64,000 nucleotides of DNA from contig NZ_JAIOTY010000002.1 of NCBI RefSeq assembly GCF_019931275.1, positions 1,390,631 to 1,454,630 on the forward strand, given 5' to 3'. The translations under genes and the position numbers were made by a program. Source of the DNA: Nitratidesulfovibrio sp. SRB-5. Its GTDB lineage: Bacteria; Desulfobacterota; Desulfovibrionia; Desulfovibrionales; Desulfovibrionaceae. The notes beneath the pieces are model-generated. The model was not told the origin of the DNA. It did no database searches and saw only the letters and a program-made list of their open reading frames with translations. Shown here one piece after another: positions 1 to 64,000 of the stretch; position 1 is the first letter of the stretch; every line of letters begins with the position of its first letter.

Positions 1-1
1 G

Positions 2-1372
2 TTCGACGAGGGGGTGGAATACTGCGATTCGTTCCAGTGCTGTCTTGTGGTGCTTGAGGAGGGTGTAGTCCCTGTAATGTCAGTTGCAATATCAACTTTG
101 CGTTCAATGTCTGCATCTCCGCATGTTGTGGTGGTTTCTGAACGGTATGATGCGAATTTTGGGCAGGAGGTTATTCTTGGTGGCGCACTGAATTATATGC
201 AAAAGGGAACTGCTCCTCGTGCAATATGCGCATTGATAAGTCATCTTCCGGGCATATCTGCTGATGAAAATCATGTTTCGTCGTTTCGAGAGTTTGGTAT
301 TTACGGTAGCTCTGCCAAGCTTCAGGTGCAACTTAGTATAATAAGCCGTTCTCGCAGTGCGGATGTCAATGTGTTGTTGCAAGGCGAAACGGGCACGGGG
401 AAAGAGTTGTTTGCCAAGGCCATCCACCGGATGAGTCCACGGAAGGATGGCCCGTTGATTACTGTGGATTGTGCCTCTTTGCCTGAGCATCTCGTTGAAA
501 GTTTGCTCTTGGGGTATTCGCAGGGCGCATTTACCGGAGCGGCCCGGTCGCGGGTGGGACTCATCAAGCAGGCAGACGGGGGTACCCTGTTTCTGGACGA
601 GGTGGGCGAGTTGCCTCTGGCGCTGCAGAAGAAGTTTCTGCGTGTCTTGCACGAGCGGCGCTATCGCCCCGTGGGCGGGGGCAAGGAAGAGACAAGCAAC
701 TTCAGGCTGGTGGCGGCGACCAACAGGGATTTGCAGGAAATGGTCCGGCTGGGGACGTTCCGCGATGACCTGCTGTACCGTATCGGTACGATGAAAGTGT
801 TGCTTCCTCCATTGCGTGAGCGAGGCGCGGACGTGATCGAGATAGCCGAACATCTGCTGGAGGCGAGAGCCGCGGCCAATGGCGGCAGCCCACGGCAGAT
901 GTCGGCGGACTTCAAGGCCCGCTTGCTGGCGTATCCGTGGCCGGGGAACATTCGGGAACTCGTCAACGTCATAGATTGCACGCTGGCAGTGGCCACGGAT
1001 GGCGATGTGCTGTTTGCCGAGCATCTGCCCGCGACGATTCATGCGGGGATGCTGCAAGCCAGCAATCATGCGTGGTCCGGCCCCAGGCAGGGGGCTGCCC
1101 ACAGGCGGGACGGGATGGCGCAAGGCCCGGCTGTAGTGGATGATGATGCGCGCCTGCATTCTGGAGAGGATATTGCGGTCTCCATTTCGCGGCCGCATGT
1201 CATTCCTTCATTTCGCGAGGCGAAGCGCGAGGCGATGGAGAGTTTCGAACGGACCTACCTTTCCAAGTTGTATGCAGAGGCTCAGGGTAATGTGCATAAT
1301 GCATGCGCATTGTCGAACCTGTCCCGGGCCAGGCTGTATGAACTGATGAGGAAGTACGATCTGCTGAATTGA
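2..1372 (+). CDS. Sigma-54-dependent response regulator, 5' end outside window
   Basis: This is an NtrC-type enhancer-binding activator of sigma-54 RNA polymerase. The frame is open to the left edge, so the gene begins upstream; the GTG at 14 is only the first start-like codon inside the window. Numbered from there, residues 1-80 look like the second half of a receiver domain. The AAA+ domain has Walker A GETGTGKE (124-131), the sigma-54 contact loop GAFTGA (171-176) and Walker B LFLDEVGE (192-199). A Fis-type helix-turn-helix ends the protein (about 420-450). The residue at the usual phospho-Asp position appears to be Glu (LVVLEEG). An ABC exporter follows after 46 bases. Its target genes cannot be told from the sequence. 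Confidence 0.85.
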   Translation, partial: FDEGVEYCDSFQCCLVVLEEGVVPVMSVAISTLRSMSASPHVVVVSERYDANFGQEVILGGALNYMQKGTAPRAICALISHLPGISADENHVSSFREFGIYGSSAKLQVQLSIISRSRSADVNVLLQGETGTGKELFAKAIHRMSPRKDGPLITVDCASLPEHLVESLLLGYSQGAFTGAARSRVGLIKQADGGTLFLDEVGELPLALQKKFLRVLHERRYRPVGGGKEETSNFRLVAATNRDLQEMVRLGTFRDDLLYRIGTMKVLLPPLRERGADVIEIAEHLLEARAAANGGSPRQMSADFKARLLAYPWPGNIRELVNVIDCTLAVATDGDVLFAEHLPATIHAGMLQASNHAWSGPRQGAAHRRDGMAQGPAVVDDDARLHSGEDIAVSISRPHVIPSFREAKREAMESFERTYLSKLYAEAQGNVHNACALSNLSRARLYELMRKYDLLN

Positions 1373-1418
1373 TATTTATGTTGCCGTCATCGTTCTTCGG
1401 CCTTGCAGGATCGCAGTC

Positions 1419-2549
1419 ATGATTCTCGAAATTGCGTGCCGCAATCTTTTTCACGACCGCGTAAGGCTCGTCGTGACACTTACAGGCATCGTCTTTGCCG
1501 TGGTGCTGGTAACGATACAGTGCGGGCTTTTTCTGGGGTTCATCACCACCATCTCTGGCGTGGTGGACAACAGTCAGGCCGACTTGTGGGTGACCTCGCG
1601 CGGGGTCAAGACGTTCGACATCGCCATGCCCATGCCCGAAAGCCGGGTACAGCAGGTTCTGGGGGTAGAGGGGGTGGCGGACGCCGCAGGGATGGTCGTG
1701 GACTTCTCTTTCTGGAAGAAGCCGGATGGCGGGCAGGAGTCCATAGAAATCATCGCCTTTGAGAAACGCAAAGGCCTTGGTGGTCCATGGAACATGATCG
1801 AGGGTGATGCAACGCGCCTGGACGCCGAGGACTCGGTGATAATGGACACCCTCTATCTGGAAAAACTGGGCGTCACTTCACTTGGCGAACAGGTTGAAAT
1901 AGTGGCCCATCGAGCCAGGGTGATGGGCTTCACCATCGGCATTCGCTCCTTCACCACATCGCCCTACGTATTCACCGACTACCGCAACGGGCATCTCTAT
2001 TCGCGGTTCGCCCCGGGGCAGATCACCTACGTGCTGGTCAAGGCGGATCCGGGCGCGGATATGGACGAGTTGCGAAGGCGCATCGCCGGGCAGGTCGCGC
2101 ATGTGGATGTGTTTACCACCCGGGAATTCAGCCAGAAAACCCGCGAGTACTGGATGCTCAGCACCGGGGCGGGTGGGGCCTTGGTGCTGGCCGCACTGCT
2201 GGGCCTGGTGGTCGGCATGGTCATCGTTGCCCAGACGCTGTATGCGACCACAATGGACCACCTGCCCGAATTCGCCACGCTGAAGGCCATGGGCGCGCCT
2301 GACGGGTACATCCTGCGCATCATCATGGGGCAGGCGGTGATCAGTGCGTTGCTGGGCTACGGCCTGGGCATGGGGATCTGTTTCACCATCGCACATCTGC
2401 GCCGCTACGGAGAAACCGCCATCATCCTGTCGCCTGCCCTGGCGCTGGGCATGTTCTTTCTCACGCTTTTCATGTGCGTTGCGGCGTCCGTGATCTCCAT
2501 CCGCAAGGTGCTGGTCATCGATCCCGCCATTGTGTTCAAGGGGCGCTGA
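1419..2549 (+). CDS. ABC exporter permease, DevC/MacB (FtsX-like) type
   Basis: Inner-membrane permease of 376 residues. A first membrane helix lies near residues 17-40, followed by a large periplasmic domain (about 45-235). Three more helices lie near 243-270, 300-325 and 337-360. This is the four-helix MacB/FtsX layout. The C-terminus overlaps the ATPase gene by one base, and a membrane-fusion protein follows, making a DevBCA-like tripartite exporter. Substrate is unknown. The position next to an exosortase-type protease and PEP-CTERM genes suggests envelope or glycoconjugate export, but that is inference. Confidence 0.85.
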   Translation: MILEIACRNLFHDRVRLVVTLTGIVFAVVLVTIQCGLFLGFITTISGVVDNSQADLWVTSRGVKTFDIAMPMPESRVQQVLGVEGVADAAGMVVDFSFWKKPDGGQESIEIIAFEKRKGLGGPWNMIEGDATRLDAEDSVIMDTLYLEKLGVTSLGEQVEIVAHRARVMGFTIGIRSFTTSPYVFTDYRNGHLYSRFAPGQITYVLVKADPGADMDELRRRIAGQVAHVDVFTTREFSQKTREYWMLSTGAGGALVLAALLGLVVGMVIVAQTLYATTMDHLPEFATLKAMGAPDGYILRIIMGQAVISALLGYGLGMGICFTIAHLRRYGETAIILSPALALGMFFLTLFMCVAASVISIRKVLVIDPAIVFKGR

Positions 2550-3235
2550 TGGAATCCCGGCCATTACTTGAAGTGCGTGACGTGAGCATGGTTTTCGGCA
2601 GTGGGGAGAATGCCCAGTATGCCCTGCGCGACGTGGACCTGGCCGTGCATGACGGAGAGGTGCTGATGCTGCGTGGTCCGTCGGGCAGTGGCAAGACGAC
2701 GTTGTTGTCCATAATGGGCGGCATTCTTTCTCCCACCAGCGGCGAAGTGTTCGTTGACGGGCATGCGATGACGAAGCGGTCCACGGCAGAGACATCCGCC
2801 CTGCGACTTCAGTACTTCGGTTTCATCTTTCAGGATTACAACCTGTTCCCGACGCTTTCCTGTTCGCAGAACATCCAGGTGGCCCTGGACCTGCGTGGCA
2901 TTGGCAGGGGGGATGCGCGACGGATCGCCGCCCGGACCCTGCAAGAGGTTGGCCTGGGGAACAAGCAGGACGAGATGCCGGCCAAGCTCAGCGGGGGCCA
3001 GAAGCAGCGTTTGGCGGTTGCGCGAGCCCTGGCGGGGTCGCCCAAGGTTATGCTTGCCGACGAACCGACAGCGGCGCTTGATTCGGCGAATGGCCTCATG
3101 ATCATGGCGTTGCTGCGCGACCTTGCACACGCGCGCGGTCGCGCCGTTGTCGTGGTGACCCACGATGACCGTATCATGCCGTATGCCGATCGGGTCGTGC
3201 ACATCGAAGATGGACGGATAAAGGTCCCGGGGTGA
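2549..3235 (+). CDS. ABC exporter ATP-binding protein, DevA/LolD/MacB type
   Basis: Cytoplasmic ATPase of 228 residues that powers the permease encoded just upstream. Walker A GPSGSGKTT lies at 43-51, the ABC signature LSGGQ at 147-151 and Walker B VMLADE at 167-172. The ATG at 2549 overlaps the permease stop (TGATG), which indicates translational coupling; the longer frame starting further upstream only shadows the permease. Length is normal for the family. The nearest known types are DevA and MacB N-terminal domains, which work with MacA/DevB-type adaptors such as the next gene. Confidence 0.92.
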   Translation: MESRPLLEVRDVSMVFGSGENAQYALRDVDLAVHDGEVLMLRGPSGSGKTTLLSIMGGILSPTSGEVFVDGHAMTKRSTAETSALRLQYFGFIFQDYNLFPTLSCSQNIQVALDLRGIGRGDARRIAARTLQEVGLGNKQDEMPAKLSGGQKQRLAVARALAGSPKVMLADEPTAALDSANGLMIMALLRDLAHARGRAVVVVTHDDRIMPYADRVVHIEDGRIKVPG

Positions 3236-3243
3236 GGTGCGCC

Positions 3244-4305
3244 ATGAAGCCCAGGCTGATTGTCTTTGCCGCGCTTGTCGGCGTGGCGTCGGTGCTCGCG
3301 TTTTCAAGGTCGGTACAGCCGCCGCTGAACGGGCTCATGCCGCGCACGTCCGCGGCGGCGGCCCTTGAGGAGCGGAAGCAGGGGTGGATAGTCGCCTCCG
3401 GAAGGGTCGAGCCGGTGACCAAGGAACTGGTGCTTGGCTTCGAGACCAGCGGGGTCATCGAAACGCTGCACGTGGCCGAGGGTGACAAGGTCGAACAGGG
3501 GCAGTTGCTCGCCCGCCTTCGCAACGAAGTGGAACTGGCCCAGCTTGACGAGGCGCGCGCCAATGCGCTTGCCGCACGAATGGAACTGGAGAAGCTGACC
3601 AACGGGGCCAGGCCGGAGGAAAAGGGAGAGGCGCAGGCCAGGGAGCGCCGGGCGCTCAAGGTGTTCGAGCAGGCCCGGCAGGAAGCGGCGCGGCGTCAGC
3701 GGCTGCGTTTTCAGGACGCCATCTCCAGGGAGGACATGGAACGTGCCCAGCGCGACATGGACGTGGCGAAGCAGGAGTACGACGCCGCCTGGCAGCAGCT
3801 GAAGCTGGTCGAGGACATGTACCGGCGGGAAGACGTGGCCAAGGCAGGACATCAGCTGGCCGCCGCCGAGGCAGCCGTCCGGGTGGCCGAGTCCACACTG
3901 CGCCGCATGGACCTGCGGTCTCCGGTGGCCGGAACGGTGTTGAGGGTGTTCGGAGAGGCGGGCGAAGTCTTTTCGCTCTTCGCTCCCTCGCCCGTGATCA
4001 GCGTCGGTGACATTGCGGCGCTCAACGTCAGGACAGAAGTGGATGAACGGGACATCGGCCGCGTCCGGGTGGGGCAGGCCGCGTACGTGAGGGCCGATGC
4101 CTATGGAAAGGAACGGTTCGGCGGCAAGATAAGCCGCGTGGTGCTCAGCCTGACGCCCAAGACGCTGCGCACCGGCAACCCGTCGGAACCGGTGGACCGG
4201 AGTGTGCTTGAGGTGTTGATCACGCTCGACGCGCCCGGCCCGCTCGTCAGTGGATTGCGGGTGGATGCCTACATCGATGCCTCGGCACTCCCCTTGCCGC
4301 AATGA
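3244..4305 (+). CDS. Membrane-fusion (HlyD/DevB-type) periplasmic adaptor
   Basis: Adaptor subunit of the tripartite exporter, 353 residues. It has an N-terminal membrane anchor (about 5-20), a beta/lipoyl-like segment near 45-90 and a long charged coiled coil rich in Glu, Arg and Ala (about 90-215). Second lipoyl and beta-barrel parts follow (about 220-345). The ATG at 3244 is preferred over the GTG at 3232 because an AGGTG sequence sits just in front of it. It starts nine bases after the ATPase stop and overlaps the next gene by four bases (ATGA). No outer-membrane TolC partner is encoded in the window. Confidence 0.88.
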   Translation: MKPRLIVFAALVGVASVLAFSRSVQPPLNGLMPRTSAAAALEERKQGWIVASGRVEPVTKELVLGFETSGVIETLHVAEGDKVEQGQLLARLRNEVELAQLDEARANALAARMELEKLTNGARPEEKGEAQARERRALKVFEQARQEAARRQRLRFQDAISREDMERAQRDMDVAKQEYDAAWQQLKLVEDMYRREDVAKAGHQLAAAEAAVRVAESTLRRMDLRSPVAGTVLRVFGEAGEVFSLFAPSPVISVGDIAALNVRTEVDERDIGRVRVGQAAYVRADAYGKERFGGKISRVVLSLTPKTLRTGNPSEPVDRSVLEVLITLDAPGPLVSGLRVDAYIDASALPLPQ

Positions 4306-5036
4306 CGTTTCCAGGGCGCACCAGCATGCCGTTGCTCACGGAGCATCCCGCGCAGACCTCTGCGGCGCCGCCGGGCGAGATAGCCTGGCGAGTGGCGCCG
4401 TTCGCCGTTTACATGGTGTTCACGGCAATTGCAGAGGTTTCCACATTGCTCGGCCTGCCGTTTTCAGGCGCATGGGCGGGTGCGCTCTATCCGGTAAGGG
4501 CCGTTTGCGTGGCGGTGGCGTTGGTGGTGTGCCTGCCGAGGTGCCCGGAACTCATGCCGAAGGATATGACCGGGCGTGGCATTCTGTTCGCATCCATGGT
4601 GGGCGTGGCGGTATTTGCGGCGTGGCTGGCCCTTGATGTGCCGTGGGGCCGGGTGGGAACGCCCGTTGCCTTTCCGCATCGGGCCTGGGGCGATGATGCA
4701 CGCCCCCTGCTGCTCGCCATCCGGTTCCTTGGGGCTGCCGTACTGGTTCCCCTGGCGGAGGAACTGTTCTGGCGCTCCTTCCTGATGCGCCACATTCAGG
4801 GCGGGGATTTTCGCACGGTGCCGCTGTCCCGCTTCCATCCCTTGTCATTCATTGCCGTGACCGTGCTTTTCGGCCTGGAACATCACCTGTTGGTGGCGGG
4901 CATGCTGGCCGGGGCAGCATACAACATGGTGGCCTTGCGGACGGGAAGCCTTGGGTGCTGCGTTCTGGCGCATGCCGTGACCAACGCGCTGCTCGGCCTG
5001 TGGGTGTTGTATGCGGGCGCATGGGAGTTGTGGTAG
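4302..5036 (+). CDS. CPBP/CAAX-type intramembrane protease, exosortase-associated
   Basis: Multi-pass membrane protein of 244 residues. Its family motifs are EELFWR (E153, E154, R158), a second motif with H194 (GLEHH) and a third with H224 and N228 (AHAVTN); these form the glutamate/histidine active site of CPBP (Abi, Rce1-like) proteases. A subgroup of this family is known to travel with PEP-CTERM/exosortase systems. Start overlaps the adaptor stop by four bases, so it belongs to the exporter operon. It may act on lipoprotein or sorted-protein substrates, but the substrate is unknown. An internal ATG at 4326 is a possible alternative start. Confidence 0.82.
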   Translation: MTFPGRTSMPLLTEHPAQTSAAPPGEIAWRVAPFAVYMVFTAIAEVSTLLGLPFSGAWAGALYPVRAVCVAVALVVCLPRCPELMPKDMTGRGILFASMVGVAVFAAWLALDVPWGRVGTPVAFPHRAWGDDARPLLLAIRFLGAAVLVPLAEELFWRSFLMRHIQGGDFRTVPLSRFHPLSFIAVTVLFGLEHHLLVAGMLAGAAYNMVALRTGSLGCCVLAHAVTNALLGLWVLYAGAWELW

Positions 5037-5050
5037 CTGCGCCTTGCTTT

Positions 5051-5098
5051 GCCAGTCGCTTCGTGTGCCATTCGTTCCGTGCGCCAGTCGCTTGGTGT
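5051..5098. repeat. Three tandem 16-base repeats
   Basis: Three back-to-back 16-base units (5051-5066, 5067-5082, 5083-5098) read gccagtcgcttcgtgt with a few substitutions; the third unit differs from the first at one base. They lie just after the protease stop codon and before a bidirectional terminator. Function is unknown. Another set of 16-base tandem units lies after prsK. Confidence 0.75.
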
Positions 5099-5157
5099 GC
5101 GGGCGATGGGCATGATGATGTTTGATTCCGGGATGCCCCGGTTTTTTCGCGGCATGG

Positions 5158-5189
5158 AAAAGCGGAGCCCCATCAGGGACTCCGCTTTT
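5158..5189. terminator. Bidirectional hairpin terminator between convergent genes
   Basis: A 14-base inverted repeat (5158-5171 and 5176-5189, one mismatch, ATCA loop) starts with AAAA and ends with TTTT. It can therefore end transcription from both the exporter/protease operon (+) and the PEP-CTERM gene (-). Confidence 0.88.
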
Positions 5190-5212
5190 GTTCTTGTCGG
5201 GTGGCGGGGGGG

Positions 5213-6067
5213 CTAGGCAGTGCGCCTTGCGCGCCGCAAAAGCAGGGCCAGGCCCCCGAGCCCGATGCCCATCAGCAGCGCCGAAGCGGGTTCGGGCGTC
5301 GGAAGGGCACGGATGGTCAGCAGCGTGTCGTGGACGGTGGTAGCGCCTTCGGATGTCACCCAGCCCACGGCATCCGCGGCAAGACCAAGGGCGGCGCGGT
5401 ATGCAGCGGGAATGGGGGAGAAGGACTTGGTGAAGTCCATCACGTAGTCGATGCCGTAAAAGTGGAAGACTTCCTGGGTCACTTCGGGGTTGAGCAGCAC
5501 GAACACGTCGTTGGGGGTGCTGCTGTTGTTGGGGGTTTCATAGAAGGCGAAGTCCAGGGACGTGGAGAATACCGGCAGCGCACTGCCACCCACGGGCGTA
5601 AGCTTCAGGATCGCGCGGACGATGCCTCTCGCCAGGTCCAGGTTGCTTGCCGGGATTGCGTTGTTGTTGTGCGTGAGAACAAGTCCGACCTTGGCGGCAC
5701 CGTTGGTGTCGATTATGCCACTGGTCGCGGCAATGACGATTGAGCTCAGTGGGTTGACGTTCTCGTGTATATACCTTCTGCCATTATAGTAATAGTCTCC
5801 CCAGCTTAGTTTTGAGTAGCCGGTGACGCTTTTTGCAGGATCGACAAGGACGCCGCCATCGTAGTTGTAGGTAAGTGTCTTTTCGATGCTGCCGGTTATG
5901 CCGTTTGTGCTGTCGCCGTATACGTTGGTATCGTTCAGCGTGTTGGTCCACTCAACGAATACTCCGTCGACGGTGTAATTCCACTGGGTGACGATGCTGG
6001 CCGATGCGGATGTCTGGAGCAACAGGGGGATAAGCAGGGCCAAGAAGAATGTGACTAGGCGTTTCAT
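5213..6067 (-). CDS. PEP-CTERM cargo protein, THxN-family type (paralogue 1)
   Basis: Secreted exosortase substrate of 284 residues. A signal peptide occupies about residues 1-23. The body contains the THNN motif of the THxN PEP-CTERM family. The C-terminal sorting tail has PTPEPAS, a hydrophobic helix (about 262-276) and a basic end (RRARR). The tail is expected to be recognised and cut by the exosortase at 34977-35831, so the mature protein would be released to the envelope or matrix. It is clearly homologous over its full length to the next upstream gene, for example in VFVLLNPEVT and YSKLSWGDY. Both are probably transcribed from one sigma-54 promoter. Molecular function is unknown. Confidence 0.9.
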   Translation of the reverse strand: MKRLVTFFLALLIPLLLQTSASASIVTQWNYTVDGVFVEWTNTLNDTNVYGDSTNGITGSIEKTLTYNYDGGVLVDPAKSVTGYSKLSWGDYYYNGRRYIHENVNPLSSIVIAATSGIIDTNGAAKVGLVLTHNNNAIPASNLDLARGIVRAILKLTPVGGSALPVFSTSLDFAFYETPNNSSTPNDVFVLLNPEVTQEVFHFYGIDYVMDFTKSFSPIPAAYRAALGLAADAVGWVTSEGATTVHDTLLTIRALPTPEPASALLMGIGLGGLALLLRRARRTA

Positions 6068-6104
6068 GGCATGAACTCCTGCTGGGTATACCGAGCCGTC
6101 ATTT

Positions 6105-6137
6105 GACCAGGAGCCCTCCTTTCGAGGACTCCTGGTC
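6105..6137. promoter_or_regulatory. Strong hairpin between the two PEP-CTERM genes
   Basis: A 14-base inverted repeat (6105-6118 and 6124-6137, one mismatch, five-base loop) lies between the paralogues. It lacks a clear U tract on the minus strand, so it is more likely an attenuator or mRNA-stabilising stem than a full terminator. It could set different levels of the two proteins. Confidence 0.6.
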
Positions 6138-6161
6138 GTTGTGCTGGTTTGAGGGAGCGAC

Positions 6162-6178
6162 TGTCAGGAATTCCGACA
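6162..6178. promoter_or_regulatory. Candidate operator TGTCAGGAATTCCGACA
   Basis: A 17-base imperfect palindrome between the PEP-CTERM genes. It matches the TGTCGG...CCGACA element seen at 7406-7431 and 11125-11141. The binding protein is unknown; PrsR is one guess. Confidence 0.4.
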
Positions 6179-6194
6179 GGCCGCCCGGGTCATG

Positions 6195-7058
6195 TCAGGT
6201 GCGGGCGTGCCGACGGAGGCCGAAGAGGCCCAGGAGGCCGAGCCCCATCAGGATGATGGAGGTGGGCTCCGGAGTGGGCAGCGCCGTGATGCTGAGGAAC
6301 GTGTCGTGCGTGGTGAGCGCGTTCTCGGAGGTTATCCAGCCCACGGTGCCGGGATCCAGGCCGAGCAGCGCAAGGTACGCATCGGGGATCAGCCCGAACG
6401 ATTCGCCGAAGCTGAACACGTAGTCGACGCCGTAGTAGTGGAACGTCTCCTCGGTCACTTCCGGGTTCAGCAGGACGAACACGTCATTTTCGGTGGGCGT
6501 GCCGTTCGGGGTTTCAAAGAACAGGAAGTCCAGCGTGGTGGAAAAGACGGGCAGCGGGGGGAAGCCCGAAGGGGTAAGCTCGAGAATGGCGCGAACCATG
6601 CCGGATTCAAGCTGGATCGAACCGCCCAGGATCACGTTGTTGTCATGGTACAACTGCATGCCAAGCGAGGCCGGACCGTCGGTAATGAGGGTGCCACTGT
6701 TCGGGGTGATGCCGATGGAACTCAGCGCGGCGCCCGGCACCTGCGAGTATACGGGACCCGGACCGCTCCAGACATAATCGCCCCAGGAAAGCTTCGAGTA
6801 TCCTTCGGCATACGTGCCCGGAGGGACGGGGACGCCCGCGTCCAGATCGTATGCCAGATACTTGTAGTCCGCCGCGCTGGTGGTGATGCCCTGCACCGGC
6901 GAACCGTAATTGCCGCTGGTGCCCACGGTGGTTGACCAATTGATGAAAGCGCCATCGACCGTGTAATCCCACGACGCGATGGGGGACGCCCAGGCACTGG
7001 CCATCATCATTGCCGAGATGATGATAGTGCTGCAAATGGTTGATACGATGCGGTTCAT
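6195..7058 (-). CDS. PEP-CTERM cargo protein (paralogue 2)
   Basis: Secreted exosortase substrate of 287 residues, homologous to the gene at 5213-6067 along its whole length. It has a signal peptide (about 1-24, ending in AWAS). The C-terminal tail consists of PTPEPTS, a hydrophobic helix with GLGLLGLFGL, and RRHART. The THxN motif of the sister protein is altered here (YHDNN). It is the first gene behind a good sigma-54 promoter match (7117-7134), so it and probably its sister are expected to respond to PrsR or another sigma-54 activator. Role unknown; matrix-associated protein is the likely class. Confidence 0.9.
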   Translation of the reverse strand: MNRIVSTICSTIIISAMMMASAWASPIASWDYTVDGAFINWSTTVGTSGNYGSPVQGITTSAADYKYLAYDLDAGVPVPPGTYAEGYSKLSWGDYVWSGPGPVYSQVPGAALSSIGITPNSGTLITDGPASLGMQLYHDNNVILGGSIQLESGMVRAILELTPSGFPPLPVFSTTLDFLFFETPNGTPTENDVFVLLNPEVTEETFHYYGVDYVFSFGESFGLIPDAYLALLGLDPGTVGWITSENALTTHDTFLSITALPTPEPTSIILMGLGLLGLFGLRRHART

Positions 7059-7116
7059 CTCACGTGCTCCTTGTCTCGAAAATTTATGAAGGCCGCCAAG
7101 GTTGATGGCCCGTGAA

Positions 7117-7134
7117 AAGCAAGCGTTGTACCAA
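7117..7134 (-). promoter_or_regulatory. Sigma-54 promoter for the PEP-CTERM genes
   Basis: On the minus strand this reads TTGGTACAACGCTTGCTT, with GG and GC separated by ten bases; it matches the TGGCAC-N5-TTGC consensus at most positions. It lies 59-76 bases upstream of the start codon of the 6195-7058 gene. Confidence 0.8.
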
Positions 7135-7355
7135 TTGGTATTTCATTTTTTGTTATAGCGTGTTGCGGTGTGTTTTGGGCTTGATTTCAGGGCCCGAATG
7201 GAAGGCGGAATGTTAACCTATCCGACAAGCAGCGCGGAACAACGCGCGGGGATGGGGCCGGGATGGGCGTATCGTGCGGCATAAGGCCGCCGACAGCGTG
7301 TTGTCTTTTCCGACATGCGGGGGCGCGGGGGCGGGGTGACGGAGGAACGCCTTCG

Positions 7356-7382
7356 GCCCGGAACCGTATGACGGTTCCGGGC
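7356..7382 (-). terminator. Perfect 12-bp hairpin after the E1 fusion gene
   Basis: GCCCGGAACCGT and its exact complement are separated by a three-base loop, 14 bases past the minus-strand stop codon. No run of T follows on either strand, so termination would be inefficient or Rho-assisted. Confidence 0.5.
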
Positions 7383-7395
7383 TTGGGCGGCAGGA

Positions 7396-10302
7396 TCAGG
7401 CCCTGCTGTCGGGAAGCAGGATTTCCGACAGGGCCAGCCGATAGGTGCCGTGCCGGATGGCGGGCCCGATGCCGGTCCGGAACAGCATGACCGGCAGTTT
7501 GTCCGAAGGATGCGGCAATGCCTCGGCAAGCAGACGCCACGCCTTTTCCAGCAGGGATGCATGGCAAGGCGAAAGTGTTTCCGCGTCCCCCAGGCGAATG
7601 CGCAGGTGCAGCAGCGGCAGGGCGGCAAGAGGCTGCAATGCGTAGCCCATGTGCTCCAGGGCGCACCATGCGCGTTGCCAGGCCATGCCCGCGCGGACAA
7701 TGTCCGCCTCGGCCTCTCCGTTGGCCAGCAGCAGCGCCACGCCACCACTGCGCAGAACGCTGAGCGCACCGTGCAGCGGCATGAGCCTGCCGAGCCCGAC
7801 CTGGTTTGCCGCATGCATGGCGGACCATGGCCGCAGGCTGCGCAGGTACATCTCGCCCAGTGGGCCCGCCTCCAGATTGCCTAGGGGCAGCCCGTCGCCG
7901 TAGGGCCCCTGCTGTGGTTCGAAGCGGATGAAGCGCATCAGGTGTTCGTGCAGATCGGACCGTTCCACGCGTACCCTGTCGGCAAGGTAGACGGCCTTGG
8001 CCAGAATCTTGCGCTGCGCCGGGTCGGCAGCCCAGGCCAGTGTCGCATCCTGCTGTTCGTCCACGATGTGGTCAACCCGGTCGCGCACGGCGGGCGGTAT
8101 GGGGCAGGCCGAATACATGCGCCGGTTGGTATGCCGCCGCCAGAGGGCCGCCGCCATGATTTCGTGGCTTTGCACTCCGACCGGGGTGCAGTGAAGCGAC
8201 GCCACGCGGTTGTGGTCTTGTTCGTCGGGGAACAGTGAAAGATCGGCGTCCAGCCCGACACTGCCAGCGGCAAAAACGGCATTCTGCACGGCCGCCCCGC
8301 AGGCAAGCAGTGTGGCGACCTGCCGGTAATTGAAGAAGGAATCGTCCGCATGCCTTGCCGCGTGGATGTGTATGCCGGTTTCGTGCAGGGCGATGCGCCA
8401 TGGCTGCACGTTGTCGCCTGAGGGCGCCCGGGTGGCAGCCTGCGCGATGTATTCCAGCGTTGCGGGCGGGATGTCCTGGCGCAGCCCCATCATTTCCGGA
8501 TCAGGGGGGCGCGGGGCGCCGGTGCGCGGCGTGCCGAGAAAGAACCGTCGGGCGATGGCAAGCTTCAGCCGTTGCAAGGGGGACCGCAGGCCCTGGCGCA
8601 GCTTTCCGGTGGTGAATCGCCCCGTGAGCGGGTCGAATTGGCGAAAGTACGGCGTCGGCCTGATCCCTTTCTTGCCCAACAGCAGGCGGACCGCCTCCGT
8701 GCCGGCCATGCCCGCGCATATGTGGCAGGCGATGTCCAGCGAGGGGCCCCGGCGATCATGCAGGCTGACGAATCGCCTGTCCATGTAGCCAAGGTGGGCC
8801 GGGCGGGGCGCCAGCCCCATGCCGAAGCGCAGATATCCCTCCATTTTCTCGGTGTGTTCCGTGATGTCGAAGTAGTCGTCAAAGTTCATGCCGCCCGGCG
8901 TGAATACCAGCAGGGCGCACGAGAACCCGAGCGGCGCGGCGGTAATGACGGGAATGCCCAGCGCAAGGGCGCGGTTGAACAATTGACGGCGTATGTCGAG
9001 CGCAAAAAAGTCTATGCCATCCACCACCAGGTTGACATCCTTGAGGAAATCGTCGAGCGAGGTTGCGGAAATGCCCCCGGGAAAGGCGCGGATGTCCATG
9101 AACGGATTCACGCTGAGCGCGCGCTCGGTCATGACGTCGAGCTTGTTTCTCCCGAAGCTGGCGATGCTCGCCCCGTATTGTCTGTTGATGTTGACGGGCG
9201 AGTAAGCGTCGAAGTCGGCCAGGTTGAAATTGCCGATTCCGGTGCGGGCAAGCGTCATCAGGTGCACGCCGCCTACGCCACCCAGCCCCGCAATGGCCAC
9301 GCGTGAGCCGAGCAGCTTGCGCTGCCCGGCGTAGTCCACCAACCCCAGGTTTCTGCAAAAGGCCACATCCGAGTACGCGTCCCGGGTTTCGAGCTTGAGC
9401 ATGTCCAGCGGGACGCCGCTGGGTGTTTCGGGGTGGACGGGGTGTGTCGAGAAGTGGTTGAACAGGGCCCGGTGGTAGATGGTTTCGATGAAGTCGCGCT
9501 GCTCTTCGGCCAACTGGTCCAGAAGTTCCGGGCGTTGGCGCAGCAGATGATAGGCGGTGTACGGATCAAGGGGCTGGTCCCGCTTGACGGGGTTGTCCTT
9601 GGTATCCGTCTCTCCACTGTTCATGCGGACGAAGAACGTGAAGAGGTTGGTATCGAAGTCGTCGGAGTTGCCGTACTTTTCCTTGAGTTCATCCATGGTC
9701 TCGGAAAGGTTTATGCGTAATGCCACGGCAGGGGCATTCACGGAATCGTAATGGCGCACTTCTCCAAACGGCTTGAACAGGAATATCTGCGTATAGAAAT
9801 TCACATGCTTGGGGTTTACGGTAATGACGATGTCGTCGAAACTGGACATGATGGAGTACTGGAACATGGCCTTCGCAAGATAGACCATGAGGTTTGTCCA
9901 CCTGCGTGTGTACTGCGTCGCAAGTGATCCGACTTCGGCAATGATCCTTCCCTTGTCCCGCAGCGTGTCGAGTTCGGGCTTGTACAAGGCGTCCATGGGA
10001 AGCCCGAACAAGTCAGAGTCTGGTATGTGCGATAGCGTGCAGAGCACGTCGTTGTAGCTTTTGAAGACGAAAACGGAAGTTTGCGGCAGCATGCTCCAGA
10101 TGGTGTAGTGCATGAGAGACGGGTGCGGCCTGGTGTAGCCAGAGCGCAGGTACTCTTCATACACAAGGCGGAACGCCCTCGTATATTCGTCGGGCGTTTC
10201 CGCTATTTTTATGGCTGGCCTGTCCAGGGAGCCCAGTTTGCACTGGAGCAGGGAAGACCGCTTGATGCGAATGGTGCGTCTTTTGTCGGCGATTGCGAGC
10301 AT
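7396..10302 (-). CDS. Three-domain fusion: FeeM-like N-acyltransferase, ThiF/E1-like, nitroreductase-like
   Basis: Unusual 968-residue protein. Residues 1-230 resemble the GNAT-fold FeeM/autoinducer-synthase-like acyltransferases found with PEP-CTERM systems (AEVGSLATQ near 122-130; NPKHVNFY near 163-170). Residues about 310-600 form an E1/ThiF-like adenylation domain with GLGGVGG (339-345), ADFDAYSPVNINRQ (362-375) and K387. Residues about 620-965 resemble a nitroreductase-like domain (RAPSGDNVQPWR). The E1 plus nitroreductase pairing recalls the mycobacterial Rv1355c family; the N-terminal acyltransferase is an added part. A sigma-54 promoter lies in front. I infer production of a small acylated, adenylation-dependent metabolite or signal, but the reaction is unknown. 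Confidence 0.82.
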   Translation of the reverse strand: MLAIADKRRTIRIKRSSLLQCKLGSLDRPAIKIAETPDEYTRAFRLVYEEYLRSGYTRPHPSLMHYTIWSMLPQTSVFVFKSYNDVLCTLSHIPDSDLFGLPMDALYKPELDTLRDKGRIIAEVGSLATQYTRRWTNLMVYLAKAMFQYSIMSSFDDIVITVNPKHVNFYTQIFLFKPFGEVRHYDSVNAPAVALRINLSETMDELKEKYGNSDDFDTNLFTFFVRMNSGETDTKDNPVKRDQPLDPYTAYHLLRQRPELLDQLAEEQRDFIETIYHRALFNHFSTHPVHPETPSGVPLDMLKLETRDAYSDVAFCRNLGLVDYAGQRKLLGSRVAIAGLGGVGGVHLMTLARTGIGNFNLADFDAYSPVNINRQYGASIASFGRNKLDVMTERALSVNPFMDIRAFPGGISATSLDDFLKDVNLVVDGIDFFALDIRRQLFNRALALGIPVITAAPLGFSCALLVFTPGGMNFDDYFDITEHTEKMEGYLRFGMGLAPRPAHLGYMDRRFVSLHDRRGPSLDIACHICAGMAGTEAVRLLLGKKGIRPTPYFRQFDPLTGRFTTGKLRQGLRSPLQRLKLAIARRFFLGTPRTGAPRPPDPEMMGLRQDIPPATLEYIAQAATRAPSGDNVQPWRIALHETGIHIHAARHADDSFFNYRQVATLLACGAAVQNAVFAAGSVGLDADLSLFPDEQDHNRVASLHCTPVGVQSHEIMAAALWRRHTNRRMYSACPIPPAVRDRVDHIVDEQQDATLAWAADPAQRKILAKAVYLADRVRVERSDLHEHLMRFIRFEPQQGPYGDGLPLGNLEAGPLGEMYLRSLRPWSAMHAANQVGLGRLMPLHGALSVLRSGGVALLLANGEAEADIVRAGMAWQRAWCALEHMGYALQPLAALPLLHLRIRLGDAETLSPCHASLLEKAWRLLAEALPHPSDKLPVMLFRTGIGPAIRHGTYRLALSEILLPDSRA

Positions 10303-10350
10303 GGTGGCCTCTGTGTGGCTGATCTGCGCGTTGTGCCTTTGGTGGGGCTC

Positions 10351-10367
10351 AAGCCAGTTTCATGCCA
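10351..10367 (-). promoter_or_regulatory. Sigma-54 promoter for the E1 fusion gene
   Basis: Minus-strand TGGCATGAAACTGGCTT with GG-N10-GC spacing, 49-65 bases before the start codon at 10302. The TGGCATG part is shared with the sites at 10458 and 11589. Confidence 0.72.
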
Positions 10368-10391
10368 GTGGAGTGCCGGTGCGAGGTTTTT

Positions 10392-10407
10392 CGACAGCAG
10401 GGTGTCG
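10392..10407. promoter_or_regulatory. Candidate activator site CGACA-N6-TGTCG between divergent sigma-54 promoters
   Basis: A perfect five-base inverted repeat with a six-base spacer (GCAGGG) lies between the minus-strand promoter at 10351-10367 and the plus-strand one at 10458-10474. The same arrangement, with spacer GCGTGT, occurs at 7291-7305 upstream of the PEP-CTERM promoter. Confidence 0.45.
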
Positions 10408-10457
10408 CTTTTGCGTGGTAGTGATTTGTAATGATCCGAGATTGTTTGTTTTGTGTT

Positions 10458-10474
10458 TGGCATGAATGTGGCAT
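10458..10474 (+). promoter_or_regulatory. Sigma-54 promoter for the PilZ gene
   Basis: TGGCATGAATGTGGCAT has GG-N10-GC spacing and lies about 120 bases before the chosen PilZ start. The -12 box is TGGCA rather than TTGCA, so the match is moderate. Confidence 0.6.
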
Positions 10475-10592
10475 GGAGTATGGTGGCAACGCGGTGCGCC
10501 GAGGTTCTGTTCGCGGAGTACAATGATGTTCAGCATGATTGGTATGCGAACCACTTAAAGGCGGAAATTCCGTAAGTGAGGGCGCTGTTGTG

Positions 10593-11156
10593 ATGAGTGT
10601 TGAAGTAGATATGCAAGCAGGGGCGCGGCTCGCAAATGTTTCTGAATGTCTGAAGTGTCCACCTGGGCAGATTGCTTCCGGAATACTGAATACGTTCTTT
10701 GAAAGTGGATATGTTGGCTATATGAATAGTGATATTGAGAAAAGGAGGGTTCATCGCAAGTTTGCGAAAATTGATGCCATAGCGCATGTTTCTGAAGGTG
10801 CAAATCAGTACAGATGTACCCCGACTGTCATAAGGAATATCTCTTTATGTGGTTTCAGGGCGGAGATACATCAAGCATGCGGTGAATACGAAAAGGTCAT
10901 GAGAGAGGCAGGCGCTTTCGAATTGATGTTTACATTTCCTGCGGATGAAGATGTTGTGACGTTCAATTGCCAGATACGTTACATGGCTGTTGGTGACAGG
11001 GTGGTGGTGGGTGGGGCGTTTGTAACGCCTGATATCATTTCACTTCGTGCGTTGGTGAAATACCTGCTGTCACAGCAGGCCGAAGATGGACACGACGCTG
11101 TGGTGTGTCGAGAGAATTTACAGGTGTCGGATTTTCCGACAAGCGGAACGGCATGA
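10593..11156 (+). CDS. PilZ-domain protein (putative c-di-GMP receptor)
   Basis: Cytoplasmic protein of 187 residues. It shows the two PilZ binding motifs: an Arg-rich RRVHRK near residue 50 and NISLCG (N/D-x-S-x-x-G type) about 25 residues later. It therefore probably binds cyclic di-GMP. The frame extends upstream to a TTG at 10539, but ATG 10593 (or GTG 10590) follows a GAGG sequence and is preferred. GC content is lower than in the neighbouring polysaccharide genes. It is divergent from the E1 fusion and has its own sigma-54 promoter match, which links c-di-GMP signalling with this locus. The target protein is not evident. Confidence 0.75.
   Translation: MSVEVDMQAGARLANVSECLKCPPGQIASGILNTFFESGYVGYMNSDIEKRRVHRKFAKIDAIAHVSEGANQYRCTPTVIRNISLCGFRAEIHQACGEYEKVMREAGAFELMFTFPADEDVVTFNCQIRYMAVGDRVVVGGAFVTPDIISLRALVKYLLSQQAEDGHDAVVCRENLQVSDFPTSGTA
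11125..11141. promoter_or_regulatory. Perfect palindrome TGTCGGATTTTCCGACA
   Basis: A seven-base perfect inverted repeat with a TTT centre, inside the last codons of the PilZ gene. It is the cleanest copy of the TGTCGG/CCGACA element in this window. A further half-site (TGTCGGA, 11368-11374) lies between it and the prsT promoter. Confidence 0.45.
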
Positions 11157-11647
11157 ACATTCTGCGCCGAGCCGGTTCTGTATTGTAACAATTGTGCGGG
11201 CGGGGGGGCGCAGGGGCAGGTCATCCAGGTTCGCCGGGTGCATGAAATACAGGCGCGTACGGCATTGCCGTATGCCCGGCAGGGCGTGGCGTGTGAGTGG
11301 CCGGTTGCGTTGCGTCGCGTGTAGGGGATGCCCGCACCCGGCAGGTAGGTTCCGGTGCGTTTGTTGTTGTCGGAACGGTCGTGGGTGTCTTTGCCTTCGC
11401 CGTGTTGGTTTCACGCGGAATCAACGGGTGTGGGCAGAGGCTTTTTTTTGTCCAGCTTATCACGACCAGCGTCCAGTTTATCATGCGAGTCTTGGTTATC
11501 AATACGTAATACGGAAAAGTCTAGAATGTATTTTTTATAATACGGTAAAATATAGAACCATTTTTTGTGCATATTCGGCGCGACCAACTGGCATGGTATT
11601 GGCTCTTATAGGGGACACATCCGTTTTTCGAGAAACCGGAGGCCCCT
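11157..11647 (+). promoter_or_regulatory. Long intergenic region upstream of prsT
   Basis: No convincing gene lies in these 491 bases. The left part is G-rich; the part at 11500-11580 is AT-rich. Near its end is the sigma-54 site at 11589-11605, then a short leader and the ribosome-binding site GGAGG at 11638-11642. The AT-rich stretch could help DNA bending between an upstream activator site and the promoter. Confidence 0.55.
11589..11605 (+). promoter_or_regulatory. Sigma-54 promoter for prsT and possibly the polysaccharide genes
   Basis: TGGCATGGTATTGGCTC has GG at 11590-11591 and GC at 11602-11603, exactly ten bases apart, 43 bases before the prsT start. It is nearly the same sequence as the sites at 10351 and 10458. 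Confidence 0.7.
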
Positions 11648-14299
11648 GTGTGGAACAATCTTCGCTGGATCGTTTGCTGGGTCGTGGTCATGCTGTCCGT
11701 TTCGGGTTGCGGAACCGACAAGGCCGGGGACTTCCTGTCCGAAGGGCGCAAGCTGATGGGGCAAGGCAACCCGGCTGGCGCCGTGGTGCTCTTCAAGAAT
11801 GCGCTGGAAAAGGATCCCGGCGACTACACGCTGCATCTTGAACTGGGCCGCGCCTACTATGCGCTTGGCAAGATTGATCTGGCCGAGAACGAGCTTCAGA
11901 AGTGCTACCGGCAGCAGCCAAATGACCCGGCGCTGAATCTCGCCCTGGGCGAAGTGTACGTTGCGCGCAACCTTCCGGACCAGGCGCTTGTTCATGTCCA
12001 GAAGTTCGAGGAGCATGCCGGTGCCACCGCTGCCTCGCGCGAGTTGGCTGGGCTTGCCTATGGCCAGGCCAGGCGCCCGGAAGAAGCGCGCAAGGCCCTG
12101 GAGCAGGCATTCAGCCTTGATCCCAAGTGCATATCCGCTCGGTTGGCGTTGGGGCGCCTTTTCCTGTACCGGGGCGACCTGCGCGCGGCTTCTTCCGTGC
12201 TGCAAGAGGCCCTTTCCATCGGTCCCGATGACTCGGCGGCCCTTGCGCTTCAGGGCGACATCCTGTTGCGGCAGGGAGAGACGGACAAGGCGCTTTCCCT
12301 GTTCCGCAGGGTCACCCAGTTGACCCCCCTTGATGAAAACGCCCGGTACATGGTGGGCGTGCTCCAGTTGCAGCTTGGCAACGAGGCCGAGGCCGCGCAG
12401 ACGGCCGCCGCCATGCGCGCGGACTTCAAGGACAGCGCCCTGGTGTTCCTGTTGGAGGGCGCCCTGGCCGCCACCAGGAAGGACTTCTCCGAAGCCGCCA
12501 CCCTCCTGCAACGCAGCGTGGCGCTGCGCCCCAGCGTGGAGGGCTACTACAAGCTGGGGATGGCGCTCTATGCCAAGGGCGATCTGGAAATGGCCCTGAG
12601 CCAGTTCAACACGGTGCTGGCATCCACCCCGGACCATGACGCGGCCCGGCGGATGGTATGCACCATCCTGCTTGCCCAGCGCCGCCTGGACGAGGCGATG
12701 CAGGAGGCCCGGAAGCTTCTCGACAGGAATCCGGGAGACGCCAACGCCCATTTCCTGATGGCCGGGGTGCTTCTGGCCGGAAAGGACAAGCGAGGCGCCG
12801 AGAAAGAACTGGAGGCCGGTCTGGCCCAGGAGCCGGCCCACATCGGCGCCCTGTTGCAGCTCAGCACGCTGAAGCAGTCGGAAGGAAGGACGGACGAGGC
12901 CCTGGCGGACCTGCGCACCGCCGTGGTCGCGGCCCCGGACAACATCATCGCCCGCAACGCGCTGTATTCCTTCCACTTGGGCCGAGGTGAAATGGACAAG
13001 GCGGAGAAGGTCGTCCTCGAAGGGGTGAACAACACCCCGCAGGACGCCGTGCTGTATACGATGCTTGTCCCTCTCTATGCCAATGCGGGCAAGGAGGCCA
13101 AGGCGCTTGACGCGGTGGCCAAAGCCCACCGGGCCGATCCGGCATTTGCCGATGCATATCTTGCCGGTCTGCGCGTCCATGCCGGGGCGGGCAGGGTGGA
13201 GCAGGCGCTGGCCGAGAGCGAGGCGTATCTTGCCGTTTCGCCCGACTCTCCGGGCTTCCTTGTGGCGTCCGGGGCGCTGCTTGATCTGCTGGGCAGGACG
13301 GCCGAGGCGGATGCGCGGTTCGACAGGGCGCTCGCGAGCAAGGACCGCCAGGTTGTGCTTGTGGTCGCCAACCGTGCCGCTGCGACAGGGCGCACCGACA
13401 AGGCGAGGCAGGTTCTGGAGGCGGCGTTGCAGGCTGACAGCCAGGAAGACCTGCGCGAGGCGCTCGCCGTGCTGCTGGTGCGGGAGAACAAGCCGGATGC
13501 CGCGCTTGCCCTTTACAGCAGCATCGAGGCGCAACGACCGCGCGAAGCCCTGATCGGCCGCTATCGCCTGCTTACCCACATGCGGCGCAACCAGGAGGCC
13601 GCCGAGACGGCACGCACGCTTGGCCTGCGGGAAGGCGGTTCGTCGTTGCCGACCATGCTCGAAGCCTATGCGCTTGAACGCATGCAGCAGCGCGAACAGG
13701 GAATCCAGCTTCTTGATGCGGCGTATCGCCAGAAGGGAAGCGCGGATCTGCTGCTGGCGATGGGGGGGATGCTGGAGCGAGGCGGGGATCTTGCCCGGGC
13801 CGAAGCCTGCTACAAGGACGCCCTGAAGGTCCAGCCCGACGATGTGCCGACCCTGCTGGCCATGGGCACGCTGCAGATGCGCCGCAAGGCATACTCCAAG
13901 TCCGTTCCCGTCTACGAAAAGGCTTTGCGCCTGGCTCCGGCCAATGTCGTGGCCATGAACAACCTGGCCATGGCCTATTTGCAACAGAACGGCCGGGCGC
14001 AGATGGCCTTGCAGCTGGCCCTTCAGGCGTACACGCATTCTCCCGAGAATCCCGAGGTGCTTGATACCCTTGGCACCTGCATGATGGCCAACGGCAGGGC
14101 CGACGAGGCCTCCCGGGCATATGGCCGCGCGGTGGCGGCGGCGCCTGAAAACCCCACGCTGCGCTACCACCATGCGGAGGCGCACTTCAAGGCCGGGCGC
14201 AAGGGCAAGGCCGCGGAAGAACTGCGCGTGGCCCTTCAGACCCCCGACTTTCCCGAGGCGGCGCAAGCCAGGGAATTGCTGCGCAAAGCCGGCAACTGA
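11648..14299 (+). CDS. prsT: PEP-CTERM system TPR-repeat lipoprotein PrsT
   Basis: Exported TPR protein of 883 residues, the usual size for PrsT. A hydrophobic signal ends in the lipobox-like SVSGC (Cys near residue 21), so it is probably lipid-anchored. The rest is a continuous series of 34-residue TPR units, many recognisable from the A-x-x-x-G/A-x-x-L and PDD/PEN patterns. PrsT is known as a marker of exosortase/EPS loci and is thought to act as a periplasmic or outer-membrane scaffold. The start is GTG 11648, five bases after GGAGG. It is the first gene of the long plus-strand run and sits behind a sigma-54 promoter match. Confidence 0.92.
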   Translation: MWNNLRWIVCWVVVMLSVSGCGTDKAGDFLSEGRKLMGQGNPAGAVVLFKNALEKDPGDYTLHLELGRAYYALGKIDLAENELQKCYRQQPNDPALNLALGEVYVARNLPDQALVHVQKFEEHAGATAASRELAGLAYGQARRPEEARKALEQAFSLDPKCISARLALGRLFLYRGDLRAASSVLQEALSIGPDDSAALALQGDILLRQGETDKALSLFRRVTQLTPLDENARYMVGVLQLQLGNEAEAAQTAAAMRADFKDSALVFLLEGALAATRKDFSEAATLLQRSVALRPSVEGYYKLGMALYAKGDLEMALSQFNTVLASTPDHDAARRMVCTILLAQRRLDEAMQEARKLLDRNPGDANAHFLMAGVLLAGKDKRGAEKELEAGLAQEPAHIGALLQLSTLKQSEGRTDEALADLRTAVVAAPDNIIARNALYSFHLGRGEMDKAEKVVLEGVNNTPQDAVLYTMLVPLYANAGKEAKALDAVAKAHRADPAFADAYLAGLRVHAGAGRVEQALAESEAYLAVSPDSPGFLVASGALLDLLGRTAEADARFDRALASKDRQVVLVVANRAAATGRTDKARQVLEAALQADSQEDLREALAVLLVRENKPDAALALYSSIEAQRPREALIGRYRLLTHMRRNQEAAETARTLGLREGGSSLPTMLEAYALERMQQREQGIQLLDAAYRQKGSADLLLAMGGMLERGGDLARAEACYKDALKVQPDDVPTLLAMGTLQMRRKAYSKSVPVYEKALRLAPANVVAMNNLAMAYLQQNGRAQMALQLALQAYTHSPENPEVLDTLGTCMMANGRADEASRAYGRAVAAAPENPTLRYHHAEAHFKAGRKGKAAEELRVALQTPDFPEAAQARELLRKAGN

Positions 14300-14310
14300 C
14301 GAGGTTGGGA

Positions 14311-15642
14311 ATGAGCCGCCTGCCCATCATACACCTGTTGCGTGATTCCGCCTGGGTGGCGCTGGCGCTGCTTTTGGCCGTGCTGTCGTCGGCTCCGCAC
14401 GGCGTGGCGGCGCCGCCGTTGCGCGACCTGCTGGCGCTGGCTGTCGTCCTGCTGCTGTGTGCGGCCACGGTGGAAGCGCTGGAGGCCAAAGGAGAAGATG
14501 TCCACCCGGGGGTGGGCGGAACCGTCCTTGCCGTGCTTGCGGCAGCGGTGGTGCTGGTGCCGCTGCATTTCGGCACCGGCATACTGCTGCAACACGAAGG
14601 CGTGGCTCTGTGGGCGCTCCTCTGGTTTGCCCTGCTGCGCGGTGGGTGCGTTCTCGCATCCTCGTACTGGCGCGTATTTCCCGCGCTGGTGCGGAGCGTT
14701 CTCGTGCTTGGCAATGCCGAGGGCATCCGCAGGATGACGGCTCTCGTGGCAGATTCCGACGGGCGGTACCGGGTGAAAGCCGCCGTCCAGTGCCCTGATC
14801 CGGGGGCGGAGGTGGCGCGGCGCGATGCGGACTGGCTGGCGGACCTCGCCCGCCGGGAGGGCGTGCGCATCATCGTGATCAGCCTGTCGGAACGGCGTGG
14901 CACGTTCCCGCTCGATGCCGTGCTGCGGTGCCGGTTGCGCGGGGTGCGGGTGCTTGATGCGCCCACCTTCTACGAGCTTGTCACGCGCAAGCTGAACATC
15001 GAGGGCATCACCCCCGGCTGGTTCATCTTCGCGCCGGGCTTCGGTGGGGCGCGTTGGGAAGAATGCGCCAGGCGGCATGCGGATATCGTGCTGGCGCTCC
15101 TGGCGCTTTGCCTGGTGGCTCCGTTCCTGCCTTTCGTGGCGCTTGCCGTCTCCCTTGATTCACCCGGGCCCATACTGTTCCGGCAGGTTCGGGTGGGGCG
15201 GGGAGGCAAGCCGTTCGTGCTCTACAAGTTCAGAACCATGGGCGATGGCGCGGAAAGGGACACCGGGCCGGTATGGGCGCGCGTCAACGACAGCCGGGTG
15301 ACCCGCCTTGGCGGTTTTCTGCGCCGCTGTCGCATTGATGAACTGCCGCAGCTTTTCAACGTGCTGCGCGGGGACATGGGGTTCATCGGTCCGCGTCCGG
15401 AACGTCCCGAATTCGTGTCCGAACTGGTGCGCGAAGTGCCTTTCTACGATCAGCGCCACGCCGTGAAGCCCGGGCTTACCGGGTGGGCGCAAGTGTGCTT
15501 CCCCTATGGGGCCAGCAAGTCCGATGCGCTCGAAAAGCTGCGCTACGACCTCTATTACATCAAGAACCGTACGCTGATGCTGGATATGGAGATTCTTGCG
15601 AGGACATTCTCCGTTGTACTTTTAGGAGCAGGAGCACGATAG
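14311..15642 (+). CDS. Exopolysaccharide polyprenyl-glycosylphosphotransferase, PEP-CTERM/EpsH system type
   Basis: Membrane enzyme of 443 residues that starts repeat-unit synthesis by moving a sugar phosphate onto undecaprenyl phosphate. It has N-terminal membrane helices (about 10-120), a Rossmann-like middle (about 125-240) and a further helix near 255-285. The conserved bacterial sugar-transferase domain follows, with RQVRVGRGGKPF, YKFRTM, RIDELPQL and GPRPERPE. The ATG at 14311 is chosen over the TTG at 14305 because GAGG precedes it by six bases. It follows prsT by 11 bases and overlaps the next start by one base. Confidence 0.92.
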   Translation: MSRLPIIHLLRDSAWVALALLLAVLSSAPHGVAAPPLRDLLALAVVLLLCAATVEALEAKGEDVHPGVGGTVLAVLAAAVVLVPLHFGTGILLQHEGVALWALLWFALLRGGCVLASSYWRVFPALVRSVLVLGNAEGIRRMTALVADSDGRYRVKAAVQCPDPGAEVARRDADWLADLARREGVRIIVISLSERRGTFPLDAVLRCRLRGVRVLDAPTFYELVTRKLNIEGITPGWFIFAPGFGGARWEECARRHADIVLALLALCLVAPFLPFVALAVSLDSPGPILFRQVRVGRGGKPFVLYKFRTMGDGAERDTGPVWARVNDSRVTRLGGFLRRCRIDELPQLFNVLRGDMGFIGPRPERPEFVSELVREVPFYDQRHAVKPGLTGWAQVCFPYGASKSDALEKLRYDLYYIKNRTLMLDMEILARTFSVVLLGAGAR

Positions 15643-16448
15643 TGAAATATTTTGCTGGAATCGTGGCTGTTGTCGCTGTGCTTGTGTGCGCGTCTTCCGG
15701 TTATTCCTTCGAGTACGTAGTCGGATACGGAGACGTGATCAACGTCAATGTGTGGGGTGAAAAGGACCTGTCGGTCAAGGTGACGGTCAGGCCGGACGGC
15801 AAGGTGACGCTGCCGGGCGTTGGCGATGTGGACGCCGCCGGGCAAACCCCGGAGCAACTGCAAACGAAGATAGCCGCGAAATATGCTGAAATCGTGCGCA
15901 ATCCGGTCGTCACCGTAAGTGTGGACACGTCGCAGAACAACAGCGTGGTCGTGCATGGGCCGGGCGTGAAGCCAGGCATGGTTCCCCTTGTGGGGCGGAC
16001 TACGCTTTTGCAGGTGCTCACCCGTGTGGCTCCCGAAGCCACGGCGGATCTTGATGGCGCAACACTGTCGCGTGGAGAGGACGTGCTGAGGACCGGTTTT
16101 CGCGATCTCTACGAGCGGGGCGTTGCCTCGGACGATGTGGAGCTCAAGCCGGGGGACAGGGTGTTCATTCCTTTCCGTTCGAAATGGGCGGTGTACGTCG
16201 TCGGCGCCGTGAACACCCCGAAGACCATCGCCCACCACGATGGCATGACGCTGCTGGAGGCACTGCTGGCCGCCGAAGGATTCACGCGGTTTGCCGACCG
16301 GAATCGGACGGAGGTCGTGCGCGCTCACGACGGGCGTCCGGAGGTCATCGTCGTGCGCGCGGGCGACCTTGTCGACAAGGGCGACCTTAGCCAGAACGTG
16401 CTGCTGCAGGCGGGCGATTACGTGATCGCCAAAAAGGGGATGTTCTAG
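15642..16448 (+). CDS. Wza-type polysaccharide export protein, exosortase-system type
   Basis: Periplasmic/outer-membrane polysaccharide export protein of 268 residues. It has a signal peptide (about 1-22), a Poly_export domain (YVVGYGDVINVNVWGE from about 26) and SLBB-like repeats (about 100-150 and 185-235). The GTG start overlaps the previous TAG stop by one base and follows AGGAGC. No lipobox Cys of the Wza kind is obvious, which is common in the shorter exosortase-associated group. It should form or gate the outer export channel together with the chain-length protein encoded next. Confidence 0.9.
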   Translation: MKYFAGIVAVVAVLVCASSGYSFEYVVGYGDVINVNVWGEKDLSVKVTVRPDGKVTLPGVGDVDAAGQTPEQLQTKIAAKYAEIVRNPVVTVSVDTSQNNSVVVHGPGVKPGMVPLVGRTTLLQVLTRVAPEATADLDGATLSRGEDVLRTGFRDLYERGVASDDVELKPGDRVFIPFRSKWAVYVVGAVNTPKTIAHHDGMTLLEALLAAEGFTRFADRNRTEVVRAHDGRPEVIVVRAGDLVDKGDLSQNVLLQAGDYVIAKKGMF

Positions 16449-17951
16449 ATGGCGCAGGGGGGACAGCGACCGGTGAAGGCAGGCGGGCAGCAGCCTGAGG
16501 GACCGGACATGAAGCGTTACCTCGTGCTGGTGAACGAGAGCGTCGTGTCGTTCTGCGCGGTGGCGGTGCTCGTGGCGGTGCTTGGAGTGGTGGTGAGCTA
16601 TGTGCTCCCCAAGCGTTATCAGGCCCAGTCGTCCGTTTCCATTGAGGAAAACGTGGTCAACGAGCTGGTAAAGGGAATTGCCGTCACACCCTCGCTGGAG
16701 GCAAAGCTGCGGATTCTCAAGGTTTCCATACTCAGCCGCAAGATGTTGTTGCGGGTGATCAAGGACTTGGACATGGATCTGGGCGTGCAGGGCGAGCGGC
16801 TTGAGCGCTTGATAGAAACAACACGATCGAATGTTGAAATTACGCATGAGGAAAGAAAGGGCCTTTTCTACATCAGATACGCGAACTCTTCTCCGGAAAA
16901 GGCACGCGATTTCGTCAATGCATTGACGCGCAGATACATCGAGGAAAGCACGTCATCGAAGCGTGAGGAATCATACGAAGCGACGAGATTTCTTTCGGAT
17001 CAGATAGCAGTGTTCCAGAAGCGTATTGATTCCGCACAGCAGGCAATCGATGCGTACAAGTCGGAGAAGGGCATGATTCTCAGTCTGAATGAGAACATAC
17101 TTCGCGAGGAAATCAAGGAAACGGAACATCGTCTGGAGGAGACGCGCATTCGCAAGAACGAACGCCTTGCCCAGCTCAACATCATTGAAAAGGGAAGCGG
17201 TGGGGGACGGCTTGCGGAAAAGGAGGCGTCCTACAAGACGTTGCTGCGAACCTATACCGATCAGCATCCGGACGTGATCAAGGCCCGGGCGGAGCTTGAC
17301 GCTTTGCGCTCTGGCGGGGACGGGGCGGATCGCCGCAAGGGTAGCGTGGATTATCAGCGCCTCAAGGTGGAGCTGGAGTCGTTGAGCGAGATAGAGCAGG
17401 TCCAGCAGGCGCTCATAGAGAAGGACAAGCGGCTGCTGCAAGAGCTTCCCGCCGTGCAGACGGAGTTGCAGGCCCTGCAGCAGGCGCGCAAGAACGAGAC
17501 GTTGATCTACGAGCAGCTCGTGTCGCGCTACGGGCAGTCCGAGGTCTCGAAACAGATGGAATTGCAGGACAAGGCCGTGAGTTTTCGCATCATCGACCCC
17601 GCGATCCTTCCCTTGCGGCCCAGCAGCCCCAACAGGCCGCTGATCATGCTGGGTTCGCTGGTGGCGGGCGTGGTCGTGGCTGCGGGCGGGATCATTCTGT
17701 CCGACCAGTTTTTCCGCAGGGTGCGCTCGATGGAAGACCTGACATCCAGGGGGTTTCTGGTGCTTGGCGCGTTGCCCCGCATAGCCACCGCCGCGGACGC
17801 GCGCGTGGCGAGACGCAGGCGGACCGCCATCGCCCTGGCCCTGTTGGCGATGCTGTGCATCGTGGGGCTTGCCGGGTGGGAATACAGCGGTTTCGAGGGG
17901 CTGGACACGCTGTTTGCCAGGGCTCGCTACATCCTTTCCACATGGTTGTGA
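16449..17951 (+). CDS. Wzz/GumC-type chain-length determinant, exosortase-system type
   Basis: Inner-membrane polysaccharide co-polymerase of 500 residues. It has a membrane helix near 37-57, a Wzz domain, a long periplasmic coiled coil (about 150-360) and a C-terminal Pro-rich helix pair (about 395-420 and 455-475). No kinase domain is fused; the tyrosine kinase is the next separate gene, as is typical for this system. ATG 16449 follows the export-protein stop directly; ATG 16510 is a less favoured alternative. It controls chain length and contacts both the export channel and the kinase. Confidence 0.9.
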   Translation: MAQGGQRPVKAGGQQPEGPDMKRYLVLVNESVVSFCAVAVLVAVLGVVVSYVLPKRYQAQSSVSIEENVVNELVKGIAVTPSLEAKLRILKVSILSRKMLLRVIKDLDMDLGVQGERLERLIETTRSNVEITHEERKGLFYIRYANSSPEKARDFVNALTRRYIEESTSSKREESYEATRFLSDQIAVFQKRIDSAQQAIDAYKSEKGMILSLNENILREEIKETEHRLEETRIRKNERLAQLNIIEKGSGGGRLAEKEASYKTLLRTYTDQHPDVIKARAELDALRSGGDGADRRKGSVDYQRLKVELESLSEIEQVQQALIEKDKRLLQELPAVQTELQALQQARKNETLIYEQLVSRYGQSEVSKQMELQDKAVSFRIIDPAILPLRPSSPNRPLIMLGSLVAGVVVAAGGIILSDQFFRRVRSMEDLTSRGFLVLGALPRIATAADARVARRRRTAIALALLAMLCIVGLAGWEYSGFEGLDTLFARARYILSTWL

Positions 17952-17961
17952 GGAGATGGTC

Positions 17962-18843
17962 ATGAGCAGGATCGAGGAAGCGCTCGCACGAGCGAGCCGA
18001 GAGCGGAAGGCCGATGATGCATCAGCGGGGGCGGGCGTCGCTTCCGGCTTCTCTCCCGCCGTGTCCGCGCCGCCAGGGGGCACCCTGCGGCCCGCACCCG
18101 CCGCGCGTTCGGTGACGCTTGACCCCAAGCTCATCGCGGCTTCGGGCTTCGATAACCCTGTGAGCGAGGAATACCGCAAGGTCAAGGAGAAGCTCGTATC
18201 CCTGGCGCGCCAGAAGGGAATGAACCTGTTCATGGTCACCAGTTCGGTGATGGGCGAGGGGAAGACGCTGGTTTCTGCGAACCTCGCCATCTGCCTCGCC
18301 CAAGAATACGACAACACCGTCCTGTACATTGATGCCGACCTGCGTGCCCCGTGCGGGCATGAGCTGTTCGGTGTCGATGCCTCGCCGGGACTGTCGGACT
18401 GCCTGATGGATGGAGTTCCCCTGCACGAGGCGCTCGTGCCCACCGGGGTGGGGCGGTTGTCGTTTCTTCCGGCGGGGCGGCAGCTTGCCAACCCCGGGGA
18501 GCTGTTCGCCTCTTCGATGATGCGCGACATGCTGCTGGAAATGAAGCGCCGGTATGCAGACCGGTACATCATCGTCGACACCGCGCCGGTGCTGCCGTTT
18601 GCCGAGACCCGGGTGCTCAGCCGCATGGTGGATGGCGTGTTGCTGGTGGCGCGGGAAAACCTGGCGACGATCAGCGGGCTAGGCAGGACGCAGGAAGCCA
18701 TAGAGGGCGCCAACGTGTTGGGGGTCATCTACAACGACGCAAGCCATCCCGCATGGCCGAGCTTTCCCGGTTACGGCAACAGGTACGGCGGCAACCGCTA
18801 CGGGTATGGCAATCACCGCTCCGGACGGAGCGGGGCCGAGTGA
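17962..18843 (+). CDS. Bacterial tyrosine autokinase (BY-kinase), exosortase-system type
   Basis: Cytoplasmic BY-kinase of 293 residues working with the chain-length protein. It has a variable N-terminal linker (about 20-55) and a Walker A variant MGEGKT followed by SANLA near 95-105. Walker A' is YIDADLRAP near 120 and Walker B YIIVDTAP near 198. The C-terminus is a tyrosine cluster (YGNRYGGNRYGYGNH) that is the likely autophosphorylation tail. The start is ATG 17962, six bases after AGGAG. Phosphorylation cycling of the tail is known in related systems to regulate polymer length and export. Confidence 0.92.
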   Translation: MSRIEEALARASRERKADDASAGAGVASGFSPAVSAPPGGTLRPAPAARSVTLDPKLIAASGFDNPVSEEYRKVKEKLVSLARQKGMNLFMVTSSVMGEGKTLVSANLAICLAQEYDNTVLYIDADLRAPCGHELFGVDASPGLSDCLMDGVPLHEALVPTGVGRLSFLPAGRQLANPGELFASSMMRDMLLEMKRRYADRYIIVDTAPVLPFAETRVLSRMVDGVLLVARENLATISGLGRTQEAIEGANVLGVIYNDASHPAWPSFPGYGNRYGGNRYGYGNHRSGRSGAE

Positions 18844-18854
18844 TGGGGACATAG

Positions 18855-20042
18855 GTGTACGCCGAATTCTTCCGCTTCAGGGTCAAGCCGTTCGACCTGC
18901 TGCCCAACCCCGACTTTCTCTTTCCGAGTCGGGCGTATCGCAAGGCGTCCGCCTACCTGGAATACGGGGTGCGCGAACGGGCAGGCTTCATCCTGATCAC
19001 GGGCGAGGTGGGCGCGGGCAAAACCACGCTTATCCGGGACCTGCTGAAGCGCAACCTCGGCGACGTGCTCATCTCGAAGGTGTTCAACACCAGCGTGGAT
19101 GCCGAGCAGCTGGTGGCAATGATCAACGATGACTTCGGACTGGAGACGGAGGGCAGGGACAAGGTCACGATGCTGCGCGAGCTCAACGAGTTCCTCATCA
19201 ACCAGTATGCCGAACGCCGCCGCCCGGTGCTCATCATCGACGAGGCCCAGAACCTTGCCCCGGAGGTGCTCGAAGAAGTCCGCATGCTTTCCAACCTTGA
19301 AACGGACAACGCCAAGCTGCTCCAGATCATTCTGGTGGGTCAGCCGGAACTGCGGGAGCGCATCCGGTCACCGCAACTGCTTCAACTGCGCCAGCGCATA
19401 CTGGTGCAATGCCACCTGGAACCTCTGACGGTTCAGGAAACTGCGGAATACATCGCATGCAGGATGGAGCGTGCAGGCAACAAGGATGCATTGCAGTTCG
19501 AGGATGGGGTGCTGGATGAAATACACAGGGAAACGAAAGGTATTCCTCGTTTGGTGAACATCCTGTGCGGCTACGCGTTGCTGGATGCGTACGCTGCGGA
19601 CAGGAGAAGCGTGTCCCTGGTGCAGATGCAGGATCTTTTGCGGTCGATGGACTTCGCACGGCAATTCTGGCCCGAGCCCCCGACCGTGGAGCCCGCTACG
19701 GAGGAAGTGCGGATGCAGCCGCTCCCGAACGCACCGCAGACCGCCGAGCCCCGTTCGCCCGTTACGGCGCAGGGGGTGGCCTCGCTGCTGCTCGGGTTGT
19801 CACGCAGGGTGGGCGAACTGGAGGAAATGCAGTCGCGCATGGGCGAGAACGCCTATCTCGACATGCTGGACCGGCAGAAGTCGATGGAGCGAATGCTGTC
19901 GCAGCTTTCGGAACGGGTGGACCGGCTGGGCTTCGCGCAGGCGCAGCGGCTGGTACAGGTGCGGCAGGAACAGCCGCAGGTGTCGGGCGAGGATATCCGT
20001 CCCCGGCATGGCAGACTGTGGCGGTGGTTTGTCGGCGGCTAG
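18855..20042 (+). CDS. XrtA/PEP-CTERM system-associated AAA+ ATPase (ExeA-like)
   Basis: ATPase of 395 residues in the ExeA/GspA-like group. The N-terminus YAEFFRFRVKPFDLLPNP is typical. Walker A GEVGAGKTT lies near 50-58 and Walker B LIIDEAQN near 122-129. Sensor-like segments VGQPELRERI and GIPRLVNILCGYA follow. The last 120 residues are Pro-rich and then coiled coil (about 310-370). The GTG start at 18855 has only a weak ribosome-binding site and follows the kinase by 11 bases. It is a constant member of these EPS loci; its job is unproven, possibly energising export assembly. Confidence 0.88.
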   Translation: MYAEFFRFRVKPFDLLPNPDFLFPSRAYRKASAYLEYGVRERAGFILITGEVGAGKTTLIRDLLKRNLGDVLISKVFNTSVDAEQLVAMINDDFGLETEGRDKVTMLRELNEFLINQYAERRRPVLIIDEAQNLAPEVLEEVRMLSNLETDNAKLLQIILVGQPELRERIRSPQLLQLRQRILVQCHLEPLTVQETAEYIACRMERAGNKDALQFEDGVLDEIHRETKGIPRLVNILCGYALLDAYAADRRSVSLVQMQDLLRSMDFARQFWPEPPTVEPATEEVRMQPLPNAPQTAEPRSPVTAQGVASLLLGLSRRVGELEEMQSRMGENAYLDMLDRQKSMERMLSQLSERVDRLGFAQAQRLVQVRQEQPQVSGEDIRPRHGRLWRWFVGG

Positions 20043-20085
20043 GCAGAAGGTTGTGCCAACGGTGCGGAGACACGGGGAGAGTCAG

Positions 20086-21408
20086 ATGGCTTCCGGGACA
20101 TCCGTTTCTAGATGTGGCTTCGTGATGTGTTTCGCGGTGCTGGGCTCCATGTGGATCCTGGCCGCTTCCGCGGGCCGTGCCGTTGCGGACCAGACCGTGG
20201 AGGCAACGTTCGGCCTTGGTGGCGAATACAACGATAACGTCAGGGAAACCCGCAACGGTAAAGGCGATTTCGTTTCGCACGTCAAGCCTGGCCTCCGATA
20301 CCTGTACGAGGCCGAGCGGGTGACGGCGAAGTTCGATTACAAGGGCGACTACTCCTACTACATGCAGGGCGAGGCCCCGGACAACTACAGCCACACGCTG
20401 GATGCACGGGTTCTGCTGGAACTGGCCGAGGACAGGTTCTTTCTGGACATCGCCGAGAACCTGCGTCCGGTCTACCGGCAGGCGGCCCGCGGCGACCTGG
20501 TCGAGGGCGATACCACCCGAGACCAGACGGACCAGAACACGTTCACGGTCTCACCGTATTTCTCCTTCAAGCCGGGTGAACGCACCAGCCTGAAGACCGG
20601 CTACCGCTTTTCGGACATCCGTTACGCCGAAGAAGCGCAGCCTGGAAGCGGCTCGCGCAAGTGGGTTCCGGGGTGGAGCAGCGGGGAAGCGTCCATGAAC
20701 AGGAACGTGCGGCAGCAGCACGAACTGTTCGGAGACCTGGAGCATGAAGCGAGCGAAACGGTCACGATGCTCGCCGGCTATGACCTGATGCGCCAGGAAG
20801 CGGAAGAGCAACAGGACTTCTACCGGCACCGCCCCTATGTGGGCGCCAGCTACGAGTATGCGGAAAAGAGCACGGTGCGCGTCAAGGCGGGGCCCATGCT
20901 TACGGAAACCGACGCCGGGGACCGGTCCGCCCGGCTGTATTATTCCGCCTCCCTGTCGCATGCCCTGGACCGGAAAACGCTGACCTTGTCCAGCGAGCGC
21001 GACTATACCGACGACCCCGAAACAGGCCGCAGCATCCTGCGCGACCTGAACACGGCGGGCATATCCTTCCAGTTCGACCGTTCCACGCTAAGCGCCACGC
21101 TGGGGTACGCCGAATATGAAAGCTCGTTGCAGGGTGGTGGCAACAAGTTCTGGAGGCCGGGGCTCAACTACACGTACGAACTCACCGATCGCCTGAAGGC
21201 CAACGCAGGCATCAACGCGGAACTGGATGCCGGTTCAACGACCAGCGTGACGTCCGACAGATATTACGCAAATGCAGGGCTCAATTACGAGTTGACGGAG
21301 TCGTCGTGGCTTGCACTGACCTACAGATACAAGATGGTTGACTCCAGTGATGACGCATCGTCGTTTACGGTGAACAGAGTCATGATTGAATGGGGAATGA
21401 CGTTTTGA
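20086..21408 (+). CDS. Outer-membrane beta-barrel protein of the PEP-CTERM/EPS system
   Basis: Exported protein of 440 residues with a signal peptide (about 1-35, ending in AVADQ). The rest consists of alternating amphipathic beta strands and ends in Phe (EWGMTF), as outer-membrane barrels do. It fits the family of TIGR03016-like proteins found in exosortase loci, likely the secretion pore. The ATG at 20086 follows GGGGAGA by five bases; a longer frame beginning at 19585 only overlaps the ATPase gene in another frame. There are 43 bases to the ATPase. Confidence 0.87.
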   Translation: MASGTSVSRCGFVMCFAVLGSMWILAASAGRAVADQTVEATFGLGGEYNDNVRETRNGKGDFVSHVKPGLRYLYEAERVTAKFDYKGDYSYYMQGEAPDNYSHTLDARVLLELAEDRFFLDIAENLRPVYRQAARGDLVEGDTTRDQTDQNTFTVSPYFSFKPGERTSLKTGYRFSDIRYAEEAQPGSGSRKWVPGWSSGEASMNRNVRQQHELFGDLEHEASETVTMLAGYDLMRQEAEEQQDFYRHRPYVGASYEYAEKSTVRVKAGPMLTETDAGDRSARLYYSASLSHALDRKTLTLSSERDYTDDPETGRSILRDLNTAGISFQFDRSTLSATLGYAEYESSLQGGGNKFWRPGLNYTYELTDRLKANAGINAELDAGSTTSVTSDRYYANAGLNYELTESSWLALTYRYKMVDSSDDASSFTVNRVMIEWGMTF

Positions 21409-21462
21409 TGTTGTAAGACGCCAGCAAAGATGAAGCGGCACGATGCCGTAGGGGAGGGAGCC

Positions 21463-22314
21463 ATGCGGAACGCCCTTACCGTCGATGTGGAAGACTATTT
21501 CCACGTGAGCGCATTTGAAAAGGCCGTCGATCCAGGACAGTGGGATTCGCTGCCCCAACGTGCGTTGCGCAATACCAACCACGTTCTCGACCTGCTGGAC
21601 AAGTGGGGGTTGCGCGCGACCTTCTTCACCCTGGGCTGGGTGGCCAAGCGTCACCCCGAGCTGGTGCGGCGCATGGCGTCGGCGGGGCACGAGGTGGCGT
21701 GCCACGGATACTCGCACCGCCGCATCACGACCATGAACCCCAAGATGTTCCGCGATGACATCCATCGTTCGCGCCTGCTGTTGCAGGACCTTTCCGGGCA
21801 GCCCGTGAACGGTTACCGGGCGCCCAGCTACACCATCACGCAGGACACCATCTGGGCTCTCGATGTGCTTATCGAAGAGGGCTTCACCTACGATTCAAGC
21901 ATATTTCCCATCAATCACGATATCTACGGCATGCCCGGAAGCCAGCGTTTTCCGCATGCCATCACCCGGGACAGCGGCGTTATCAAGGAGTTTCCCCCCA
22001 CGACCTATCAGGTGGAAATGCTCGGTCGCCGCGTGAACCTGCCGGTGGCCGGCGGCGGCTACCTGCGGCTGTTGCCGGCGTCCTGGGTAAGTGGAGCCTT
22101 CAGGCGGCTGAATGCCTTGGGCAAGCCTTGCGTCCTGTATTTCCACCCGTGGGAGATCGATCCTGCGCAGCCGCGCATCCGGGCGGCCCTGCGGTCCCGG
22201 TTCCGCCATTACCTGAATCTTGCCACCACAGAATCGAAGCTGCGCCATCTCTTTTCCACGCTGCGGTTTTCCACCATGAGTTCCGTGCTGTTCGGGACGG
22301 TGGCCAATGTCTGA
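21463..22314 (+). CDS. Polysaccharide deacetylase, exosortase-system type (DUF3473)
   Basis: NodB-fold deacetylase of 283 residues. Metal-site motifs are TVDVEDYFHV at the N-terminus and the CHGYSHRR segment near 80-87. YRAPSYT and the C-terminal FHPWEIDP motif are typical of the XrtA-linked group. It likely removes N-acetyl groups from the polysaccharide on the cytoplasmic or periplasmic side; no signal peptide is seen. ATG 21463 follows GGGAGGGAG; ATG 21430 upstream is in frame but lacks such a site. It overlaps the FemAB gene by eight bases. Confidence 0.92.
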   Translation: MRNALTVDVEDYFHVSAFEKAVDPGQWDSLPQRALRNTNHVLDLLDKWGLRATFFTLGWVAKRHPELVRRMASAGHEVACHGYSHRRITTMNPKMFRDDIHRSRLLLQDLSGQPVNGYRAPSYTITQDTIWALDVLIEEGFTYDSSIFPINHDIYGMPGSQRFPHAITRDSGVIKEFPPTTYQVEMLGRRVNLPVAGGGYLRLLPASWVSGAFRRLNALGKPCVLYFHPWEIDPAQPRIRAALRSRFRHYLNLATTESKLRHLFSTLRFSTMSSVLFGTVANV

Positions 22315-23353
22315 AATCGATGTCGTGCGCATGTCACCCCACGCGCCGGGTGACGCAGCCGGGTGGGACGCCTACGTGGCGTCACGGGGGGACGCCTCGG
22401 GGTACCACCACATGGGATGGCTGCGTGTGGCCGAGCGCGCCTTCAACCATGCGGTCTACCCGCTTGCCGCCTTCGCGGATGGTGAACTGACGGGGATTCT
22501 GCCGCTGGTCCATATCCGCAGCCGGTTGTTCGGCCGTTTTCTCGTGTCCCTGCCTTTCGTCAACTACGGCGGCGTGTTGTCGGATACGCAAGAGGCTTCG
22601 CAAGCCCTCATCGAAGAGGCCGATGCGTTGATGCGCAACCTTGGCGCGGGCAGCATCGAACTTCGCCACGTCGGCCAACCCCGGCTTGGGCTTTCCGCCA
22701 AGTGCCACAAGGTGACGATGCTGCTCGACCTGCCGCGCGACCCGGACGACCTGTGGCGCGGCCTGCGCGACAAGGTGCGCAACCAGGTCCGCAAGGCCGA
22801 CAAGTGCGGCCTGGTGGCCGACCGGGGGGGGAAGGAACTGCTGCCCGCCTTCTACGACGTGTTCGCGGTGAACATGCGTGACCTTGGTACCCCCGTGTAC
22901 GCACGGCGTTTTTTCGAGACCATCATGGACGAGTTCCCCGACGAAACGCACATCGCAGTCGTCCGGGATGGCGCCCGCGTCGTGGCCGCGGCATTCTGCT
23001 ATGCCCACGGCTCCGTCTTCGAAGTGCCGTGGGCCTCGTCACTGCGCTCGCACCGGCAGTGCTGCCCGAACAATCTGCTCTACTGGGAGTGTCTGCGCGC
23101 GGCATGCCGCGAGGGGTTCCCCGTGTTCGATTTCGGGCGCTCATCGCCCGACAGCGGCCCCTGGCGCTTCAAGGCGCAGTGGGGCGCGCGCGAAGTGCCC
23201 CTGAGCTGGGAATACCTGTTGGCCGACGGCGCGCCGTTGCCGGACCTGAACCCGTCCAATTCCCGGTTCGGCCTTGCGATACGGGTGTGGCAGCATCTGC
23301 CCGTGGGATTGACCCGCCTCATCGGTCCCCACATCGTCAGGAGCATCCCATGA
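22307..23353 (+). CDS. FemAB/GNAT-family protein, exosortase-system type
   Basis: Acyl/aminoacyl-transferase-like protein of 348 residues with two GNAT-fold halves. Characteristic segments are FVNYGGVL (about 84), LRDKVRNQVRKADK (about 153-166) and FDFGRSSPDSGPWRFK (about 271-286). These match the FemAB-related proteins known from PEP-CTERM loci. FemAB enzymes transfer amino acids from tRNA; this subgroup may instead attach acyl or aminoacyl groups to the sugar, which is inference. It overlaps the deacetylase and aminotransferase genes, indicating tight coupling. Confidence 0.88.
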   Translation: MSEIDVVRMSPHAPGDAAGWDAYVASRGDASGYHHMGWLRVAERAFNHAVYPLAAFADGELTGILPLVHIRSRLFGRFLVSLPFVNYGGVLSDTQEASQALIEEADALMRNLGAGSIELRHVGQPRLGLSAKCHKVTMLLDLPRDPDDLWRGLRDKVRNQVRKADKCGLVADRGGKELLPAFYDVFAVNMRDLGTPVYARRFFETIMDEFPDETHIAVVRDGARVVAAAFCYAHGSVFEVPWASSLRSHRQCCPNNLLYWECLRAACREGFPVFDFGRSSPDSGPWRFKAQWGAREVPLSWEYLLADGAPLPDLNPSNSRFGLAIRVWQHLPVGLTRLIGPHIVRSIP

Positions 23354-24672
23354 CCTCGCTGGCACAGGCCTTTTCGGCGCCGTTCCGCCATCTGCCCCCC
23401 GGGGGGGTGCCCCTGTCGCCGGGCGACATGCTGGCCGCCTGCGGGACCGCCTGGGACACCTGGCGCCAGGGCGACCTGGCCGGTCAGGAAGTGCTTGGGC
23501 AACTGGGAGCCGCAGTGGGCCGCATGACCGGCTGCCGCCATGTCTTCGCCTTTGGGTCGGGGCGTGCCGGAATGTCGGTGGCGCTACGCGCCATGCGAGC
23601 ACTGTCGCCGAACCGCAACGTGGTCCTGCTGCCCGCCTTCACCTCCTATTCCGTGGCGGCGGCGGTGGTGCACGCGGGCCTGCGGATACGCCTGTACGAT
23701 CTCGAAGCGGAGACGCTGGCGCCAAACCTCGGGGATGTGACGGCGCAACTCGACGATGCCGTGCTGTGCGTGGTGGTCTGCCACCTCTACGGATATCCGG
23801 TGCGCACCGCCGAACTGCGAACGCTGTGCCGCGCCGCGGGGGCCATGCTGCTGGACGATGCGGCACAGGCCATGGGGGCGCGGTCCGGGGACGGACAGGC
23901 CGGGACCACCGGGGATGTCGGACTGTTCAGCCTTGCCCGGGGCAAGAACATCACCTCCGTGAACGGGGGACTCATCGTCACGGACGATGCCGCTCTGGCC
24001 GCGAACATCGCATCGCTGGCGCCGTGGGCGGCAATTTCCGGCAGCGTTGCCCCGGCGCACGCGGACATCGCCAGCGACGTGCGGTTGCTTGCGCAGTGCG
24101 TCGCGCTGTGGCTGTTCCTGAATCCACGCCTCTACTGGCTGCCCGCGTCGCTGCCCTTTCTCGCAATCGGCGCGTCGCGCTTCGTGCCCGACTTCGACAT
24201 CGGGGAGTTGCGGCCTTTGCAGGCAACCCTGGCGTCACGGGGCGTCTCCCGGCTGGCATCCATAAATGCCGGGCGCGGCCAGGTGGCCGGGGAACTCGGG
24301 CAGCGTGTCCGGCATGTGGGCGGCCTTCGCACGGTGCGCGTGCAGCCCGGCGCAAACCCCGTGTACCTGCGGTTTCCCGTACTGCCGGAAGGGGGAGGTT
24401 GGCCGGGGGACGCCGTGCCGGAGGTGCCCCGCCTCGGCATGGTCCGCTCCTACCCGGAGTCCTTGCAGGACCTCGCGCCACTCGCGCCGTACCTGCTGCC
24501 GGGCCCTGACTGTCCCACCGCGCGCTGGCTTGCGGCGACACTGCTGACCCTTCCCACCCACACCCGGGTCACGGAAAGCGACATGGACGCCATGATGGAT
24601 GCGCTGGCCAGCGGGGCGGGCCGCAACAGGCCGGGCGCCATGGAAGCGGCATCGCAGAAGGGAGGCGCCTGA
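23350..24672 (+). CDS. DegT/DnrJ/EryC1/StrS-type PLP aminotransferase
   Basis: Sugar-aminotransferase-like enzyme of 440 residues. PLP contacts are LLDDAAQAMGA (D169/D170, Q173) and the likely Schiff-base lysine K199 in SLARGKNITSVNGG. The N-terminal Gly/Ser phosphate site FGSGRAGM lies near 68-75. A typical role is making an amino sugar for the repeat unit. It starts at ATG 23350, overlapping the FemAB stop by four bases; the longer frame from 23029 only overlaps that gene. C-terminal sequence past 420 is low in similarity to the core fold. Confidence 0.85.
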   Translation: MTSLAQAFSAPFRHLPPGGVPLSPGDMLAACGTAWDTWRQGDLAGQEVLGQLGAAVGRMTGCRHVFAFGSGRAGMSVALRAMRALSPNRNVVLLPAFTSYSVAAAVVHAGLRIRLYDLEAETLAPNLGDVTAQLDDAVLCVVVCHLYGYPVRTAELRTLCRAAGAMLLDDAAQAMGARSGDGQAGTTGDVGLFSLARGKNITSVNGGLIVTDDAALAANIASLAPWAAISGSVAPAHADIASDVRLLAQCVALWLFLNPRLYWLPASLPFLAIGASRFVPDFDIGELRPLQATLASRGVSRLASINAGRGQVAGELGQRVRHVGGLRTVRVQPGANPVYLRFPVLPEGGGWPGDAVPEVPRLGMVRSYPESLQDLAPLAPYLLPGPDCPTARWLAATLLTLPTHTRVTESDMDAMMDALASGAGRNRPGAMEAASQKGGA

Positions 24673-25811
24673 TGGCCATGCTGTTCTGGTGTTCGTCCTT
24701 CTTGCTGGTCTACGCGTTCGCGGGGTTTCCGCTGCTGCTGGAGGCGCAGGTGCGGTTGGCGCGGCGGCGCGGTCGTGCGCCGGTTCAGGCGGCGGACAAT
24801 GTGCGAATGCCAACGGTCAGCGTGCTGCTCGCGGTTCACAACGAAGAAGCGGTCATTGAGCGCAAGATACGGAATTTCCAGCAGTTGGAGTACCCGGAGG
24901 ACCGGATATGCCTGTACGTGGTCTCCGACGGTTGCACCGACGCCACCGAAACCCTCACGGAACGGTGCGGCTCGCCGCGCGTGCGGCTGCTGCGGCAAAC
25001 GGAGCGGGGCGGCAAGACCAGGGCGCTGAACCGCGCGGCGGCAGAGGCCGATGGCGAGATCTTCGTCTTTACCGACGCCAACGCCATGTTCCGGCCCGAC
25101 TGCATACGGCGGCTGGTCGAGAGGCTGGCGGATTCGTCCATCGGCCTCGTGAGCGGCGTGAGCGTGTACGTGGACGCCGCCGGATCGCCTTCGCCGGGCG
25201 GTGTCTACCGGCGCTACGAGGAGTGGATCAAGGCCCGCGAGAGCGACCTCTTCTCCATCGTGGGGGCCGATGGAGCGGCCTACGCCATGCGCCGGGAGTT
25301 CTACGTTCCGCTGGAGCCGGAATACATCAACGACCTTCTGCACCCCATGCAGGTGCTTATGCTGGGCGGGCGCGCCGTCAGTGAGCCGCGCGCCGTGGTG
25401 GAGGAAGAGGCGGATGACGCCGACGCCATCGTCGAGATGCGCCGCCAGACCCGGATCATGGCCCAATCCTGGCTCATCTGTCTTCGGATGCTGCCGGTAC
25501 TGGTGCGCGAGGGGCATTGGGGATTTGCCTGGCAGGTGCTGTCGCACAAGGTGTTGCGCTGGGCCACGCTGCCCCTGCTGGCGGTGTGCGCGGCAAGCTC
25601 CCTCTTTCTGGCATCCCGGGGAGGGGCGTATGCGCTCGCAGCCCTGGCGATGGGAGGGGCAGGACTGGCGGCGCTGGCTGGCGCGTTGGGCCGGGGCGGG
25701 CTTGCCCGCACGGCGTGGCTGTTCGTCGTGCTGCATCTTGCGGCGGTCAACGGGTTGATCCGGTTGCTGCGCGGCCATGTCTTCGTGACGTGGACCCCGC
25801 GGGGCAGCTAG
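24672..25811 (+). CDS. Family-2 glycosyltransferase, membrane-attached
   Basis: GT-A fold transferase of 379 residues. An N-terminal helix (about 3-22) precedes PTVSVLLAVHNEEAVI (about 48-63). SDGCTDAT and FTDANAMF (DxD-like acceptor-metal motif) follow near 86-140. The catalytic-loop region lies near 190-250. Three membrane segments close the protein (about 292-310, 315-338, 345-362). It should add one sugar to the lipid-linked repeat unit. The start overlaps the aminotransferase stop (TGATG). Confidence 0.88.
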   Translation: MAMLFWCSSFLLVYAFAGFPLLLEAQVRLARRRGRAPVQAADNVRMPTVSVLLAVHNEEAVIERKIRNFQQLEYPEDRICLYVVSDGCTDATETLTERCGSPRVRLLRQTERGGKTRALNRAAAEADGEIFVFTDANAMFRPDCIRRLVERLADSSIGLVSGVSVYVDAAGSPSPGGVYRRYEEWIKARESDLFSIVGADGAAYAMRREFYVPLEPEYINDLLHPMQVLMLGGRAVSEPRAVVEEEADDADAIVEMRRQTRIMAQSWLICLRMLPVLVREGHWGFAWQVLSHKVLRWATLPLLAVCAASSLFLASRGGAYALAALAMGGAGLAALAGALGRGGLARTAWLFVVLHLAAVNGLIRLLRGHVFVTWTPRGS

Positions 25812-25829
25812 GACCACGGGAGGTATGCC

Positions 25830-27149
25830 ATGACGAAGGCCAGGACCGTGGTGTCCTTGATCGGGCGGGGAACCCGCCTAGCCTGGAGGATGGGGCGCAA
25901 GGTGGTGCGCGCCATGCGCGCCGACCATTGCCCGTTGACGCTTCCCGCGTTCGCGTTCGTCAGGGGCGAGGGAGACATGGCCCGGTTGCACCGCGCCTGC
26001 CAGCGTTTCGGCACGGCCCGTTGCGTCACCGCGGCCTCGTGGGTGCGCGTGATGATCAGCACGTTGTCATGGCCGTGCAGTTCGCTGGCGTCCAGCATGC
26101 TCCACGCCGTGAGCCAGGGGGGCGACGTGGCGCGGCGATACCGCGTGCCCCGCTGGAAGCAGGTGTGCATGAGCTACGCGGCCGCAATGCGGCACAACAT
26201 GAACACCAGGCTGTTCTACGGGTTCGACCTGTTCAGGGCGGATGCCCCGAGCCCCGGCAGCTTCATCATGCCGCATGAACTCCGGATCATCGCCGAAGTC
26301 CTGTCCTCGACCAGCATGGCGCCCGACATTTCCACGCGTATCGCCTTTCTCCAGCGTTGCGAGGAATTGGGCCTGCCGTGCGTTCCCGTCCTTGCCCGGT
26401 TCGGCACCGACGGCAAGGTGGCGTGGACCGATGGCGCTTCGCAGGCGGCCTGCGGCCGCGATCTCTACCTCAAGCCCGCCGACTGGAGCGAAGGCCCCTG
26501 CGGTGAACTGTGGCAGTGGCACGGAGGGCAGGGCGGCTGGCAGCGGCACGGCAACAAGGCCACGCTGGACGACATAGCGGAACGCGGGGTGGAACTGGCA
26601 GCCGGAAGGACCATGCTGTTGCAGCCGTTCGAGCCCGCGCATCCGACACTGCGTCCGCTCGGGCTGCTTGGTTCCTGCTCGGTGCGCTGCTTTACCCTTG
26701 CGGCCCTTGGGGGCGAGCCGCACTTCATCGCCGCGGCGATGCGGATTCCCGGCGGCTGGTGGCGGGCGGAGTGCGGTCCCGAGTTCGGGCTTACCGCGCG
26801 CGTCGTGAACCTGGAGACCGGGGAACTCGGCGATGCCGTGAAGCCTCGTTCTCCGCACCGCTGGAGGCGGCACCCGGAAACGGGCGAAGTGATCGCCGGG
26901 CTGCGCCTGCCGCTGTGGGACAGGGCCAAAAGCCTGGCCGCCGAAGCTCACCGCAGGATGCCCGACTACCCGGTCATGGCCTGGGACATCGTCATCGGTT
27001 CCAGCGAGTTGCGCCTGCTTGGCGGCAGCCCGGCCCCGGCCATCGACACAGCGCGTTTTCCGGCTGGTGAAGGGATGGACGACGAACGGTTCGCCAACTT
27101 CATCCTTGCCCATTGCGAAAGGCTGGGGGCGGTCGCTGCCGTTCACTAA
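25830..27149 (+). CDS. Sugar-transfer-associated ATP-grasp protein
   Basis: Cytoplasmic protein of 439 residues resembling the ATP-grasp group found in polysaccharide clusters. The C-terminal half carries the grasp elements: DLYLKPADWSEG (about 210-221), a region with LLQPFEPAH (about 265-273), and a metal-site-like MAWDIVIGSSELRLLGGSP (about 381-399). The usual Asn-Asp metal ligand motif (E-x-N-x) is replaced by GGSPAP, so activity is uncertain. ATP-grasp enzymes form amide or ester bonds through acyl phosphate; here aminoacylation of the polymer is a guess. It follows the GT2 gene by 18 bases. Confidence 0.72.
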   Translation: MTKARTVVSLIGRGTRLAWRMGRKVVRAMRADHCPLTLPAFAFVRGEGDMARLHRACQRFGTARCVTAASWVRVMISTLSWPCSSLASSMLHAVSQGGDVARRYRVPRWKQVCMSYAAAMRHNMNTRLFYGFDLFRADAPSPGSFIMPHELRIIAEVLSSTSMAPDISTRIAFLQRCEELGLPCVPVLARFGTDGKVAWTDGASQAACGRDLYLKPADWSEGPCGELWQWHGGQGGWQRHGNKATLDDIAERGVELAAGRTMLLQPFEPAHPTLRPLGLLGSCSVRCFTLAALGGEPHFIAAAMRIPGGWWRAECGPEFGLTARVVNLETGELGDAVKPRSPHRWRRHPETGEVIAGLRLPLWDRAKSLAAEAHRRMPDYPVMAWDIVIGSSELRLLGGSPAPAIDTARFPAGEGMDDERFANFILAHCERLGAVAAVH

Positions 27150-27211
27150 CCGCCGCGCCCCTTCCCGCGCCCCGTGTGCGGGGAGGGTGACGGCCGAGAA
27201 GGCATCATCCT

Positions 27212-28525
27212 GTGGAACTGGTCGCCATACATCTCCTGACGCTGGTGGGGTTCACGCGGATAGCGGAACTGTTCCCCGTGCTGGCGCCGTTGCAACTGGG
27301 CAAGATCGCCTTCGCGCTCGGTGGCGTGGTTCTGGCCGTCTGCCTGAGCCGCCACAGGGGGCCCGGGAGCCTTTTCGACCTGCCGCTCCTGAAGCCCGTG
27401 CTGCTGCTGTTTCTGCTCGCGGCATTGAGCGTGCCCCTCAGCGTATGGCGTTCGGGTGCGCTCGAAAGCTTCGAGGGGGTGGCCAAGACGATATTCATTT
27501 TCGCCGTGCTCTCCTTTGCCGGGGCCCGCACAGGGGGGAATTCCGTCCGGCTCGCGCTGTTGATCGGGGTGGTGGTGCTGGGCGGGATGATGATCGTGGA
27601 AAAGGGCTCGGGGCGCGCCTTCGTCAGCGCAACCTATGATGCCAATGACATAGCGCTCCTGTTCGCCATGTTCCTGCCCGTGCTTGGCGCGGAGGGAATG
27701 GCCCGGAGGGGCATCACGCGGCTCGTCGCCTGGGGCGGGGCGTGCATCGCACTGTTGGGCATGGCCATGACCCAGTCCCGCGGTGGGGTCGTGGCATTGG
27801 CCGTGGTCGCCCTGCAGATGGTGTTGTCATCGCGGCGCAGGGGGCTGCTGTTGCTGGCCCTGGGCCTGGCGGGCGCCATTTTCTACCTGAGCGCGGACGC
27901 GGCCTATTGGGACCGCTTCGCCCTCGTCGGCGATGCCAGCGACGACTACAACATGACTGCGGAAACCGGGCGCCTGCAACTGTGGAAAAGCGGCCTTTCG
28001 ATGTTGCTGCGCAACCCGGTGCTTGGCGTTGGCGTGGGACAGTTCGCGGCGGCCAACTACACGTTCGGCAACGGCGCATACCTGACGGCGCACAACACGT
28101 ACATTCAGGTGGCGACGGAAATGGGGGTGTTCGCGCTGTGGGTCTATGTCTGCCTGTTGCGCAGCATCATCGCGTTCGCACGGGAAGGCGCAACATCACC
28201 AGGCCTTGACGAGGCGGCGCGCATGCGCTGGCTGGGCGTGCGGTATGGCATTACCGCGTTCATGGTCGGGATTCTGTTCGTTTCGCAGGCGTTCGCCATA
28301 TCGTTCTACGGCTTCATGGCCATGGTCTCGGCCATGCGGTCCGGGCAGCTGGCGCTTGATGTCCCGGCGGCCGTGCAGACCGAGCCGACATCGACCGCAA
28401 GCCCGCGGCGAGGCCGGAGGGGAAGCGAGACACGCATCCGGTCACTCCGGTCGCCGCTGCCGGACACCCGCTGGAACGGTTTGCCGCCGCTGCGCGGGGC
28501 AGGCAAGGCGGGGGAGGACGTATGA
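27212..28525 (+). CDS. O-antigen ligase/polymerase-like (Wzy_C) membrane protein
   Basis: Polytopic membrane protein of 437 residues with about ten hydrophobic segments. A large periplasmic loop (about 230-300) contains AETGRLQLWKSGL, GVGVGQF and AHNTYIQVATEMG, the Wzy/WaaL signature with the functional His. It may polymerise repeat units or ligate glycan to protein. The GTG start at 27212 follows a weak GAGAAGG. It starts 62 bases after the ATP-grasp gene, one of the larger gaps in the run. The hydrophilic C-terminus past 390 is unusual and basic. Confidence 0.85.
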   Translation: MELVAIHLLTLVGFTRIAELFPVLAPLQLGKIAFALGGVVLAVCLSRHRGPGSLFDLPLLKPVLLLFLLAALSVPLSVWRSGALESFEGVAKTIFIFAVLSFAGARTGGNSVRLALLIGVVVLGGMMIVEKGSGRAFVSATYDANDIALLFAMFLPVLGAEGMARRGITRLVAWGGACIALLGMAMTQSRGGVVALAVVALQMVLSSRRRGLLLLALGLAGAIFYLSADAAYWDRFALVGDASDDYNMTAETGRLQLWKSGLSMLLRNPVLGVGVGQFAAANYTFGNGAYLTAHNTYIQVATEMGVFALWVYVCLLRSIIAFAREGATSPGLDEAARMRWLGVRYGITAFMVGILFVSQAFAISFYGFMAMVSAMRSGQLALDVPAAVQTEPTSTASPRRGRRGSETRIRSLRSPLPDTRWNGLPPLRGAGKAGEDV

Positions 28526-30021
28526 GCACGCTCGGTTACTTTGCCCGCAATTCCGTGATTCGCATCCTGTCCTTTGCGGTGGGGGTGGCGTTCGCCCTGC
28601 TTGTCACTCCGACGGTTGTGGGGGCCATGGGCAAGGCCCAGTACGGGGTGTGGGTGCTGGTGAGCTCCATCGTCTGCTATTTCCTGCTGCTGGAAGGCGG
28701 CGTGATGCAGGCGGTTTCGAAATATGCCGCGGCGGCACACGGCCGGAACGACCAGCAGGAGGTGGACCGGGTCTTCACGGTGGGCGTGGCCCTGCACGGG
28801 CTTTCCTGCCTCGTGTCGCTGCTGGTTACCGCCGCCCTCGTCTACGGCGCCGATTTCTTCGATGCCCGGCATGTTTCCCCCGGACGCCTGCGCTTGTGCC
28901 TGTTGATCTACAGCAGCTGCCTCGCGGCGATGTTCCTGTTTCGAAGCCACATGGGCATCATCATGGCCGAGATGCGCTGGACGCTGATCGCCGTGCTGGC
29001 CATGCTCCGCAGCACGGTCACCAGCCTGGTGGTGCTGTTCTCGATCAACGAATCGAACGGCCTGGAGCTGCTTTCCGCCGTGAACGGCGGCGGCTTTCTG
29101 CTGGAATCGCTGCTGTGCGTCCTGATCGTGAAAAGGCGCGGGAGCGCCCGCTTCCGTCCGCATCTGTTCAGCCGCGCCCTGGCCCGGGAGATGCTCGGCT
29201 ACGGATGGGCCTTCACCGTGACCCAGATCGGCGAGTCCATGCGCTACCGGTCGCAGAACTACATCATTGCGTGGTTCATGGGCGTGCGCGAGGTGGCGGT
29301 GTTTTCCATCGCCATGCAGTTCGTGGGGTATTTCCTGAGCCTGATGCAGAGCGCGTTCGGGATCATGGTGCCTTACTTCAGCCGCCTTCAGGCCGATGGC
29401 GACGGCGAGGGTACCCGGGCGACCCTGCTGTTCTCCCTGCGGCTCAGCTACATGACCTCCTCCCTGATCGCGGCTTGTCTCATCTTCTACGGCAGGCCCT
29501 TCATCCTGCTTTGGCTCGGCGAGGGGTTTTCCCCTTCGTATGACGCGCTGGTGCCGTTGAGCCTGGGCGCGGCGCTTTCCCTGGGCATGCTGCCAGCCGA
29601 CGGGTACCTGCTGGGAACAGCCACCCACCGGACCCTGGCGCGCTGCGCCATGGCCGAAGGCGTGCTGATCGTCCTGCTTTCGCTGCTGCTGGTCACCCCG
29701 TACGGCATAGTGGGCGTGGCCTGGGCCTATCTGCTCGCGTCGGCCCTGTTCCGCGCGGGAATCGTGCCGTGGCTGGTCTTTACCCATGCGGGCATGTCGT
29801 TGATCGTCTACCTGCGGCTGCTGGCAGAGTTGGGCGTCACCCATGTCCTGCCGCAGGTGCTGTGTTTCCTGCTCATCCGCGACGCATTCGGGCCGGGGTA
29901 CTGGCAACTGCTGCTCTGCTGCTGCGCCCAGGCGGGCGTTGCGGTGGGCATGCAGGCGGCGCTGCTGCGCTGGGGCGGCAAGAGCCCGCTGTTCGCGACG
30001 GCACAGGGGAGGGCGGCATGA
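28522..30021 (+). CDS. Wzx-type polysaccharide flippase (MATE/MVF superfamily)
   Basis: Multi-pass membrane protein of 499 residues with about 12-14 helices spread over its length. It starts with a short cytoplasmic tail and ARNSVIRILSFAVG, as in oligosaccharide flippases. It should move lipid-linked repeat units across the inner membrane for the Wzy-like protein encoded just before. The start overlaps the previous gene by four bases, and its stop overlaps the next start. Confidence 0.85.
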   Translation: MSTLGYFARNSVIRILSFAVGVAFALLVTPTVVGAMGKAQYGVWVLVSSIVCYFLLLEGGVMQAVSKYAAAAHGRNDQQEVDRVFTVGVALHGLSCLVSLLVTAALVYGADFFDARHVSPGRLRLCLLIYSSCLAAMFLFRSHMGIIMAEMRWTLIAVLAMLRSTVTSLVVLFSINESNGLELLSAVNGGGFLLESLLCVLIVKRRGSARFRPHLFSRALAREMLGYGWAFTVTQIGESMRYRSQNYIIAWFMGVREVAVFSIAMQFVGYFLSLMQSAFGIMVPYFSRLQADGDGEGTRATLLFSLRLSYMTSSLIAACLIFYGRPFILLWLGEGFSPSYDALVPLSLGAALSLGMLPADGYLLGTATHRTLARCAMAEGVLIVLLSLLLVTPYGIVGVAWAYLLASALFRAGIVPWLVFTHAGMSLIVYLRLLAELGVTHVLPQVLCFLLIRDAFGPGYWQLLLCCCAQAGVAVGMQAALLRWGGKSPLFATAQGRAA

Positions 30022-31211
30022 TCAAGGGGCGCGACTTCATCGTCTTTTCCGACGACTGGGGGAGGCATCCCTTCAGTTGCCAGCATGTCATGCGCCATTT
30101 TCTGCCCGACAACCGCATCCTGTGGGTCAATACGATAGGCATGCGCCTGCCCCGCCTGTGCATCTACGACGTGAAGCGGGCCTTCGAGAAGGTACGCTCC
30201 TGGGCCGATCCCGCACCCTCGGTGGAGTTGCCGCAGGGGCTGCGCGTCATCTCGCCGTTAATGGTCCCCCTGTCCCCGCTGGCGTCGGTGCGGGCCTTCA
30301 ACCGGCGTAGCGTGCTGGGCGCGGTGGCGCGGGCATCGCGCGATCTCGGTCTGCGCGATCCCGTCCTGCTGGCCACCGTGCCCAACGCGGCGGACTACGC
30401 GGGCCTGTGTGGCGAGTCGCTGGTTGTCTACTATTGCGTGGACGAGTTCAGCGTGTGGCCGGGCATGAACCTGCCGGAGATGGTGCGCGAACTGGAAGCC
30501 GATCTGCTGCGCAAGGCCGACCTCGTCATGGCGGTTTCGGATGAACTGGTCGCCCGCAAATCCAACGGGCGCAGCCCCACGCGCCTTTTGACCCACGGCG
30601 TGGATTTCGGGCACTTCAGCGCGGCCGCCGGTCCGGTTTCCGTGGCGGACCTGCCCGAAGCCCTGCGTTGGCTGGAGGGGCCTGTCATCGGCTTCTACGG
30701 GCTCATCGACAGCCATCTGGACATCGACCTGCTTGTCGATCTGCTTGCGGCCCGTCCGCACTGGAACGTGGTGCTCATCGGCACCCGGCGCATCCCGCTG
30801 GACGCCCTGGAGCGGTTCCCCAATTTTCTCTGGTTGCCGGCAGTGCCATACGGCGAACTGCCCGGATATGCCGCCCGCTTCGACGTGGCCGTGATTCCGT
30901 ATGTGGTGAACGAGCACACCTGCACGGCGAACCCCTTGAAACTGCGCGAGTACCTGGCCACCGGAAAGCCGGTGGTGGCAACACCCATGACGGAGGTGCT
31001 GCGCTTTGAAGGCGTGGTGCGCATTGCAACTTCCGGCGACGCCTTCGTGGCCGCCATCGAGGACGAGTTGCACAGCCCCGCCCCGGTGGGCCCCCGGTGG
31101 AAGGTGCTTGAGGGAGAAACCTGGAAGGACAAGGCGGAACTTGTTTCCTGCTGGATCGAAGAGGCGTTGGCCGCGGGCGGAGCGCCGCGACCGTTGGAGG
31201 GGACGGCATGA
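30018..31211 (+). CDS. Glycosyltransferase, GT-B fold (family 4-like)
   Basis: Transferase of 397 residues. N-terminal residues (IVFSDDWGRHPFSCQH) begin the acceptor domain, and YYCVDEFSVWPGM (about 138-150) is typical of TuaH-like transferases. The C-terminal donor domain has GFYGLIDSHLDIDL and the nucleotide-sugar contact near ANPLKLREYLATGKPVV. No membrane segment. ATGA overlaps link it to both neighbours. Sugar specificity cannot be read from sequence. Confidence 0.85.
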   Translation: MIKGRDFIVFSDDWGRHPFSCQHVMRHFLPDNRILWVNTIGMRLPRLCIYDVKRAFEKVRSWADPAPSVELPQGLRVISPLMVPLSPLASVRAFNRRSVLGAVARASRDLGLRDPVLLATVPNAADYAGLCGESLVVYYCVDEFSVWPGMNLPEMVRELEADLLRKADLVMAVSDELVARKSNGRSPTRLLTHGVDFGHFSAAAGPVSVADLPEALRWLEGPVIGFYGLIDSHLDIDLLVDLLAARPHWNVVLIGTRRIPLDALERFPNFLWLPAVPYGELPGYAARFDVAVIPYVVNEHTCTANPLKLREYLATGKPVVATPMTEVLRFEGVVRIATSGDAFVAAIEDELHSPAPVGPRWKVLEGETWKDKAELVSCWIEEALAAGGAPRPLEGTA

Positions 31212-32332
31212 GCCGACCGAAGGTGTGCGTGTTTCTGGCCACCGCCACTCTGGGCGGCATGGGGAAGGCCCTGGTGCAGTTTCTGCGCACCGGGGGGCTC
31301 GACCTGTGTGATCCCGTGGTGGTGGCCTACTCCTTCGGCGAACCGTGCGAGACGGAGTTCACGTCGGCCATCCGGGATTCGGGCGCGACCATGGCCTGCC
31401 TGTACCAGCGCTGGCGCTACGATCCGACGCTGGTGGCGCAGGCGTTGCGGATCGTGCGCGAGAGCCGGTGCGCCATGCTTGAGTCGCATGGCTACAAGAG
31501 CCATGTGGTGTGCGCCTGCCTGCACCTGCTGACCGGTTTGCCGTGGGTGGCCTTCGTGCATGGCTGGACTGCGGAAAGCTGGAAGATCCGGGCGTACCGG
31601 ATGCTGGACCAGCTGGTGCTGCCCCTGGCCACGCGAGTGGTGGCGGTTTCGGAATCGCTGGGCAACCAGTTGTGGGCAGGGGCGCGACGCCGGATGGTGG
31701 TCATCCCCAACGCGGCGGATCCGGAAGAATTCGAGGGAACGCCCGGACGAGACATCCGGAAGGAATGCGGCATTCCGGAAAACGCCATCGTGGCCGGGGT
31801 GGTGGGGCGCCTGAGCCCGGAAAAGGGGCAGCTGCACTTTCTTCGTGCACTGGCCCTTGCGCGGGTGAGGCAGCCCGCCTTGCAGGGCATTCTGGCGGGC
31901 GACGGCCCGGATGCGATGTCGCTGCGCGAAGAGGCGCGGCGGCTGGGTCTGGACGGTTTCGTCCACTTCCTTGGGCACGTGGCGGAACCGTTGAGCGTGT
32001 ACAGGGCGCTGGACATGGCCGTGCTGCCGTCGCTCAGCGAGGGGATGCCGCTGGCCGCGCTGGAGGCCATGATGTGCTCCCTGCCCGTGGTGGCCACAAG
32101 GGTTGGCGGTGTGCCGGAGGTTGTGCAGGACGGGCGGACGGGCGCTCTCGTGCCCGCCGCCGATGCGGAACGCCTGGCCGATGCGGTTACGGGCCTTGCG
32201 GACGACCCCGCCTTGCGTGCCCGTTACGGAGAGGCGGGCCGGGAACGGGTGATGGAATGTTTCACGCCGGGGCGGCGGGCGGAGCACATCGTGCATCTCT
32301 ATCAACATCTGACGTCGGCTGTCCGGGCATAA
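31208..32332 (+). CDS. Glycosyltransferase family 4
   Basis: GT-B retaining transferase of 374 residues. The N-terminal loop is ATLGGMGKAL. The donor-domain elements are VVGRLSPEKGQLHFLRAL (about 198-215) and PSLSEGMPLAALEAMMCSLP (E-x7-E motif, about 277-296). GGVPEVV and GRTGALVP follow. It starts within the last codons of the preceding transferase (ATGA overlap) and precedes two acyltransferases. It should add one sugar of the repeat unit. Confidence 0.9.
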   Translation: MSRPKVCVFLATATLGGMGKALVQFLRTGGLDLCDPVVVAYSFGEPCETEFTSAIRDSGATMACLYQRWRYDPTLVAQALRIVRESRCAMLESHGYKSHVVCACLHLLTGLPWVAFVHGWTAESWKIRAYRMLDQLVLPLATRVVAVSESLGNQLWAGARRRMVVIPNAADPEEFEGTPGRDIRKECGIPENAIVAGVVGRLSPEKGQLHFLRALALARVRQPALQGILAGDGPDAMSLREEARRLGLDGFVHFLGHVAEPLSVYRALDMAVLPSLSEGMPLAALEAMMCSLPVVATRVGGVPEVVQDGRTGALVPAADAERLADAVTGLADDPALRARYGEAGRERVMECFTPGRRAEHIVHLYQHLTSAVRA

Positions 32333-32342
32333 GGAGTCCGAA

Positions 32343-33146
32343 ATGGGAGGCTGGGCGGCATTCAAGGTGGCCATCAGGAAGCGTGAAACGCCCTTTCATG
32401 CGCGATTGTACGACATGGCGAAGTTCATCTTCGGCATTTCCATGCCGGTGGTGCCGGGGCTGCATTCCTTCCTCTACAACGAATGGGCAACCAGAACATC
32501 CATCTGGCACAATTTCTGGCGCGTTGTGTACTACGAGCCCATGTTCAAGTCTCAGTGCAGAAGCGTGGGTAAGAATTTCAGGATGTGGTATTCCGGAAAC
32601 GGAACAACGCGTATTCTTGGAAATCTGGGAATATACATAGGTGATAACGTTGCCATGTTCGACAAGGTGTCGCTTGTGGGGCTTACAGTGTGTGAAAACC
32701 CGGAATTGCATATCGGAAGCAATGTGTACATAGCGCCATTCGTGCGCTTCATGGTGGCAAAGCGCATAGATGTCGGAGACTACAGCATGGTCGGCTGCCA
32801 CATCATCATGGACAACTCCGGACACCCCGTTGCGGATGCGCGTGCCCGCATGGTCCCGGGGGGCGGGCACCCCTCGAAGGGCGGGGTGCGACCGGTGCGC
32901 ATAGGCGTCCTGTGCTTTCTCGGAGAGGCCAGCGTCATCTATCCCGGCACCACGGTGGGTGACGGGGTGGTGGCAAAGGTCGGCACGCACATCATGGGCG
33001 AGATTCCCCCTTTCTGCCTCATCGAGGGGAACCCGTGCCGCATCGTGGGCAAGCTCCCCATCAACGACAACCTGGCGGAAGTGTTCGGGGAAGAGCGTGT
33101 GCGGGCTTGGCGCAAGGCCCAGGATGTCGTGGTGCTGGATGCGTGA
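32343..33146 (+). CDS. Left-handed beta-helix acyltransferase (LbH/CatB-like)
   Basis: Hexapeptide-repeat acetyl/acyltransferase of 267 residues. The repeat coils can be followed from about 90 to 235 (IGDNVAMFD, IGSNVYIAP, VGDYSMVG, IGVLCFLGEASVIYPGTTVGDG). The C-terminal EGNPCRIVG is typical of the xat family. A longer N-terminus (about 1-85) is unusual for the family and is not recognised. It probably O- or N-acylates a sugar. Base composition is slightly more AT-rich at 32540-32720 than its neighbours. Confidence 0.85.
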   Translation: MGGWAAFKVAIRKRETPFHARLYDMAKFIFGISMPVVPGLHSFLYNEWATRTSIWHNFWRVVYYEPMFKSQCRSVGKNFRMWYSGNGTTRILGNLGIYIGDNVAMFDKVSLVGLTVCENPELHIGSNVYIAPFVRFMVAKRIDVGDYSMVGCHIIMDNSGHPVADARARMVPGGGHPSKGGVRPVRIGVLCFLGEASVIYPGTTVGDGVVAKVGTHIMGEIPPFCLIEGNPCRIVGKLPINDNLAEVFGEERVRAWRKAQDVVVLDA

Positions 33147-33203
33147 TGACCGGCAGGACGCCCCGATGGCGGAAACGCGACCCTATGGCGGGATGGTGTG
33201 AAG

Positions 33204-33800
33204 ATGGCCAGTAACATGCTGAAAGCATTCGTGCTCGTGTGCGCCGTGCCATTCTACGTGCTGCACCGGCTTGAGGCGCTCGTGCTGGGGCGCGAGCGAT
33301 CCTTCGCGGGCATGACGCAACTGCTGGCACTGCTTCCGGGCGTGTACGGCGTGCTGTTGCGCGTGGCGTTCCTGCGTCTTGCGCTGCACGGATGCACGTC
33401 GGCATGCGTGGTGGAGTTCATGACCACCTTCGTGACGCCGCAAACGGTCATCGGCCGCAACGTGTACATCGGGGCCTACTGCAACATCGGGCATGCCGAC
33501 ATTGGCGACGACAGCCTTATCGGCACCCACGTCATGGTCACCAGCGGCAAGCATACCCACTTTTTCGACGACCCCGACGTGCCCATCAGGCTTCAGGGCG
33601 GGCGGGACGAGTGCGTGCGCATCGGCAGGGATTGCTGGATCGGGAATGGCGCCATCGTCATGGCCGATGTCGGCGACGGGTGCGTGGTGGCGGCGGGCAG
33701 CGTGGTGGCGGCGGCGCTGGCGCCGTACAGCATCGCGGCGGGCATTCCGGCGAGGGTGCTGGGCAGGCGCGGTGACCGCCGGGAACGGGAGGAGGCATGA
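33204..33800 (+). CDS. Left-handed beta-helix acetyltransferase (WbbJ/LpxA-like)
   Basis: Hexapeptide acyltransferase of 198 residues. A hydrophobic N-terminal segment (about 5-20) precedes repeat coils from about 75 (IGRNVYIGAYCNIGHADIGD, GTHVMVTSGKH, IGRDCWIGNGAIV, VGDGCVVAAGSVV). It ends in AGIPARVLG. H113 in SGKHTH is the likely catalytic region. ATG 33204 is preferred over GTG 33198; the ribosome-binding site is weak for both. It overlaps the next glycosyltransferase by four bases. It and the preceding gene may acylate two sugars of the repeat. Confidence 0.87.
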   Translation: MASNMLKAFVLVCAVPFYVLHRLEALVLGRERSFAGMTQLLALLPGVYGVLLRVAFLRLALHGCTSACVVEFMTTFVTPQTVIGRNVYIGAYCNIGHADIGDDSLIGTHVMVTSGKHTHFFDDPDVPIRLQGGRDECVRIGRDCWIGNGAIVMADVGDGCVVAAGSVVAAALAPYSIAAGIPARVLGRRGDRREREEA

Positions 33801-34912
33801 AACCCCATGTGATGCAGCTCATCTTCCGGATGTTTCCGGGGGGCGCAGAGCGGCTTGCCCTGACCACGCTGGAGAAGGCGAGCCCCCATGTGCGGGGCAC
33901 GGTCTGCGGCCTGTTCGGCGGGGAGGGACCGCTTGTGCCCGAAATAGAGGCCCGTGGCCTTGCCTGGCGCACCCTGGACGTCATCGGAAGGTCGAGGCTG
34001 ACGGGCATCGCGCGGCTTGCCGCCCTGCTGCGTCGCGAAAAGGTGGACATTCTGCACGCGCAGGACTCCTACCTGCTGCAATGGGCGGCCCCGGCGGCGT
34101 GGCTCGCCGGGGTCCGGCTGGTCTACACCGAGCATGCGACGCACGGGTTCGAGACGCAGCCCCGCGCCCGGCTGCTGGTGCGGCTGCTGGCGCCGTTTCT
34201 GGGGGGCATTTCGTGCGTCACGGAAACATTGCGCAACTATATGGTCGATGTGCTGGGTGTTGCCCCGCATCGGTTGCGGGTGATCCGCAACGGGGTGGAC
34301 ACCGTGCGTTTTTCGCCCGCCGGGCCGGGGAAGCAGGTGGCGGAACTGCCCCCGGGCTGGGGGCAAGGCGGCCTGGTCTACGGAAACGTGGCCCGGTTCT
34401 GCGATGCCAAGGACCATCCGGGCCTGCTGCGGGCGTTTGCCGCCGTTCGGGCAACCCATCCGGACGCACGGCTGCTGCTGGTGGGCGACGGTGAGCGGCG
34501 CGACGAGGCGGAGCGCCTGTGCGGCGAACTTGGGCTTGAAGGGGCCGTGCATTTCACCGGCACGCGGCGTGACATTCCCGAACTGCTGCGCGCGATGGAT
34601 GTCTTCGTCCTGTCGTCCCGGTACGAGGGCATGCCGGTGGCCGTGCTGGAGGCAATGGCCTGCGGCATCCCCGTGGTGACGACCGAGGTGGGTGGCATCG
34701 GGGAACTGGTGACGGATGGCGAGACGGCCCGCGTGGTGCCCCCGCATGACGTGCAGGCCCTGGCTGCGGCCATGCGCTGGATGGCCGACAATCCGGCGCA
34801 CAGGCAGGCCATGCGCGAGAAGGCCATGGAAATGGTCCGGTCGCGTTGCAGCGACGAAGCCATGTTGCGCGGGTATCTGGCCCTGTACGGCGTAGGGGAG
34901 GCCCACACATGA
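33797..34912 (+). CDS. Glycosyltransferase family 4
   Basis: GT-B transferase of 371 residues with FRMFPGGAERLAL near the N-terminus, YTEHATHG (about 111-118) and RNGVDTVRFSP (about 164-174). The donor motif is SSRYEGMPVAVLEAMACGIP (about 272-291), followed by GGIGELV. It is of the type often found in exosortase loci. The next protein-coding gene is the exosortase, separated by a tiny coupled ORF. Confidence 0.9.
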   Translation: MKPHVMQLIFRMFPGGAERLALTTLEKASPHVRGTVCGLFGGEGPLVPEIEARGLAWRTLDVIGRSRLTGIARLAALLRREKVDILHAQDSYLLQWAAPAAWLAGVRLVYTEHATHGFETQPRARLLVRLLAPFLGGISCVTETLRNYMVDVLGVAPHRLRVIRNGVDTVRFSPAGPGKQVAELPPGWGQGGLVYGNVARFCDAKDHPGLLRAFAAVRATHPDARLLLVGDGERRDEAERLCGELGLEGAVHFTGTRRDIPELLRAMDVFVLSSRYEGMPVAVLEAMACGIPVVTTEVGGIGELVTDGETARVVPPHDVQALAAAMRWMADNPAHRQAMREKAMEMVRSRCSDEAMLRGYLALYGVGEAHT

Positions 34913-34980
34913 CAACGCACATCTGGAGAACGGCGCGTCGGCAGCATGCGCAGGCCGCGCCGGTACGGAGCCGCCCATGA
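34909..34980 (+). CDS. Possible 23-residue coupling peptide before the exosortase
   Basis: A mini-ORF starts with ATGA overlapping the glycosyltransferase stop and ends with a TGA that overlaps the exosortase ATG (ATGA again). The 23-residue basic product (starting MTTHIWRTARRQ) shows no domain. It would carry ribosomes from the transferase to the exosortase, which lacks a good ribosome-binding site of its own. It may equally be chance in a GC-rich region. Confidence 0.35.
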   Translation: MTTHIWRTARRQHAQAAPVRSRP

Positions 34981-35831
34981 CGCTTGCCGCCGTTCTGCGC
35001 CAGCACCCGCTGCATTTCGTGCCGGTTCTCGCCATGTTCGCCGTGGTCTACCACGCCATCGTCATGCGCATGGTGGGCGACTGGAGCTTTGACCCCAACT
35101 ATTCGCACGGGTTCCTGGTGCCGTGCCTGTCGGCGTGGTTTGCATGGCGCAGGTGGCCGCAACTGCGCGAAGCCGTGGTCGTCCCGTCCCTTTGGGGGCT
35201 CCCGCTGCTGGGGCTTGGCCTTGTGCTGCTGCTGTTCGGCTCCGTGACGCTGGAACTGTTCACGTCACGGGCCTCGCTGGTGGTGCTGCTGGCCGGAACC
35301 ATACTCTATCTTTACGGGACCGGGGTGTTCCGCCTTTTGCGCTTTCCGCTGGCGTACCTGCTGTTCATGGTGCCCCTGCCATACACCGTGTACGACGCCC
35401 TGGCCCTGCCATTGAAGGGCCTGGTGTCCGCCGTCGCAACGGGTGGCATCCGCCTCATGGGGCTTCCGGTGCTGCGGGAAGGCAACGTGATCATTTTCCC
35501 CAACATAACGCTCGAGGTGGTGGACGCGTGCAGCGGCCTGCGTTCGCTCATGAGCCTGGCTGCGCTGGGAACGGCCTTCGCCTTCCTGTTCCTTCCGGCC
35601 GGGTGGCGGCGCTGGGTGCTGGTGCTGGCCACCGTGCCCATTGCCGTTGCCGCCAACACCCTGCGGGTTTTCGTCACGGGCGTGCTGTCCTGGTATATGG
35701 GGGCTGGCGCGGCAAGCGGCTTCTTTCATGAATTCGAAGGGATAGTCGTTTTCTTGGTGGCCATGGCCCTTACCGGCGGCCTGGGCATTGCCTTGGGGCG
35801 TGGGCATCAGGACCAGCGCGGGAAGGAGTGA
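34977..35831 (+). CDS. Exosortase (EpsH family)
   Basis: Membrane transpeptidase of 284 residues with about eight helices. The three known catalytic residues are visible: Cys185 in VVDACSGLRSL, Arg230 in AANTLRVF and His251 in FFHEFEG. SHGFLVP near 43-49 is also typical. It should cut PEP-CTERM tails such as those of the two cargo genes at 5213-7058 and join them to an unknown acceptor. It is a short form; the EpsI domain is separate in the next gene rather than fused. The subclass (A or other) cannot be settled by eye, though the neighbouring families are XrtA-type. Confidence 0.95.
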   Translation: MTLAAVLRQHPLHFVPVLAMFAVVYHAIVMRMVGDWSFDPNYSHGFLVPCLSAWFAWRRWPQLREAVVVPSLWGLPLLGLGLVLLLFGSVTLELFTSRASLVVLLAGTILYLYGTGVFRLLRFPLAYLLFMVPLPYTVYDALALPLKGLVSAVATGGIRLMGLPVLREGNVIIFPNITLEVVDACSGLRSLMSLAALGTAFAFLFLPAGWRRWVLVLATVPIAVAANTLRVFVTGVLSWYMGAGAASGFFHEFEGIVVFLVAMALTGGLGIALGRGHQDQRGKE

Positions 35832-36461
35832 ATGCAGATGCGGATCAGAGTGTTGGTAGTGCTCCTGTTTCTTGCCGCTGGCGCTTACGTCAGCCATGCC
35901 CGTGTCGAGTCCGCCGTACTGCCGCAACGAGCCCTGAGTGATTTTCCGCTCGCGTTGGGCGAGTGGCGCAGTACGGGGCAGGTGTTCTTCGACAGCGAGA
36001 CGATGGCCGTGCTGCGCCCCACGGATTATCTGGTGCGTCTGTACACGAACGACGCCGGGCGCAGGATCGGCCTTTACGTGGGGTTTCATGGCGGCGGCAA
36101 GGGCGCGGGCGCCATACATTCGCCGCGCAACTGTCTGCCCGGTGCCGGTTGGTTGCAGGTCGATTCGGCCCGGATGGACGTGCCGACCCCGGCGGGTGCC
36201 GTGCAACTCGTCAGGGCCACGTACGCCAAGGAGGCCGAGGGGGCCGTCTACTATTACTGGTACGAGGTGCGGGGCGAGCCGATAACCGACGACATGGACC
36301 TGAAGCTCGCCGAATTGCGCAACGCCGTTCTGCATGGCCGCAGGGATGCCGCGTTCATCCGGTTGGATGTTCCGGTGAACCAGGCCCAGGGAGCCGACGC
36401 GGACGTGGCTGCCTTCATTGCCCAGTTGTATCCGACGTTGCGTCTGTTCCTGCCGCAATGA
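35832..36461 (+). CDS. epsI: EpsI-family exosortase-associated protein
   Basis: Exported or membrane-anchored protein of 209 residues with an N-terminal hydrophobic helix (about 5-22). The family motif HSPRNCLPGAGW (96-107, Cys101) is intact. EpsI is always found with exosortases, either fused or next door, and is needed for EPS in the Methylobacillus system; its chemistry is unknown. ATG 35832 follows GGAAGGAG; a second ATG lies at 35838. It begins at the base after the exosortase stop codon. Confidence 0.92.
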   Translation: MQMRIRVLVVLLFLAAGAYVSHARVESAVLPQRALSDFPLALGEWRSTGQVFFDSETMAVLRPTDYLVRLYTNDAGRRIGLYVGFHGGGKGAGAIHSPRNCLPGAGWLQVDSARMDVPTPAGAVQLVRATYAKEAEGAVYYYWYEVRGEPITDDMDLKLAELRNAVLHGRRDAAFIRLDVPVNQAQGADADVAAFIAQLYPTLRLFLPQ

Positions 36462-36462
36462 C

Positions 36463-36471
36463 TGTCGGGAA
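36463..36471 (+). promoter_or_regulatory. TGTCGGGAA half-site upstream of prsR
   Basis: The same half-site occurs at 7407-7415 and resembles the TGTCGGA arms elsewhere. It lies 74-82 bases before the prsR start and could be an autoregulatory site, but a single nine-base match is weak evidence. Confidence 0.25.
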
Positions 36472-36544
36472 AAAGGGAAAGACCGATGGGCCGCCGGGTT
36501 CACGTAAAACCGGCGTCCCGGCCTTCGGGTGAAAGGAAAGCGAC

Positions 36545-37906
36545 ATGCCAGGCCTGCTCATCATCGATGACAATGAAGACGTGCGCAAGCAGTTGCGCTG
36601 GGGCCTGTCCAAGGAGCCATACCAGCTCTATCTGGCCGGTTCCACGGAAGAGGCGCTTGCCCTGCAGCGCGGGCATTCGCCAGCCGTGGTGACGCTGGAC
36701 CTTGGCCTGCCGCCGGACGCCGAGGGCACATCCGAAGGTTTCCGGGCGCTGGATGCGTTGCTGAAGCAGGACCCGCGCGTGCAGGTCATCGTCGTGACCG
36801 GGCACCACGACGTGGAAAACGCCCTGCGGGCCATACAGGGGGGGGCCTATGACTTTTGCCACAAGCCCGCCGACCTGGACGTGCTGAAGATCATCATAGG
36901 CAGGGCGTTCTTTCTGCATGGCCTGCGCGACAATGTCGGCCCGCCCGTGAAGCGGCAGGGCGAATGCCAGGGCATCGTGGGACAATGCCCCGCCATGCTC
37001 GCGGTATTCGAGACCATCAGCAAGGTGGCGGCCTCGGACGCGCCGGTGCTGGTCACCGGCGAATCCGGCACGGGCAAGGAACTGGTGGCCCGGGCCATAC
37101 ACGCCTTCAGCCACCGCACTTCCATGCCGTTCGTGGCCATCAACTGCGGCGCCATTCCGGACAACCTGCTGGAGGCGGAATTCTTCGGGTACGAGAAGGG
37201 GGCGTTCACCGGTGCCACGCAACGCGTGCAGGGCAAGGTGGAATACGCGGACAATGGCACGTTGTTCCTGGACGAAATAGGGGAACTGCCCCCCAATCTT
37301 CAGGTAAAGCTGCTGCGGTTTCTGCAGGAAATGGTGATCCAGCGGGTAGGCGGGCGCAAGGACATCCGGGTGGACGCACGCATAGTGGCCGCGACCAACC
37401 GCGACATCCAGTCCGAAATCGCCTCCGGGAGGTTTCGTGAAGACCTGTACTACCGCATAGGCGTCGTGCCCATCGTGTTGCCGCCCCTGCGCACGCGTGG
37501 CGACGACATCCTGCTGCTTGCCCGGCATTTCCTGGAGCGCTTCGCAAGGGAGAGAAACCACCAGGTCAAGATGCTGTCCCCGGCGGCCACGCAGGCCATG
37601 CTGCGCCACAACTGGCCGGGCAACGTGCGCGAATTGGAAAACAAGCTGCGGAGAGCGGTCATTTTCGCCAGCGGGCAGCACATTGCACCGGTCGATCTGG
37701 GCTTTGACGACGCCATGCCCGCAGAGGCACCCGCCCCGCCGCGCCCGGAAGGCACCCTGAAGGAGGCGCGCAACGCCCTGGAGCGGGACATCGTGCTGAC
37801 CGCGCTGGAAAAATGCTCCGGCAACATCGTGCAGGCATCGCAGGCCATCGGGGTCAGCCGGCCTACCTTCTACGACCTGCTGCGCAAGCACGGCATAGAG
37901 ATATGA
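36545..37906 (+). CDS. prsR: PEP-CTERM-box sigma-54 response regulator PrsR
   Basis: NtrC-type activator of 453 residues. Receiver: DD at 8-9, phosphoacceptor Asp52 (VTLDLGLP), Thr85 and Lys107. AAA+ domain: Walker A GESGTGKE (172-179), GAFTGA (219-224) and LFLDEIGE near 240. A Fis-type DNA-binding domain ends the protein (QAIGVSRPTFYDLLRK). PrsR is the known partner of PrsK and activates PEP-CTERM genes with sigma-54; the window has GG-N10-GC promoters at the cargo genes, the E1 fusion and prsT. It is 83 bases after epsI. PrsK is encoded separately, at 48824-50884. Confidence 0.93.
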   Translation: MPGLLIIDDNEDVRKQLRWGLSKEPYQLYLAGSTEEALALQRGHSPAVVTLDLGLPPDAEGTSEGFRALDALLKQDPRVQVIVVTGHHDVENALRAIQGGAYDFCHKPADLDVLKIIIGRAFFLHGLRDNVGPPVKRQGECQGIVGQCPAMLAVFETISKVAASDAPVLVTGESGTGKELVARAIHAFSHRTSMPFVAINCGAIPDNLLEAEFFGYEKGAFTGATQRVQGKVEYADNGTLFLDEIGELPPNLQVKLLRFLQEMVIQRVGGRKDIRVDARIVAATNRDIQSEIASGRFREDLYYRIGVVPIVLPPLRTRGDDILLLARHFLERFARERNHQVKMLSPAATQAMLRHNWPGNVRELENKLRRAVIFASGQHIAPVDLGFDDAMPAEAPAPPRPEGTLKEARNALERDIVLTALEKCSGNIVQASQAIGVSRPTFYDLLRKHGIEI

Positions 37907-37980
37907 CCCCCCGTCCGGTCAACGGTGGAAACGAGGGATGCGGGCCGCCGGTCCCGGTAACGCAGCTCAGGAGGCACAGC

Positions 37981-40323
37981 ATGCCGTTCGCCAACGTCAA
38001 TACCTGCCTCGCGGCAGCGCCCGGCACGTCCGGGCTGCACGTGGAGCGCCGGGCAATTCGCGTCCTGTCGGGGCTGGTCCTTGCGTTGGCCATCGCGCTG
38101 GCGTCCGCCATGCCTTTGGCGGCAGCCGGGGAGGATGCCAGGAGCGGCTTCCGGCCACTGGGGCCGGGTGGAGGCGGGGGCATGTACGTGCCGTCGATTT
38201 CTCCGTACGACGCCAGGCTGGTGTTCGTGGCGTCGGACATGGGAGGGGTGTACCGGTCCGAGGACGGTGGGGAAAGCTGGCGGCTGATTCCCTACCGCCA
38301 GGGTTTGCAGTTCACGCAGGTTTCTCCGCCCATGGCGCATTTTCCTGCCCGCATTGCCTGGATCACGCAGCGGAACCGGGTCACCGTGAGCGATGACGGC
38401 GGAAAGACCTGGCGGACGCAGCCCGAAGGCCCATGGAAGAATGCGCCGGTCACGCGCCTTGCCGCCGTGCCGGGTTCGCCCGATGCGCTGCTTGTCGGCA
38501 CGCAGGATGCCGTGTGGCGTGGCGAATTTTCCGGCAGCGGCCAGCCGGGGGGCTGGCGCCAGGTGATCGATGGTGGCAGCAGCGAGACAGTCTCGCTGGG
38601 TGGCTCGCTGTACACCTTCGTCAGGAACGGCGAGTTCCTGGCCAGTCCGGACGGAGGGCAGACCTGGAAGCCCGTCGCGCCGGGCGGACAGCCGTCGGTG
38701 GGGGGGCGGGTGGCTTCGCTTGCTGGCGGCATGGACGCGAAGGGAACGGTCCTGCTGGCCTCCGTGGAAGGTGTCGGCATCATGCGGTCGACGGACGGGG
38801 GACAAAGCTGGAGCAGGGGCAAGGCCGGGTTCGAGAACGAGCGGCATCTGGCCATGGCCCCCGGCCAGACCGCCGTGGCCTACGCGGCGCAGACCAATGG
38901 CGTGGCGCACAAGCAGCTCTTGCGCACCACCGATGGCGGCAAGACCTGGGACAAGTGCTTCCGCATGGCGATGCCGTGGGACAAGGTAAGCTTCGGCACC
39001 AACGTCGAGCGCTCCTGGGTGCAGACGCAACTGGGATGGGGCTACTATCTTACCTCCAACCCGCTGGCCGTGAATCCGGCGGGCGATGGCCTGCTGCTGC
39101 TGGCGACGCAGGGAGACCTGTACGTCAGCCGCGATGGCGGAGATTCATGGACACAGGCCATGTCGGCCGTGCAGCATGCCGCGGATGGCGGCGCGGCGCC
39201 GGTGCTGAGTTCCATCGGGCTGGAGGTGACCAGCGCCTGGGCATACCTGCACGACCCCCACGACACGCAGCGCCAGTACATTGCCTATACGGACATAGGC
39301 TTCGCCCGCTCGGTGGACCAAGGGCGTTCCTGGACGTGGTCGGCCAAGGGGTCGCCGTGGACCAACACCTTCTACGACGTGGTGTTCGACCCGGCCATGC
39401 CCGGCCGCATGTACGCCGCCGCCAGCATGCGGCATGACATTCCGCATGCCCAGGAGCTGTTTCCCACCAACATGAAGTTCGCCATTCACGCCATGGGCGG
39501 CGTGGTGGCAAGCGACGACCACGGGGCCACGTGGCGGGTGCCCTACGACCCCAGGGGCGGGGAGGCGCTGCCCAGCCAGACCTGCACCACCGTGACGCTG
39601 GACGATCGGTCTCCGCCCGAGGCCCGGGTGTTGTACGCCGGGCTTTACGGCGAAGGAGATGACGACAGGGCCGGTGTCTACAAGTCGGTGGACGGCGGCA
39701 GAAGCTGGCGCACCGCGAGCCGGGGCCTGGGCACGCCGGGCAACCTGCATGTGTACAGACTGCGCATCCATCCGGCAACGCGCGAGTTGTATTGCCTGAT
39801 TACCGGCATCAGCGGCAAGGGCACCAACTTCACCATCCCCGGAGGGCTGTGGAAGTCGCCCGACGGCGGGGACACCTGGCAGAACCTCACGGCGGGCAGC
39901 CCGCTGGCCTGGTGGGCCACCAACCTGGCGTTCGATCCCGTCGATGCCCGCGTCATCTACGTTTCCGCGGCCACGGCGCCGGGCCACTGGCTGGAGGGCG
40001 GCGTGTACAAGACCGTCGATGGCGGCAGAAGCTGGAAGCAGGTGCTCAGCGACAAGGGCATCATGCAGGCGGCGGGCGGCGACAGCTTCGACCACACCAT
40101 GGCGGTGGTGGTGCACCCGGACAACCCCCGGCTGATCTATGCGGGAACAACCCTGCACGGACTGCTCTACAGCCCGGACGGCGGGGAATCCTGGCGGCAT
40201 TTCGCCGGGTTTCCCTTCGCCGCCATCACCGGTGTCACTTTCGATCCGGCGGACCGCAAGCGCATGATCGTCACGACGTTCGGCGGGGGCGTGTGGTCCG
40301 GGCCGATCCTTCCGGAGGAGTAG
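37981..40323 (+). CDS. Secreted Asp-box (BNR/VPS10-like) beta-propeller protein
   Basis: Exported protein of 780 residues; the hydrophobic signal lies at about 28-47 after a basic stretch. About twelve Asp-box repeats of the S/T-x-D-x-G-x-T/S-W type are spread along it (for example SEDGGESW, SDDGGKTW, STDGGQSW, SRDGGDSW, SVDGGRSW, SPDGGESW). They suggest one or two beta propellers, as in BNR glycosidase-like or photosystem-assembly Ycf48-like proteins. No catalytic glycosidase residues are obvious and no PEP-CTERM tail is present. ATG 37981 follows AGGAGG; the frame is open further upstream without a better site. It may bind or trim the polysaccharide. Confidence 0.78.
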   Translation: MPFANVNTCLAAAPGTSGLHVERRAIRVLSGLVLALAIALASAMPLAAAGEDARSGFRPLGPGGGGGMYVPSISPYDARLVFVASDMGGVYRSEDGGESWRLIPYRQGLQFTQVSPPMAHFPARIAWITQRNRVTVSDDGGKTWRTQPEGPWKNAPVTRLAAVPGSPDALLVGTQDAVWRGEFSGSGQPGGWRQVIDGGSSETVSLGGSLYTFVRNGEFLASPDGGQTWKPVAPGGQPSVGGRVASLAGGMDAKGTVLLASVEGVGIMRSTDGGQSWSRGKAGFENERHLAMAPGQTAVAYAAQTNGVAHKQLLRTTDGGKTWDKCFRMAMPWDKVSFGTNVERSWVQTQLGWGYYLTSNPLAVNPAGDGLLLLATQGDLYVSRDGGDSWTQAMSAVQHAADGGAAPVLSSIGLEVTSAWAYLHDPHDTQRQYIAYTDIGFARSVDQGRSWTWSAKGSPWTNTFYDVVFDPAMPGRMYAAASMRHDIPHAQELFPTNMKFAIHAMGGVVASDDHGATWRVPYDPRGGEALPSQTCTTVTLDDRSPPEARVLYAGLYGEGDDDRAGVYKSVDGGRSWRTASRGLGTPGNLHVYRLRIHPATRELYCLITGISGKGTNFTIPGGLWKSPDGGDTWQNLTAGSPLAWWATNLAFDPVDARVIYVSAATAPGHWLEGGVYKTVDGGRSWKQVLSDKGIMQAAGGDSFDHTMAVVVHPDNPRLIYAGTTLHGLLYSPDGGESWRHFAGFPFAAITGVTFDPADRKRMIVTTFGGGVWSGPILPEE

Positions 40324-40325
40324 TC

Positions 40326-41507
40326 ATGGGACGGGCGCTGGTCACATCCGCAAGAACGCGCGTTGCCTACAACATCTGCAAGAGTCTGGCCCGCCGCGGG
40401 GTGGAGGTGGTGGTGGCGGATGCCCAGCCGCATGCCATGTCCTTCCATTCGCGGCATGCGGTGGGGACGGCCCGGTATGTTTCGCCCTTCGTTGACGAGC
40501 ACCGGTTCATCGACGACCTGGTGCGGCTTGTCGAGCAGGAGCGCATCGACGTGCTGATCCCGGTGCTGGAGGAAACATACATGGTCGCCCGCCACCGTGA
40601 CCGCCTGCCTGCCCGCGCGGGATTGTGCCTGGCCGGATATCGCGCCCTGGTGGAACTGCACGACAAGGAGTCGCTGCGGACGCTGGCGAACCGCCTGGGG
40701 GTGCCCATGCCGGAAACCGTGTCCCTGGCCGCCGTGCTGGCATCGCCCGGCATGGCCGGGGAGATGGCGTATCCGCAGGTGGTCAAGCCGCGGCAGGGGG
40801 GCGGCGGCTGGGCCGTGGAAGAGGTGACGACGCCGGACCGCCTGCGTGCCCTTGCCAGCGAGCGGGCCGCCAGCGGCGGGCTGGCCCAGCGGAAGCTTGA
40901 TGGTGACACCGTGTGCGTCGCCATGCTGTACGACGCCGGGAAAATGGTGGCCAGCGACACCTACCGCGTGATCCAGGCGTACCCGTGGCCCTATGGCCAG
41001 GGCACGTTGCGGGAATCGTTTTCGTGCCCGGCAGCGGAACAGGGCCTGCGGACCCTGCTCGACGCCATGGCCTGGACCGGCGTGTGCGAGGCGGATTTCA
41101 TCGTCGAACCGGACAGCGGCAGGGCTTTTCTCATCGACGTCAATCCCAGGTTCTGGGGATCCCTGGCCCACAGCCTGACGCGCGGCATGGATTTTCCCTA
41201 TTATTACTACAAGCTGGCGAGAAACGAGCGGGATTTCGGGGTGCCTGAATCCGCTCCCGGTGTTGTCACGCGCTGGCTTGGCGGTGATGTCATGCGCCTT
41301 GGCGCCCAGTTCGTGAACGCGCGCCACAAGGCGGCCTTTCTCGTCAATGCGTTGCGCGGCCACAGGCGAGTGGCTGCCTATGACGACTTCGACCTTTCGG
41401 ACCCGCTGCCCATGCTGGCGTGGTGCTGCGGGCAGGCGACGAAGGCGGTGCGGCGGGCCTGGGGAATGCCCACGCCGGGCGAGGGGCTGTGCGGCCAGTG
41501 GGAATGA
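40326..41507 (+). CDS. ATP-grasp ligase, carbamoyl-phosphate-synthase-like (paralogue 1)
   Basis: ATP-grasp enzyme of 393 residues. The N-terminal pre-grasp domain is Rossmann-like (ALVTSARTRVAYNICKSLARRG). The grasp domain has YPQVVKPRQGGGGWAV (about 150-165), VCEADFIVEPDSGRAFLID (about 256-274) and NPRFWGSLAHS with the metal-binding Asn. It is homologous to the gene at 43733-44893 (shared IDDLVRL/IDDLRRI, VCVAMLYDAG/VCVAMLCDAG, IDVNPRFW/IDINARYW). Such enzymes join a carboxylate to an amine or hydroxyl. The neighbours suggest amino-acid decoration of the glycan or a small peptide product; that is inference. Confidence 0.82.
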   Translation: MGRALVTSARTRVAYNICKSLARRGVEVVVADAQPHAMSFHSRHAVGTARYVSPFVDEHRFIDDLVRLVEQERIDVLIPVLEETYMVARHRDRLPARAGLCLAGYRALVELHDKESLRTLANRLGVPMPETVSLAAVLASPGMAGEMAYPQVVKPRQGGGGWAVEEVTTPDRLRALASERAASGGLAQRKLDGDTVCVAMLYDAGKMVASDTYRVIQAYPWPYGQGTLRESFSCPAAEQGLRTLLDAMAWTGVCEADFIVEPDSGRAFLIDVNPRFWGSLAHSLTRGMDFPYYYYKLARNERDFGVPESAPGVVTRWLGGDVMRLGAQFVNARHKAAFLVNALRGHRRVAAYDDFDLSDPLPMLAWCCGQATKAVRRAWGMPTPGEGLCGQWE

Positions 41508-41562
41508 GCGGGGGAACGACCACGTTGGATTAATCGGCAAGGGGCTGCCGGAAGGAGCCGTT

Positions 41563-42573
41563 ATGGCACGTGCGACGCAAGACAGGAATGCCACGGTGCA
41601 GGCGCTGAAGCTGCTGTTTTTGCTGTGCATTTGTTACGGGCATATCTTTGCGGAAGGCCCCGGCGCATCCCTGATGCACACGCTGCCCATGCGCCTGTGG
41701 TGGGTGCCGGGTGATGTGGGCCTGTTCTTCTTTACCGCGACGTCCGGCTATTTCACCACGTTGCGCTACCCCTCGCCGGACAGGATGGAGGGGTACTGGA
41801 CGCGCAAGGTGTCGCGCCTGTTCGGGCTGTTCCTGTTCCTGAACGCGGTGCTGGGGTGCGTCTTCCTGGTCACGGGCCGCAACGGGCTGTTCAGCATGGA
41901 TACGCTGTTCAACCTTGCCGGGCTCAACGGATTTCTGAACTGGTTCCACCTCGGCAACGAAAGCCCGTTCGGAGCGGGCCAGTGGTTCATGACGCTGCTG
42001 TTGCTGTTCTACCTCGTCTATCCGTGGATCGGCAGGGTGGTGACGACTCCGGCGCGCGGACGGCTGCTGCTGTGGGGGGGCGTCGCGCTGGCCGCAGTGA
42101 TGCAGGTGGCCGCGCCGTATGGCCACTCGTTATGGTCCACCTCCGTGGGGTTTCTGGCGGGCTTCTGGCTGGCGCGTTTCGGGGGGGGCAATGCCGGGCG
42201 CGTCGCCCTGTTCGCCGCGATCTCGTGCGTTGCAGGTGCGGTGGGCTACAGCCTGAGCGGGCACCAGCCGGTGGTGGCGTACGCCATCATCGGGTTGGCG
42301 GGCGTTGCGGTCACGGGGTTGGCCCTGACCGGCATCCATCCCCTGCTGCCTTCCCGGCTGGTGGCGGCGTTCGGCGATTTGCTGCTGCCCCTGTACATCA
42401 TCCACACCTATTTTCGTCTGCCCCTGGCGGACAATCCGTATCTGGACGCCCTGCTGGTGCTCGGCATGAACGTGTGCATCGCGTGGGTGCTGCAAAGGGC
42501 GTATGGCGGGCTGGTGCGGCTGATGGCACTGATGGCCGGGCAGCCGAACACCGTGCGGGGGAGGGCGGCATGA
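41563..42573 (+). CDS. Acyltransferase-3 family membrane protein
   Basis: Membrane acyltransferase of 336 residues with about ten helices. It resembles the acyltransferase-3/OafB group, with CICYGHIFA near the first helix, a conserved Arg/Lys region YWTRKVSRLFG (about 80-90) and PLYIIHTYF near the end. It would move acetyl or another acyl group onto an exported sugar. ATG 41563 follows GAAGGAG; the frame is open upstream without a better site. Its stop overlaps the next start. Confidence 0.78.
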   Translation: MARATQDRNATVQALKLLFLLCICYGHIFAEGPGASLMHTLPMRLWWVPGDVGLFFFTATSGYFTTLRYPSPDRMEGYWTRKVSRLFGLFLFLNAVLGCVFLVTGRNGLFSMDTLFNLAGLNGFLNWFHLGNESPFGAGQWFMTLLLLFYLVYPWIGRVVTTPARGRLLLWGGVALAAVMQVAAPYGHSLWSTSVGFLAGFWLARFGGGNAGRVALFAAISCVAGAVGYSLSGHQPVVAYAIIGLAGVAVTGLALTGIHPLLPSRLVAAFGDLLLPLYIIHTYFRLPLADNPYLDALLVLGMNVCIAWVLQRAYGGLVRLMALMAGQPNTVRGRAA

Positions 42574-43736
42574 TGGCGGACACAGTTGCGTCACCGCGCC
42601 GGTCAGGAGGGCGGCTCGCCTCCATCGACGCCATGCGGGGCCTGGTCATGCTGCTCATGACGTTCGACCATGTGCGGGGAGACTTTACCGCCGTGGCGCA
42701 GAGGCTGTGGCATGGCGTTTCCGTCCTTCCCGCGAATCCGCTGGAACTGGAAACGACCACCCCGACGTTCTTCCTGATGCGTTGGGTGACCCACCTGTGC
42801 GCTCCGACCTTCGTTTTTCTTGCCGGGGTATCCGTGAACTTCTGGATGCTGCGCCATGGCGGAGAGCATTCCGTCGGGCGTTACCTGCTGACGCGGGGCG
42901 CCATGATCGTCGGAATCAACATGATACTCGGGCTGCACGCGCCATTTTCGTCCACCAGGGTGCTGGTGCTCGGCGTGCTGTGGGCCATAGGATGCTCCAT
43001 GCTGCTGCTGGCCATCGTCGTGCGGCTGCCCCGGACGCTTTCGTTGTGCCTGGCGTTGCTGCTGGTGGTCGGACACGACGCGCTCCGGGCGTACATGCCG
43101 GAAGGAGAGGTGGTCTCGGCGCTGTGGAAGCTGGCGTTCGTGCGAGCCTACTTCGAGATTCCCGGTATCGGCGCGGTCTACGCCCTGTACACGGTGCTGC
43201 CGTGGTTCGGGCTGATGTGGCTGGGCCATCTGTGCGGCTGGGTATTCCGGCTGGAAGCGGCGCAGCGTCGCCGCCTGCTTCCGGTCCTGGGCGCGGGATG
43301 TCTTGCGCTGTTCGCGCTGTTGCGGCTTTCGGACGGGTATGGCGACCCCACGCCCTTCATGGCCCAATCCGCGGCCTGGCAGACCATGGCGTCTTTCGTG
43401 AACGTGGAAAAGTACCCGCCGTCATTGCAGTTTTCTCTTCTTACGCTGGGCGTCATGTGGCTGCTGCTGGCCTGGTTCGAACGCGGACGGCGTCTGGAGT
43501 TTCTCTGTGTGCCAGGCAGGGTTCCGCTTGCCTATTACGTGCTGCACATCATCTGCATCAGGGCGCTGGCGACGGTGCTGACGCTCATGCCCGACCCGGT
43601 CCGGAGCGCGTCGTTCAGCGCTTCGGGCGTGGTGGTGTTTTCCGCCCTGGTGTTCGCCGCCCTTTATCCCGTGTGCGCATGGATTGGCCTGTGGCGGACC
43701 GGTGGGTACCGGATGAGCGGAGGAGCACCGGCATGA
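42570..43736 (+). CDS. DUF1624/heparan-alpha-glucosaminide-acetyltransferase-like membrane protein
   Basis: Polytopic membrane protein of 388 residues. The N-terminus GGRLASIDAMRGLVMLLMTF and the early FDHVRGD are typical of DUF1624/HGSNAT-like proteins. It has about ten helices and LAYYVLHIICI near 318-328, the usual family C-terminal His region. Family relatives are predicted to carry acetyl groups across the membrane. The start ATGATG overlaps the previous TGA. It sits between the acyltransferase-3 gene and the second ATP-grasp ligase. Confidence 0.8.
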   Translation: MMADTVASPRRSGGRLASIDAMRGLVMLLMTFDHVRGDFTAVAQRLWHGVSVLPANPLELETTTPTFFLMRWVTHLCAPTFVFLAGVSVNFWMLRHGGEHSVGRYLLTRGAMIVGINMILGLHAPFSSTRVLVLGVLWAIGCSMLLLAIVVRLPRTLSLCLALLLVVGHDALRAYMPEGEVVSALWKLAFVRAYFEIPGIGAVYALYTVLPWFGLMWLGHLCGWVFRLEAAQRRRLLPVLGAGCLALFALLRLSDGYGDPTPFMAQSAAWQTMASFVNVEKYPPSLQFSLLTLGVMWLLLAWFERGRRLEFLCVPGRVPLAYYVLHIICIRALATVLTLMPDPVRSASFSASGVVVFSALVFAALYPVCAWIGLWRTGGYRMSGGAPA

Positions 43737-44893
43737 ACGTCGTCCTTGTCCTTGCCGCAGACACGATGCTTGCCCGCGTCATTTGCAGGGCCCTGCACCG
43801 CAGGGGATTCGAGGTGCTGGTGGCCGCCACCTCGGAGTGGCCCATCTGCGCCTATTCCAGGTACGCGCGCCGTACCTTTGTGCATGCGGACCCCACCCTG
43901 GACGAGGACGGGTTTATCGACGACCTGCGGCGCATTTGCGAGGAAAACCGGGTTTCCGTGCTGCTTCCGGTGCTGGGCGAGGCGGCGGTCATCGCGCGGC
44001 ACCGCCACCGCCTGGGTTCCGATGTGCGGCTGCTGCTGGGCGACGCCGATACGCTGGCCATCTTCGCGGACAAATACCGCACCTACGGGGTGGCGCGCGA
44101 GGCGGGCGTGCTGGTGCCCGAATACCGGGCGGTGGCGGACCTTGCGGACGACCCGGCGGCGCTGGCTGCCTTTCCCTGCCCGTGCCTTGCCAAGCCGGTA
44201 TGGGGATGGGGCGGGTACGGCATGCACGAGTGCGCCGACGCGCGGGCCTTGGCCGCGCTGGTCGCGGACATGCCCGAAACGACGCGCGAAGGCTATTTCG
44301 TGCAGCGCAGGATGGCGGGCGACGTCGTGTGCGTGGCCATGTTGTGCGACGCGGGCAGGGTGCACGCCAGCGACACCTTTCGCATCGTCGCTTCGTATCC
44401 GGGCAGGCACGGGCAATCCACGGTACGGGAGACGGTTCGGTGCGACGCCGCCGTCGAGTCCCTGCGCGGGCTGCTGGAGCATGTGCGGTGGTCGGGGCCG
44501 TGCCAGGCGGACTTCATCGTCGATCCGGCAACGGGCGCGCCCTATCTGATCGATATCAACGCGCGCTACTGGAATTCGCTGGTCCAGAGCACGGCGCGGG
44601 GCATAGATTTCCCCTCCTTGCATTGCATGCTGGCCCTGGGAGAGGAATGCGCGGACGCGGAACCGACCGCCGCCGGGGTGACCACCGCATGGCTCAGCCG
44701 GGCCTTGCGGGGCGATCCGGCCCTGGTGTTGCGACGGATGTTTGCCCGTGGCGGCGGGCTGGCGGGCAGGGGTATCGCCGCCTGCGACGACTGGGATGTG
44801 CATGATCCGTTGCCGTTTTTCGTGTGGCCCGTGCGAAACGTGTTGCGCAACATCATGGTGCGACTGGCCGCGCGGCGCGGCAATGCCGCCTGA
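43733..44893 (+). CDS. ATP-grasp ligase, carbamoyl-phosphate-synthase-like (paralogue 2)
   Basis: ATP-grasp enzyme of 386 residues, homologous to the one at 40326-41507. The N-terminal domain is VLVLAADTMLARVICRALHRRG. Grasp elements are CPCLAKPVWGWGGYGM (about 148-163), GPCQADFIVDPATGAPYLID (about 252-271) and INARYWNSLVQS. Both keep the metal and ATP residues, so both are likely active but perhaps on different substrates. It overlaps the preceding gene by four bases and is followed, after 17 bases, by the PLP decarboxylase. This pairing recalls small amide-forming biosynthetic sets. Confidence 0.82.
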   Translation: MNVVLVLAADTMLARVICRALHRRGFEVLVAATSEWPICAYSRYARRTFVHADPTLDEDGFIDDLRRICEENRVSVLLPVLGEAAVIARHRHRLGSDVRLLLGDADTLAIFADKYRTYGVAREAGVLVPEYRAVADLADDPAALAAFPCPCLAKPVWGWGGYGMHECADARALAALVADMPETTREGYFVQRRMAGDVVCVAMLCDAGRVHASDTFRIVASYPGRHGQSTVRETVRCDAAVESLRGLLEHVRWSGPCQADFIVDPATGAPYLIDINARYWNSLVQSTARGIDFPSLHCMLALGEECADAEPTAAGVTTAWLSRALRGDPALVLRRMFARGGGLAGRGIAACDDWDVHDPLPFFVWPVRNVLRNIMVRLAARRGNAA

Positions 44894-44910
44894 AGCAAGG
44901 GGGTATGGAC

Positions 44911-46335
44911 ATGTCGGTTCTTGGTGGCATTGGCGGCGTGCTGCGGCGCTATTCCTGCCTGCGGCAGAAACGCCAGGGCAAGCCCCCGTTGTCCTTGTGG
45001 GATGTCACGGACGAGGGGGGTGTGCTGGCCGTTGGCGGCATGCCGTGCACACGCCTTGCGCGTGATTACGGCACCCCGCTTCTTGTGGTCGATGCGGCGG
45101 CCCTGCGGCGGCGGGTGCAGGACGTGCAAGCCGCGCTGGACGAGGTGCTGCCCGGCGCCATGCTGGCCTATTCGTACAAGACCAACTGCATTCCCGGCAT
45201 CCTGCGCATGCTCCACGACGCCGGGGTGGGGGCCGAGGTCATTTCTCCCTACGAGTACTGGCTGTCCGAAAGTCTGGGCGTGGACGGCGGGCAGGTGGTC
45301 TACAACGGTGTGGACAAGTCGCGCGAAAGCATTGCCAGGGCCGTGGCGCGGGGAACGCTCGTCAACATAGACAGCCGGGACGAGATCGACGTGGTGCTTG
45401 CCGAAGCCCGCGAACAGCGCCGCACTGCGCGGGTGGGGCTGCGCCTTGCCCTTAACCGCAGCGCCCAGTTCGGCCTGGACCCCGAAGGGGACGACCTGGC
45501 CCACGTGGTGCGCAACTGCCTTGACGCACCGGGCCATGCAGACCTTGTGGCCCTGCATTTCAACGTTACCAGCAACGCCAGGCACAGCGGCTATCATGCC
45601 CGCTGCCTGTCGCGCGCGCTGGACGTGATGTCGTGGCTCGCCAGGGAACACGAGGTGCGGATCCGCCTGCTTGACGTGGGCGGGGGCTTCGGCGTGGAGA
45701 CGAGCAAGAACATGTCCGGTGCGGAATACGGCCTGTACCGCCTGTTTGGCGTGCAGCCGGGGGCGGCGTGGATGGACCCGTTCCAGGATTTTCGCCTTTA
45801 CCTGCGCGACCTGGCGGACACGTTGCGGGCCTTCTGCGCCCGAAACGACCTGCCGGTGCCCGTCGTCTGCATTGAACCGGGCAGGCTGCTTACCAGCAAG
45901 GCCGAGTTGCTGCTGACGCAGGTCAAGGCCGTAAAGGAACGACCGGGGGCGGAGCCCTTTGCCATAACCGACGCAGGCAGGCTGTCACAGGCATTTCCCT
46001 GCGACTTCGAATGGCATGAGGCGTTTCTGGCCAGCGACCTGCGCAGGCCGCCGTCGCGGCCGTATACGGTCACCGGCAGGGTATGCACGAGATCGGACTG
46101 GCTCTACAGGGGCAAGCTGCTGCCCGAACTCGCCACCGGCGACGTGCTGGCGGTGATGGATGCAGGGGCCTACTTTTCGTCCTACGCCATGAATTTTGCC
46201 TTTCCCCGGGCTGCGGTGGTTGCCGTGGAGGACGGAAGGGCGCGGGTGCTGCGGCGGCGCGAGGACTTCCGGCATCTCGTGGGAATGGACGATGTCGTGC
46301 TGGCGGACGTTACCTGGGACGGAGGCGAGCGATGA
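44911..46335 (+). CDS. Fold-type III PLP decarboxylase (diaminopimelate/ornithine decarboxylase-like)
   Basis: Amino-acid decarboxylase of 474 residues. The Schiff-base lysine is K90 in YSYKTN; the phosphate loop is DVGGGFGVET (about 254-263). The EPGRLLTSKAELLLTQV and DAGAYFSSYAMNF segments form the barrel-C-terminal active site. It resembles PLP decarboxylases known from exosortase A loci. It may make a diamine or an amino-acid-derived building block for the ATP-grasp ligases. ATG 44911 is eight bases after AAGGGG; ATG 44905 is too close to it, and an upstream open frame overlaps the preceding gene. Confidence 0.85.
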   Translation: MSVLGGIGGVLRRYSCLRQKRQGKPPLSLWDVTDEGGVLAVGGMPCTRLARDYGTPLLVVDAAALRRRVQDVQAALDEVLPGAMLAYSYKTNCIPGILRMLHDAGVGAEVISPYEYWLSESLGVDGGQVVYNGVDKSRESIARAVARGTLVNIDSRDEIDVVLAEAREQRRTARVGLRLALNRSAQFGLDPEGDDLAHVVRNCLDAPGHADLVALHFNVTSNARHSGYHARCLSRALDVMSWLAREHEVRIRLLDVGGGFGVETSKNMSGAEYGLYRLFGVQPGAAWMDPFQDFRLYLRDLADTLRAFCARNDLPVPVVCIEPGRLLTSKAELLLTQVKAVKERPGAEPFAITDAGRLSQAFPCDFEWHEAFLASDLRRPPSRPYTVTGRVCTRSDWLYRGKLLPELATGDVLAVMDAGAYFSSYAMNFAFPRAAVVAVEDGRARVLRRREDFRHLVGMDDVVLADVTWDGGER

Positions 46336-47330
46336 GCCTGCGCATGGTGCCATGCGGACCGGACCGTTACGGGGAATGGGATCGCTTCCGCGAGGAACAT
46401 CCCGCCTGTCCCCTGTTTCATTCACGGCCGTGGCTGAACCTGCTGGCCCGGCACCAGGACGCCCGGCTGGACATGTACCTGATGGAGGACACGCAGGGGG
46501 TTGCGGGCATCTTCCCGGTCTTCAGCCGCAATTACGTGGTGCTCAGGGTGTTCTCGTCGCCCTACGTGGTCACCGATACGCCGTATCTCGGGCCCCTGGT
46601 CCGCGCGGACGTGCCCTGCGGGGACCTGTGGTCGACACTGCTCGCCCATGCCCGGAGCGGGGGCATGGACTTTCTGCGCATGTTCACCCGGGTGGGGGTT
46701 CCCCTGCCGGATATCGAACCCGGCGTGGCCAGCGTGCAGCGGAAAACCACCCACGTCCTCGATTTGGCCCTGGGCGAGGACGCCATCTGGGAAGGCATGG
46801 AAGGACGTTGCCGGACGGCTGTGCGCAAGGCGCTGAAGGACGGCGTGACCGTGGGCGAGGCTGTCGGTGACGGGTTCATCGACAGGTACGTGGACATGCT
46901 GGAGGGCGTCTACGCAAGGCAGGGCCTTGCCTCGCCCAATGCCCGGCCATTCTACCGCGAAATGTGGAGCATGTTCGGGGAGCGCGAAATCATCGGGCTG
47001 ATGGCGGTTCATGAGGGAAGGGACATAGCCGGGGCGCTGTTCGTCATGGACCCGCACGACGCGTACTACATAAGCGGCGCTTCGGTGGCCGACGCCGGGC
47101 GGGTTTCGCCCAACAACATCCTGCAATGGGAGGCCATCCGGCTTGCCATGGCCAGGGGCGTGGACAGGTATGACTTCGTGGGGTCGGACATTCCGAGAAT
47201 CGCCAAGTTCAAGCAGAGTTTCGGCGGCATGCTGCATGAGTACTGGTGCATCGAGGCGGCTCCTTCCCGTTTGGCCAGGCTCATGCGGGAGGCCTATCCG
47301 TGGCTCAAGCGGCGGCTTGGCCGGGTCTGA
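46332..47330 (+). CDS. FemAB/GNAT-family acyl- or aminoacyl-transferase
   Basis: Protein of 332 residues with a FemAB-like double GNAT fold: SRPWLNLL near the N-terminus, WEGMEGRCRTAVRKALKDG (about 156-174) and YDFVGSDIPRIAKFKQSFGG (about 280-299). It is distantly related to the protein at 22307-23353, so the locus carries two FemAB-type transferases. It overlaps the decarboxylase stop by four bases, which suggests it uses or presents that enzyme's product. Exact donor unknown. Confidence 0.78.
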   Translation: MSLRMVPCGPDRYGEWDRFREEHPACPLFHSRPWLNLLARHQDARLDMYLMEDTQGVAGIFPVFSRNYVVLRVFSSPYVVTDTPYLGPLVRADVPCGDLWSTLLAHARSGGMDFLRMFTRVGVPLPDIEPGVASVQRKTTHVLDLALGEDAIWEGMEGRCRTAVRKALKDGVTVGEAVGDGFIDRYVDMLEGVYARQGLASPNARPFYREMWSMFGEREIIGLMAVHEGRDIAGALFVMDPHDAYYISGASVADAGRVSPNNILQWEAIRLAMARGVDRYDFVGSDIPRIAKFKQSFGGMLHEYWCIEAAPSRLARLMREAYPWLKRRLGRV

Positions 47331-47391
47331 CCGCGATAATGGAAGGCAGGCCCGGAGAGCGGGGCGCATGCCCGCGATTGGAGGCGGCTGC

Positions 47392-48687
47392 ATGATCGGC
47401 TATGCGCGCATGATGCTTCACAAGTTGACCAGCAACGGATGCCACGCGCGGATGCGCGAACATCTGGCGCTGGAACGCCTGCCGCACGATGAACTGCGGC
47501 AGAGGCAGTTCTGGCTTGCGGCAACCTTCCTGAAGCATGCGTATGAAACGGTTCCCTATTACAGGGACGTCATGGACGCATTGGGCCTGCGGCCAGAACA
47601 CGTGCGCAGCTTTGCGGAATACAGCAAGCTGCCCGTGCTGACGCGGGAAGTGATGCGGGAACGCAAGGCTGACCTTGTTTCCTCGGCCATGCCGCGCAAG
47701 GTGGTTGCCGCACTGCGCGGCATGGCCGAGGGATGCGTTCCTGCGCAGGTGCCGCGAGACAAGGCCGCCCGCGATGAAACACAGGCCAACTGGTTGCTTT
47801 GCCTCACGTTCGCGGGGTGGACCCTGGCTGACATGGTGGTCAGGCTGTACACTTCTTCGGGCGCGGAGGGGGGCAGCCTGATGCAGCCGGGGGTGCGCGA
47901 ATGGCTGGCCGGTACCCTTTCGGTGGATGTTCGCACGCACAGGCCTGAAGACATGGCCAAGTGGGTGCGCGCCATACGCCGTTGCGGCAAGTCCTACCTG
48001 CTCGGCAATGCGTGGGTGATGTCCGACATGGCGGACTACCTGGACAGGGTCGGAACCCGCCTTGGCAATGTGCGCGGAGCGGTCACCCCCGGGGGGAGGG
48101 CAAGCGCGGAGCAGCGCCAGCGCATCGAGGCCTCTTTCGGCTGCGTCGTGCACGACCTGTACGGGTGTTCCGAAGTCCCGTGCATCGCCATGGAGTGCAC
48201 GGAAGGCAACCTGCACCTGCTGGCGCATTCCGCGTATGTGGAATTCGAGCCGGACCCGTGGTGTGGCGCTCCTTACGTGCTTGTCACGGACATCAACAAC
48301 AAGGCGATGCCGGTGATCCGTTTCGCCACGGGAGACCGTGGCGTGCCGGTCGACGGGGATTGCGGGTGTGGGCGGGGCTTCCCGCTGATGCGCATGGTGG
48401 CTGCGGCGGAAACATGGTTCCTGACGGCAGAGGGGCGTTACTTGCCTGGCGGCGATTTTGCGCCGCAGGTCGCCCGGTTGTGCGGCGGAGCGGACGTACG
48501 GCTGCGGCAATGTGCACCCGGCGAGGTCCGGGTTCTTGTGACAACCGGAGACGCCGCGGCCATGGAACGGGTGGAGGGATTCTGCAGGCAAGCCGAAGGA
48601 TCGGCGTATCCCGGGCTCTCGTTCAGCGTTGCACGTGGCGATGACCGGATGGACGCGCCCGTGGCCGGTGGGCCCGCACAGAACTGA
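47392..48687 (+). CDS. CapK/PaaK-like adenylate-forming enzyme
   Basis: ANL-superfamily-like protein of 431 residues. Recognisable parts are HAYETVPYYRDVMDALGL (about 45-62), the Ser/Gly-rich phosphate loop YTSSGAEGG (about 149-157), YGCSEVPCIAMEC (about 261-273) and the ATGDRG motif (about 318-323). It resembles phenylacetate-CoA-ligase-like CapK proteins of capsule loci, whose substrate is unknown. It could activate an acid for the FemAB-type transferase encoded upstream. ATG 47392 follows GGAGG with an eleven-base spacing. It has 61 bases of space from the FemAB gene and 136 before prsK. Confidence 0.78.
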   Translation: MIGYARMMLHKLTSNGCHARMREHLALERLPHDELRQRQFWLAATFLKHAYETVPYYRDVMDALGLRPEHVRSFAEYSKLPVLTREVMRERKADLVSSAMPRKVVAALRGMAEGCVPAQVPRDKAARDETQANWLLCLTFAGWTLADMVVRLYTSSGAEGGSLMQPGVREWLAGTLSVDVRTHRPEDMAKWVRAIRRCGKSYLLGNAWVMSDMADYLDRVGTRLGNVRGAVTPGGRASAEQRQRIEASFGCVVHDLYGCSEVPCIAMECTEGNLHLLAHSAYVEFEPDPWCGAPYVLVTDINNKAMPVIRFATGDRGVPVDGDCGCGRGFPLMRMVAAAETWFLTAEGRYLPGGDFAPQVARLCGGADVRLRQCAPGEVRVLVTTGDAAAMERVEGFCRQAEGSAYPGLSFSVARGDDRMDAPVAGGPAQN

Positions 48688-48823
48688 AATGCCGCCCGGT
48701 GGAATTTCCCGGCGTCGGCGCGGGGCCGGGGCTTGATGTTCTGCCGCGCGACGGAGAGCGGAACGTGTTCCGTAAGGGGGGCGCCTGTCCGCATGGTGCT
48801 TCGGCCAGGATAAAGAGGGCAGC
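48688..48823 (+). promoter_or_regulatory. prsK leader with a small palindrome
   Basis: The gap has no gene. CGGAAC-GT-GTTCCG (48759-48772) is a 14-base perfect inverted repeat about 50 bases before the prsK start. Its role is unknown; no sigma-54 match is seen here. Confidence 0.3.
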
Positions 48824-50884
48824 ATGGTAATTGCTCTGGCGGGAATTGCGCTGATGCTGGCGGTGGTGATCACGGGCCGCGCTTTTTGCGAGCCGGGCCG
48901 GGTGGCCTTGTGTCGCGTTCCGGCGCCACTGGTCACGGCAGCGCTGGTGGCCTGTGAAAGCCACCTTGCCGTGGCGACCGACCTGCCGGACTGGCTCCTG
49001 CCGTTGGTGCTGCTGTTGCAGGCCCTGCTTGCGCCGGCGTGGACCGTCTTCGCATTGTGCTACGGTCGGGAATGTTCGTGGCGCATGCTGCCCCGCAGCG
49101 GCAAGGTCTTGCTTGCCCTGGCTCTTTCCCCCCTGCTCACGACCCTGTTCACGAGTCCGGGGGATATGTTCTACCTTGCCGATTTCACCGCGGAACGGGT
49201 GCTCTATCTCGAACCGTACGCGTTCTTCTTCTATGTGCAACTCCTGCTGTGTCTGTTGCTTTCCGCAGGCATTCTGGAAAGCACCCTGCGCAGCAGCAGG
49301 CACAGTGAACGCTGGCGCATCAAGCTCGCACTCGTTGGTGCGGGTGTCGTATTGGCCGCCTTGTGCCTGCAATACGGGCAGGGACTGGTCGTGCGCACGC
49401 TGGATTTCGGCTACACGGGGTTGCGCAACAGCGCCGTAGTGCTCGGATTCGGGCTTTTTCTCTATGCCGAGGCGCGCCGGGGAAGCGACAAGGTATACAT
49501 CACCCGCAGGCTGGCCTTCCGGTCGATTGTCGCTGTCATCGCTGGCGGCTACCTTTTGGGGCTGGGGGTGCTGCGCGAAGGAATGCGGCTGATGGGGCCG
49601 GGGTTCGAGCGGCATTTCGCCCTTGCCATCGCCTTCGTCATCAGCCTGGCTGTCCTGCTCACCCTGCTGTCCGAGCATCTGCGCAGGCGCTTCAGCATCT
49701 GGATGCACCGGACGTTCTACAACGAAAAGTACGACTACCGAACGCAGTGGATCAATTTCACGGACATGCTGTCGCATGCACGGGGTACGAAAGAGTTCAT
49801 CAACGTGCTGCTCGTAGGTCTGTGCGACGCCTTCGGCTTCGTGGGCGGGGCATTCATTCCGGCCGACCTTGAACATCCCGGCGGCATGAGGGATGGCGTG
49901 CTCTACGAGATGGAGCCGCTGCCCGTGCTGCCCGCCACCAGCTTTGCCGCGCTGTTCGAGCGGGAGGGTGGGCCGTGTCCGGTTGGCGACGTTGCGGAAA
50001 GCGTGCCCGCCGAGGCCTTCGAGGCGCTGTGCAGCGCCGGGGTAAGTGTCGTGCTGCCGGTCCGTACCGTGGAGGGCAGCGAGGGGATCGTGCTGTTGGC
50101 CCGCCCCATCGACACGCATGAGGAACACGACATCGAGGACTTCGAACTGCTGGAGGCCATGGGGCGGCAGATAGCCTTGTGCGTCCGCAGTTTTCGACTT
50201 GGCGACGAACTGGCCGTGGCGCGGGAGATGGAGGTGCTTGGCCGGTTTGCGGCGCTGGTCATGCATGACCTCAAGAACCAAGTCTACGCGTTGTCGCTTT
50301 TGGTCGACAATGCGCGGGAATACATCGGTGAACCGGATTTTCAGCGTGATCTAGTGGAAACGTTGACCAACAGCGTTGCCAACATGCGCACTCTCATCTC
50401 CCAGCTGACGCGGCTGCCGGGGCGCGAGAGTCTGCAGATGGAGGAAGTGGACCTGATGGAACTGGCCCGGTCTGCATGCGGCCAACTGCCCAATGCCGAC
50501 ATACAGTTCATGGGCACCGGAGTGCGGGTGCGGGTTGATGCCGAACAGGTGGCCAAGGTCTTCGTCAATCTGTGCCTCAACGCCATCGAGGCGGGCGGAA
50601 ACAAGCGGGTGGCCGTGCATGTGGGTGATGACGGCAGGCCTTTCTTCCATGTGGTGGACTCTGCTGGCGGCATTGACCCGGCCCTGCTCCGCGATGGCCT
50701 GTTCAAGCCGTTTCGCACGACCAAGGCGCGGGGCATGGGCATCGGTTTGTATCATTGCCGGAAGATCATCGAGGCGCATGGCGGCACGATCAGTGCGGAA
50801 TCGCATCCCGGCAAGGGCACCACGTTTACCGTCCGGTTCGATGCCGCTGCGGTGGGGGAAGCGGCGGCAGACGCCAAGGCGTGA
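48824..50884 (+). CDS. prsK: PEP-CTERM/exosortase system histidine kinase PrsK
   Basis: Membrane sensor kinase of 686 residues. About eight N-terminal helices (to residue 295) form a large sensor region. A GAF-like domain follows (about 305-460), then the H-box ALVMHDLKNQ with His481. The HATPase domain has NLCLNAIEA (N box, about 585-593) and G boxes near GMGIGLYHC and GKGTTF. It should phosphorylate PrsR (36545-37906). The signal is unknown. It lies about 11 kb after prsR, which is unusual because these two genes are commonly neighbours. The last gene of the strictly packed run. Confidence 0.92.
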   Translation: MVIALAGIALMLAVVITGRAFCEPGRVALCRVPAPLVTAALVACESHLAVATDLPDWLLPLVLLLQALLAPAWTVFALCYGRECSWRMLPRSGKVLLALALSPLLTTLFTSPGDMFYLADFTAERVLYLEPYAFFFYVQLLLCLLLSAGILESTLRSSRHSERWRIKLALVGAGVVLAALCLQYGQGLVVRTLDFGYTGLRNSAVVLGFGLFLYAEARRGSDKVYITRRLAFRSIVAVIAGGYLLGLGVLREGMRLMGPGFERHFALAIAFVISLAVLLTLLSEHLRRRFSIWMHRTFYNEKYDYRTQWINFTDMLSHARGTKEFINVLLVGLCDAFGFVGGAFIPADLEHPGGMRDGVLYEMEPLPVLPATSFAALFEREGGPCPVGDVAESVPAEAFEALCSAGVSVVLPVRTVEGSEGIVLLARPIDTHEEHDIEDFELLEAMGRQIALCVRSFRLGDELAVAREMEVLGRFAALVMHDLKNQVYALSLLVDNAREYIGEPDFQRDLVETLTNSVANMRTLISQLTRLPGRESLQMEEVDLMELARSACGQLPNADIQFMGTGVRVRVDAEQVAKVFVNLCLNAIEAGGNKRVAVHVGDDGRPFFHVVDSAGGIDPALLRDGLFKPFRTTKARGMGIGLYHCRKIIEAHGGTISAESHPGKGTTFTVRFDAAAVGEAAADAKA

Positions 50885-50944
50885 TGCGGTCCGAACGTGA
50901 TGCGGCCCGAACGTGAGGCGGTCAGGACGTGATGTGGCTGATGG
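50881..50944. repeat. 16-base tandem repeats after prsK
   Basis: Three 16-base units (50881-50896, 50897-50912, 50913-50928; first unit gtgatgcggtccgaac) and a weak fourth follow one another directly. The prsK stop codon lies in the first unit. The later units overlap possible GTG starts of the patatin gene, so unit number could change that start. Confidence 0.7.
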
Positions 50945-50969
50945 GCAAGATGCGGGAGGTGGAAAGGCG

Positions 50970-51935
50970 GTGTCGCTGTACTGCAATGTCGTGTTCAAGG
51001 GAGGGGGCATAAAGGGAGTGGCCTACGCAGGAGCATTGCGGGCTCTTGCCAGGCATGGTTTGCTGCGGGGAGTGCGCCGGGTGGCCGGGACATCGTCGGG
51101 AGCCATGGCTGCCGTCTTTCTCGCCCTTGGGGCCTCCCCTGATGAGATGGTGGACATTCTGTTGCGGACGCCGTTCCACAAGTTCATGGACGCCTCGCGC
51201 TGGGTGGGGGGCGACCTTCAAAGGCTGGTGCGCGATTTCGGATGGTTCAAGGGAGAGATGCTGGAACGTTGGGCCCGCGCGAACATCGCGGCATTGACCG
51301 GCAACCCGCACATGACGTTCGCCGGGCATCAGCGCATGGTCGAGGCTGATCCCGGCAGGTATCTGGAGCTCACCATCATCGGGGCCAATTTGTCGATTCA
51401 GACCCCCGAATTGTTCAATGCGGAACGAACACCCGAAGTCCCCATCCATGAGGCGCTGCGTGTCTCCATGAGCATCCCCCTGTTTTTCAAGGCTGTTCGT
51501 AATCACAAAGGGGAGTTGCTCGTGGATGGCAGCGTTGTCTGGAATTACCCGATATCGTTGTATGACAGGGTCAGATATGTAGTGCCAGGTGCCGCGCGCG
51601 AGGTGCATCCGGAAAGTCGGGATGAAGACGCCGTTGTGCTGAATCGTGAAACTCTTGGTTTGATGGTGGAAACGCGAAGTGCCAATGAGGGTATCGTTCG
51701 GGAAAGTGGTCAGATAACGGATTTCCGGACGTATTTGCGATCAATAATCGGTTTCATGACGGATAGCATGCACAGTGCATATCTGTCGGAAGCAGATTGG
51801 AAGCGTACGGCTTTGATCGATGCGCTTGGAATCCGTTCGACAGATTTTCATATAGGCAAAGACGTTGTGGAGAGTCTTATCTCCAGTGGTGATCGCTGTA
51901 TCGAGGCCTTCATTGCAAGTGGAAAACATTGCTGA
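50970..51935 (+). CDS. Patatin-like phospholipase
   Basis: Patatin-family lipid acyl hydrolase of 321 residues. The oxyanion loop is GGGIKG (11-16), the nucleophile Ser43 in GTSSG and the catalytic Asp186 in VDGS. It therefore has the complete Ser-Asp dyad. No signal peptide is visible, so it is likely cytosolic or, as for some patatins, secreted by other routes. The GTG at 50970 is chosen because GGAGG precedes it; several GTG codons further up lie in tandem repeats. Base composition falls toward the 3' end. It is outside the tightly packed run and may not belong to the EPS function. Confidence 0.85.
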   Translation: MSLYCNVVFKGGGIKGVAYAGALRALARHGLLRGVRRVAGTSSGAMAAVFLALGASPDEMVDILLRTPFHKFMDASRWVGGDLQRLVRDFGWFKGEMLERWARANIAALTGNPHMTFAGHQRMVEADPGRYLELTIIGANLSIQTPELFNAERTPEVPIHEALRVSMSIPLFFKAVRNHKGELLVDGSVVWNYPISLYDRVRYVVPGAAREVHPESRDEDAVVLNRETLGLMVETRSANEGIVRESGQITDFRTYLRSIIGFMTDSMHSAYLSEADWKRTALIDALGIRSTDFHIGKDVVESLISSGDRCIEAFIASGKHC

Positions 51936-52134
51936 AGGTTGTGTGGGTGTTCTGTCATGATGTAAGCAGGCAGTGTCAGCGCGGAGAAGGCGATTGATAA
52001 CAGATTTTATGCAGTGTTCTCATGTTGAAGTGTTTGATTCGTGCATATTGTTCGATATTTTCTGGTTTTCCATGGCAGGACTAATTTTGTTCTGCTTTGT
52101 AACACAAAGAGTCTTGTGAAGGTGGTGCTGCGAC

Positions 52135-52548
52135 ATGTGGAAAAAAAAGTTGCGCGTCGTTAAAAATTCCATGTGCTCAAGAGATGAAAGGCGAAATTCT
52201 GATAGAATTGAGCTCATGAGTCCCTTTGTCTGCACGGTCTGTTTCAGCGGAGGAGAAGGGATCATTGGCATTGTACGCAATATGGGTATGGGAGGCGTTC
52301 TTGTGGAATTTCAGACTGAGCTTGGGCTTTCCGAAATTTCCGAAGGGTGCCCATGCGTACTTACAGACATGATGCCGGAAAGCCTCCACGCACTGCATGA
52401 AGTTTCCGGGCGAGTCGAGTGGGTATACAGAAAATTTGTCGGGATTGCCTTGGAGCCAGCGCTTTTTTTGGATTTGGCCGCTGTCGCCGCCTTTTTAAAG
52501 CGCCTTCGCATCTCGTACAGAGAAATGCCCCCTTCGGAAGTATTCTAG
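52135..52548 (+). CDS. PilZ-domain protein (putative c-di-GMP receptor)
   Basis: Single-domain protein of 137 residues. RDERRNSDR (16-24) and NMGMGG (about 49-54) are the two PilZ binding motifs. FVGIALEP near residue 105 closes the barrel. It is AT-rich compared with the EPS genes. ATG 52135 has only a weak ribosome-binding site; ATG 52171 is an alternative. A strong terminator follows. It is the second PilZ protein of the region and may link c-di-GMP to polysaccharide or motility control. Confidence 0.78.
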   Translation: MWKKKLRVVKNSMCSRDERRNSDRIELMSPFVCTVCFSGGEGIIGIVRNMGMGGVLVEFQTELGLSEISEGCPCVLTDMMPESLHALHEVSGRVEWVYRKFVGIALEPALFLDLAAVAAFLKRLRISYREMPPSEVF

Positions 52549-52601
52549 GGCCATATGGATTCTTGTGGCGTCGGTTCAAAGCAGGTCACCATAATCAGCA
52601 G

Positions 52602-52650
52602 AACAAGAGGCTTGCAAGAAACACCTTGTAAGCCTCTTGTTGTGTTTTTC
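52602..52650 (+). terminator. Strong Rho-independent terminator after the PilZ gene
   Basis: A 17-base stem (52602-52618 and 52625-52641, one G-U pair) with loop AAACAC is followed by GTGTTTTT. Confidence 0.92.
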
Positions 52651-53600
52651 CCCGTTCCAGTCGCGCATTTTTGTGCGAACGCGCGACGTTTGACATGTGT
52701 GCGTCGTTCCCGGCGTTGAGAAAAACGCCATGTGAGTTGCGAATGCGGATTCCTATGGTCGGATGTCAGGCACTCTTGCTGCGATAGGGATATCTGACAA
52801 TTTGATTTCTTGCCCATCAACCCCATCCATCAGGGAGAGATTATCTTGTAATGTGCGGAGATGCGTAAGTGATGCAGTCCTGTGAAAATTTGTATGGATC
52901 GGTTGTGTTACTATCAGCGCAAAAGAATTCAATACTTTTTCGGCTTTCAAAGGTGCCTTTAAGATAATGACGGCGAGAGGCTGCCATAAGAAGTGGCAGG
53001 CCTGAATCTGCCCAAGAGCAGGGACAGCCATTTATGGGGCTGTGAGGTTCTGGTCTTGGCCGTTGCCTGTGCGCTCGGCATGCGCAACCGGCAATGGTCC
53101 GGTCAGGCTGCAGTAAGGGCGAATTCCCGGTCGCGCCTGCGCCCCGTGCAGAAACTGGCGTCAGTGCACTGCCTGACGGGTTCCGAGGGCGCCGGTAAAC
53201 GACACTCGCAGGGAGCCCGGCATGGCTAAGGTCGAAGCGGTCCGCGGGCCGAGGTGCGCCCGCCAGCACGTCCACAATCTGCGCGGTGCAGAAAAAAACG
53301 CGGTGATGCGCCTCGGCCTGCACAACGCCCTGCGCGTGCATGAAGGGGCGGTGGACAGAGGCGCCGATCGCAGGTTGGCGGATATGGAATGAAAAGCGAC
53401 CTAAAAAATACCGGGATGTGCCATGCCTCATCTGTGTGCAAGAGTTGGCCGTGCGGCTTGCCTGAAACACGTTGTATTTATGAGCTCGGCCCACTAGGAC
53501 TACAGCCCGGTTTGGCTTGTAATTTCCGATGATTTCGTATTATTTCGCGGCGTGCAAGTTGAGGTCTTGTGTCGCATGCTGTCCGTATTCTTGGTGATGA
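52651..53600. other. Gene-poor region with no convincing coding sequence
   Basis: About 950 bases without a recognisable gene. Two hairpins follow the terminator (arms GTCGCGC near 52662 and GGCGTT near 52713). A short frame at 53222-53392 (56 codons, ARQHVHNL and VMRLGLHNALRVH) looks faintly like the start of an HD-GYP domain and could be a decayed fragment. A minus-strand frame of 217 codons (52841-53494) has odd composition and no motif; it is not accepted. The region may be the remains of deleted signalling genes. Confidence 0.5.
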
Positions 53601-53642
53601 AGGAAAAAAACTTGTGAATCAATATCATGTTTCCTCGATGAT

Positions 53643-53945
53643 ATGGAGCACCTTTTCTTCGGATGTGCAGGCAGGATTGTTGCCCGGAACGCATTGCAAT
53701 CAAATAATTTCACTGTCGCAATTGTTGGTGTACGCTTTTCGGAAAGTTGCGGATTTGAATGTATCGAGCGTGCCGCCCGCATCAGGCAGGAAATGCCGCA
53801 TGTCGTCCACACTGGTTCTCTTGAATGCGCAGGTGAAAGGCAGCCGGACTGTGCAAGGGGAAGGGTAGGGAGTGTGTTCATCGAACCTGTGCATCGAATG
53901 CAGACCTTTTCGGACATTCTTGACCGCGTGGGGGGCACAAAGTGA
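53643..53945 (+). CDS. Degenerate receiver-domain protein, possibly truncated
   Basis: A frame of 100 codons whose product looks like a response-regulator receiver. VAIVGVRFSESCGFECIERA matches the beta-3/alpha-3 region but lacks the phosphoacceptor Asp. GSVFIEPVHRMQTFSDILDRV matches the beta-5/alpha-5 end with Glu-Pro in place of Lys-Pro. The open frame extends upstream to 53601 with a receiver-like CFLDDMEHLFF but no good start, so a frameshift near 53635 is possible. Its stop overlaps the GTG of the next regulator by four bases (GTGA), which suggests coupling. Pseudogene or phosphorylation-independent receiver. Confidence 0.45.
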   Translation: MEHLFFGCAGRIVARNALQSNNFTVAIVGVRFSESCGFECIERAARIRQEMPHVVHTGSLECAGERQPDCARGRVGSVFIEPVHRMQTFSDILDRVGGTK

Positions 53946-55330
53946 ACGCCGCAACCTCGACAAGCATCCTGATCATCGAAGATGAGCCCCTGCTGCGGCT
54001 CACCTTGGGGGATCACATGCGAGACATGGGTTTCGAAGTATTCGAGGCTGCAGATGGTCAGGCGGGGCTCGATCTGTTCCGCACGCGTCGTCCTTCCCTG
54101 GTCACTCTTGATTTGCGCATGGATATTCTGGATGGACATGAGGTTCTCGCCGCGATTCGCCAGGAAGACCACGAAGTCCCCGTGATCATCATTTCCGGGC
54201 AAGGGCAGATGGATGACGTCATTCGCGCCCTGCGCGCCGGGGCGTTCGATTACATTCAAAAGCCTATCTATGACCTGGCCATTCTGGACCATGCCGTTGA
54301 CCGCGCCCTGGAGCGCTCCGCACTGAGGCACGGCAATGCGCAGCTCTCCCGTTCCTTTCTGGCGGAAGGTCCGCAACGACCGGAAGACTTCGAGCAGATG
54401 CTGACCACCAGCACGCGAATGCGGGATATCTTCCGCTATTGCGAAGCCGTGGCGCAAAGCCCTGAGCCCGTGCTTATCACCGGGGAGACGGGCGTGGGAA
54501 AGGAGCTGTTGGCTCGGGCCCTGCACCGTTCCAGTCGCCGTTCCGGCCCCTTCGTGGCGGTGAACGTGGCCGGACTGGACAGCCAGGTTTTTTCGGACAC
54601 TCTTTTCGGCCATGTGCGCGGCGCCTTCACCGGGGCGGACAGGCCACGCGAAGGCTTCATGGAGAGGGCTGCCGGGGGAACCCTCTTTTTGGATGAGATT
54701 GGCGACTTGAGCCCACAAGCCCAGATATGCCTGCTGCGCGTCCTGCAAGAGCGCGAATACCATCCGTTGGGTTGTGACTGTCCCCGCCCTTTGCGGGCGC
54801 GTATTCTCGCTGCTACCAACCGGCAGTTCAATGAGTTGAGAGGGAGCACCGGGTTGCGCAGCGACTTTTTCTTTCGGCTGGCCACCCATGTCGTGACACT
54901 GCCGCCCCTGAGGGAACGCCCCGAAGACATTCCGTTGCTGGCGAAGCATTTTCTTGAGGAGGCTTGCGCCGCCCTGGGACGCCCCGTGCCGGAATGTTCC
55001 TGCCCGCTACTTGCCCGGCTCAAGGGCTATCCTTTCCCTGGCAACGTTCGCGAGCTGAGGGCCATGGTGCATGACGCGCTCGGCCGTTCCACCTCAGGTC
55101 GCCTGGGGCCGGATGCCTTCCCTTCTCTCGCCGCGCTTCCCCCGGAGGACAGTGCGTTCGCCTCCCCCCAGAACCCCTTTTCAGGGTTGTCCAGCCTGCC
55201 AAGCCTGCGGGCTGCGGCGGAAGCGCTGGTGGCCGAAGCTATGCGCCGCGCAGGTGGTGTGCAGAAAGTTGCGGCCTCCATTCTGGGCATTACCCCTCAG
55301 GCCTTGAGCGAACGCCTCAGGAGGGGCTGA
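53942..55330 (+). CDS. Sigma-54-dependent response regulator (NtrC type)
   Basis: Activator of 462 residues. Receiver: Glu-Asp at 13-14, phosphoacceptor Asp57 (VTLDLRMD), Ser in IIISG and Lys in IQKPI. AAA+ domain: Walker A GETGVGKE near 180 and GAFTGA near 227. Walker B is LFLDEIGD. A Fis-like helix-turn-helix ends it (VAASILGITPQALSERLRR). The GTG start at 53942 overlaps the preceding degenerate receiver frame. Downstream lie decayed sigma-54-like sites in front of the RR/HD-GYP copies, which may be former targets. Its partner kinase could be the PAS kinase at the right edge, but nothing proves it. Confidence 0.9.
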   Translation: MNAATSTSILIIEDEPLLRLTLGDHMRDMGFEVFEAADGQAGLDLFRTRRPSLVTLDLRMDILDGHEVLAAIRQEDHEVPVIIISGQGQMDDVIRALRAGAFDYIQKPIYDLAILDHAVDRALERSALRHGNAQLSRSFLAEGPQRPEDFEQMLTTSTRMRDIFRYCEAVAQSPEPVLITGETGVGKELLARALHRSSRRSGPFVAVNVAGLDSQVFSDTLFGHVRGAFTGADRPREGFMERAAGGTLFLDEIGDLSPQAQICLLRVLQEREYHPLGCDCPRPLRARILAATNRQFNELRGSTGLRSDFFFRLATHVVTLPPLRERPEDIPLLAKHFLEEACAALGRPVPECSCPLLARLKGYPFPGNVRELRAMVHDALGRSTSGRLGPDAFPSLAALPPEDSAFASPQNPFSGLSSLPSLRAAAEALVAEAMRRAGGVQKVAASILGITPQALSERLRRG

Positions 55331-55414
55331 TATTGATCAGGTTTTCCTGATACTGTCAGGATTTCTTGTTGTTTGCGCAGCTGCTTGTTTTTACAGGGTA
55401 ATTGAAGTCAATGC

Positions 55415-55450
55415 CGCCGCTCCGATTCAATTGATCGGAGCGGCGTTTTT
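55415..55450 (+). terminator. Rho-independent terminator after the sigma-54 regulator
   Basis: A perfect 12-base stem (CGCCGCTCCGAT and its complement at 55434-55445) with a seven-base loop is followed by TTTTT. A weaker related hairpin (59410-59438) occupies the same place in the second copy of the duplicated module. Confidence 0.9.
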
Positions 55451-55512
55451 CGTGTTGTCACGTTTGTCCGTGTAACATGCTTGTTTTTAATGGTTTAAAA
55501 TCTTTGATCGGG

Positions 55513-55529
55513 TGGTGCGACTCTTGAAT
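55513..55529 (+). promoter_or_regulatory. Decayed sigma-54-like promoter, copy 1
   Basis: TGGTGCGACTCTTGAAT keeps the GG of the -24 box, but the -12 GC is GA. The matching place in copy 2 (59509-59526) reads TTGGCACAACTCTTGTGT, with a perfect -24 box and GT in place of GC. Both may be weak or dead. Confidence 0.4.
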
Positions 55530-55565
55530 GACCGGGGAAGATGCCGCGCCGACAGGAGTCCATGC

Positions 55566-56622
55566 ATGGCCAAGGTTTTATGCATCAATGACGAACCGCT
55601 GATGCGCCTGGTTATCTGCGATTACCTGGAGGATCTGGGGCATGAGGTGCTGGAGGCCGCAAGCGGTGCCGAAGGAATTGTCCTGTTTCGTCAGCACAAT
55701 CCGGACAGGGTGCTCACCGACTTTCGCATGCCCGGCGGCGATGGCTTTCTGGTGGTGGAGCACCTCGTGGAGGAGGCTCCGGACACGCCGGTCGTCATCA
55801 TTTCAGGCGCAAGCACCGTCGAAGAGGCAGTGAAAACCATGCGCCTGGGTGCCTGCGACTATCTGGCCAAGCCCCTGACGAACATGTCCCTTCTTGCCCA
55901 GACTCTGGAGAGGGTGCTGGACAAGGCACGGGCCCGGAAGGCCGCCAATCGGTACCGGCTGAGCCTTGAAAGTCGAAACCGGGATCTGGAGCGCAAACTG
56001 CTGGGCTGGGTGCGCAGGCATTGAGGGGCGGTGGGCCGTTTTGCGACAGCCATCAAGGCCAGCATCAATTCCCTTCACAGAGCGCAGCACGAGCAGGCTC
56101 CCTCGACTGCCGGGCATACCGAAACGTCGCGTGGCTTTCCATCGAGATAGGAAGGTCAATGGGTCTGAGGGGGCAAGATCTGGAACCGCTCAACCTCGCG
56201 GGTTTTTACACGACATAGGCAAGATTGCCGTCCCCAGGGGCATTCTCGACAAGCGTGGGGCATTGAGCGCGAGAGAACTCGAAACGATCCGGAGCCATGT
56301 CGCATGCGGTTGCCGCATTCTGCGCGAAATTCCGTTCGAAGGACCGGTAGCCGAGGCGGTGCTGCAACACCATGAACGTTTCGATGGCTCTGGGTACCCG
56401 AAGGGGTTGGCCGGAGAGGGCATCCTTCTGGAAGCGCGAATACTCGCTGTGGCCGACATCCATGAAGCTCTTTGCTCGGACAGGCCCTGCCGGGCAGGGC
56501 TCTGCCCGGGTGATGCTGCGGACTACATCCTCAAAAGTGCCGGAACACATTTTTACCCGCTCTGCGCCACTGCATTTGAGCAGGTCATTTCAGGACGGCA
56601 CGCGGAAGGAAAGGTGCAATGA
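55566..56622 (+). pseudogene. Response regulator with HD-GYP domain, broken
   Basis: The intact first part (55566-56024, 152 codons) is a normal receiver: VLCINDEP, phosphoacceptor in VLTDFRMPG, Thr/Ser VVIISG, Lys AKPL. It ends at TGA 56022-56024, where the second copy has CGA. Reading on in the same frame restores homology until a one-base deletion near 56121, and another T is missing near 56206. The rest encodes HDIGKIAVPRGIL and HHERFDGSGYP, the HD-GYP motifs of cyclic-di-GMP phosphodiesterases. So an RpfG-like gene of about 350 codons lost its output domain through one nonsense change and two frameshifts. The receiver alone may still be made. Confidence 0.85.
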
Positions 56623-56892
56623 TCCAACTGAGCATCAGACCGCCGTTAAGCCTGCTGCATCAGGGCCATGAGCAACCCTGTCGTATTGGCGGCGGAGCAG
56701 GGTGTCAGGCCGGGCTTGTCTCCATCGGGGGGGGGCTTGTCATGGATGGACAGCCCATCGGGCCCTTGTCCTCGCATGTGGCCTGGAAGAACGGTCGCGA
56801 GGCGGGGGCGAATCCAACGCACGTCCGGGTATCGGCATCCGGTCGCTGCAACAGGCAACCGGGGTCGGTCCGCCGGGCCGGAAGGGGACGGC

Positions 56893-57142
56893 ATGAGTTC
56901 CGAGTCGGCAAGCACAACAGCGGGCTCCTTGCTCCAGCTCGTTACGTTCACGGTAGCTGAAGAGGAGCACGGGGTGGAATCCAATACATTCTGGGTTTGG
57001 GGCGCCTCGACGACAGGCTGCTCATCCTGCTTGATTTTGGTCAGGTGCTGACCGGGGAAGCGCAGGACGCCCTCCACGGGCAAGGCACCCCTGTCCCGCA
57101 ATCAGGGAATCATACGCACGCCATGGCGCCAACGCGCCAATA
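56893..57142 (+). pseudogene. CheW remnant with a 285-base internal deletion
   Basis: The start (MSSESASTTAGSLLQLVTF) and end match the intact CheW gene at 60288-60824. Between them 285 bases (95 codons) are gone. In the intact copy the deletion ends lie in the direct repeats CGGGGTGGAC at 60365-60374 and 60650-60659, so slippage or recombination between them explains the loss. A further one-base deletion just after the join puts the remaining 3' part out of frame. The ribosome-binding site GGAAGGGG is kept. The 270 bases before it hold no recognisable gene. Confidence 0.88.
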
Positions 57143-57166
57143 ACAAATCAGAATGAGGAGGATAGT

Positions 57167-59209
57167 ATGAACGCCTTGCGCCACATGAAGCTCCGGACAA
57201 AGTTGTTCGGATGTTTTTTGATCGTGACGCTTTCAACTCTTGTTGTTGGAGTGTATGGAAGCTTAAAAATACATGAGATTAATGACGCGAATACATTTAT
57301 GTATGAAAAAATTACAGTTCCATTGAGTGATCTTGGGGATGTTGCTGCAAGTGTTCAGCGCCTCAGGACAATCTTTGCAATCCTTGTTGCTACAGAAGGC
57401 GTCGGCGAACAGGAAAAGACGATTGGCCGCATCGATGTGATGCGCAAAAAAATTGTCGATCGCTTGGCGAGTTTCGAGAAGGGCATAATTACAAATGAAG
57501 ACAGGCGCATGTATGGTGAGTTGATAGAAGCGCGCAAGAAATTTGTCTCTGTCACTGACCAGGTCATGGCACTTGTCAGGGCGGCCAAGCTGGGCGAGGC
57601 AGAGGATCTGCTGCACAGGGGCGAAGGGCGCAAGGTTTCAATAGAGTATCAGGAGGAAATGGATCGCGCCATGGAGTATATGGTCTCCAAGGCAAAACAT
57701 ACAAGTGATGCCAATGATGAGCTGAGTAATCAGGCGACAATGTGGATGTATTTCATCATCGCTCTCGCCGTTGTCGTTTCCGTAGGGTTGGGGGTTCTGC
57801 TTACGTCCAGTGTTATTGGACAGCTAGGCGAGGATCCTGATTATTTAAGTGAAGTGGCAAGCAATCTTGCTGCGGGAAATCTTGATGGTCCGTTTCGTGA
57901 TTATAAGACGGATGGCAGCGTATATGCACTGATTCTTGGTGTTGTTGGAGCAATGCGGAAACAGCTGGCATTCTCACAAGGCGTCATGCAGGGGGTAGCT
58001 GTGCCGTTCAGCGTCTTCTCTGCGGAAGACAAGTTGCTGTTCACAAACCAGCAGATGATGGATGTTCTAGAATTACAAGGAAACCCTGACAGCCAACTTG
58101 GAAAGACATCCAGTGAATACTTTTATGGCATTAAAGGAAAGGAAACCCTATCCAGCCGCGCCCTCCGTGAGCAGCGCGCACTTGAAGAAGACAAAACAGG
58201 CCAGACGAGGAATGGCAAGGCCCTGCATGTGCGTATCTCGTCGTCGCCATTCCACGATGATAAGGAACAGGTGCTCGGTACTGTTGCCATCTGGTTGAAT
58301 CAGACAGAGTCCGTAGAGGCCAGGCAGGCTGCCGAAAACGCCGCCAACGGCATGAAGCAGGCCGCCAATCAGCTGGAGAAGGTTGTCGAAGTGGTTTCGA
58401 GTGCCAGCGAGGAACTCTCCGCTCAGATCGAGCAATCCAGCCATGGCACGGAAGTCCAGTCGCAACGTGTGGCCGAAACGGCCACCGCAATGGATGAGAT
58501 GAACGCCACGGTCATAGAGGTGGCCAAGAACGCGTCGCAGGCGGCGGACTCCGCTGGCAGCGCGCGGAGCATGGCGGTGGACGGCGCCAAGGTGGTGGCA
58601 GAGGCCGTGGAGAGCATCACCGACGTGCAGCAGAAGTCCATCATCCTCAAGACGGATATGGCTGCACTGGGCAAGCAGGCCGAGGGTATCGGCCAGATCA
58701 TGAATGTCATCAGCGACATTGCGGATCAGACCAACCTGCTGGCGCTCAATGCCGCCATTGAGGCGGCAAGAGCTGGCGACGCGGGTAGAGGGTTTGCCGT
58801 TGTGGCTGACGAGGTGCGCAAGTTGGCGGAAAAAACCATGGCCGCAACCAAGGAAGTGGGCGAGGCAATCGGCAGCATTCAGCAGGGTGCGCGCAAGAAC
58901 CTCGAGAACGTGGAGCACTCGGTGGTGACTATCGAGTTGGCCACGAATCTGGCCAATCAGTCCGGTGCGGCACTCAAGGAGATTGTGGCCATGGTTGAAG
59001 CTGCAACGGATCAGGTGCGCTCGATTGCTGCCGCCAGTGAGCAGCAGTCTGCAGCCAGTGACGAAATCACCAAGAGTATCGAAGAGATCAATATAATATC
59101 GGGAGAAACAGCCAGCGCCATGACCCAGTCGGCGCAGGCTGTGGGCGACCTGGCAAGTCAGGCGCAAACTCTCCGCACCCTTATAGAGAAGATGAAGAGC
59201 AGCGCGTAA
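57167..59209 (+). CDS. Methyl-accepting chemotaxis protein with PAS-like domain (copy 1)
   Basis: Chemoreceptor of 680 residues. TM1 lies at about 12-32, a four-helix-bundle-like periplasmic domain at about 35-188 and TM2 at about 189-213. A HAMP-like and then PAS-like segment (about 225-390, with [17 protein letters not shown]) precedes the coiled-coil signalling domain. The hairpin tip is [20 protein letters not shown] followed by [21 protein letters not shown]. No NWETF-type CheR tail. The ATG at 57167 follows AGGAGG. The signalling half is nearly identical to that of the gene at 60846, differing by about 15 residues in 280, while the sensor halves are very different. Confidence 0.93.
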
Positions 59210-59234
59210 GGAGAGCTTTTGGCTGAAAGTCGTT

Positions 59235-59275
59235 GGCCCCGCCCGGACGCAGTCCGGCGGGGCCTTTGCTTGCTG
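59235..59275 (+). terminator. Rho-independent terminator, copy 1
   Basis: A GC-rich stem (GGCCCCGCCCGGA against TCCGGCGGGGCC, one bulge) is followed by TTTGCTT. It matches the terminator after the second chemoreceptor (62641-62678). Confidence 0.85.
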
Positions 59276-59508
59276 GGTGGAGTCAGGTGGATACTGTCTC
59301 CGTACACTCAGGAGGTGTTGAGCCGGATCAGTTTTTCCTGATTCCATCAGGATTTCTTGTTGATGAAGCAACTCGCCGTTTTTTTTATAATATAGTTGAA
59401 AAAAATGCAGCCGATCCGATTCATTGGTTCAGATCGGCGTTCTTTTGTGCGGCTCGTGGTGTGTGTGTAATTTGCTGGTTTTTTTAAAGAATTGCACTTT
59501 GCGACAGG

Positions 59509-59526
59509 TTGGCACAACTCTTGTGT
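59509..59526 (+). promoter_or_regulatory. Near-consensus sigma-54 site, copy 2
   Basis: TTGGCACAACTCTTGTGT has an ideal -24 box, TTG in the -12 box and GT where GC is expected. It lies in front of the decayed receiver and may still drive cheW. Confidence 0.45.
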
Positions 59527-59549
59527 ACCCGGGGCAAATACCGCGACGA

Positions 59550-60213
59550 CAGGCGTCCTTATGCACAGATGGTGAGCCGCTGATGCTTCTGGTTGCCTGC
59601 GATTGCCTGAAGGACATTGAAGGACATGGGGCATGAAGTGCCGGATGGCGCCAAAGGTGCCGAAGGAATTGCCCTGTTCCGGCAGCACTGTCCGGACATG
59701 GTGCTCCAGAACCTGTGCACGCCTGACGACGGTGGCTTTCAGGTAGTGGAGCACATGACCAAGGAGGCCCCGGACACGCCAGTTGTCGTCATCTCCGGCA
59801 CGGGCACCGTTGCCGAGGCTGTGAACACCTTGCGCCTTGCGCTTGGGACTATCTGACCACCTCCCCCTGACGAGCATGCCCCTTTTTGCCCAGGCACTGG
59901 AGAGATGCAGGACAAGGCACGAGCGCAGAAGGCCGCCACCCAGCGCTTGCGGGGCCTTGAGAGCAGAAAGCGGGAGCTGGAGCGCAAATTTCTGGGTTGT
60001 GTGCGCAATCACCGAGACGTGAAGGGCCGCCTTGCGGCAGCCATCAGGGCCGGCACCAACTCTCTGCATGTTGCGCAGCCCGAGCAGGTTCCTTCCACAG
60101 CCGGGCATGACGAAAACGTCGCGAGACTTTCAATGGAGATGGGAGCCGCACTGGGCCTGGTGAGACAGAATTTGGAAGCACTCAATATCGCGGGGCTTCC
60201 GTACGACATTTAA
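59550..60213 (+). pseudogene. Decayed receiver/HD-GYP gene, copy 2
   Basis: Homologous to the gene at 55566. The start codon region is missing (about 15 bases lost relative to copy 1). A partial duplication lies near 59612-59635 (AAGGACATTGAAGGACATGG), and further frameshifts occur near 59845. Recognisable pieces include GHEVPDGAKGAEGIALFRQH, EAPDTPVVVISGTGTV and LERKFLGCVRNH. The reading frame reaches ENVARLSMEM and then LNIAGLPYDI before a stop at 60211-60213, where HD-GYP coding should begin. So the phosphodiesterase domain is lost altogether. Confidence 0.85.
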
Positions 60214-60287
60214 CGCAAGTCTGTGCATCGGCATCTGGCGTTGCAACAGGCAACCAGGATCGGCCCGCAGGGCCGGAAGGGGACGGT

Positions 60288-60824
60288 ATGAGCTCCGAGA
60301 CAACAAACTCCACAACGGGCTCCTTGCTCCAACTCGTTACGTTCAAGGTAGCCGAGGAGGAGTACGGGGTGGACATCCTTTCTGTGCAAGAGATCATTCG
60401 CCATACGGGCATAACCAAGGTGCCCAGCGCCCCGGCCTTTGTGGAGGGCATCCTGAACCTGCGTGGCAGGGTCATTCCGATCATCGACATTCGCAAACGT
60501 TTCGGCCTGGCTGCAAGGGAGCCTGACCCTCAGACGCGTATCGTTGTTTTCGCCCTGGAGAGCGGAGTCATCGGTTGTCTGGTGGATTCCGTGTCGGAGG
60601 TGTTGCGTCTGCCCTCGTCCATGGTCGATCCACCCCCGGCCGTGGTTGCCGGGGTGGACTCCAAGTACATCCTGGGTGTGGGGCGCCTCGACGACAGGCT
60701 GCTCATCCTGCTTGATTTTGGTCAGGTGCTGACCGGGGAAGAACTGGACGCCCTCCACGGGCAAGGCACCCATATACGGCAATCAGAGAATCATGCGCAC
60801 GACATGGTGCCAGCGCACCACTAA
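60288..60824 (+). CDS. cheW: CheW chemotaxis adaptor
   Basis: Adaptor of 178 residues that links chemoreceptors to the CheA kinase. It contains the two-barrel SH3-like fold: LVTFKVAEEEYGVDILSVQE (about 16-35), PSAPAFVEGILNLRGRVIPIID (about 45-66) and VDSVSEVLRLPSSMV (about 96-110). [21 protein letters not shown] ends the core. The ATG at 60288 follows GGAAGGGG. It lies directly before the second chemoreceptor gene (21 bases to its ATG), so the two proteins probably work together. No CheA, CheR or CheB is encoded in the window. Confidence 0.95.
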   Translation: MSSETTNSTTGSLLQLVTFKVAEEEYGVDILSVQEIIRHTGITKVPSAPAFVEGILNLRGRVIPIIDIRKRFGLAAREPDPQTRIVVFALESGVIGCLVDSVSEVLRLPSSMVDPPPAVVAGVDSKYILGVGRLDDRLLILLDFGQVLTGEELDALHGQGTHIRQSENHAHDMVPAHH

Positions 60825-60845
60825 CAAATCAATGAGGTGGCTATC

Positions 60846-62615
60846 ATGAACGCCCTGAGCAACATGACGCTTCGCACCAAGCTGCTCGCAAGCTTTTTTA
60901 TCGTCTCGCTGTGTACTCTCGGGATTGGGGTATACGGAAGCATCAATATGCACGAGATTGCCGATAGTGACACAAAACTCTACGAACAGAACCTTGTTCC
61001 TCTTGGTCAGATAGCAAGCGTCGCCAACAATATGCAGCGCATCCGCTCCAACGCCATGGAAGCTGTGTATACCGACGATAGATCAGAGTTCAACAGGTAT
61101 GTGGAGCGAATCAGGCTGTTCATGGCGGCCAGTGACGAGAACATAATCAAGTACGAGAAGAACCTGAGCAGCGATCAGGAGAGGACTCTGTACAAGGAGG
61201 TCGTTGGAGAACGTAAACTGTTCACCGATGCCATCGGCAAGGTGCTGGCTCTGGCCGCCGCGGAAAAGAGGGGGGAAGCCGTAGAGTTGCTTTCGAAGGA
61301 AGGGCGCACCGTAGCACGCAATTATCAGGAGAGCCTCGATAATCTCATCAAGGAGAACGAGCGCCAGGGGCAGCAGGTCTCCAGCAGCAATACGGCCAGT
61401 GCCGGTACGGCAGCAACCATGATGTATGCTGCAATGGCATTGTCCTTCCTTGCCTCCATCGGGCTGGGTTTGCTTCTGACCTCTCATGTGGGGGGTCTGC
61501 TTGGTGAGGACCCGGGGTATCTTGCCGATGTTGCCCGTAAAATCGCCGGTGGCGATCTGGATGTGGTTTTTCGTGCGCAGAGGCGCCAGGGCGGTGTCTA
61601 CGCGGTCATCCAGGATATGGTGAAGACCATGAAGGGCAAGATCGCCGAGGCTGAGCACAAGTCCGCAGAGGCCGCCGAACATGCCAGGCTGGCGCAAATC
61701 GCCACGGACGAAGCCAACGAGGCCAAGGCCAAGGCCGAGCGGGCCAAGGCCGAGGGCATGATTGCCGCAGCACAACAGTTGGAGAAGGTTGTGGAGGTCG
61801 TCAGTTCCGCCAGCGAGGAACTCTCCGCCCAGATCGAGCAATCCAGCCGTGGCACGGAAGTCCAGTCCCAGCGTGTGGCCGAGACGGCCACCGCAATGGA
61901 TGAGATGAACGCAACGGTCATAGAGGTGGCCAAGAACGCGTCACAGGCGGCGGACTCTGCCGGACATGCGCGGGGCAAGGCTGTGGACGGCGCCAGGGTG
62001 GTGGCAGAGGCCGTGGAGAGCATTACCGACGTGCAGCAGAAGTCCATCATCCTCAAGGCGGACATGGCCTCACTGGGCAAGCAGGCCGAGGGCATCGGCC
62101 AGATCATGAATGTCATCAGCGACATTGCGGACCAGACCAACCTGCTGGCGCTCAATGCCGCCATTGAGGCGGCAAGAGCCGGCGATGCGGGCAGAGGGTT
62201 TGCCGTTGTGGCCGATGAAGTGCGCAAATTGGCGGAAAAGACCATGGCCGCAACCAAGGAAGTCGGCGAGGCAATCGGCAGCATCCAGCAGGGCGCACGC
62301 AAGAACCTCGAGAACGTGGAGCACTCGGTGGTCACCATTGAACAGGCCACGAACCTGGCCAATCAGTCCGGCGTGGCGCTCAAGGAGATTGTGGCCATGG
62401 TTGAATCGGCTGCGGACCAGGTGCGGTCGATTGCTGCCGCCAGCGAGCAGCAGTCTGCCGCCAGTGATGAAATTACCAAGAGCATCGAAGACATCAATAT
62501 CATCTCAGGCGAAACCGCCAGCGCCATGACCCAGTCGGCGCAGGCAGTTGGCGAGCTTGCAAGCCAGGCGCAAACCTTGCGCACTCTCATAGAGAAGATG
62601 AAGAGCGGCGGATAG
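60846..62615 (+). CDS. Methyl-accepting chemotaxis protein (copy 2)
   Basis: Chemoreceptor of 589 residues. TM1 lies at about 12-32, a four-helix-bundle periplasmic domain at about 35-185 and TM2 at about 191-214. A HAMP-like linker (about 215-265) leads into a long helical segment rich in Ala, Glu and Lys (about 265-310). The signalling domain follows, with the same tip as copy 1. It has no PAS domain. ATG 60846 is used because GAGGTGG precedes it by seven bases; the GTG at 60837 lies within that site. The ligand is unknown. Confidence 0.93.
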
Positions 62616-62640
62616 GGACAGTTTTCGGCAGAAAGCAGAT

Positions 62641-62678
62641 GGCCCCGCCCGGATGTAGTCCGGGCGGGGCCTTTGCTT
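62641..62678 (+). terminator. Rho-independent terminator, copy 2
   Basis: A perfect 13-base stem (62641-62653 and 62659-62671) with a five-base loop is followed by TTTGCTT. It lies between the convergent chemoreceptor and histidine kinase genes. Confidence 0.92.
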
Positions 62679-64000
62679 AATGTGTGGATGTATTGGTCGC
62701 CCGCTTGAGCGGCAGCCGAATGGTGAAGAGTGCCCCTTGGCCAGGTGTGGACTCCACGCTCATCTTCCCCTGATGGGTGTTGGTGATGATGAAATAGGAT
62801 ACCGAGAGGCCGAGGCCGGTGCCCTCGCCAACCTTCTTCGTGGTGTAGAAGGGCTCGAATACCCGGTTGAGTTGGTCGGCGGAAATGCCCGGGCCGTTGT
62901 CCTCCACCTCGATGCGTGCCTCGTCGTTCTCTCTGGTGGTGCGCACGGTAATGGCGGGGTCCGGGGTGCCTGCCCCGGCCATGGCTTGGGCGGCGTTGCG
63001 CAGAAGGTTCAAAAGCACCTGTTCGATTTCGGACGATATACAGGGAACGGAAAGCAGTGTGTCCGAGAGTTCCAGGCGTACACTGATCCGGCGGAAGTCG
63101 TACATTTTTTTGAGATCGTAATCCTTTTCCGCCAGAGAGACAGCCCGCCTGACCAGTTCGGCCACGTCCTGGTCTTCGAGTCCCGCGTCATTGCGGCGGC
63201 TGAAGTTGAGCATGTGTCGCACGATGTCTGCGGCTCGTTGGCCTGCCTCGACAATGGCGTTGAGATAGCGGGAAATGTTGCGACGGCGCATGTATTCCTG
63301 AACCGTCTCAAGGTCGATATCCAGGGCGCCGGCATCTGCCGCGTTGGCTGAAAGTTTCGGGTCAAAGCGGCGTTGCACGCCCTGCACGGACTGGAAGATG
63401 ATGCCGAGGGGATTGTTGATTTCATGCGCCATGCCAGCCGCAAGGCCGCCGAGCGACATCATTTTTTCCGTTTCCACCATGGCTTTTTGCACAAGCTTTG
63501 CCTCGGTGATGTCTTGTACGATATTCAGGGAGCAGCGTTCGCCGTTTATCTCGATTTCCTGGCACGAATTCAGTGCGTTGCGAATGGTTCCATCTTTTCT
63601 GCGCAGCATGAATTCGTAATCTGCAACCGTACCGTGCTGTTGAAGTTTTTCGAGAAAATCCTTTCTGCTTTCGGGGTCTTGCCAAAGGCCAAGGTTGTCG
63701 CCGTTGCTGCCCACAGCTTCGGCTCGCGAGTATCCGGTGAGGGGTTCAAAGGCGTCGTTTACATCCAGAATGATGCTGTCGCTCAATCGTGCTATGGATA
63801 TGCTGTACGGTGCCAGATTGAATATCTTCGAAAATTTTTCCTCCGAGAGGCGAAGATCGTTTTCCGCCTTCTTGCGCTCGGAAATGTCCCGGGTGAATGC
63901 CAGAAGGTAGCTGTTATCCCCGAGGCGCATGGGGGCCAGTGACGTCTCCACCTGAACGATATCGCCGCCAACCCTTCGGCACAGCCACTCGAAGCGCAAC
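62677..64000 (-). CDS. PAS-domain sensor histidine kinase, 5' end outside window
   Basis: The minus-strand frame runs through the right edge; the TTG at 63999 is not a real start. The visible 440 residues hold the end of one PAS domain (AFTRDISERKKAE), a second complete PAS domain (about 50-165) and a dimerisation domain with the H-box GMAHEINNPLG. The HATPase domain has LLNLLRNAAQAM, DNGPGIS and GTGLGLSVSYF. All residues needed for kinase activity seem present. The membrane part, if any, is outside the window. It ends near the chemoreceptor terminator. It may partner with one of the sigma-54 regulators. Confidence 0.92.
   Translation of the reverse strand, partial: LRFEWLCRRVGGDIVQVETSLAPMRLGDNSYLLAFTRDISERKKAENDLRLSEEKFSKIFNLAPYSISIARLSDSIILDVNDAFEPLTGYSRAEAVGSNGDNLGLWQDPESRKDFLEKLQQHGTVADYEFMLRRKDGTIRNALNSCQEIEINGERCSLNIVQDITEAKLVQKAMVETEKMMSLGGLAAGMAHEINNPLGIIFQSVQGVQRRFDPKLSANAADAGALDIDLETVQEYMRRRNISRYLNAIVEAGQRAADIVRHMLNFSRRNDAGLEDQDVAELVRRAVSLAEKDYDLKKMYDFRRISVRLELSDTLLSVPCISSEIEQVLLNLLRNAAQAMAGAGTPDPAITVRTTRENDEARIEVEDNGPGISADQLNRVFEPFYTTKKVGEGTGLGLSVSYFIITNTHQGKMSVESTPGQGALFTIRLPLKRATNTSTH

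Follow-up and report, generated by a model that had tools for sequence, protein, structure and literature searches.

A probable one-chain acyl-oxazolone synthase encoded in an exosortase/PEP-CTERM locus of Nitratidesulfovibrio sp. SRB-5

Background

The enzyme systems TyzACB, TrzAS (Rv1356c/Rv1355c) and OxzAB make N-acyl oxazolones, with the activities residing on separate or partly fused proteins (PMC10404671, PMC12856293). In brief, TyzACB comprises three separate proteins (Rv2336, Rv2337c and Rv2338c) and yields a C12 acyl-tyrazolone. TrzAS has a separate acyltransferase and acyl-tryptophan products; Rv1355c, that is TrzS, is a cyclase-desaturase forming N-acyl tryptazolone, and its relatives give tyrazolones (PMC12856293, PMC10404671). 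OxzAB, the oxazolone synthetase of Pseudoalteromonas rubra, combines an N-acyl transferase with a ThiF-FDO fusion, and the same two papers do not mention an exosortase context for it.

Acyltransferases of this kind also occur with exosortases. TIGR03694, the PEP-CTERM/exosortase system-associated acyltransferase, is FeeM-like, and PMC7293339 already connects PEP-CTERM systems with N-acyl amino acid synthases. In the planctomycete Stieleria maiorica, separate genes for an N-acyl amino acid synthase (NAS), a ThiF protein and a nitroreductase lie near PEP-CTERM and exopolysaccharide genes; the product of this stieleriacine cluster is an N-acyl dehydrotyrosine.

Here we describe a single chain in which three such domains are joined, encoded in a 64,000-nucleotide stretch of contig NZ_JAIOTY010000002.1 (the window). 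Its predicted activities are the three of TyzACB, but on one protein instead of three. OxzAB is closest in domain make-up, but is two proteins, and the stieleriacine setting resembles that of the window except that its genes are separate.

Gene and domain organization

The gene (Table 1) is open on the minus strand from an ATG start, and frame 1 of the plus strand over the same positions contains several stops. The protein is encoded in one frame also in Nitratidesulfovibrio liaohensis (locus L053, probably the same as genome G006) and in genome G005, and it is annotated as a single, plasmid-borne gene in N. vulgaris strains DP4 (989 aa) and L2. The window and DP4 proteins are identical at 750 of 966 aligned residues. 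We rejected an assembly artefact as the source of the fusion, since the same single frame recurs in several assemblies.

Table 1. Features of the window discussed in the text
Feature	Position	Strand	Remarks
ABC exporter set	1419..4305	+	permease, ATPase and adaptor
DevC-like permease	1419-2549	+	below DevC cut-off
ATPase of ABC exporter set	2474-3235	+	name from DP4 annotation at same place
HlyD-type adaptor	3232-4305	+	part of ABC exporter set
CAAX-protease-related protein of PEP-CTERM loci	4302..5036	+	TIGR03008
Second THxN-family PEP-CTERM cargo protein	5213..6067	-	NF038125
THxN-family PEP-CTERM cargo protein	6195..7058	-	NF038125, TIGR02595
Sigma-54-like site before cargo genes	7118..7133	-	one mismatch to general consensus
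Gene of three-domain protein	7396..10302	-	968 aa; N. vulgaris orthologues DVUL_RS15680 and DVUA0034 (the latter by primer match)
Nitroreductase-superfamily flavin-dependent oxidase region	7399..8511	-	about residues 598-968; PF00881
ThiF/E1 domain	8599..9357	-	residues 316-568; PF00899; PDB ThiF 1zfn, MoeB 1jw9
FeeM-type N-acyl amino acid synthase domain	9709..10176	-	residues 43-198; PF21926, E 4.6e-44
Sigma-54 promoter TGGCATGAAACTGGCT of fusion gene	10352..10367	-	begins 65 bases ahead of the ATG; kept in DP4 and L2
Inverted repeat CGACA-N6-TGTCG	10392..10407	.	sole exact copy in window; conserved in DP4
Divergent sigma-54-like site TGGCATGAATGTGGCA	10458..10473	+	conserved in DP4
Divergent small gene	10539..11156	+	205 aa from TTG, start unsure; no Pfam match
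Sigma-54 promoter TGGCATGGTATTGGCT before prsT	11589..11604	+	sub-motif match
prsT	11648..14299	+	TIGR02917
XrtA-system polysaccharide deacetylase	21430..22314	+	TIGR03006
Exosortase	34977..35831	+	TIGR02602; XrtA model TIGR03109 not reached (201.4 bits, cut-off 208)
PrsR, PEP-CTERM-box sigma-54 response regulator	36545..37906	+	TIGR02915

An earlier note, made from the sequence alone, had read FeeM-like, ThiF and nitroreductase-like domains in this chain, and Pfam places all three above cut-off. The FeeM match falls within residues 1-230, where the note had located that domain; ThiF matches with E 6.4e-49 and Nitroreductase at residues 609-639 with E 1.7e-8. Residues 28-201 also match PDB FeeM 2g0b (E 3.8e-13), and the domain is the sole match to PF21926 in the whole genome at E 0.001. 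Residues 1-233 gave no match to TIGR03694 (cut-off 111.95 bits) at E 0.01; the same iterated profile catches both kinds of acyltransferase, and two loci, L058 and L104, carry TIGR03694 members above cut-off. The flavin oxidase region resembles the Acg family (NF047509, E 6.1e-42, below the family cut-off; PDB Acg 2ymv, E 1.6e-7).

The architecture as such is already catalogued. NF011425 (PRK14852) spans residues 1-964 with 1796.6 bits against a curated whole-protein cut-off of 1337, the cut-off of NF011424 (PRK14851) is missed (727.7 against 1170), and the ThiF part passes the uncharacterised NF006077 (PRK08223; 349.1 against 266). All three families are named "hypothetical protein".

The ThiF domain is similar in sequence to ThiF, MoeB and bacterial E1-E2 defence proteins, as would be expected if it served sulfur transfer or ubiquitin-like conjugation and its fusion were incidental. 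We regard this as extremely improbable: the scores lie far below the listed ThiF and MoeB equivalog cut-offs while NF006077 is passed, and the FeeM partner is frequent. A sulfur-carrier or ubiquitin-like E1 function was rejected on these scores. An anti-phage E1-E2 system (weak matches, E1 core only) and a phage family (two ThiF-core matches of unknown function) were likewise rejected.

The kinship with the Rv1355c-type family proposed in the earlier note holds. That actinobacterial family, including TrzS, has the same ThiF-FDO order, and positions that align with those tested in TrzS are conserved. In an alignment of the window protein, 11 relatives, DP4 and two Rv1355c-family proteins, N373-R374, K387 and D431 of the ThiF domain and S628-G629-N631-Q633-P634-W635, R776 and R778 of the flavin oxidase region are invariant, and Q890 is replaced only in the Rhodococcus row, by H. 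By a map drawn indirectly through a plasmid-borne Rv1355c-family protein (offset 13-15), D431 would correspond to the TrzS cyclase residue D217, and R776 or R778 and Q890 to the oxidase residues R540 and Q651.

The exosortase/PEP-CTERM locus

We scanned 30 hand-chosen frames of the window, and 11 XrtA/PEP-CTERM-associated families scored above cut-off, in agreement with the PEP-CTERM setting first proposed. The locus of the fusion gene holds an exosortase, PrsT, PrsR and cargo genes. The ABC exporter set is a candidate exporter. In DP4 a small gene occupies the position equivalent to that of the divergent gene.

Carboxylate activation for amide-bond formation is within the reach of E1-like enzymes. 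The ThiF domain might thus activate an N-acyl amino acid for transfer to an amine of a peptide, sugar or polyamine, giving the amide or lipid anchor suggested in the earlier note and no ring, and the polysaccharide deacetylase of the locus would free amines. The closest tested relatives cyclise, and no amine acceptor gene was identified; we therefore consider such a product unlikely.

Promoter and regulation

The sub-motif TGGCAYGNNNNTGGCW occurs three times in the window, before the fusion gene, the divergent gene and prsT, a number reached by 0 of 100 shuffles, and four times in the 4.1 Mb genome (reversed control, 0); it should be noted that the pattern was defined post hoc, from sites already seen. 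A scan with the general sigma-54 consensus allowing two mismatches gave 31 sites in the window against 44 expected by chance, and therefore proves nothing by itself. The fusion gene had been said to share its promoter with both prsT and the cargo genes. The likeness to prsT stands, through this rare common sub-motif, but that to the cargo genes is weaker, because their site departs from the general consensus at one position and lacks the sub-motif.

We suggest that the fusion gene is under sigma-54 and probably PrsR. The promoter is conserved, and the inverted repeat upstream of it is a possible activator site; with one mismatch allowed, five copies were found in the window against 2.66 expected, which is chance level. 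On the other side, the orthologue DVUA0034 is not listed in the target table of PrsR (DVUA0057) in PMC4641369.

Co-occurrence with exosortases

We surveyed 348 genomes of the window's class, which consists mostly of anaerobic sulfate reducers. The ThiF part is present in 38 of them, all with an exosortase; of the 45 genomes with a match, 44 have one. Exosortases are also carried by 36 of 37 matching genomes in an Alteromonas order and by 39 of 50 in a hand-picked mixed set that partly overlaps the other surveys. Fisher tests gave p values of 1.7e-30, 4.2e-27 and 2.3e-24, which are too small since related genomes were counted as independent; the evidence lies in the counts. G091 (broken match) and, in the second survey, G500 (no exosortase) were left out before counting, neither having a distance.

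The three-part single frame was found in three genomes of the class, and in each of them an exosortase gene lies 25-29 kb off on the contig that carries the fusion. Together with the other 35 ThiF-part genomes, all exosortase-bearing, this speaks against the form lying mostly away from exosortases. A further three-part chain (905 aa) occurs in a Desulfobacula MAG (L070), whose genome (G356) has an exosortase, and it sits on a branch separate from Nitratidesulfovibrio in a quick E1 tree, where the branches of four rows are very long. In this tree two Rv1355c-family proteins lie at a great distance from the window protein, and no exosortase gene was seen in two plasmid neighbourhoods of that family. 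Against the association, two genomes whose chain joins only FeeM and ThiF (L064/G353 and L120/G385) lack an exosortase.

Looking at 77 loci of the ThiF clade, we found a FeeM-family gene in 57, and in 49 of the 58 that are at least 10 kb long; the 20 loci without one speak against the synthase reading given below, though 11 of them are shorter than 10 kb. For 34 of the 38 ThiF-part carriers of the class, a FeeM match lies no more than about 7 kb off on the contig itself; one carrier has it on another contig, and at that cut-off three have none. We regard as new the tie of the acyltransferase-ThiF-oxidase module to exosortase systems, and its repeated fusion.

Predicted product

Because the domains match the three activities of published acyl-oxazolone enzymes, we consider it likely that the protein is a natural one-chain acyl-oxazolone synthase; substrates, product and the order of steps we infer from that match. 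The FeeM domain would N-acylate an amino acid, probably an aromatic one, with a fatty acyl group, the ThiF domain would act as the cyclase that closes the N-acyl amino acid into a reactive oxazolone ring, and the nitroreductase-type FMN domain would desaturate this ring. The product may resemble acyl-tyrazolones, -phenazolones or -tryptazolones, or a ring-opened N-acyl dehydro amino acid. It would be synthesized together with the exosortase/PEP-CTERM matrix. The earlier note had spoken of an undescribed small molecule; this is outdated, as the predicted class is known from TrzS and its relatives (PMC12856293, PMC10404671). The roles that the note offered, a signal or a lipid anchor, are conjectural. 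The identity of only about 25% between the window protein and Rv1355c-family proteins counts against an oxazolone.

Also against it, producers of thalassotalic acid, kyonggic acid and stieleriacine carry genes for NAS, ThiF and nitroreductase, and oxazolones were not observed in them. It is possible, if less likely than not, that synthesis ends at an open-chain N-acyl 2,3-dehydro amino acid of their type and the oxazolone is only transient. Acid hydrolyses oxazolones and alcohols open them, and the S. maiorica cluster includes a PEP-CTERM gene and adjoins exopolysaccharide genes. The absence of oxazolones may, however, be an artefact, since extraction with acid or methanol destroys them.

Another point against acyl-oxazolone synthesis is that desaturation by TyzC and TrzS requires O2, and the host of the window belongs to an anaerobic group. 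Its flavin domain might use another electron acceptor, or synthesis might halt at the saturated oxazolone until O2 is met, giving an oxygen-gated matrix signal; we hold this to be doubtful. The number of ThiF parts in a mostly anaerobic class would fit, and under limited O2 TrzS accumulates the cyclised, non-oxidised intermediate. D. vulgaris is described, in PMC4383621, as an obligate anaerobe of high aerotolerance with two membrane-bound oxygen reductases. Against this, the biofilm effect of DVUA0034 arose in anaerobic culture.

Going further, we speculate that acyl-oxazolone synthesis could be a general, overlooked arm of the exosortase matrix, with the electrophilic ring serving as an activated lipid donor instead of a free signal; it would acylate free amines of deacetylated polysaccharide or of sorted proteins and so tether the matrix to the outer membrane, its maturation being switched by oxygen in anaerobes; taken as a whole, this is improbable.

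Link to biofilm

DVUA0034 was identified as the D. vulgaris orthologue of the fusion gene because published primers match exactly inside the DP4 gene. It is reported to be repressed in cells dispersed from biofilm, and its expression to alter biofilm significantly (PMC6170446). The frequent exosortase company of the module, in two distant groups, likewise points to a role in matrix or biofilm.

The physiological role of acyl-oxazolones has been called a major unresolved question (PMC12856293). D. vulgaris DVUA0034, with a biofilm effect on record and no chemistry attached to it, offers a setting in which this can be tested. A family named hypothetical (NF011425) thereby gains a likely function, and the presence of an O2-dependent oxidase in anaerobes becomes a concrete question.

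Architecture and matrix locus

The fusion gene is a single open frame encoding 968 residues. An earlier note on this DNA proposed FeeM, E1/ThiF and nitroreductase-like domains in one chain, and Pfam finds all three over cut-off (table below). In NCBIfam, NF011425 (PRK14852, 'hypothetical protein') spans residues 1-964 and scores 1796.6 bits (cut-off 1337), the ThiF part passes NF006077 (PRK08223, 'hypothetical protein'), and NF011424 (PRK14851) matches residues 302-961 with a score below its cut-off. Solved structures related by sequence are ThiF (1zfn), MoeB (1jw9), FeeM (2g0b) and Acg (2ymv). These matches confirm the three-part architecture, which already has a catalogue entry but no assigned function. 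The closest named relative found, from Nitratidesulfovibrio liaohensis (locus L053), matches at 94% across the ThiF-nitroreductase part.

Among 30 window frames picked by hand, 11 XrtA/PEP-CTERM-associated families score over cut-off: PrsT, the TIGR03013 glycosyltransferase, the export protein, the chain-length protein, the tyrosine kinase, the ATPase, the TIGR03016 outer membrane protein, the deacetylase, FemAB, the CAAX-like protease and PrsR. The window also holds EpsI and an exosortase, and two THxN PEP-CTERM cargo genes adjoin the fusion gene. On the plasmids of N. vulgaris strains DP4 and L2, prsT is likewise followed by the small gene, then the fusion and then the two THxN genes. The exosortase scores 201.4, narrowly below the XrtA model cut-off of 208; the surrounding gene set is XrtA-type. 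A DevC/HlyD-type ABC exporter with a CAAX-like protease, a candidate exporter, lies near the fusion, and the same set is found near split genes in the Desulfovibrio-type loci L062 and L066.

Positions of the fusion, its domains, nearby genes and related chains
Feature	Position	Remark
Fusion gene	window 7396-10302	minus strand
FeeM domain	residues 43-198	Pfam
ThiF domain	residues 316-568	Pfam
Nitroreductase stretch	residues 609-639	Pfam
ABC exporter with protease	window 1419-5036	DevC/HlyD-type
Small gene	window 10539-11156	divergent from fusion; no Pfam match
Exosortase	window 34977-35831	
Separate three-part chain	L070:9287-12001	905 aa; Desulfobacula MAG
Two-part FeeM-ThiF chain	L064:9338-10921	Desulfobacteraceae MAG
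Two-part FeeM-ThiF chain	L120:8852-10876	Planctomycetota MAG
FeeM-type synthase	L074:8653-9888	C-terminal cyclic-nucleotide-binding domain
FeeM-type synthase	L100:12230-13378	C-terminal cyclic-nucleotide-binding domain

Predicted chemistry

N-acyl tyrazolone and tryptazolone are made by a FeeM-like transferase (TyzA, TrzA), a ThiF cyclase (TyzB, the ThiF part of TrzS) and a nitroreductase-superfamily oxidase (TyzC, the FDO part of TrzS), TrzS being Rv1355c (PMC10404671, PMC12856293). Both papers name OxzAB of P. rubra as a previously described oxazolone case. We aligned the ThiF-nitroreductase half of the fusion with 11 relatives, the DP4 protein and two plasmid-borne Rv1355c-family proteins. 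The invariant columns include D431, R776 and R778 of the window protein, and the Q890 column is kept in every row except Rhodococcus. From a residue map running via a Mycolicibacterium protein (offset 13-15), we infer that D431, R776/R778 and Q890 correspond to D217, R540 and Q651, residues tested in TrzS (PMC12856293). We predict, with good confidence, that the fusion is a one-chain acyl-oxazolone synthase.

Promoter and candidate regulator

A sigma-54 sub-motif derived from the sites themselves, TGGCAYGNNNNTGGCW, has 3 copies in the window, a number reached by 0 of 100 shuffles, and 4 in the whole 4.1 Mb genome, where the reversed pattern has 0. The window copies lie upstream of the fusion, the divergent small gene and prsT, one each; the promoter of the fusion does match that of prsT, as had been claimed. 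The small gene's own sigma-54-like site is conserved. Aligned across the 330 bases preceding the fusion gene, window and DP4 agree in 208 of 349 columns (60%), with both sigma-54 sites and a block holding the repeat CGACA-N6-TGTCG near-unchanged. The published target table of DVUA0057, the D. vulgaris PrsR, lists DVU0132-0133, DVU1152, DVUA0030, DVUA0032-0031, DVUA0089 and DVUA0036-0041, and DVUA0034, the Hildenborough orthologue of the fusion, is absent from it (PMC4641369). With the sites conserved and DVUA0034 missing from that table, PrsR is a candidate regulator that probably controls the fusion.

Co-occurrence with exosortases

We surveyed 348 genomes of the window's class with NF011425 (E 1e-45 or better), finding matches in 45 and exosortases in 86. 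Exosortases occur in 44 of the 45 matching genomes (43/44 without the window's own) versus 42 of 303 others; the one exception has a FeeM match alone (G017). For the ThiF part the figures are 38/38, a broken fragment in G091 included, versus 48/310. ThiF part and exosortase share a contig in 30 of 37 genomes with usable coordinates (12.9 to 53.9 kb apart, with a median of 28.5 kb) and lie on separate contigs in 7. A FeeM match lies within about 7 kb on the same contig, or in the same frame, in 34 of the 38 ThiF-part carriers; in G055 it sits on a different contig, and three genomes (G047, G087, G091) lack one at this cut-off. The three-part form is one frame in 3/348 genomes. The window's genus has the fusion in 3 of 8 genomes and exosortases in exactly those three, so the check proposed earlier, whether the three-part form sits alongside exosortases, came out positive in 3/3.

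The second survey covered an unrelated group, 295 genomes of the order of Alteromonas locus L104, with NF011424 at 1e-60. Matches occur in 37 (4 near full length, 33 across the ThiF part) and exosortases in 74: 36 of the 37 matching genomes versus 38 of 258 others. Leaving out the L104 genome, picked for its match, gives 35/36. Of the 36 genomes with both match and exosortase, 25 have them on a shared contig, 24 of these within 60 kb.

A third survey took the genomes of 50 loci hand-picked from 77 named ThiF-clade loci; these were drawn by pattern matches and are thus not a random draw. Exosortases occur in 39 and were not found in 11 (L061, L064, L072, L073, L074, L092, L114, L116, L120, L123, L126), many of which are MAGs of untold completeness. 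It should be noted that the surveys overlap: L053, L062, L066 and L124 share exosortase places with G006, G284, G309 and G091 of the first, and L104 is the centre of the second. Taken together, the counts show a strong association of module and exosortase within two groups and a weaker one over the wider range of phyla.

All 77 loci contain ThiF by construction. A FeeM-family gene, called by an iterated profile that also captures TIGR03694-type members, is present in 57 (49/58 of loci of at least 10 kb), and a nitroreductase part in 40. The genome of the separate Desulfobacula chain has an exosortase, and those of the two-part chains have none. The 'three-part' label needs at least two changes in a quick tree and would most simply reflect two origins. 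Two FeeM-type synthases carry a cyclic-nucleotide-binding domain, so their N-acyl amino acid synthesis may be under allosteric control; the L074 genome, holding one of the two, has no exosortase match.

DVUA0034, biofilm and what is in print

Both DVUA0034 primers printed in PMC12654214 match the DP4 fusion gene exactly, directly behind the FeeM domain (about codons 205-288). The gene is reported to be among those repressed in D. vulgaris biofilm cells dispersed by rhamnolipid-containing supernatant, and driving it from a biofilm promoter is reported to have had a significant effect on biofilm formation (PMC6170446). The strain without the DVUA0034-bearing plasmid reportedly forms three-fold less biofilm (PMC3333781); other plasmid genes may be behind this loss. 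The passages of these three papers dealing with DVUA0034 give no chemistry for it. Among the differences between two D. vulgaris cultures tabulated in PMC5646257 is a proline-to-arginine change in DVUA0034; the mutation characterised there is another, in DVU1017.

Among the literature matches listed, with most subscription papers outside the search, none joins oxazolone synthesis to exosortases, and the one paper found to mention both oxazolone and PEP-CTERM in its full text does so in passages on methanobactin and in a reference title. The synthase-exosortase link is partly in print already: Craig 2011, as cited in PMC7293339, tied N-acyl amino acid synthases to PEP-CTERM systems, and the published stieleriacine cluster contains a PEP-CTERM gene (PMC7293339). 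The kind of enzyme is already known; what is new is its single-chain form, the sigma-54 promoter it has in common with the matrix genes and, most of all, its co-occurrence with exosortases.
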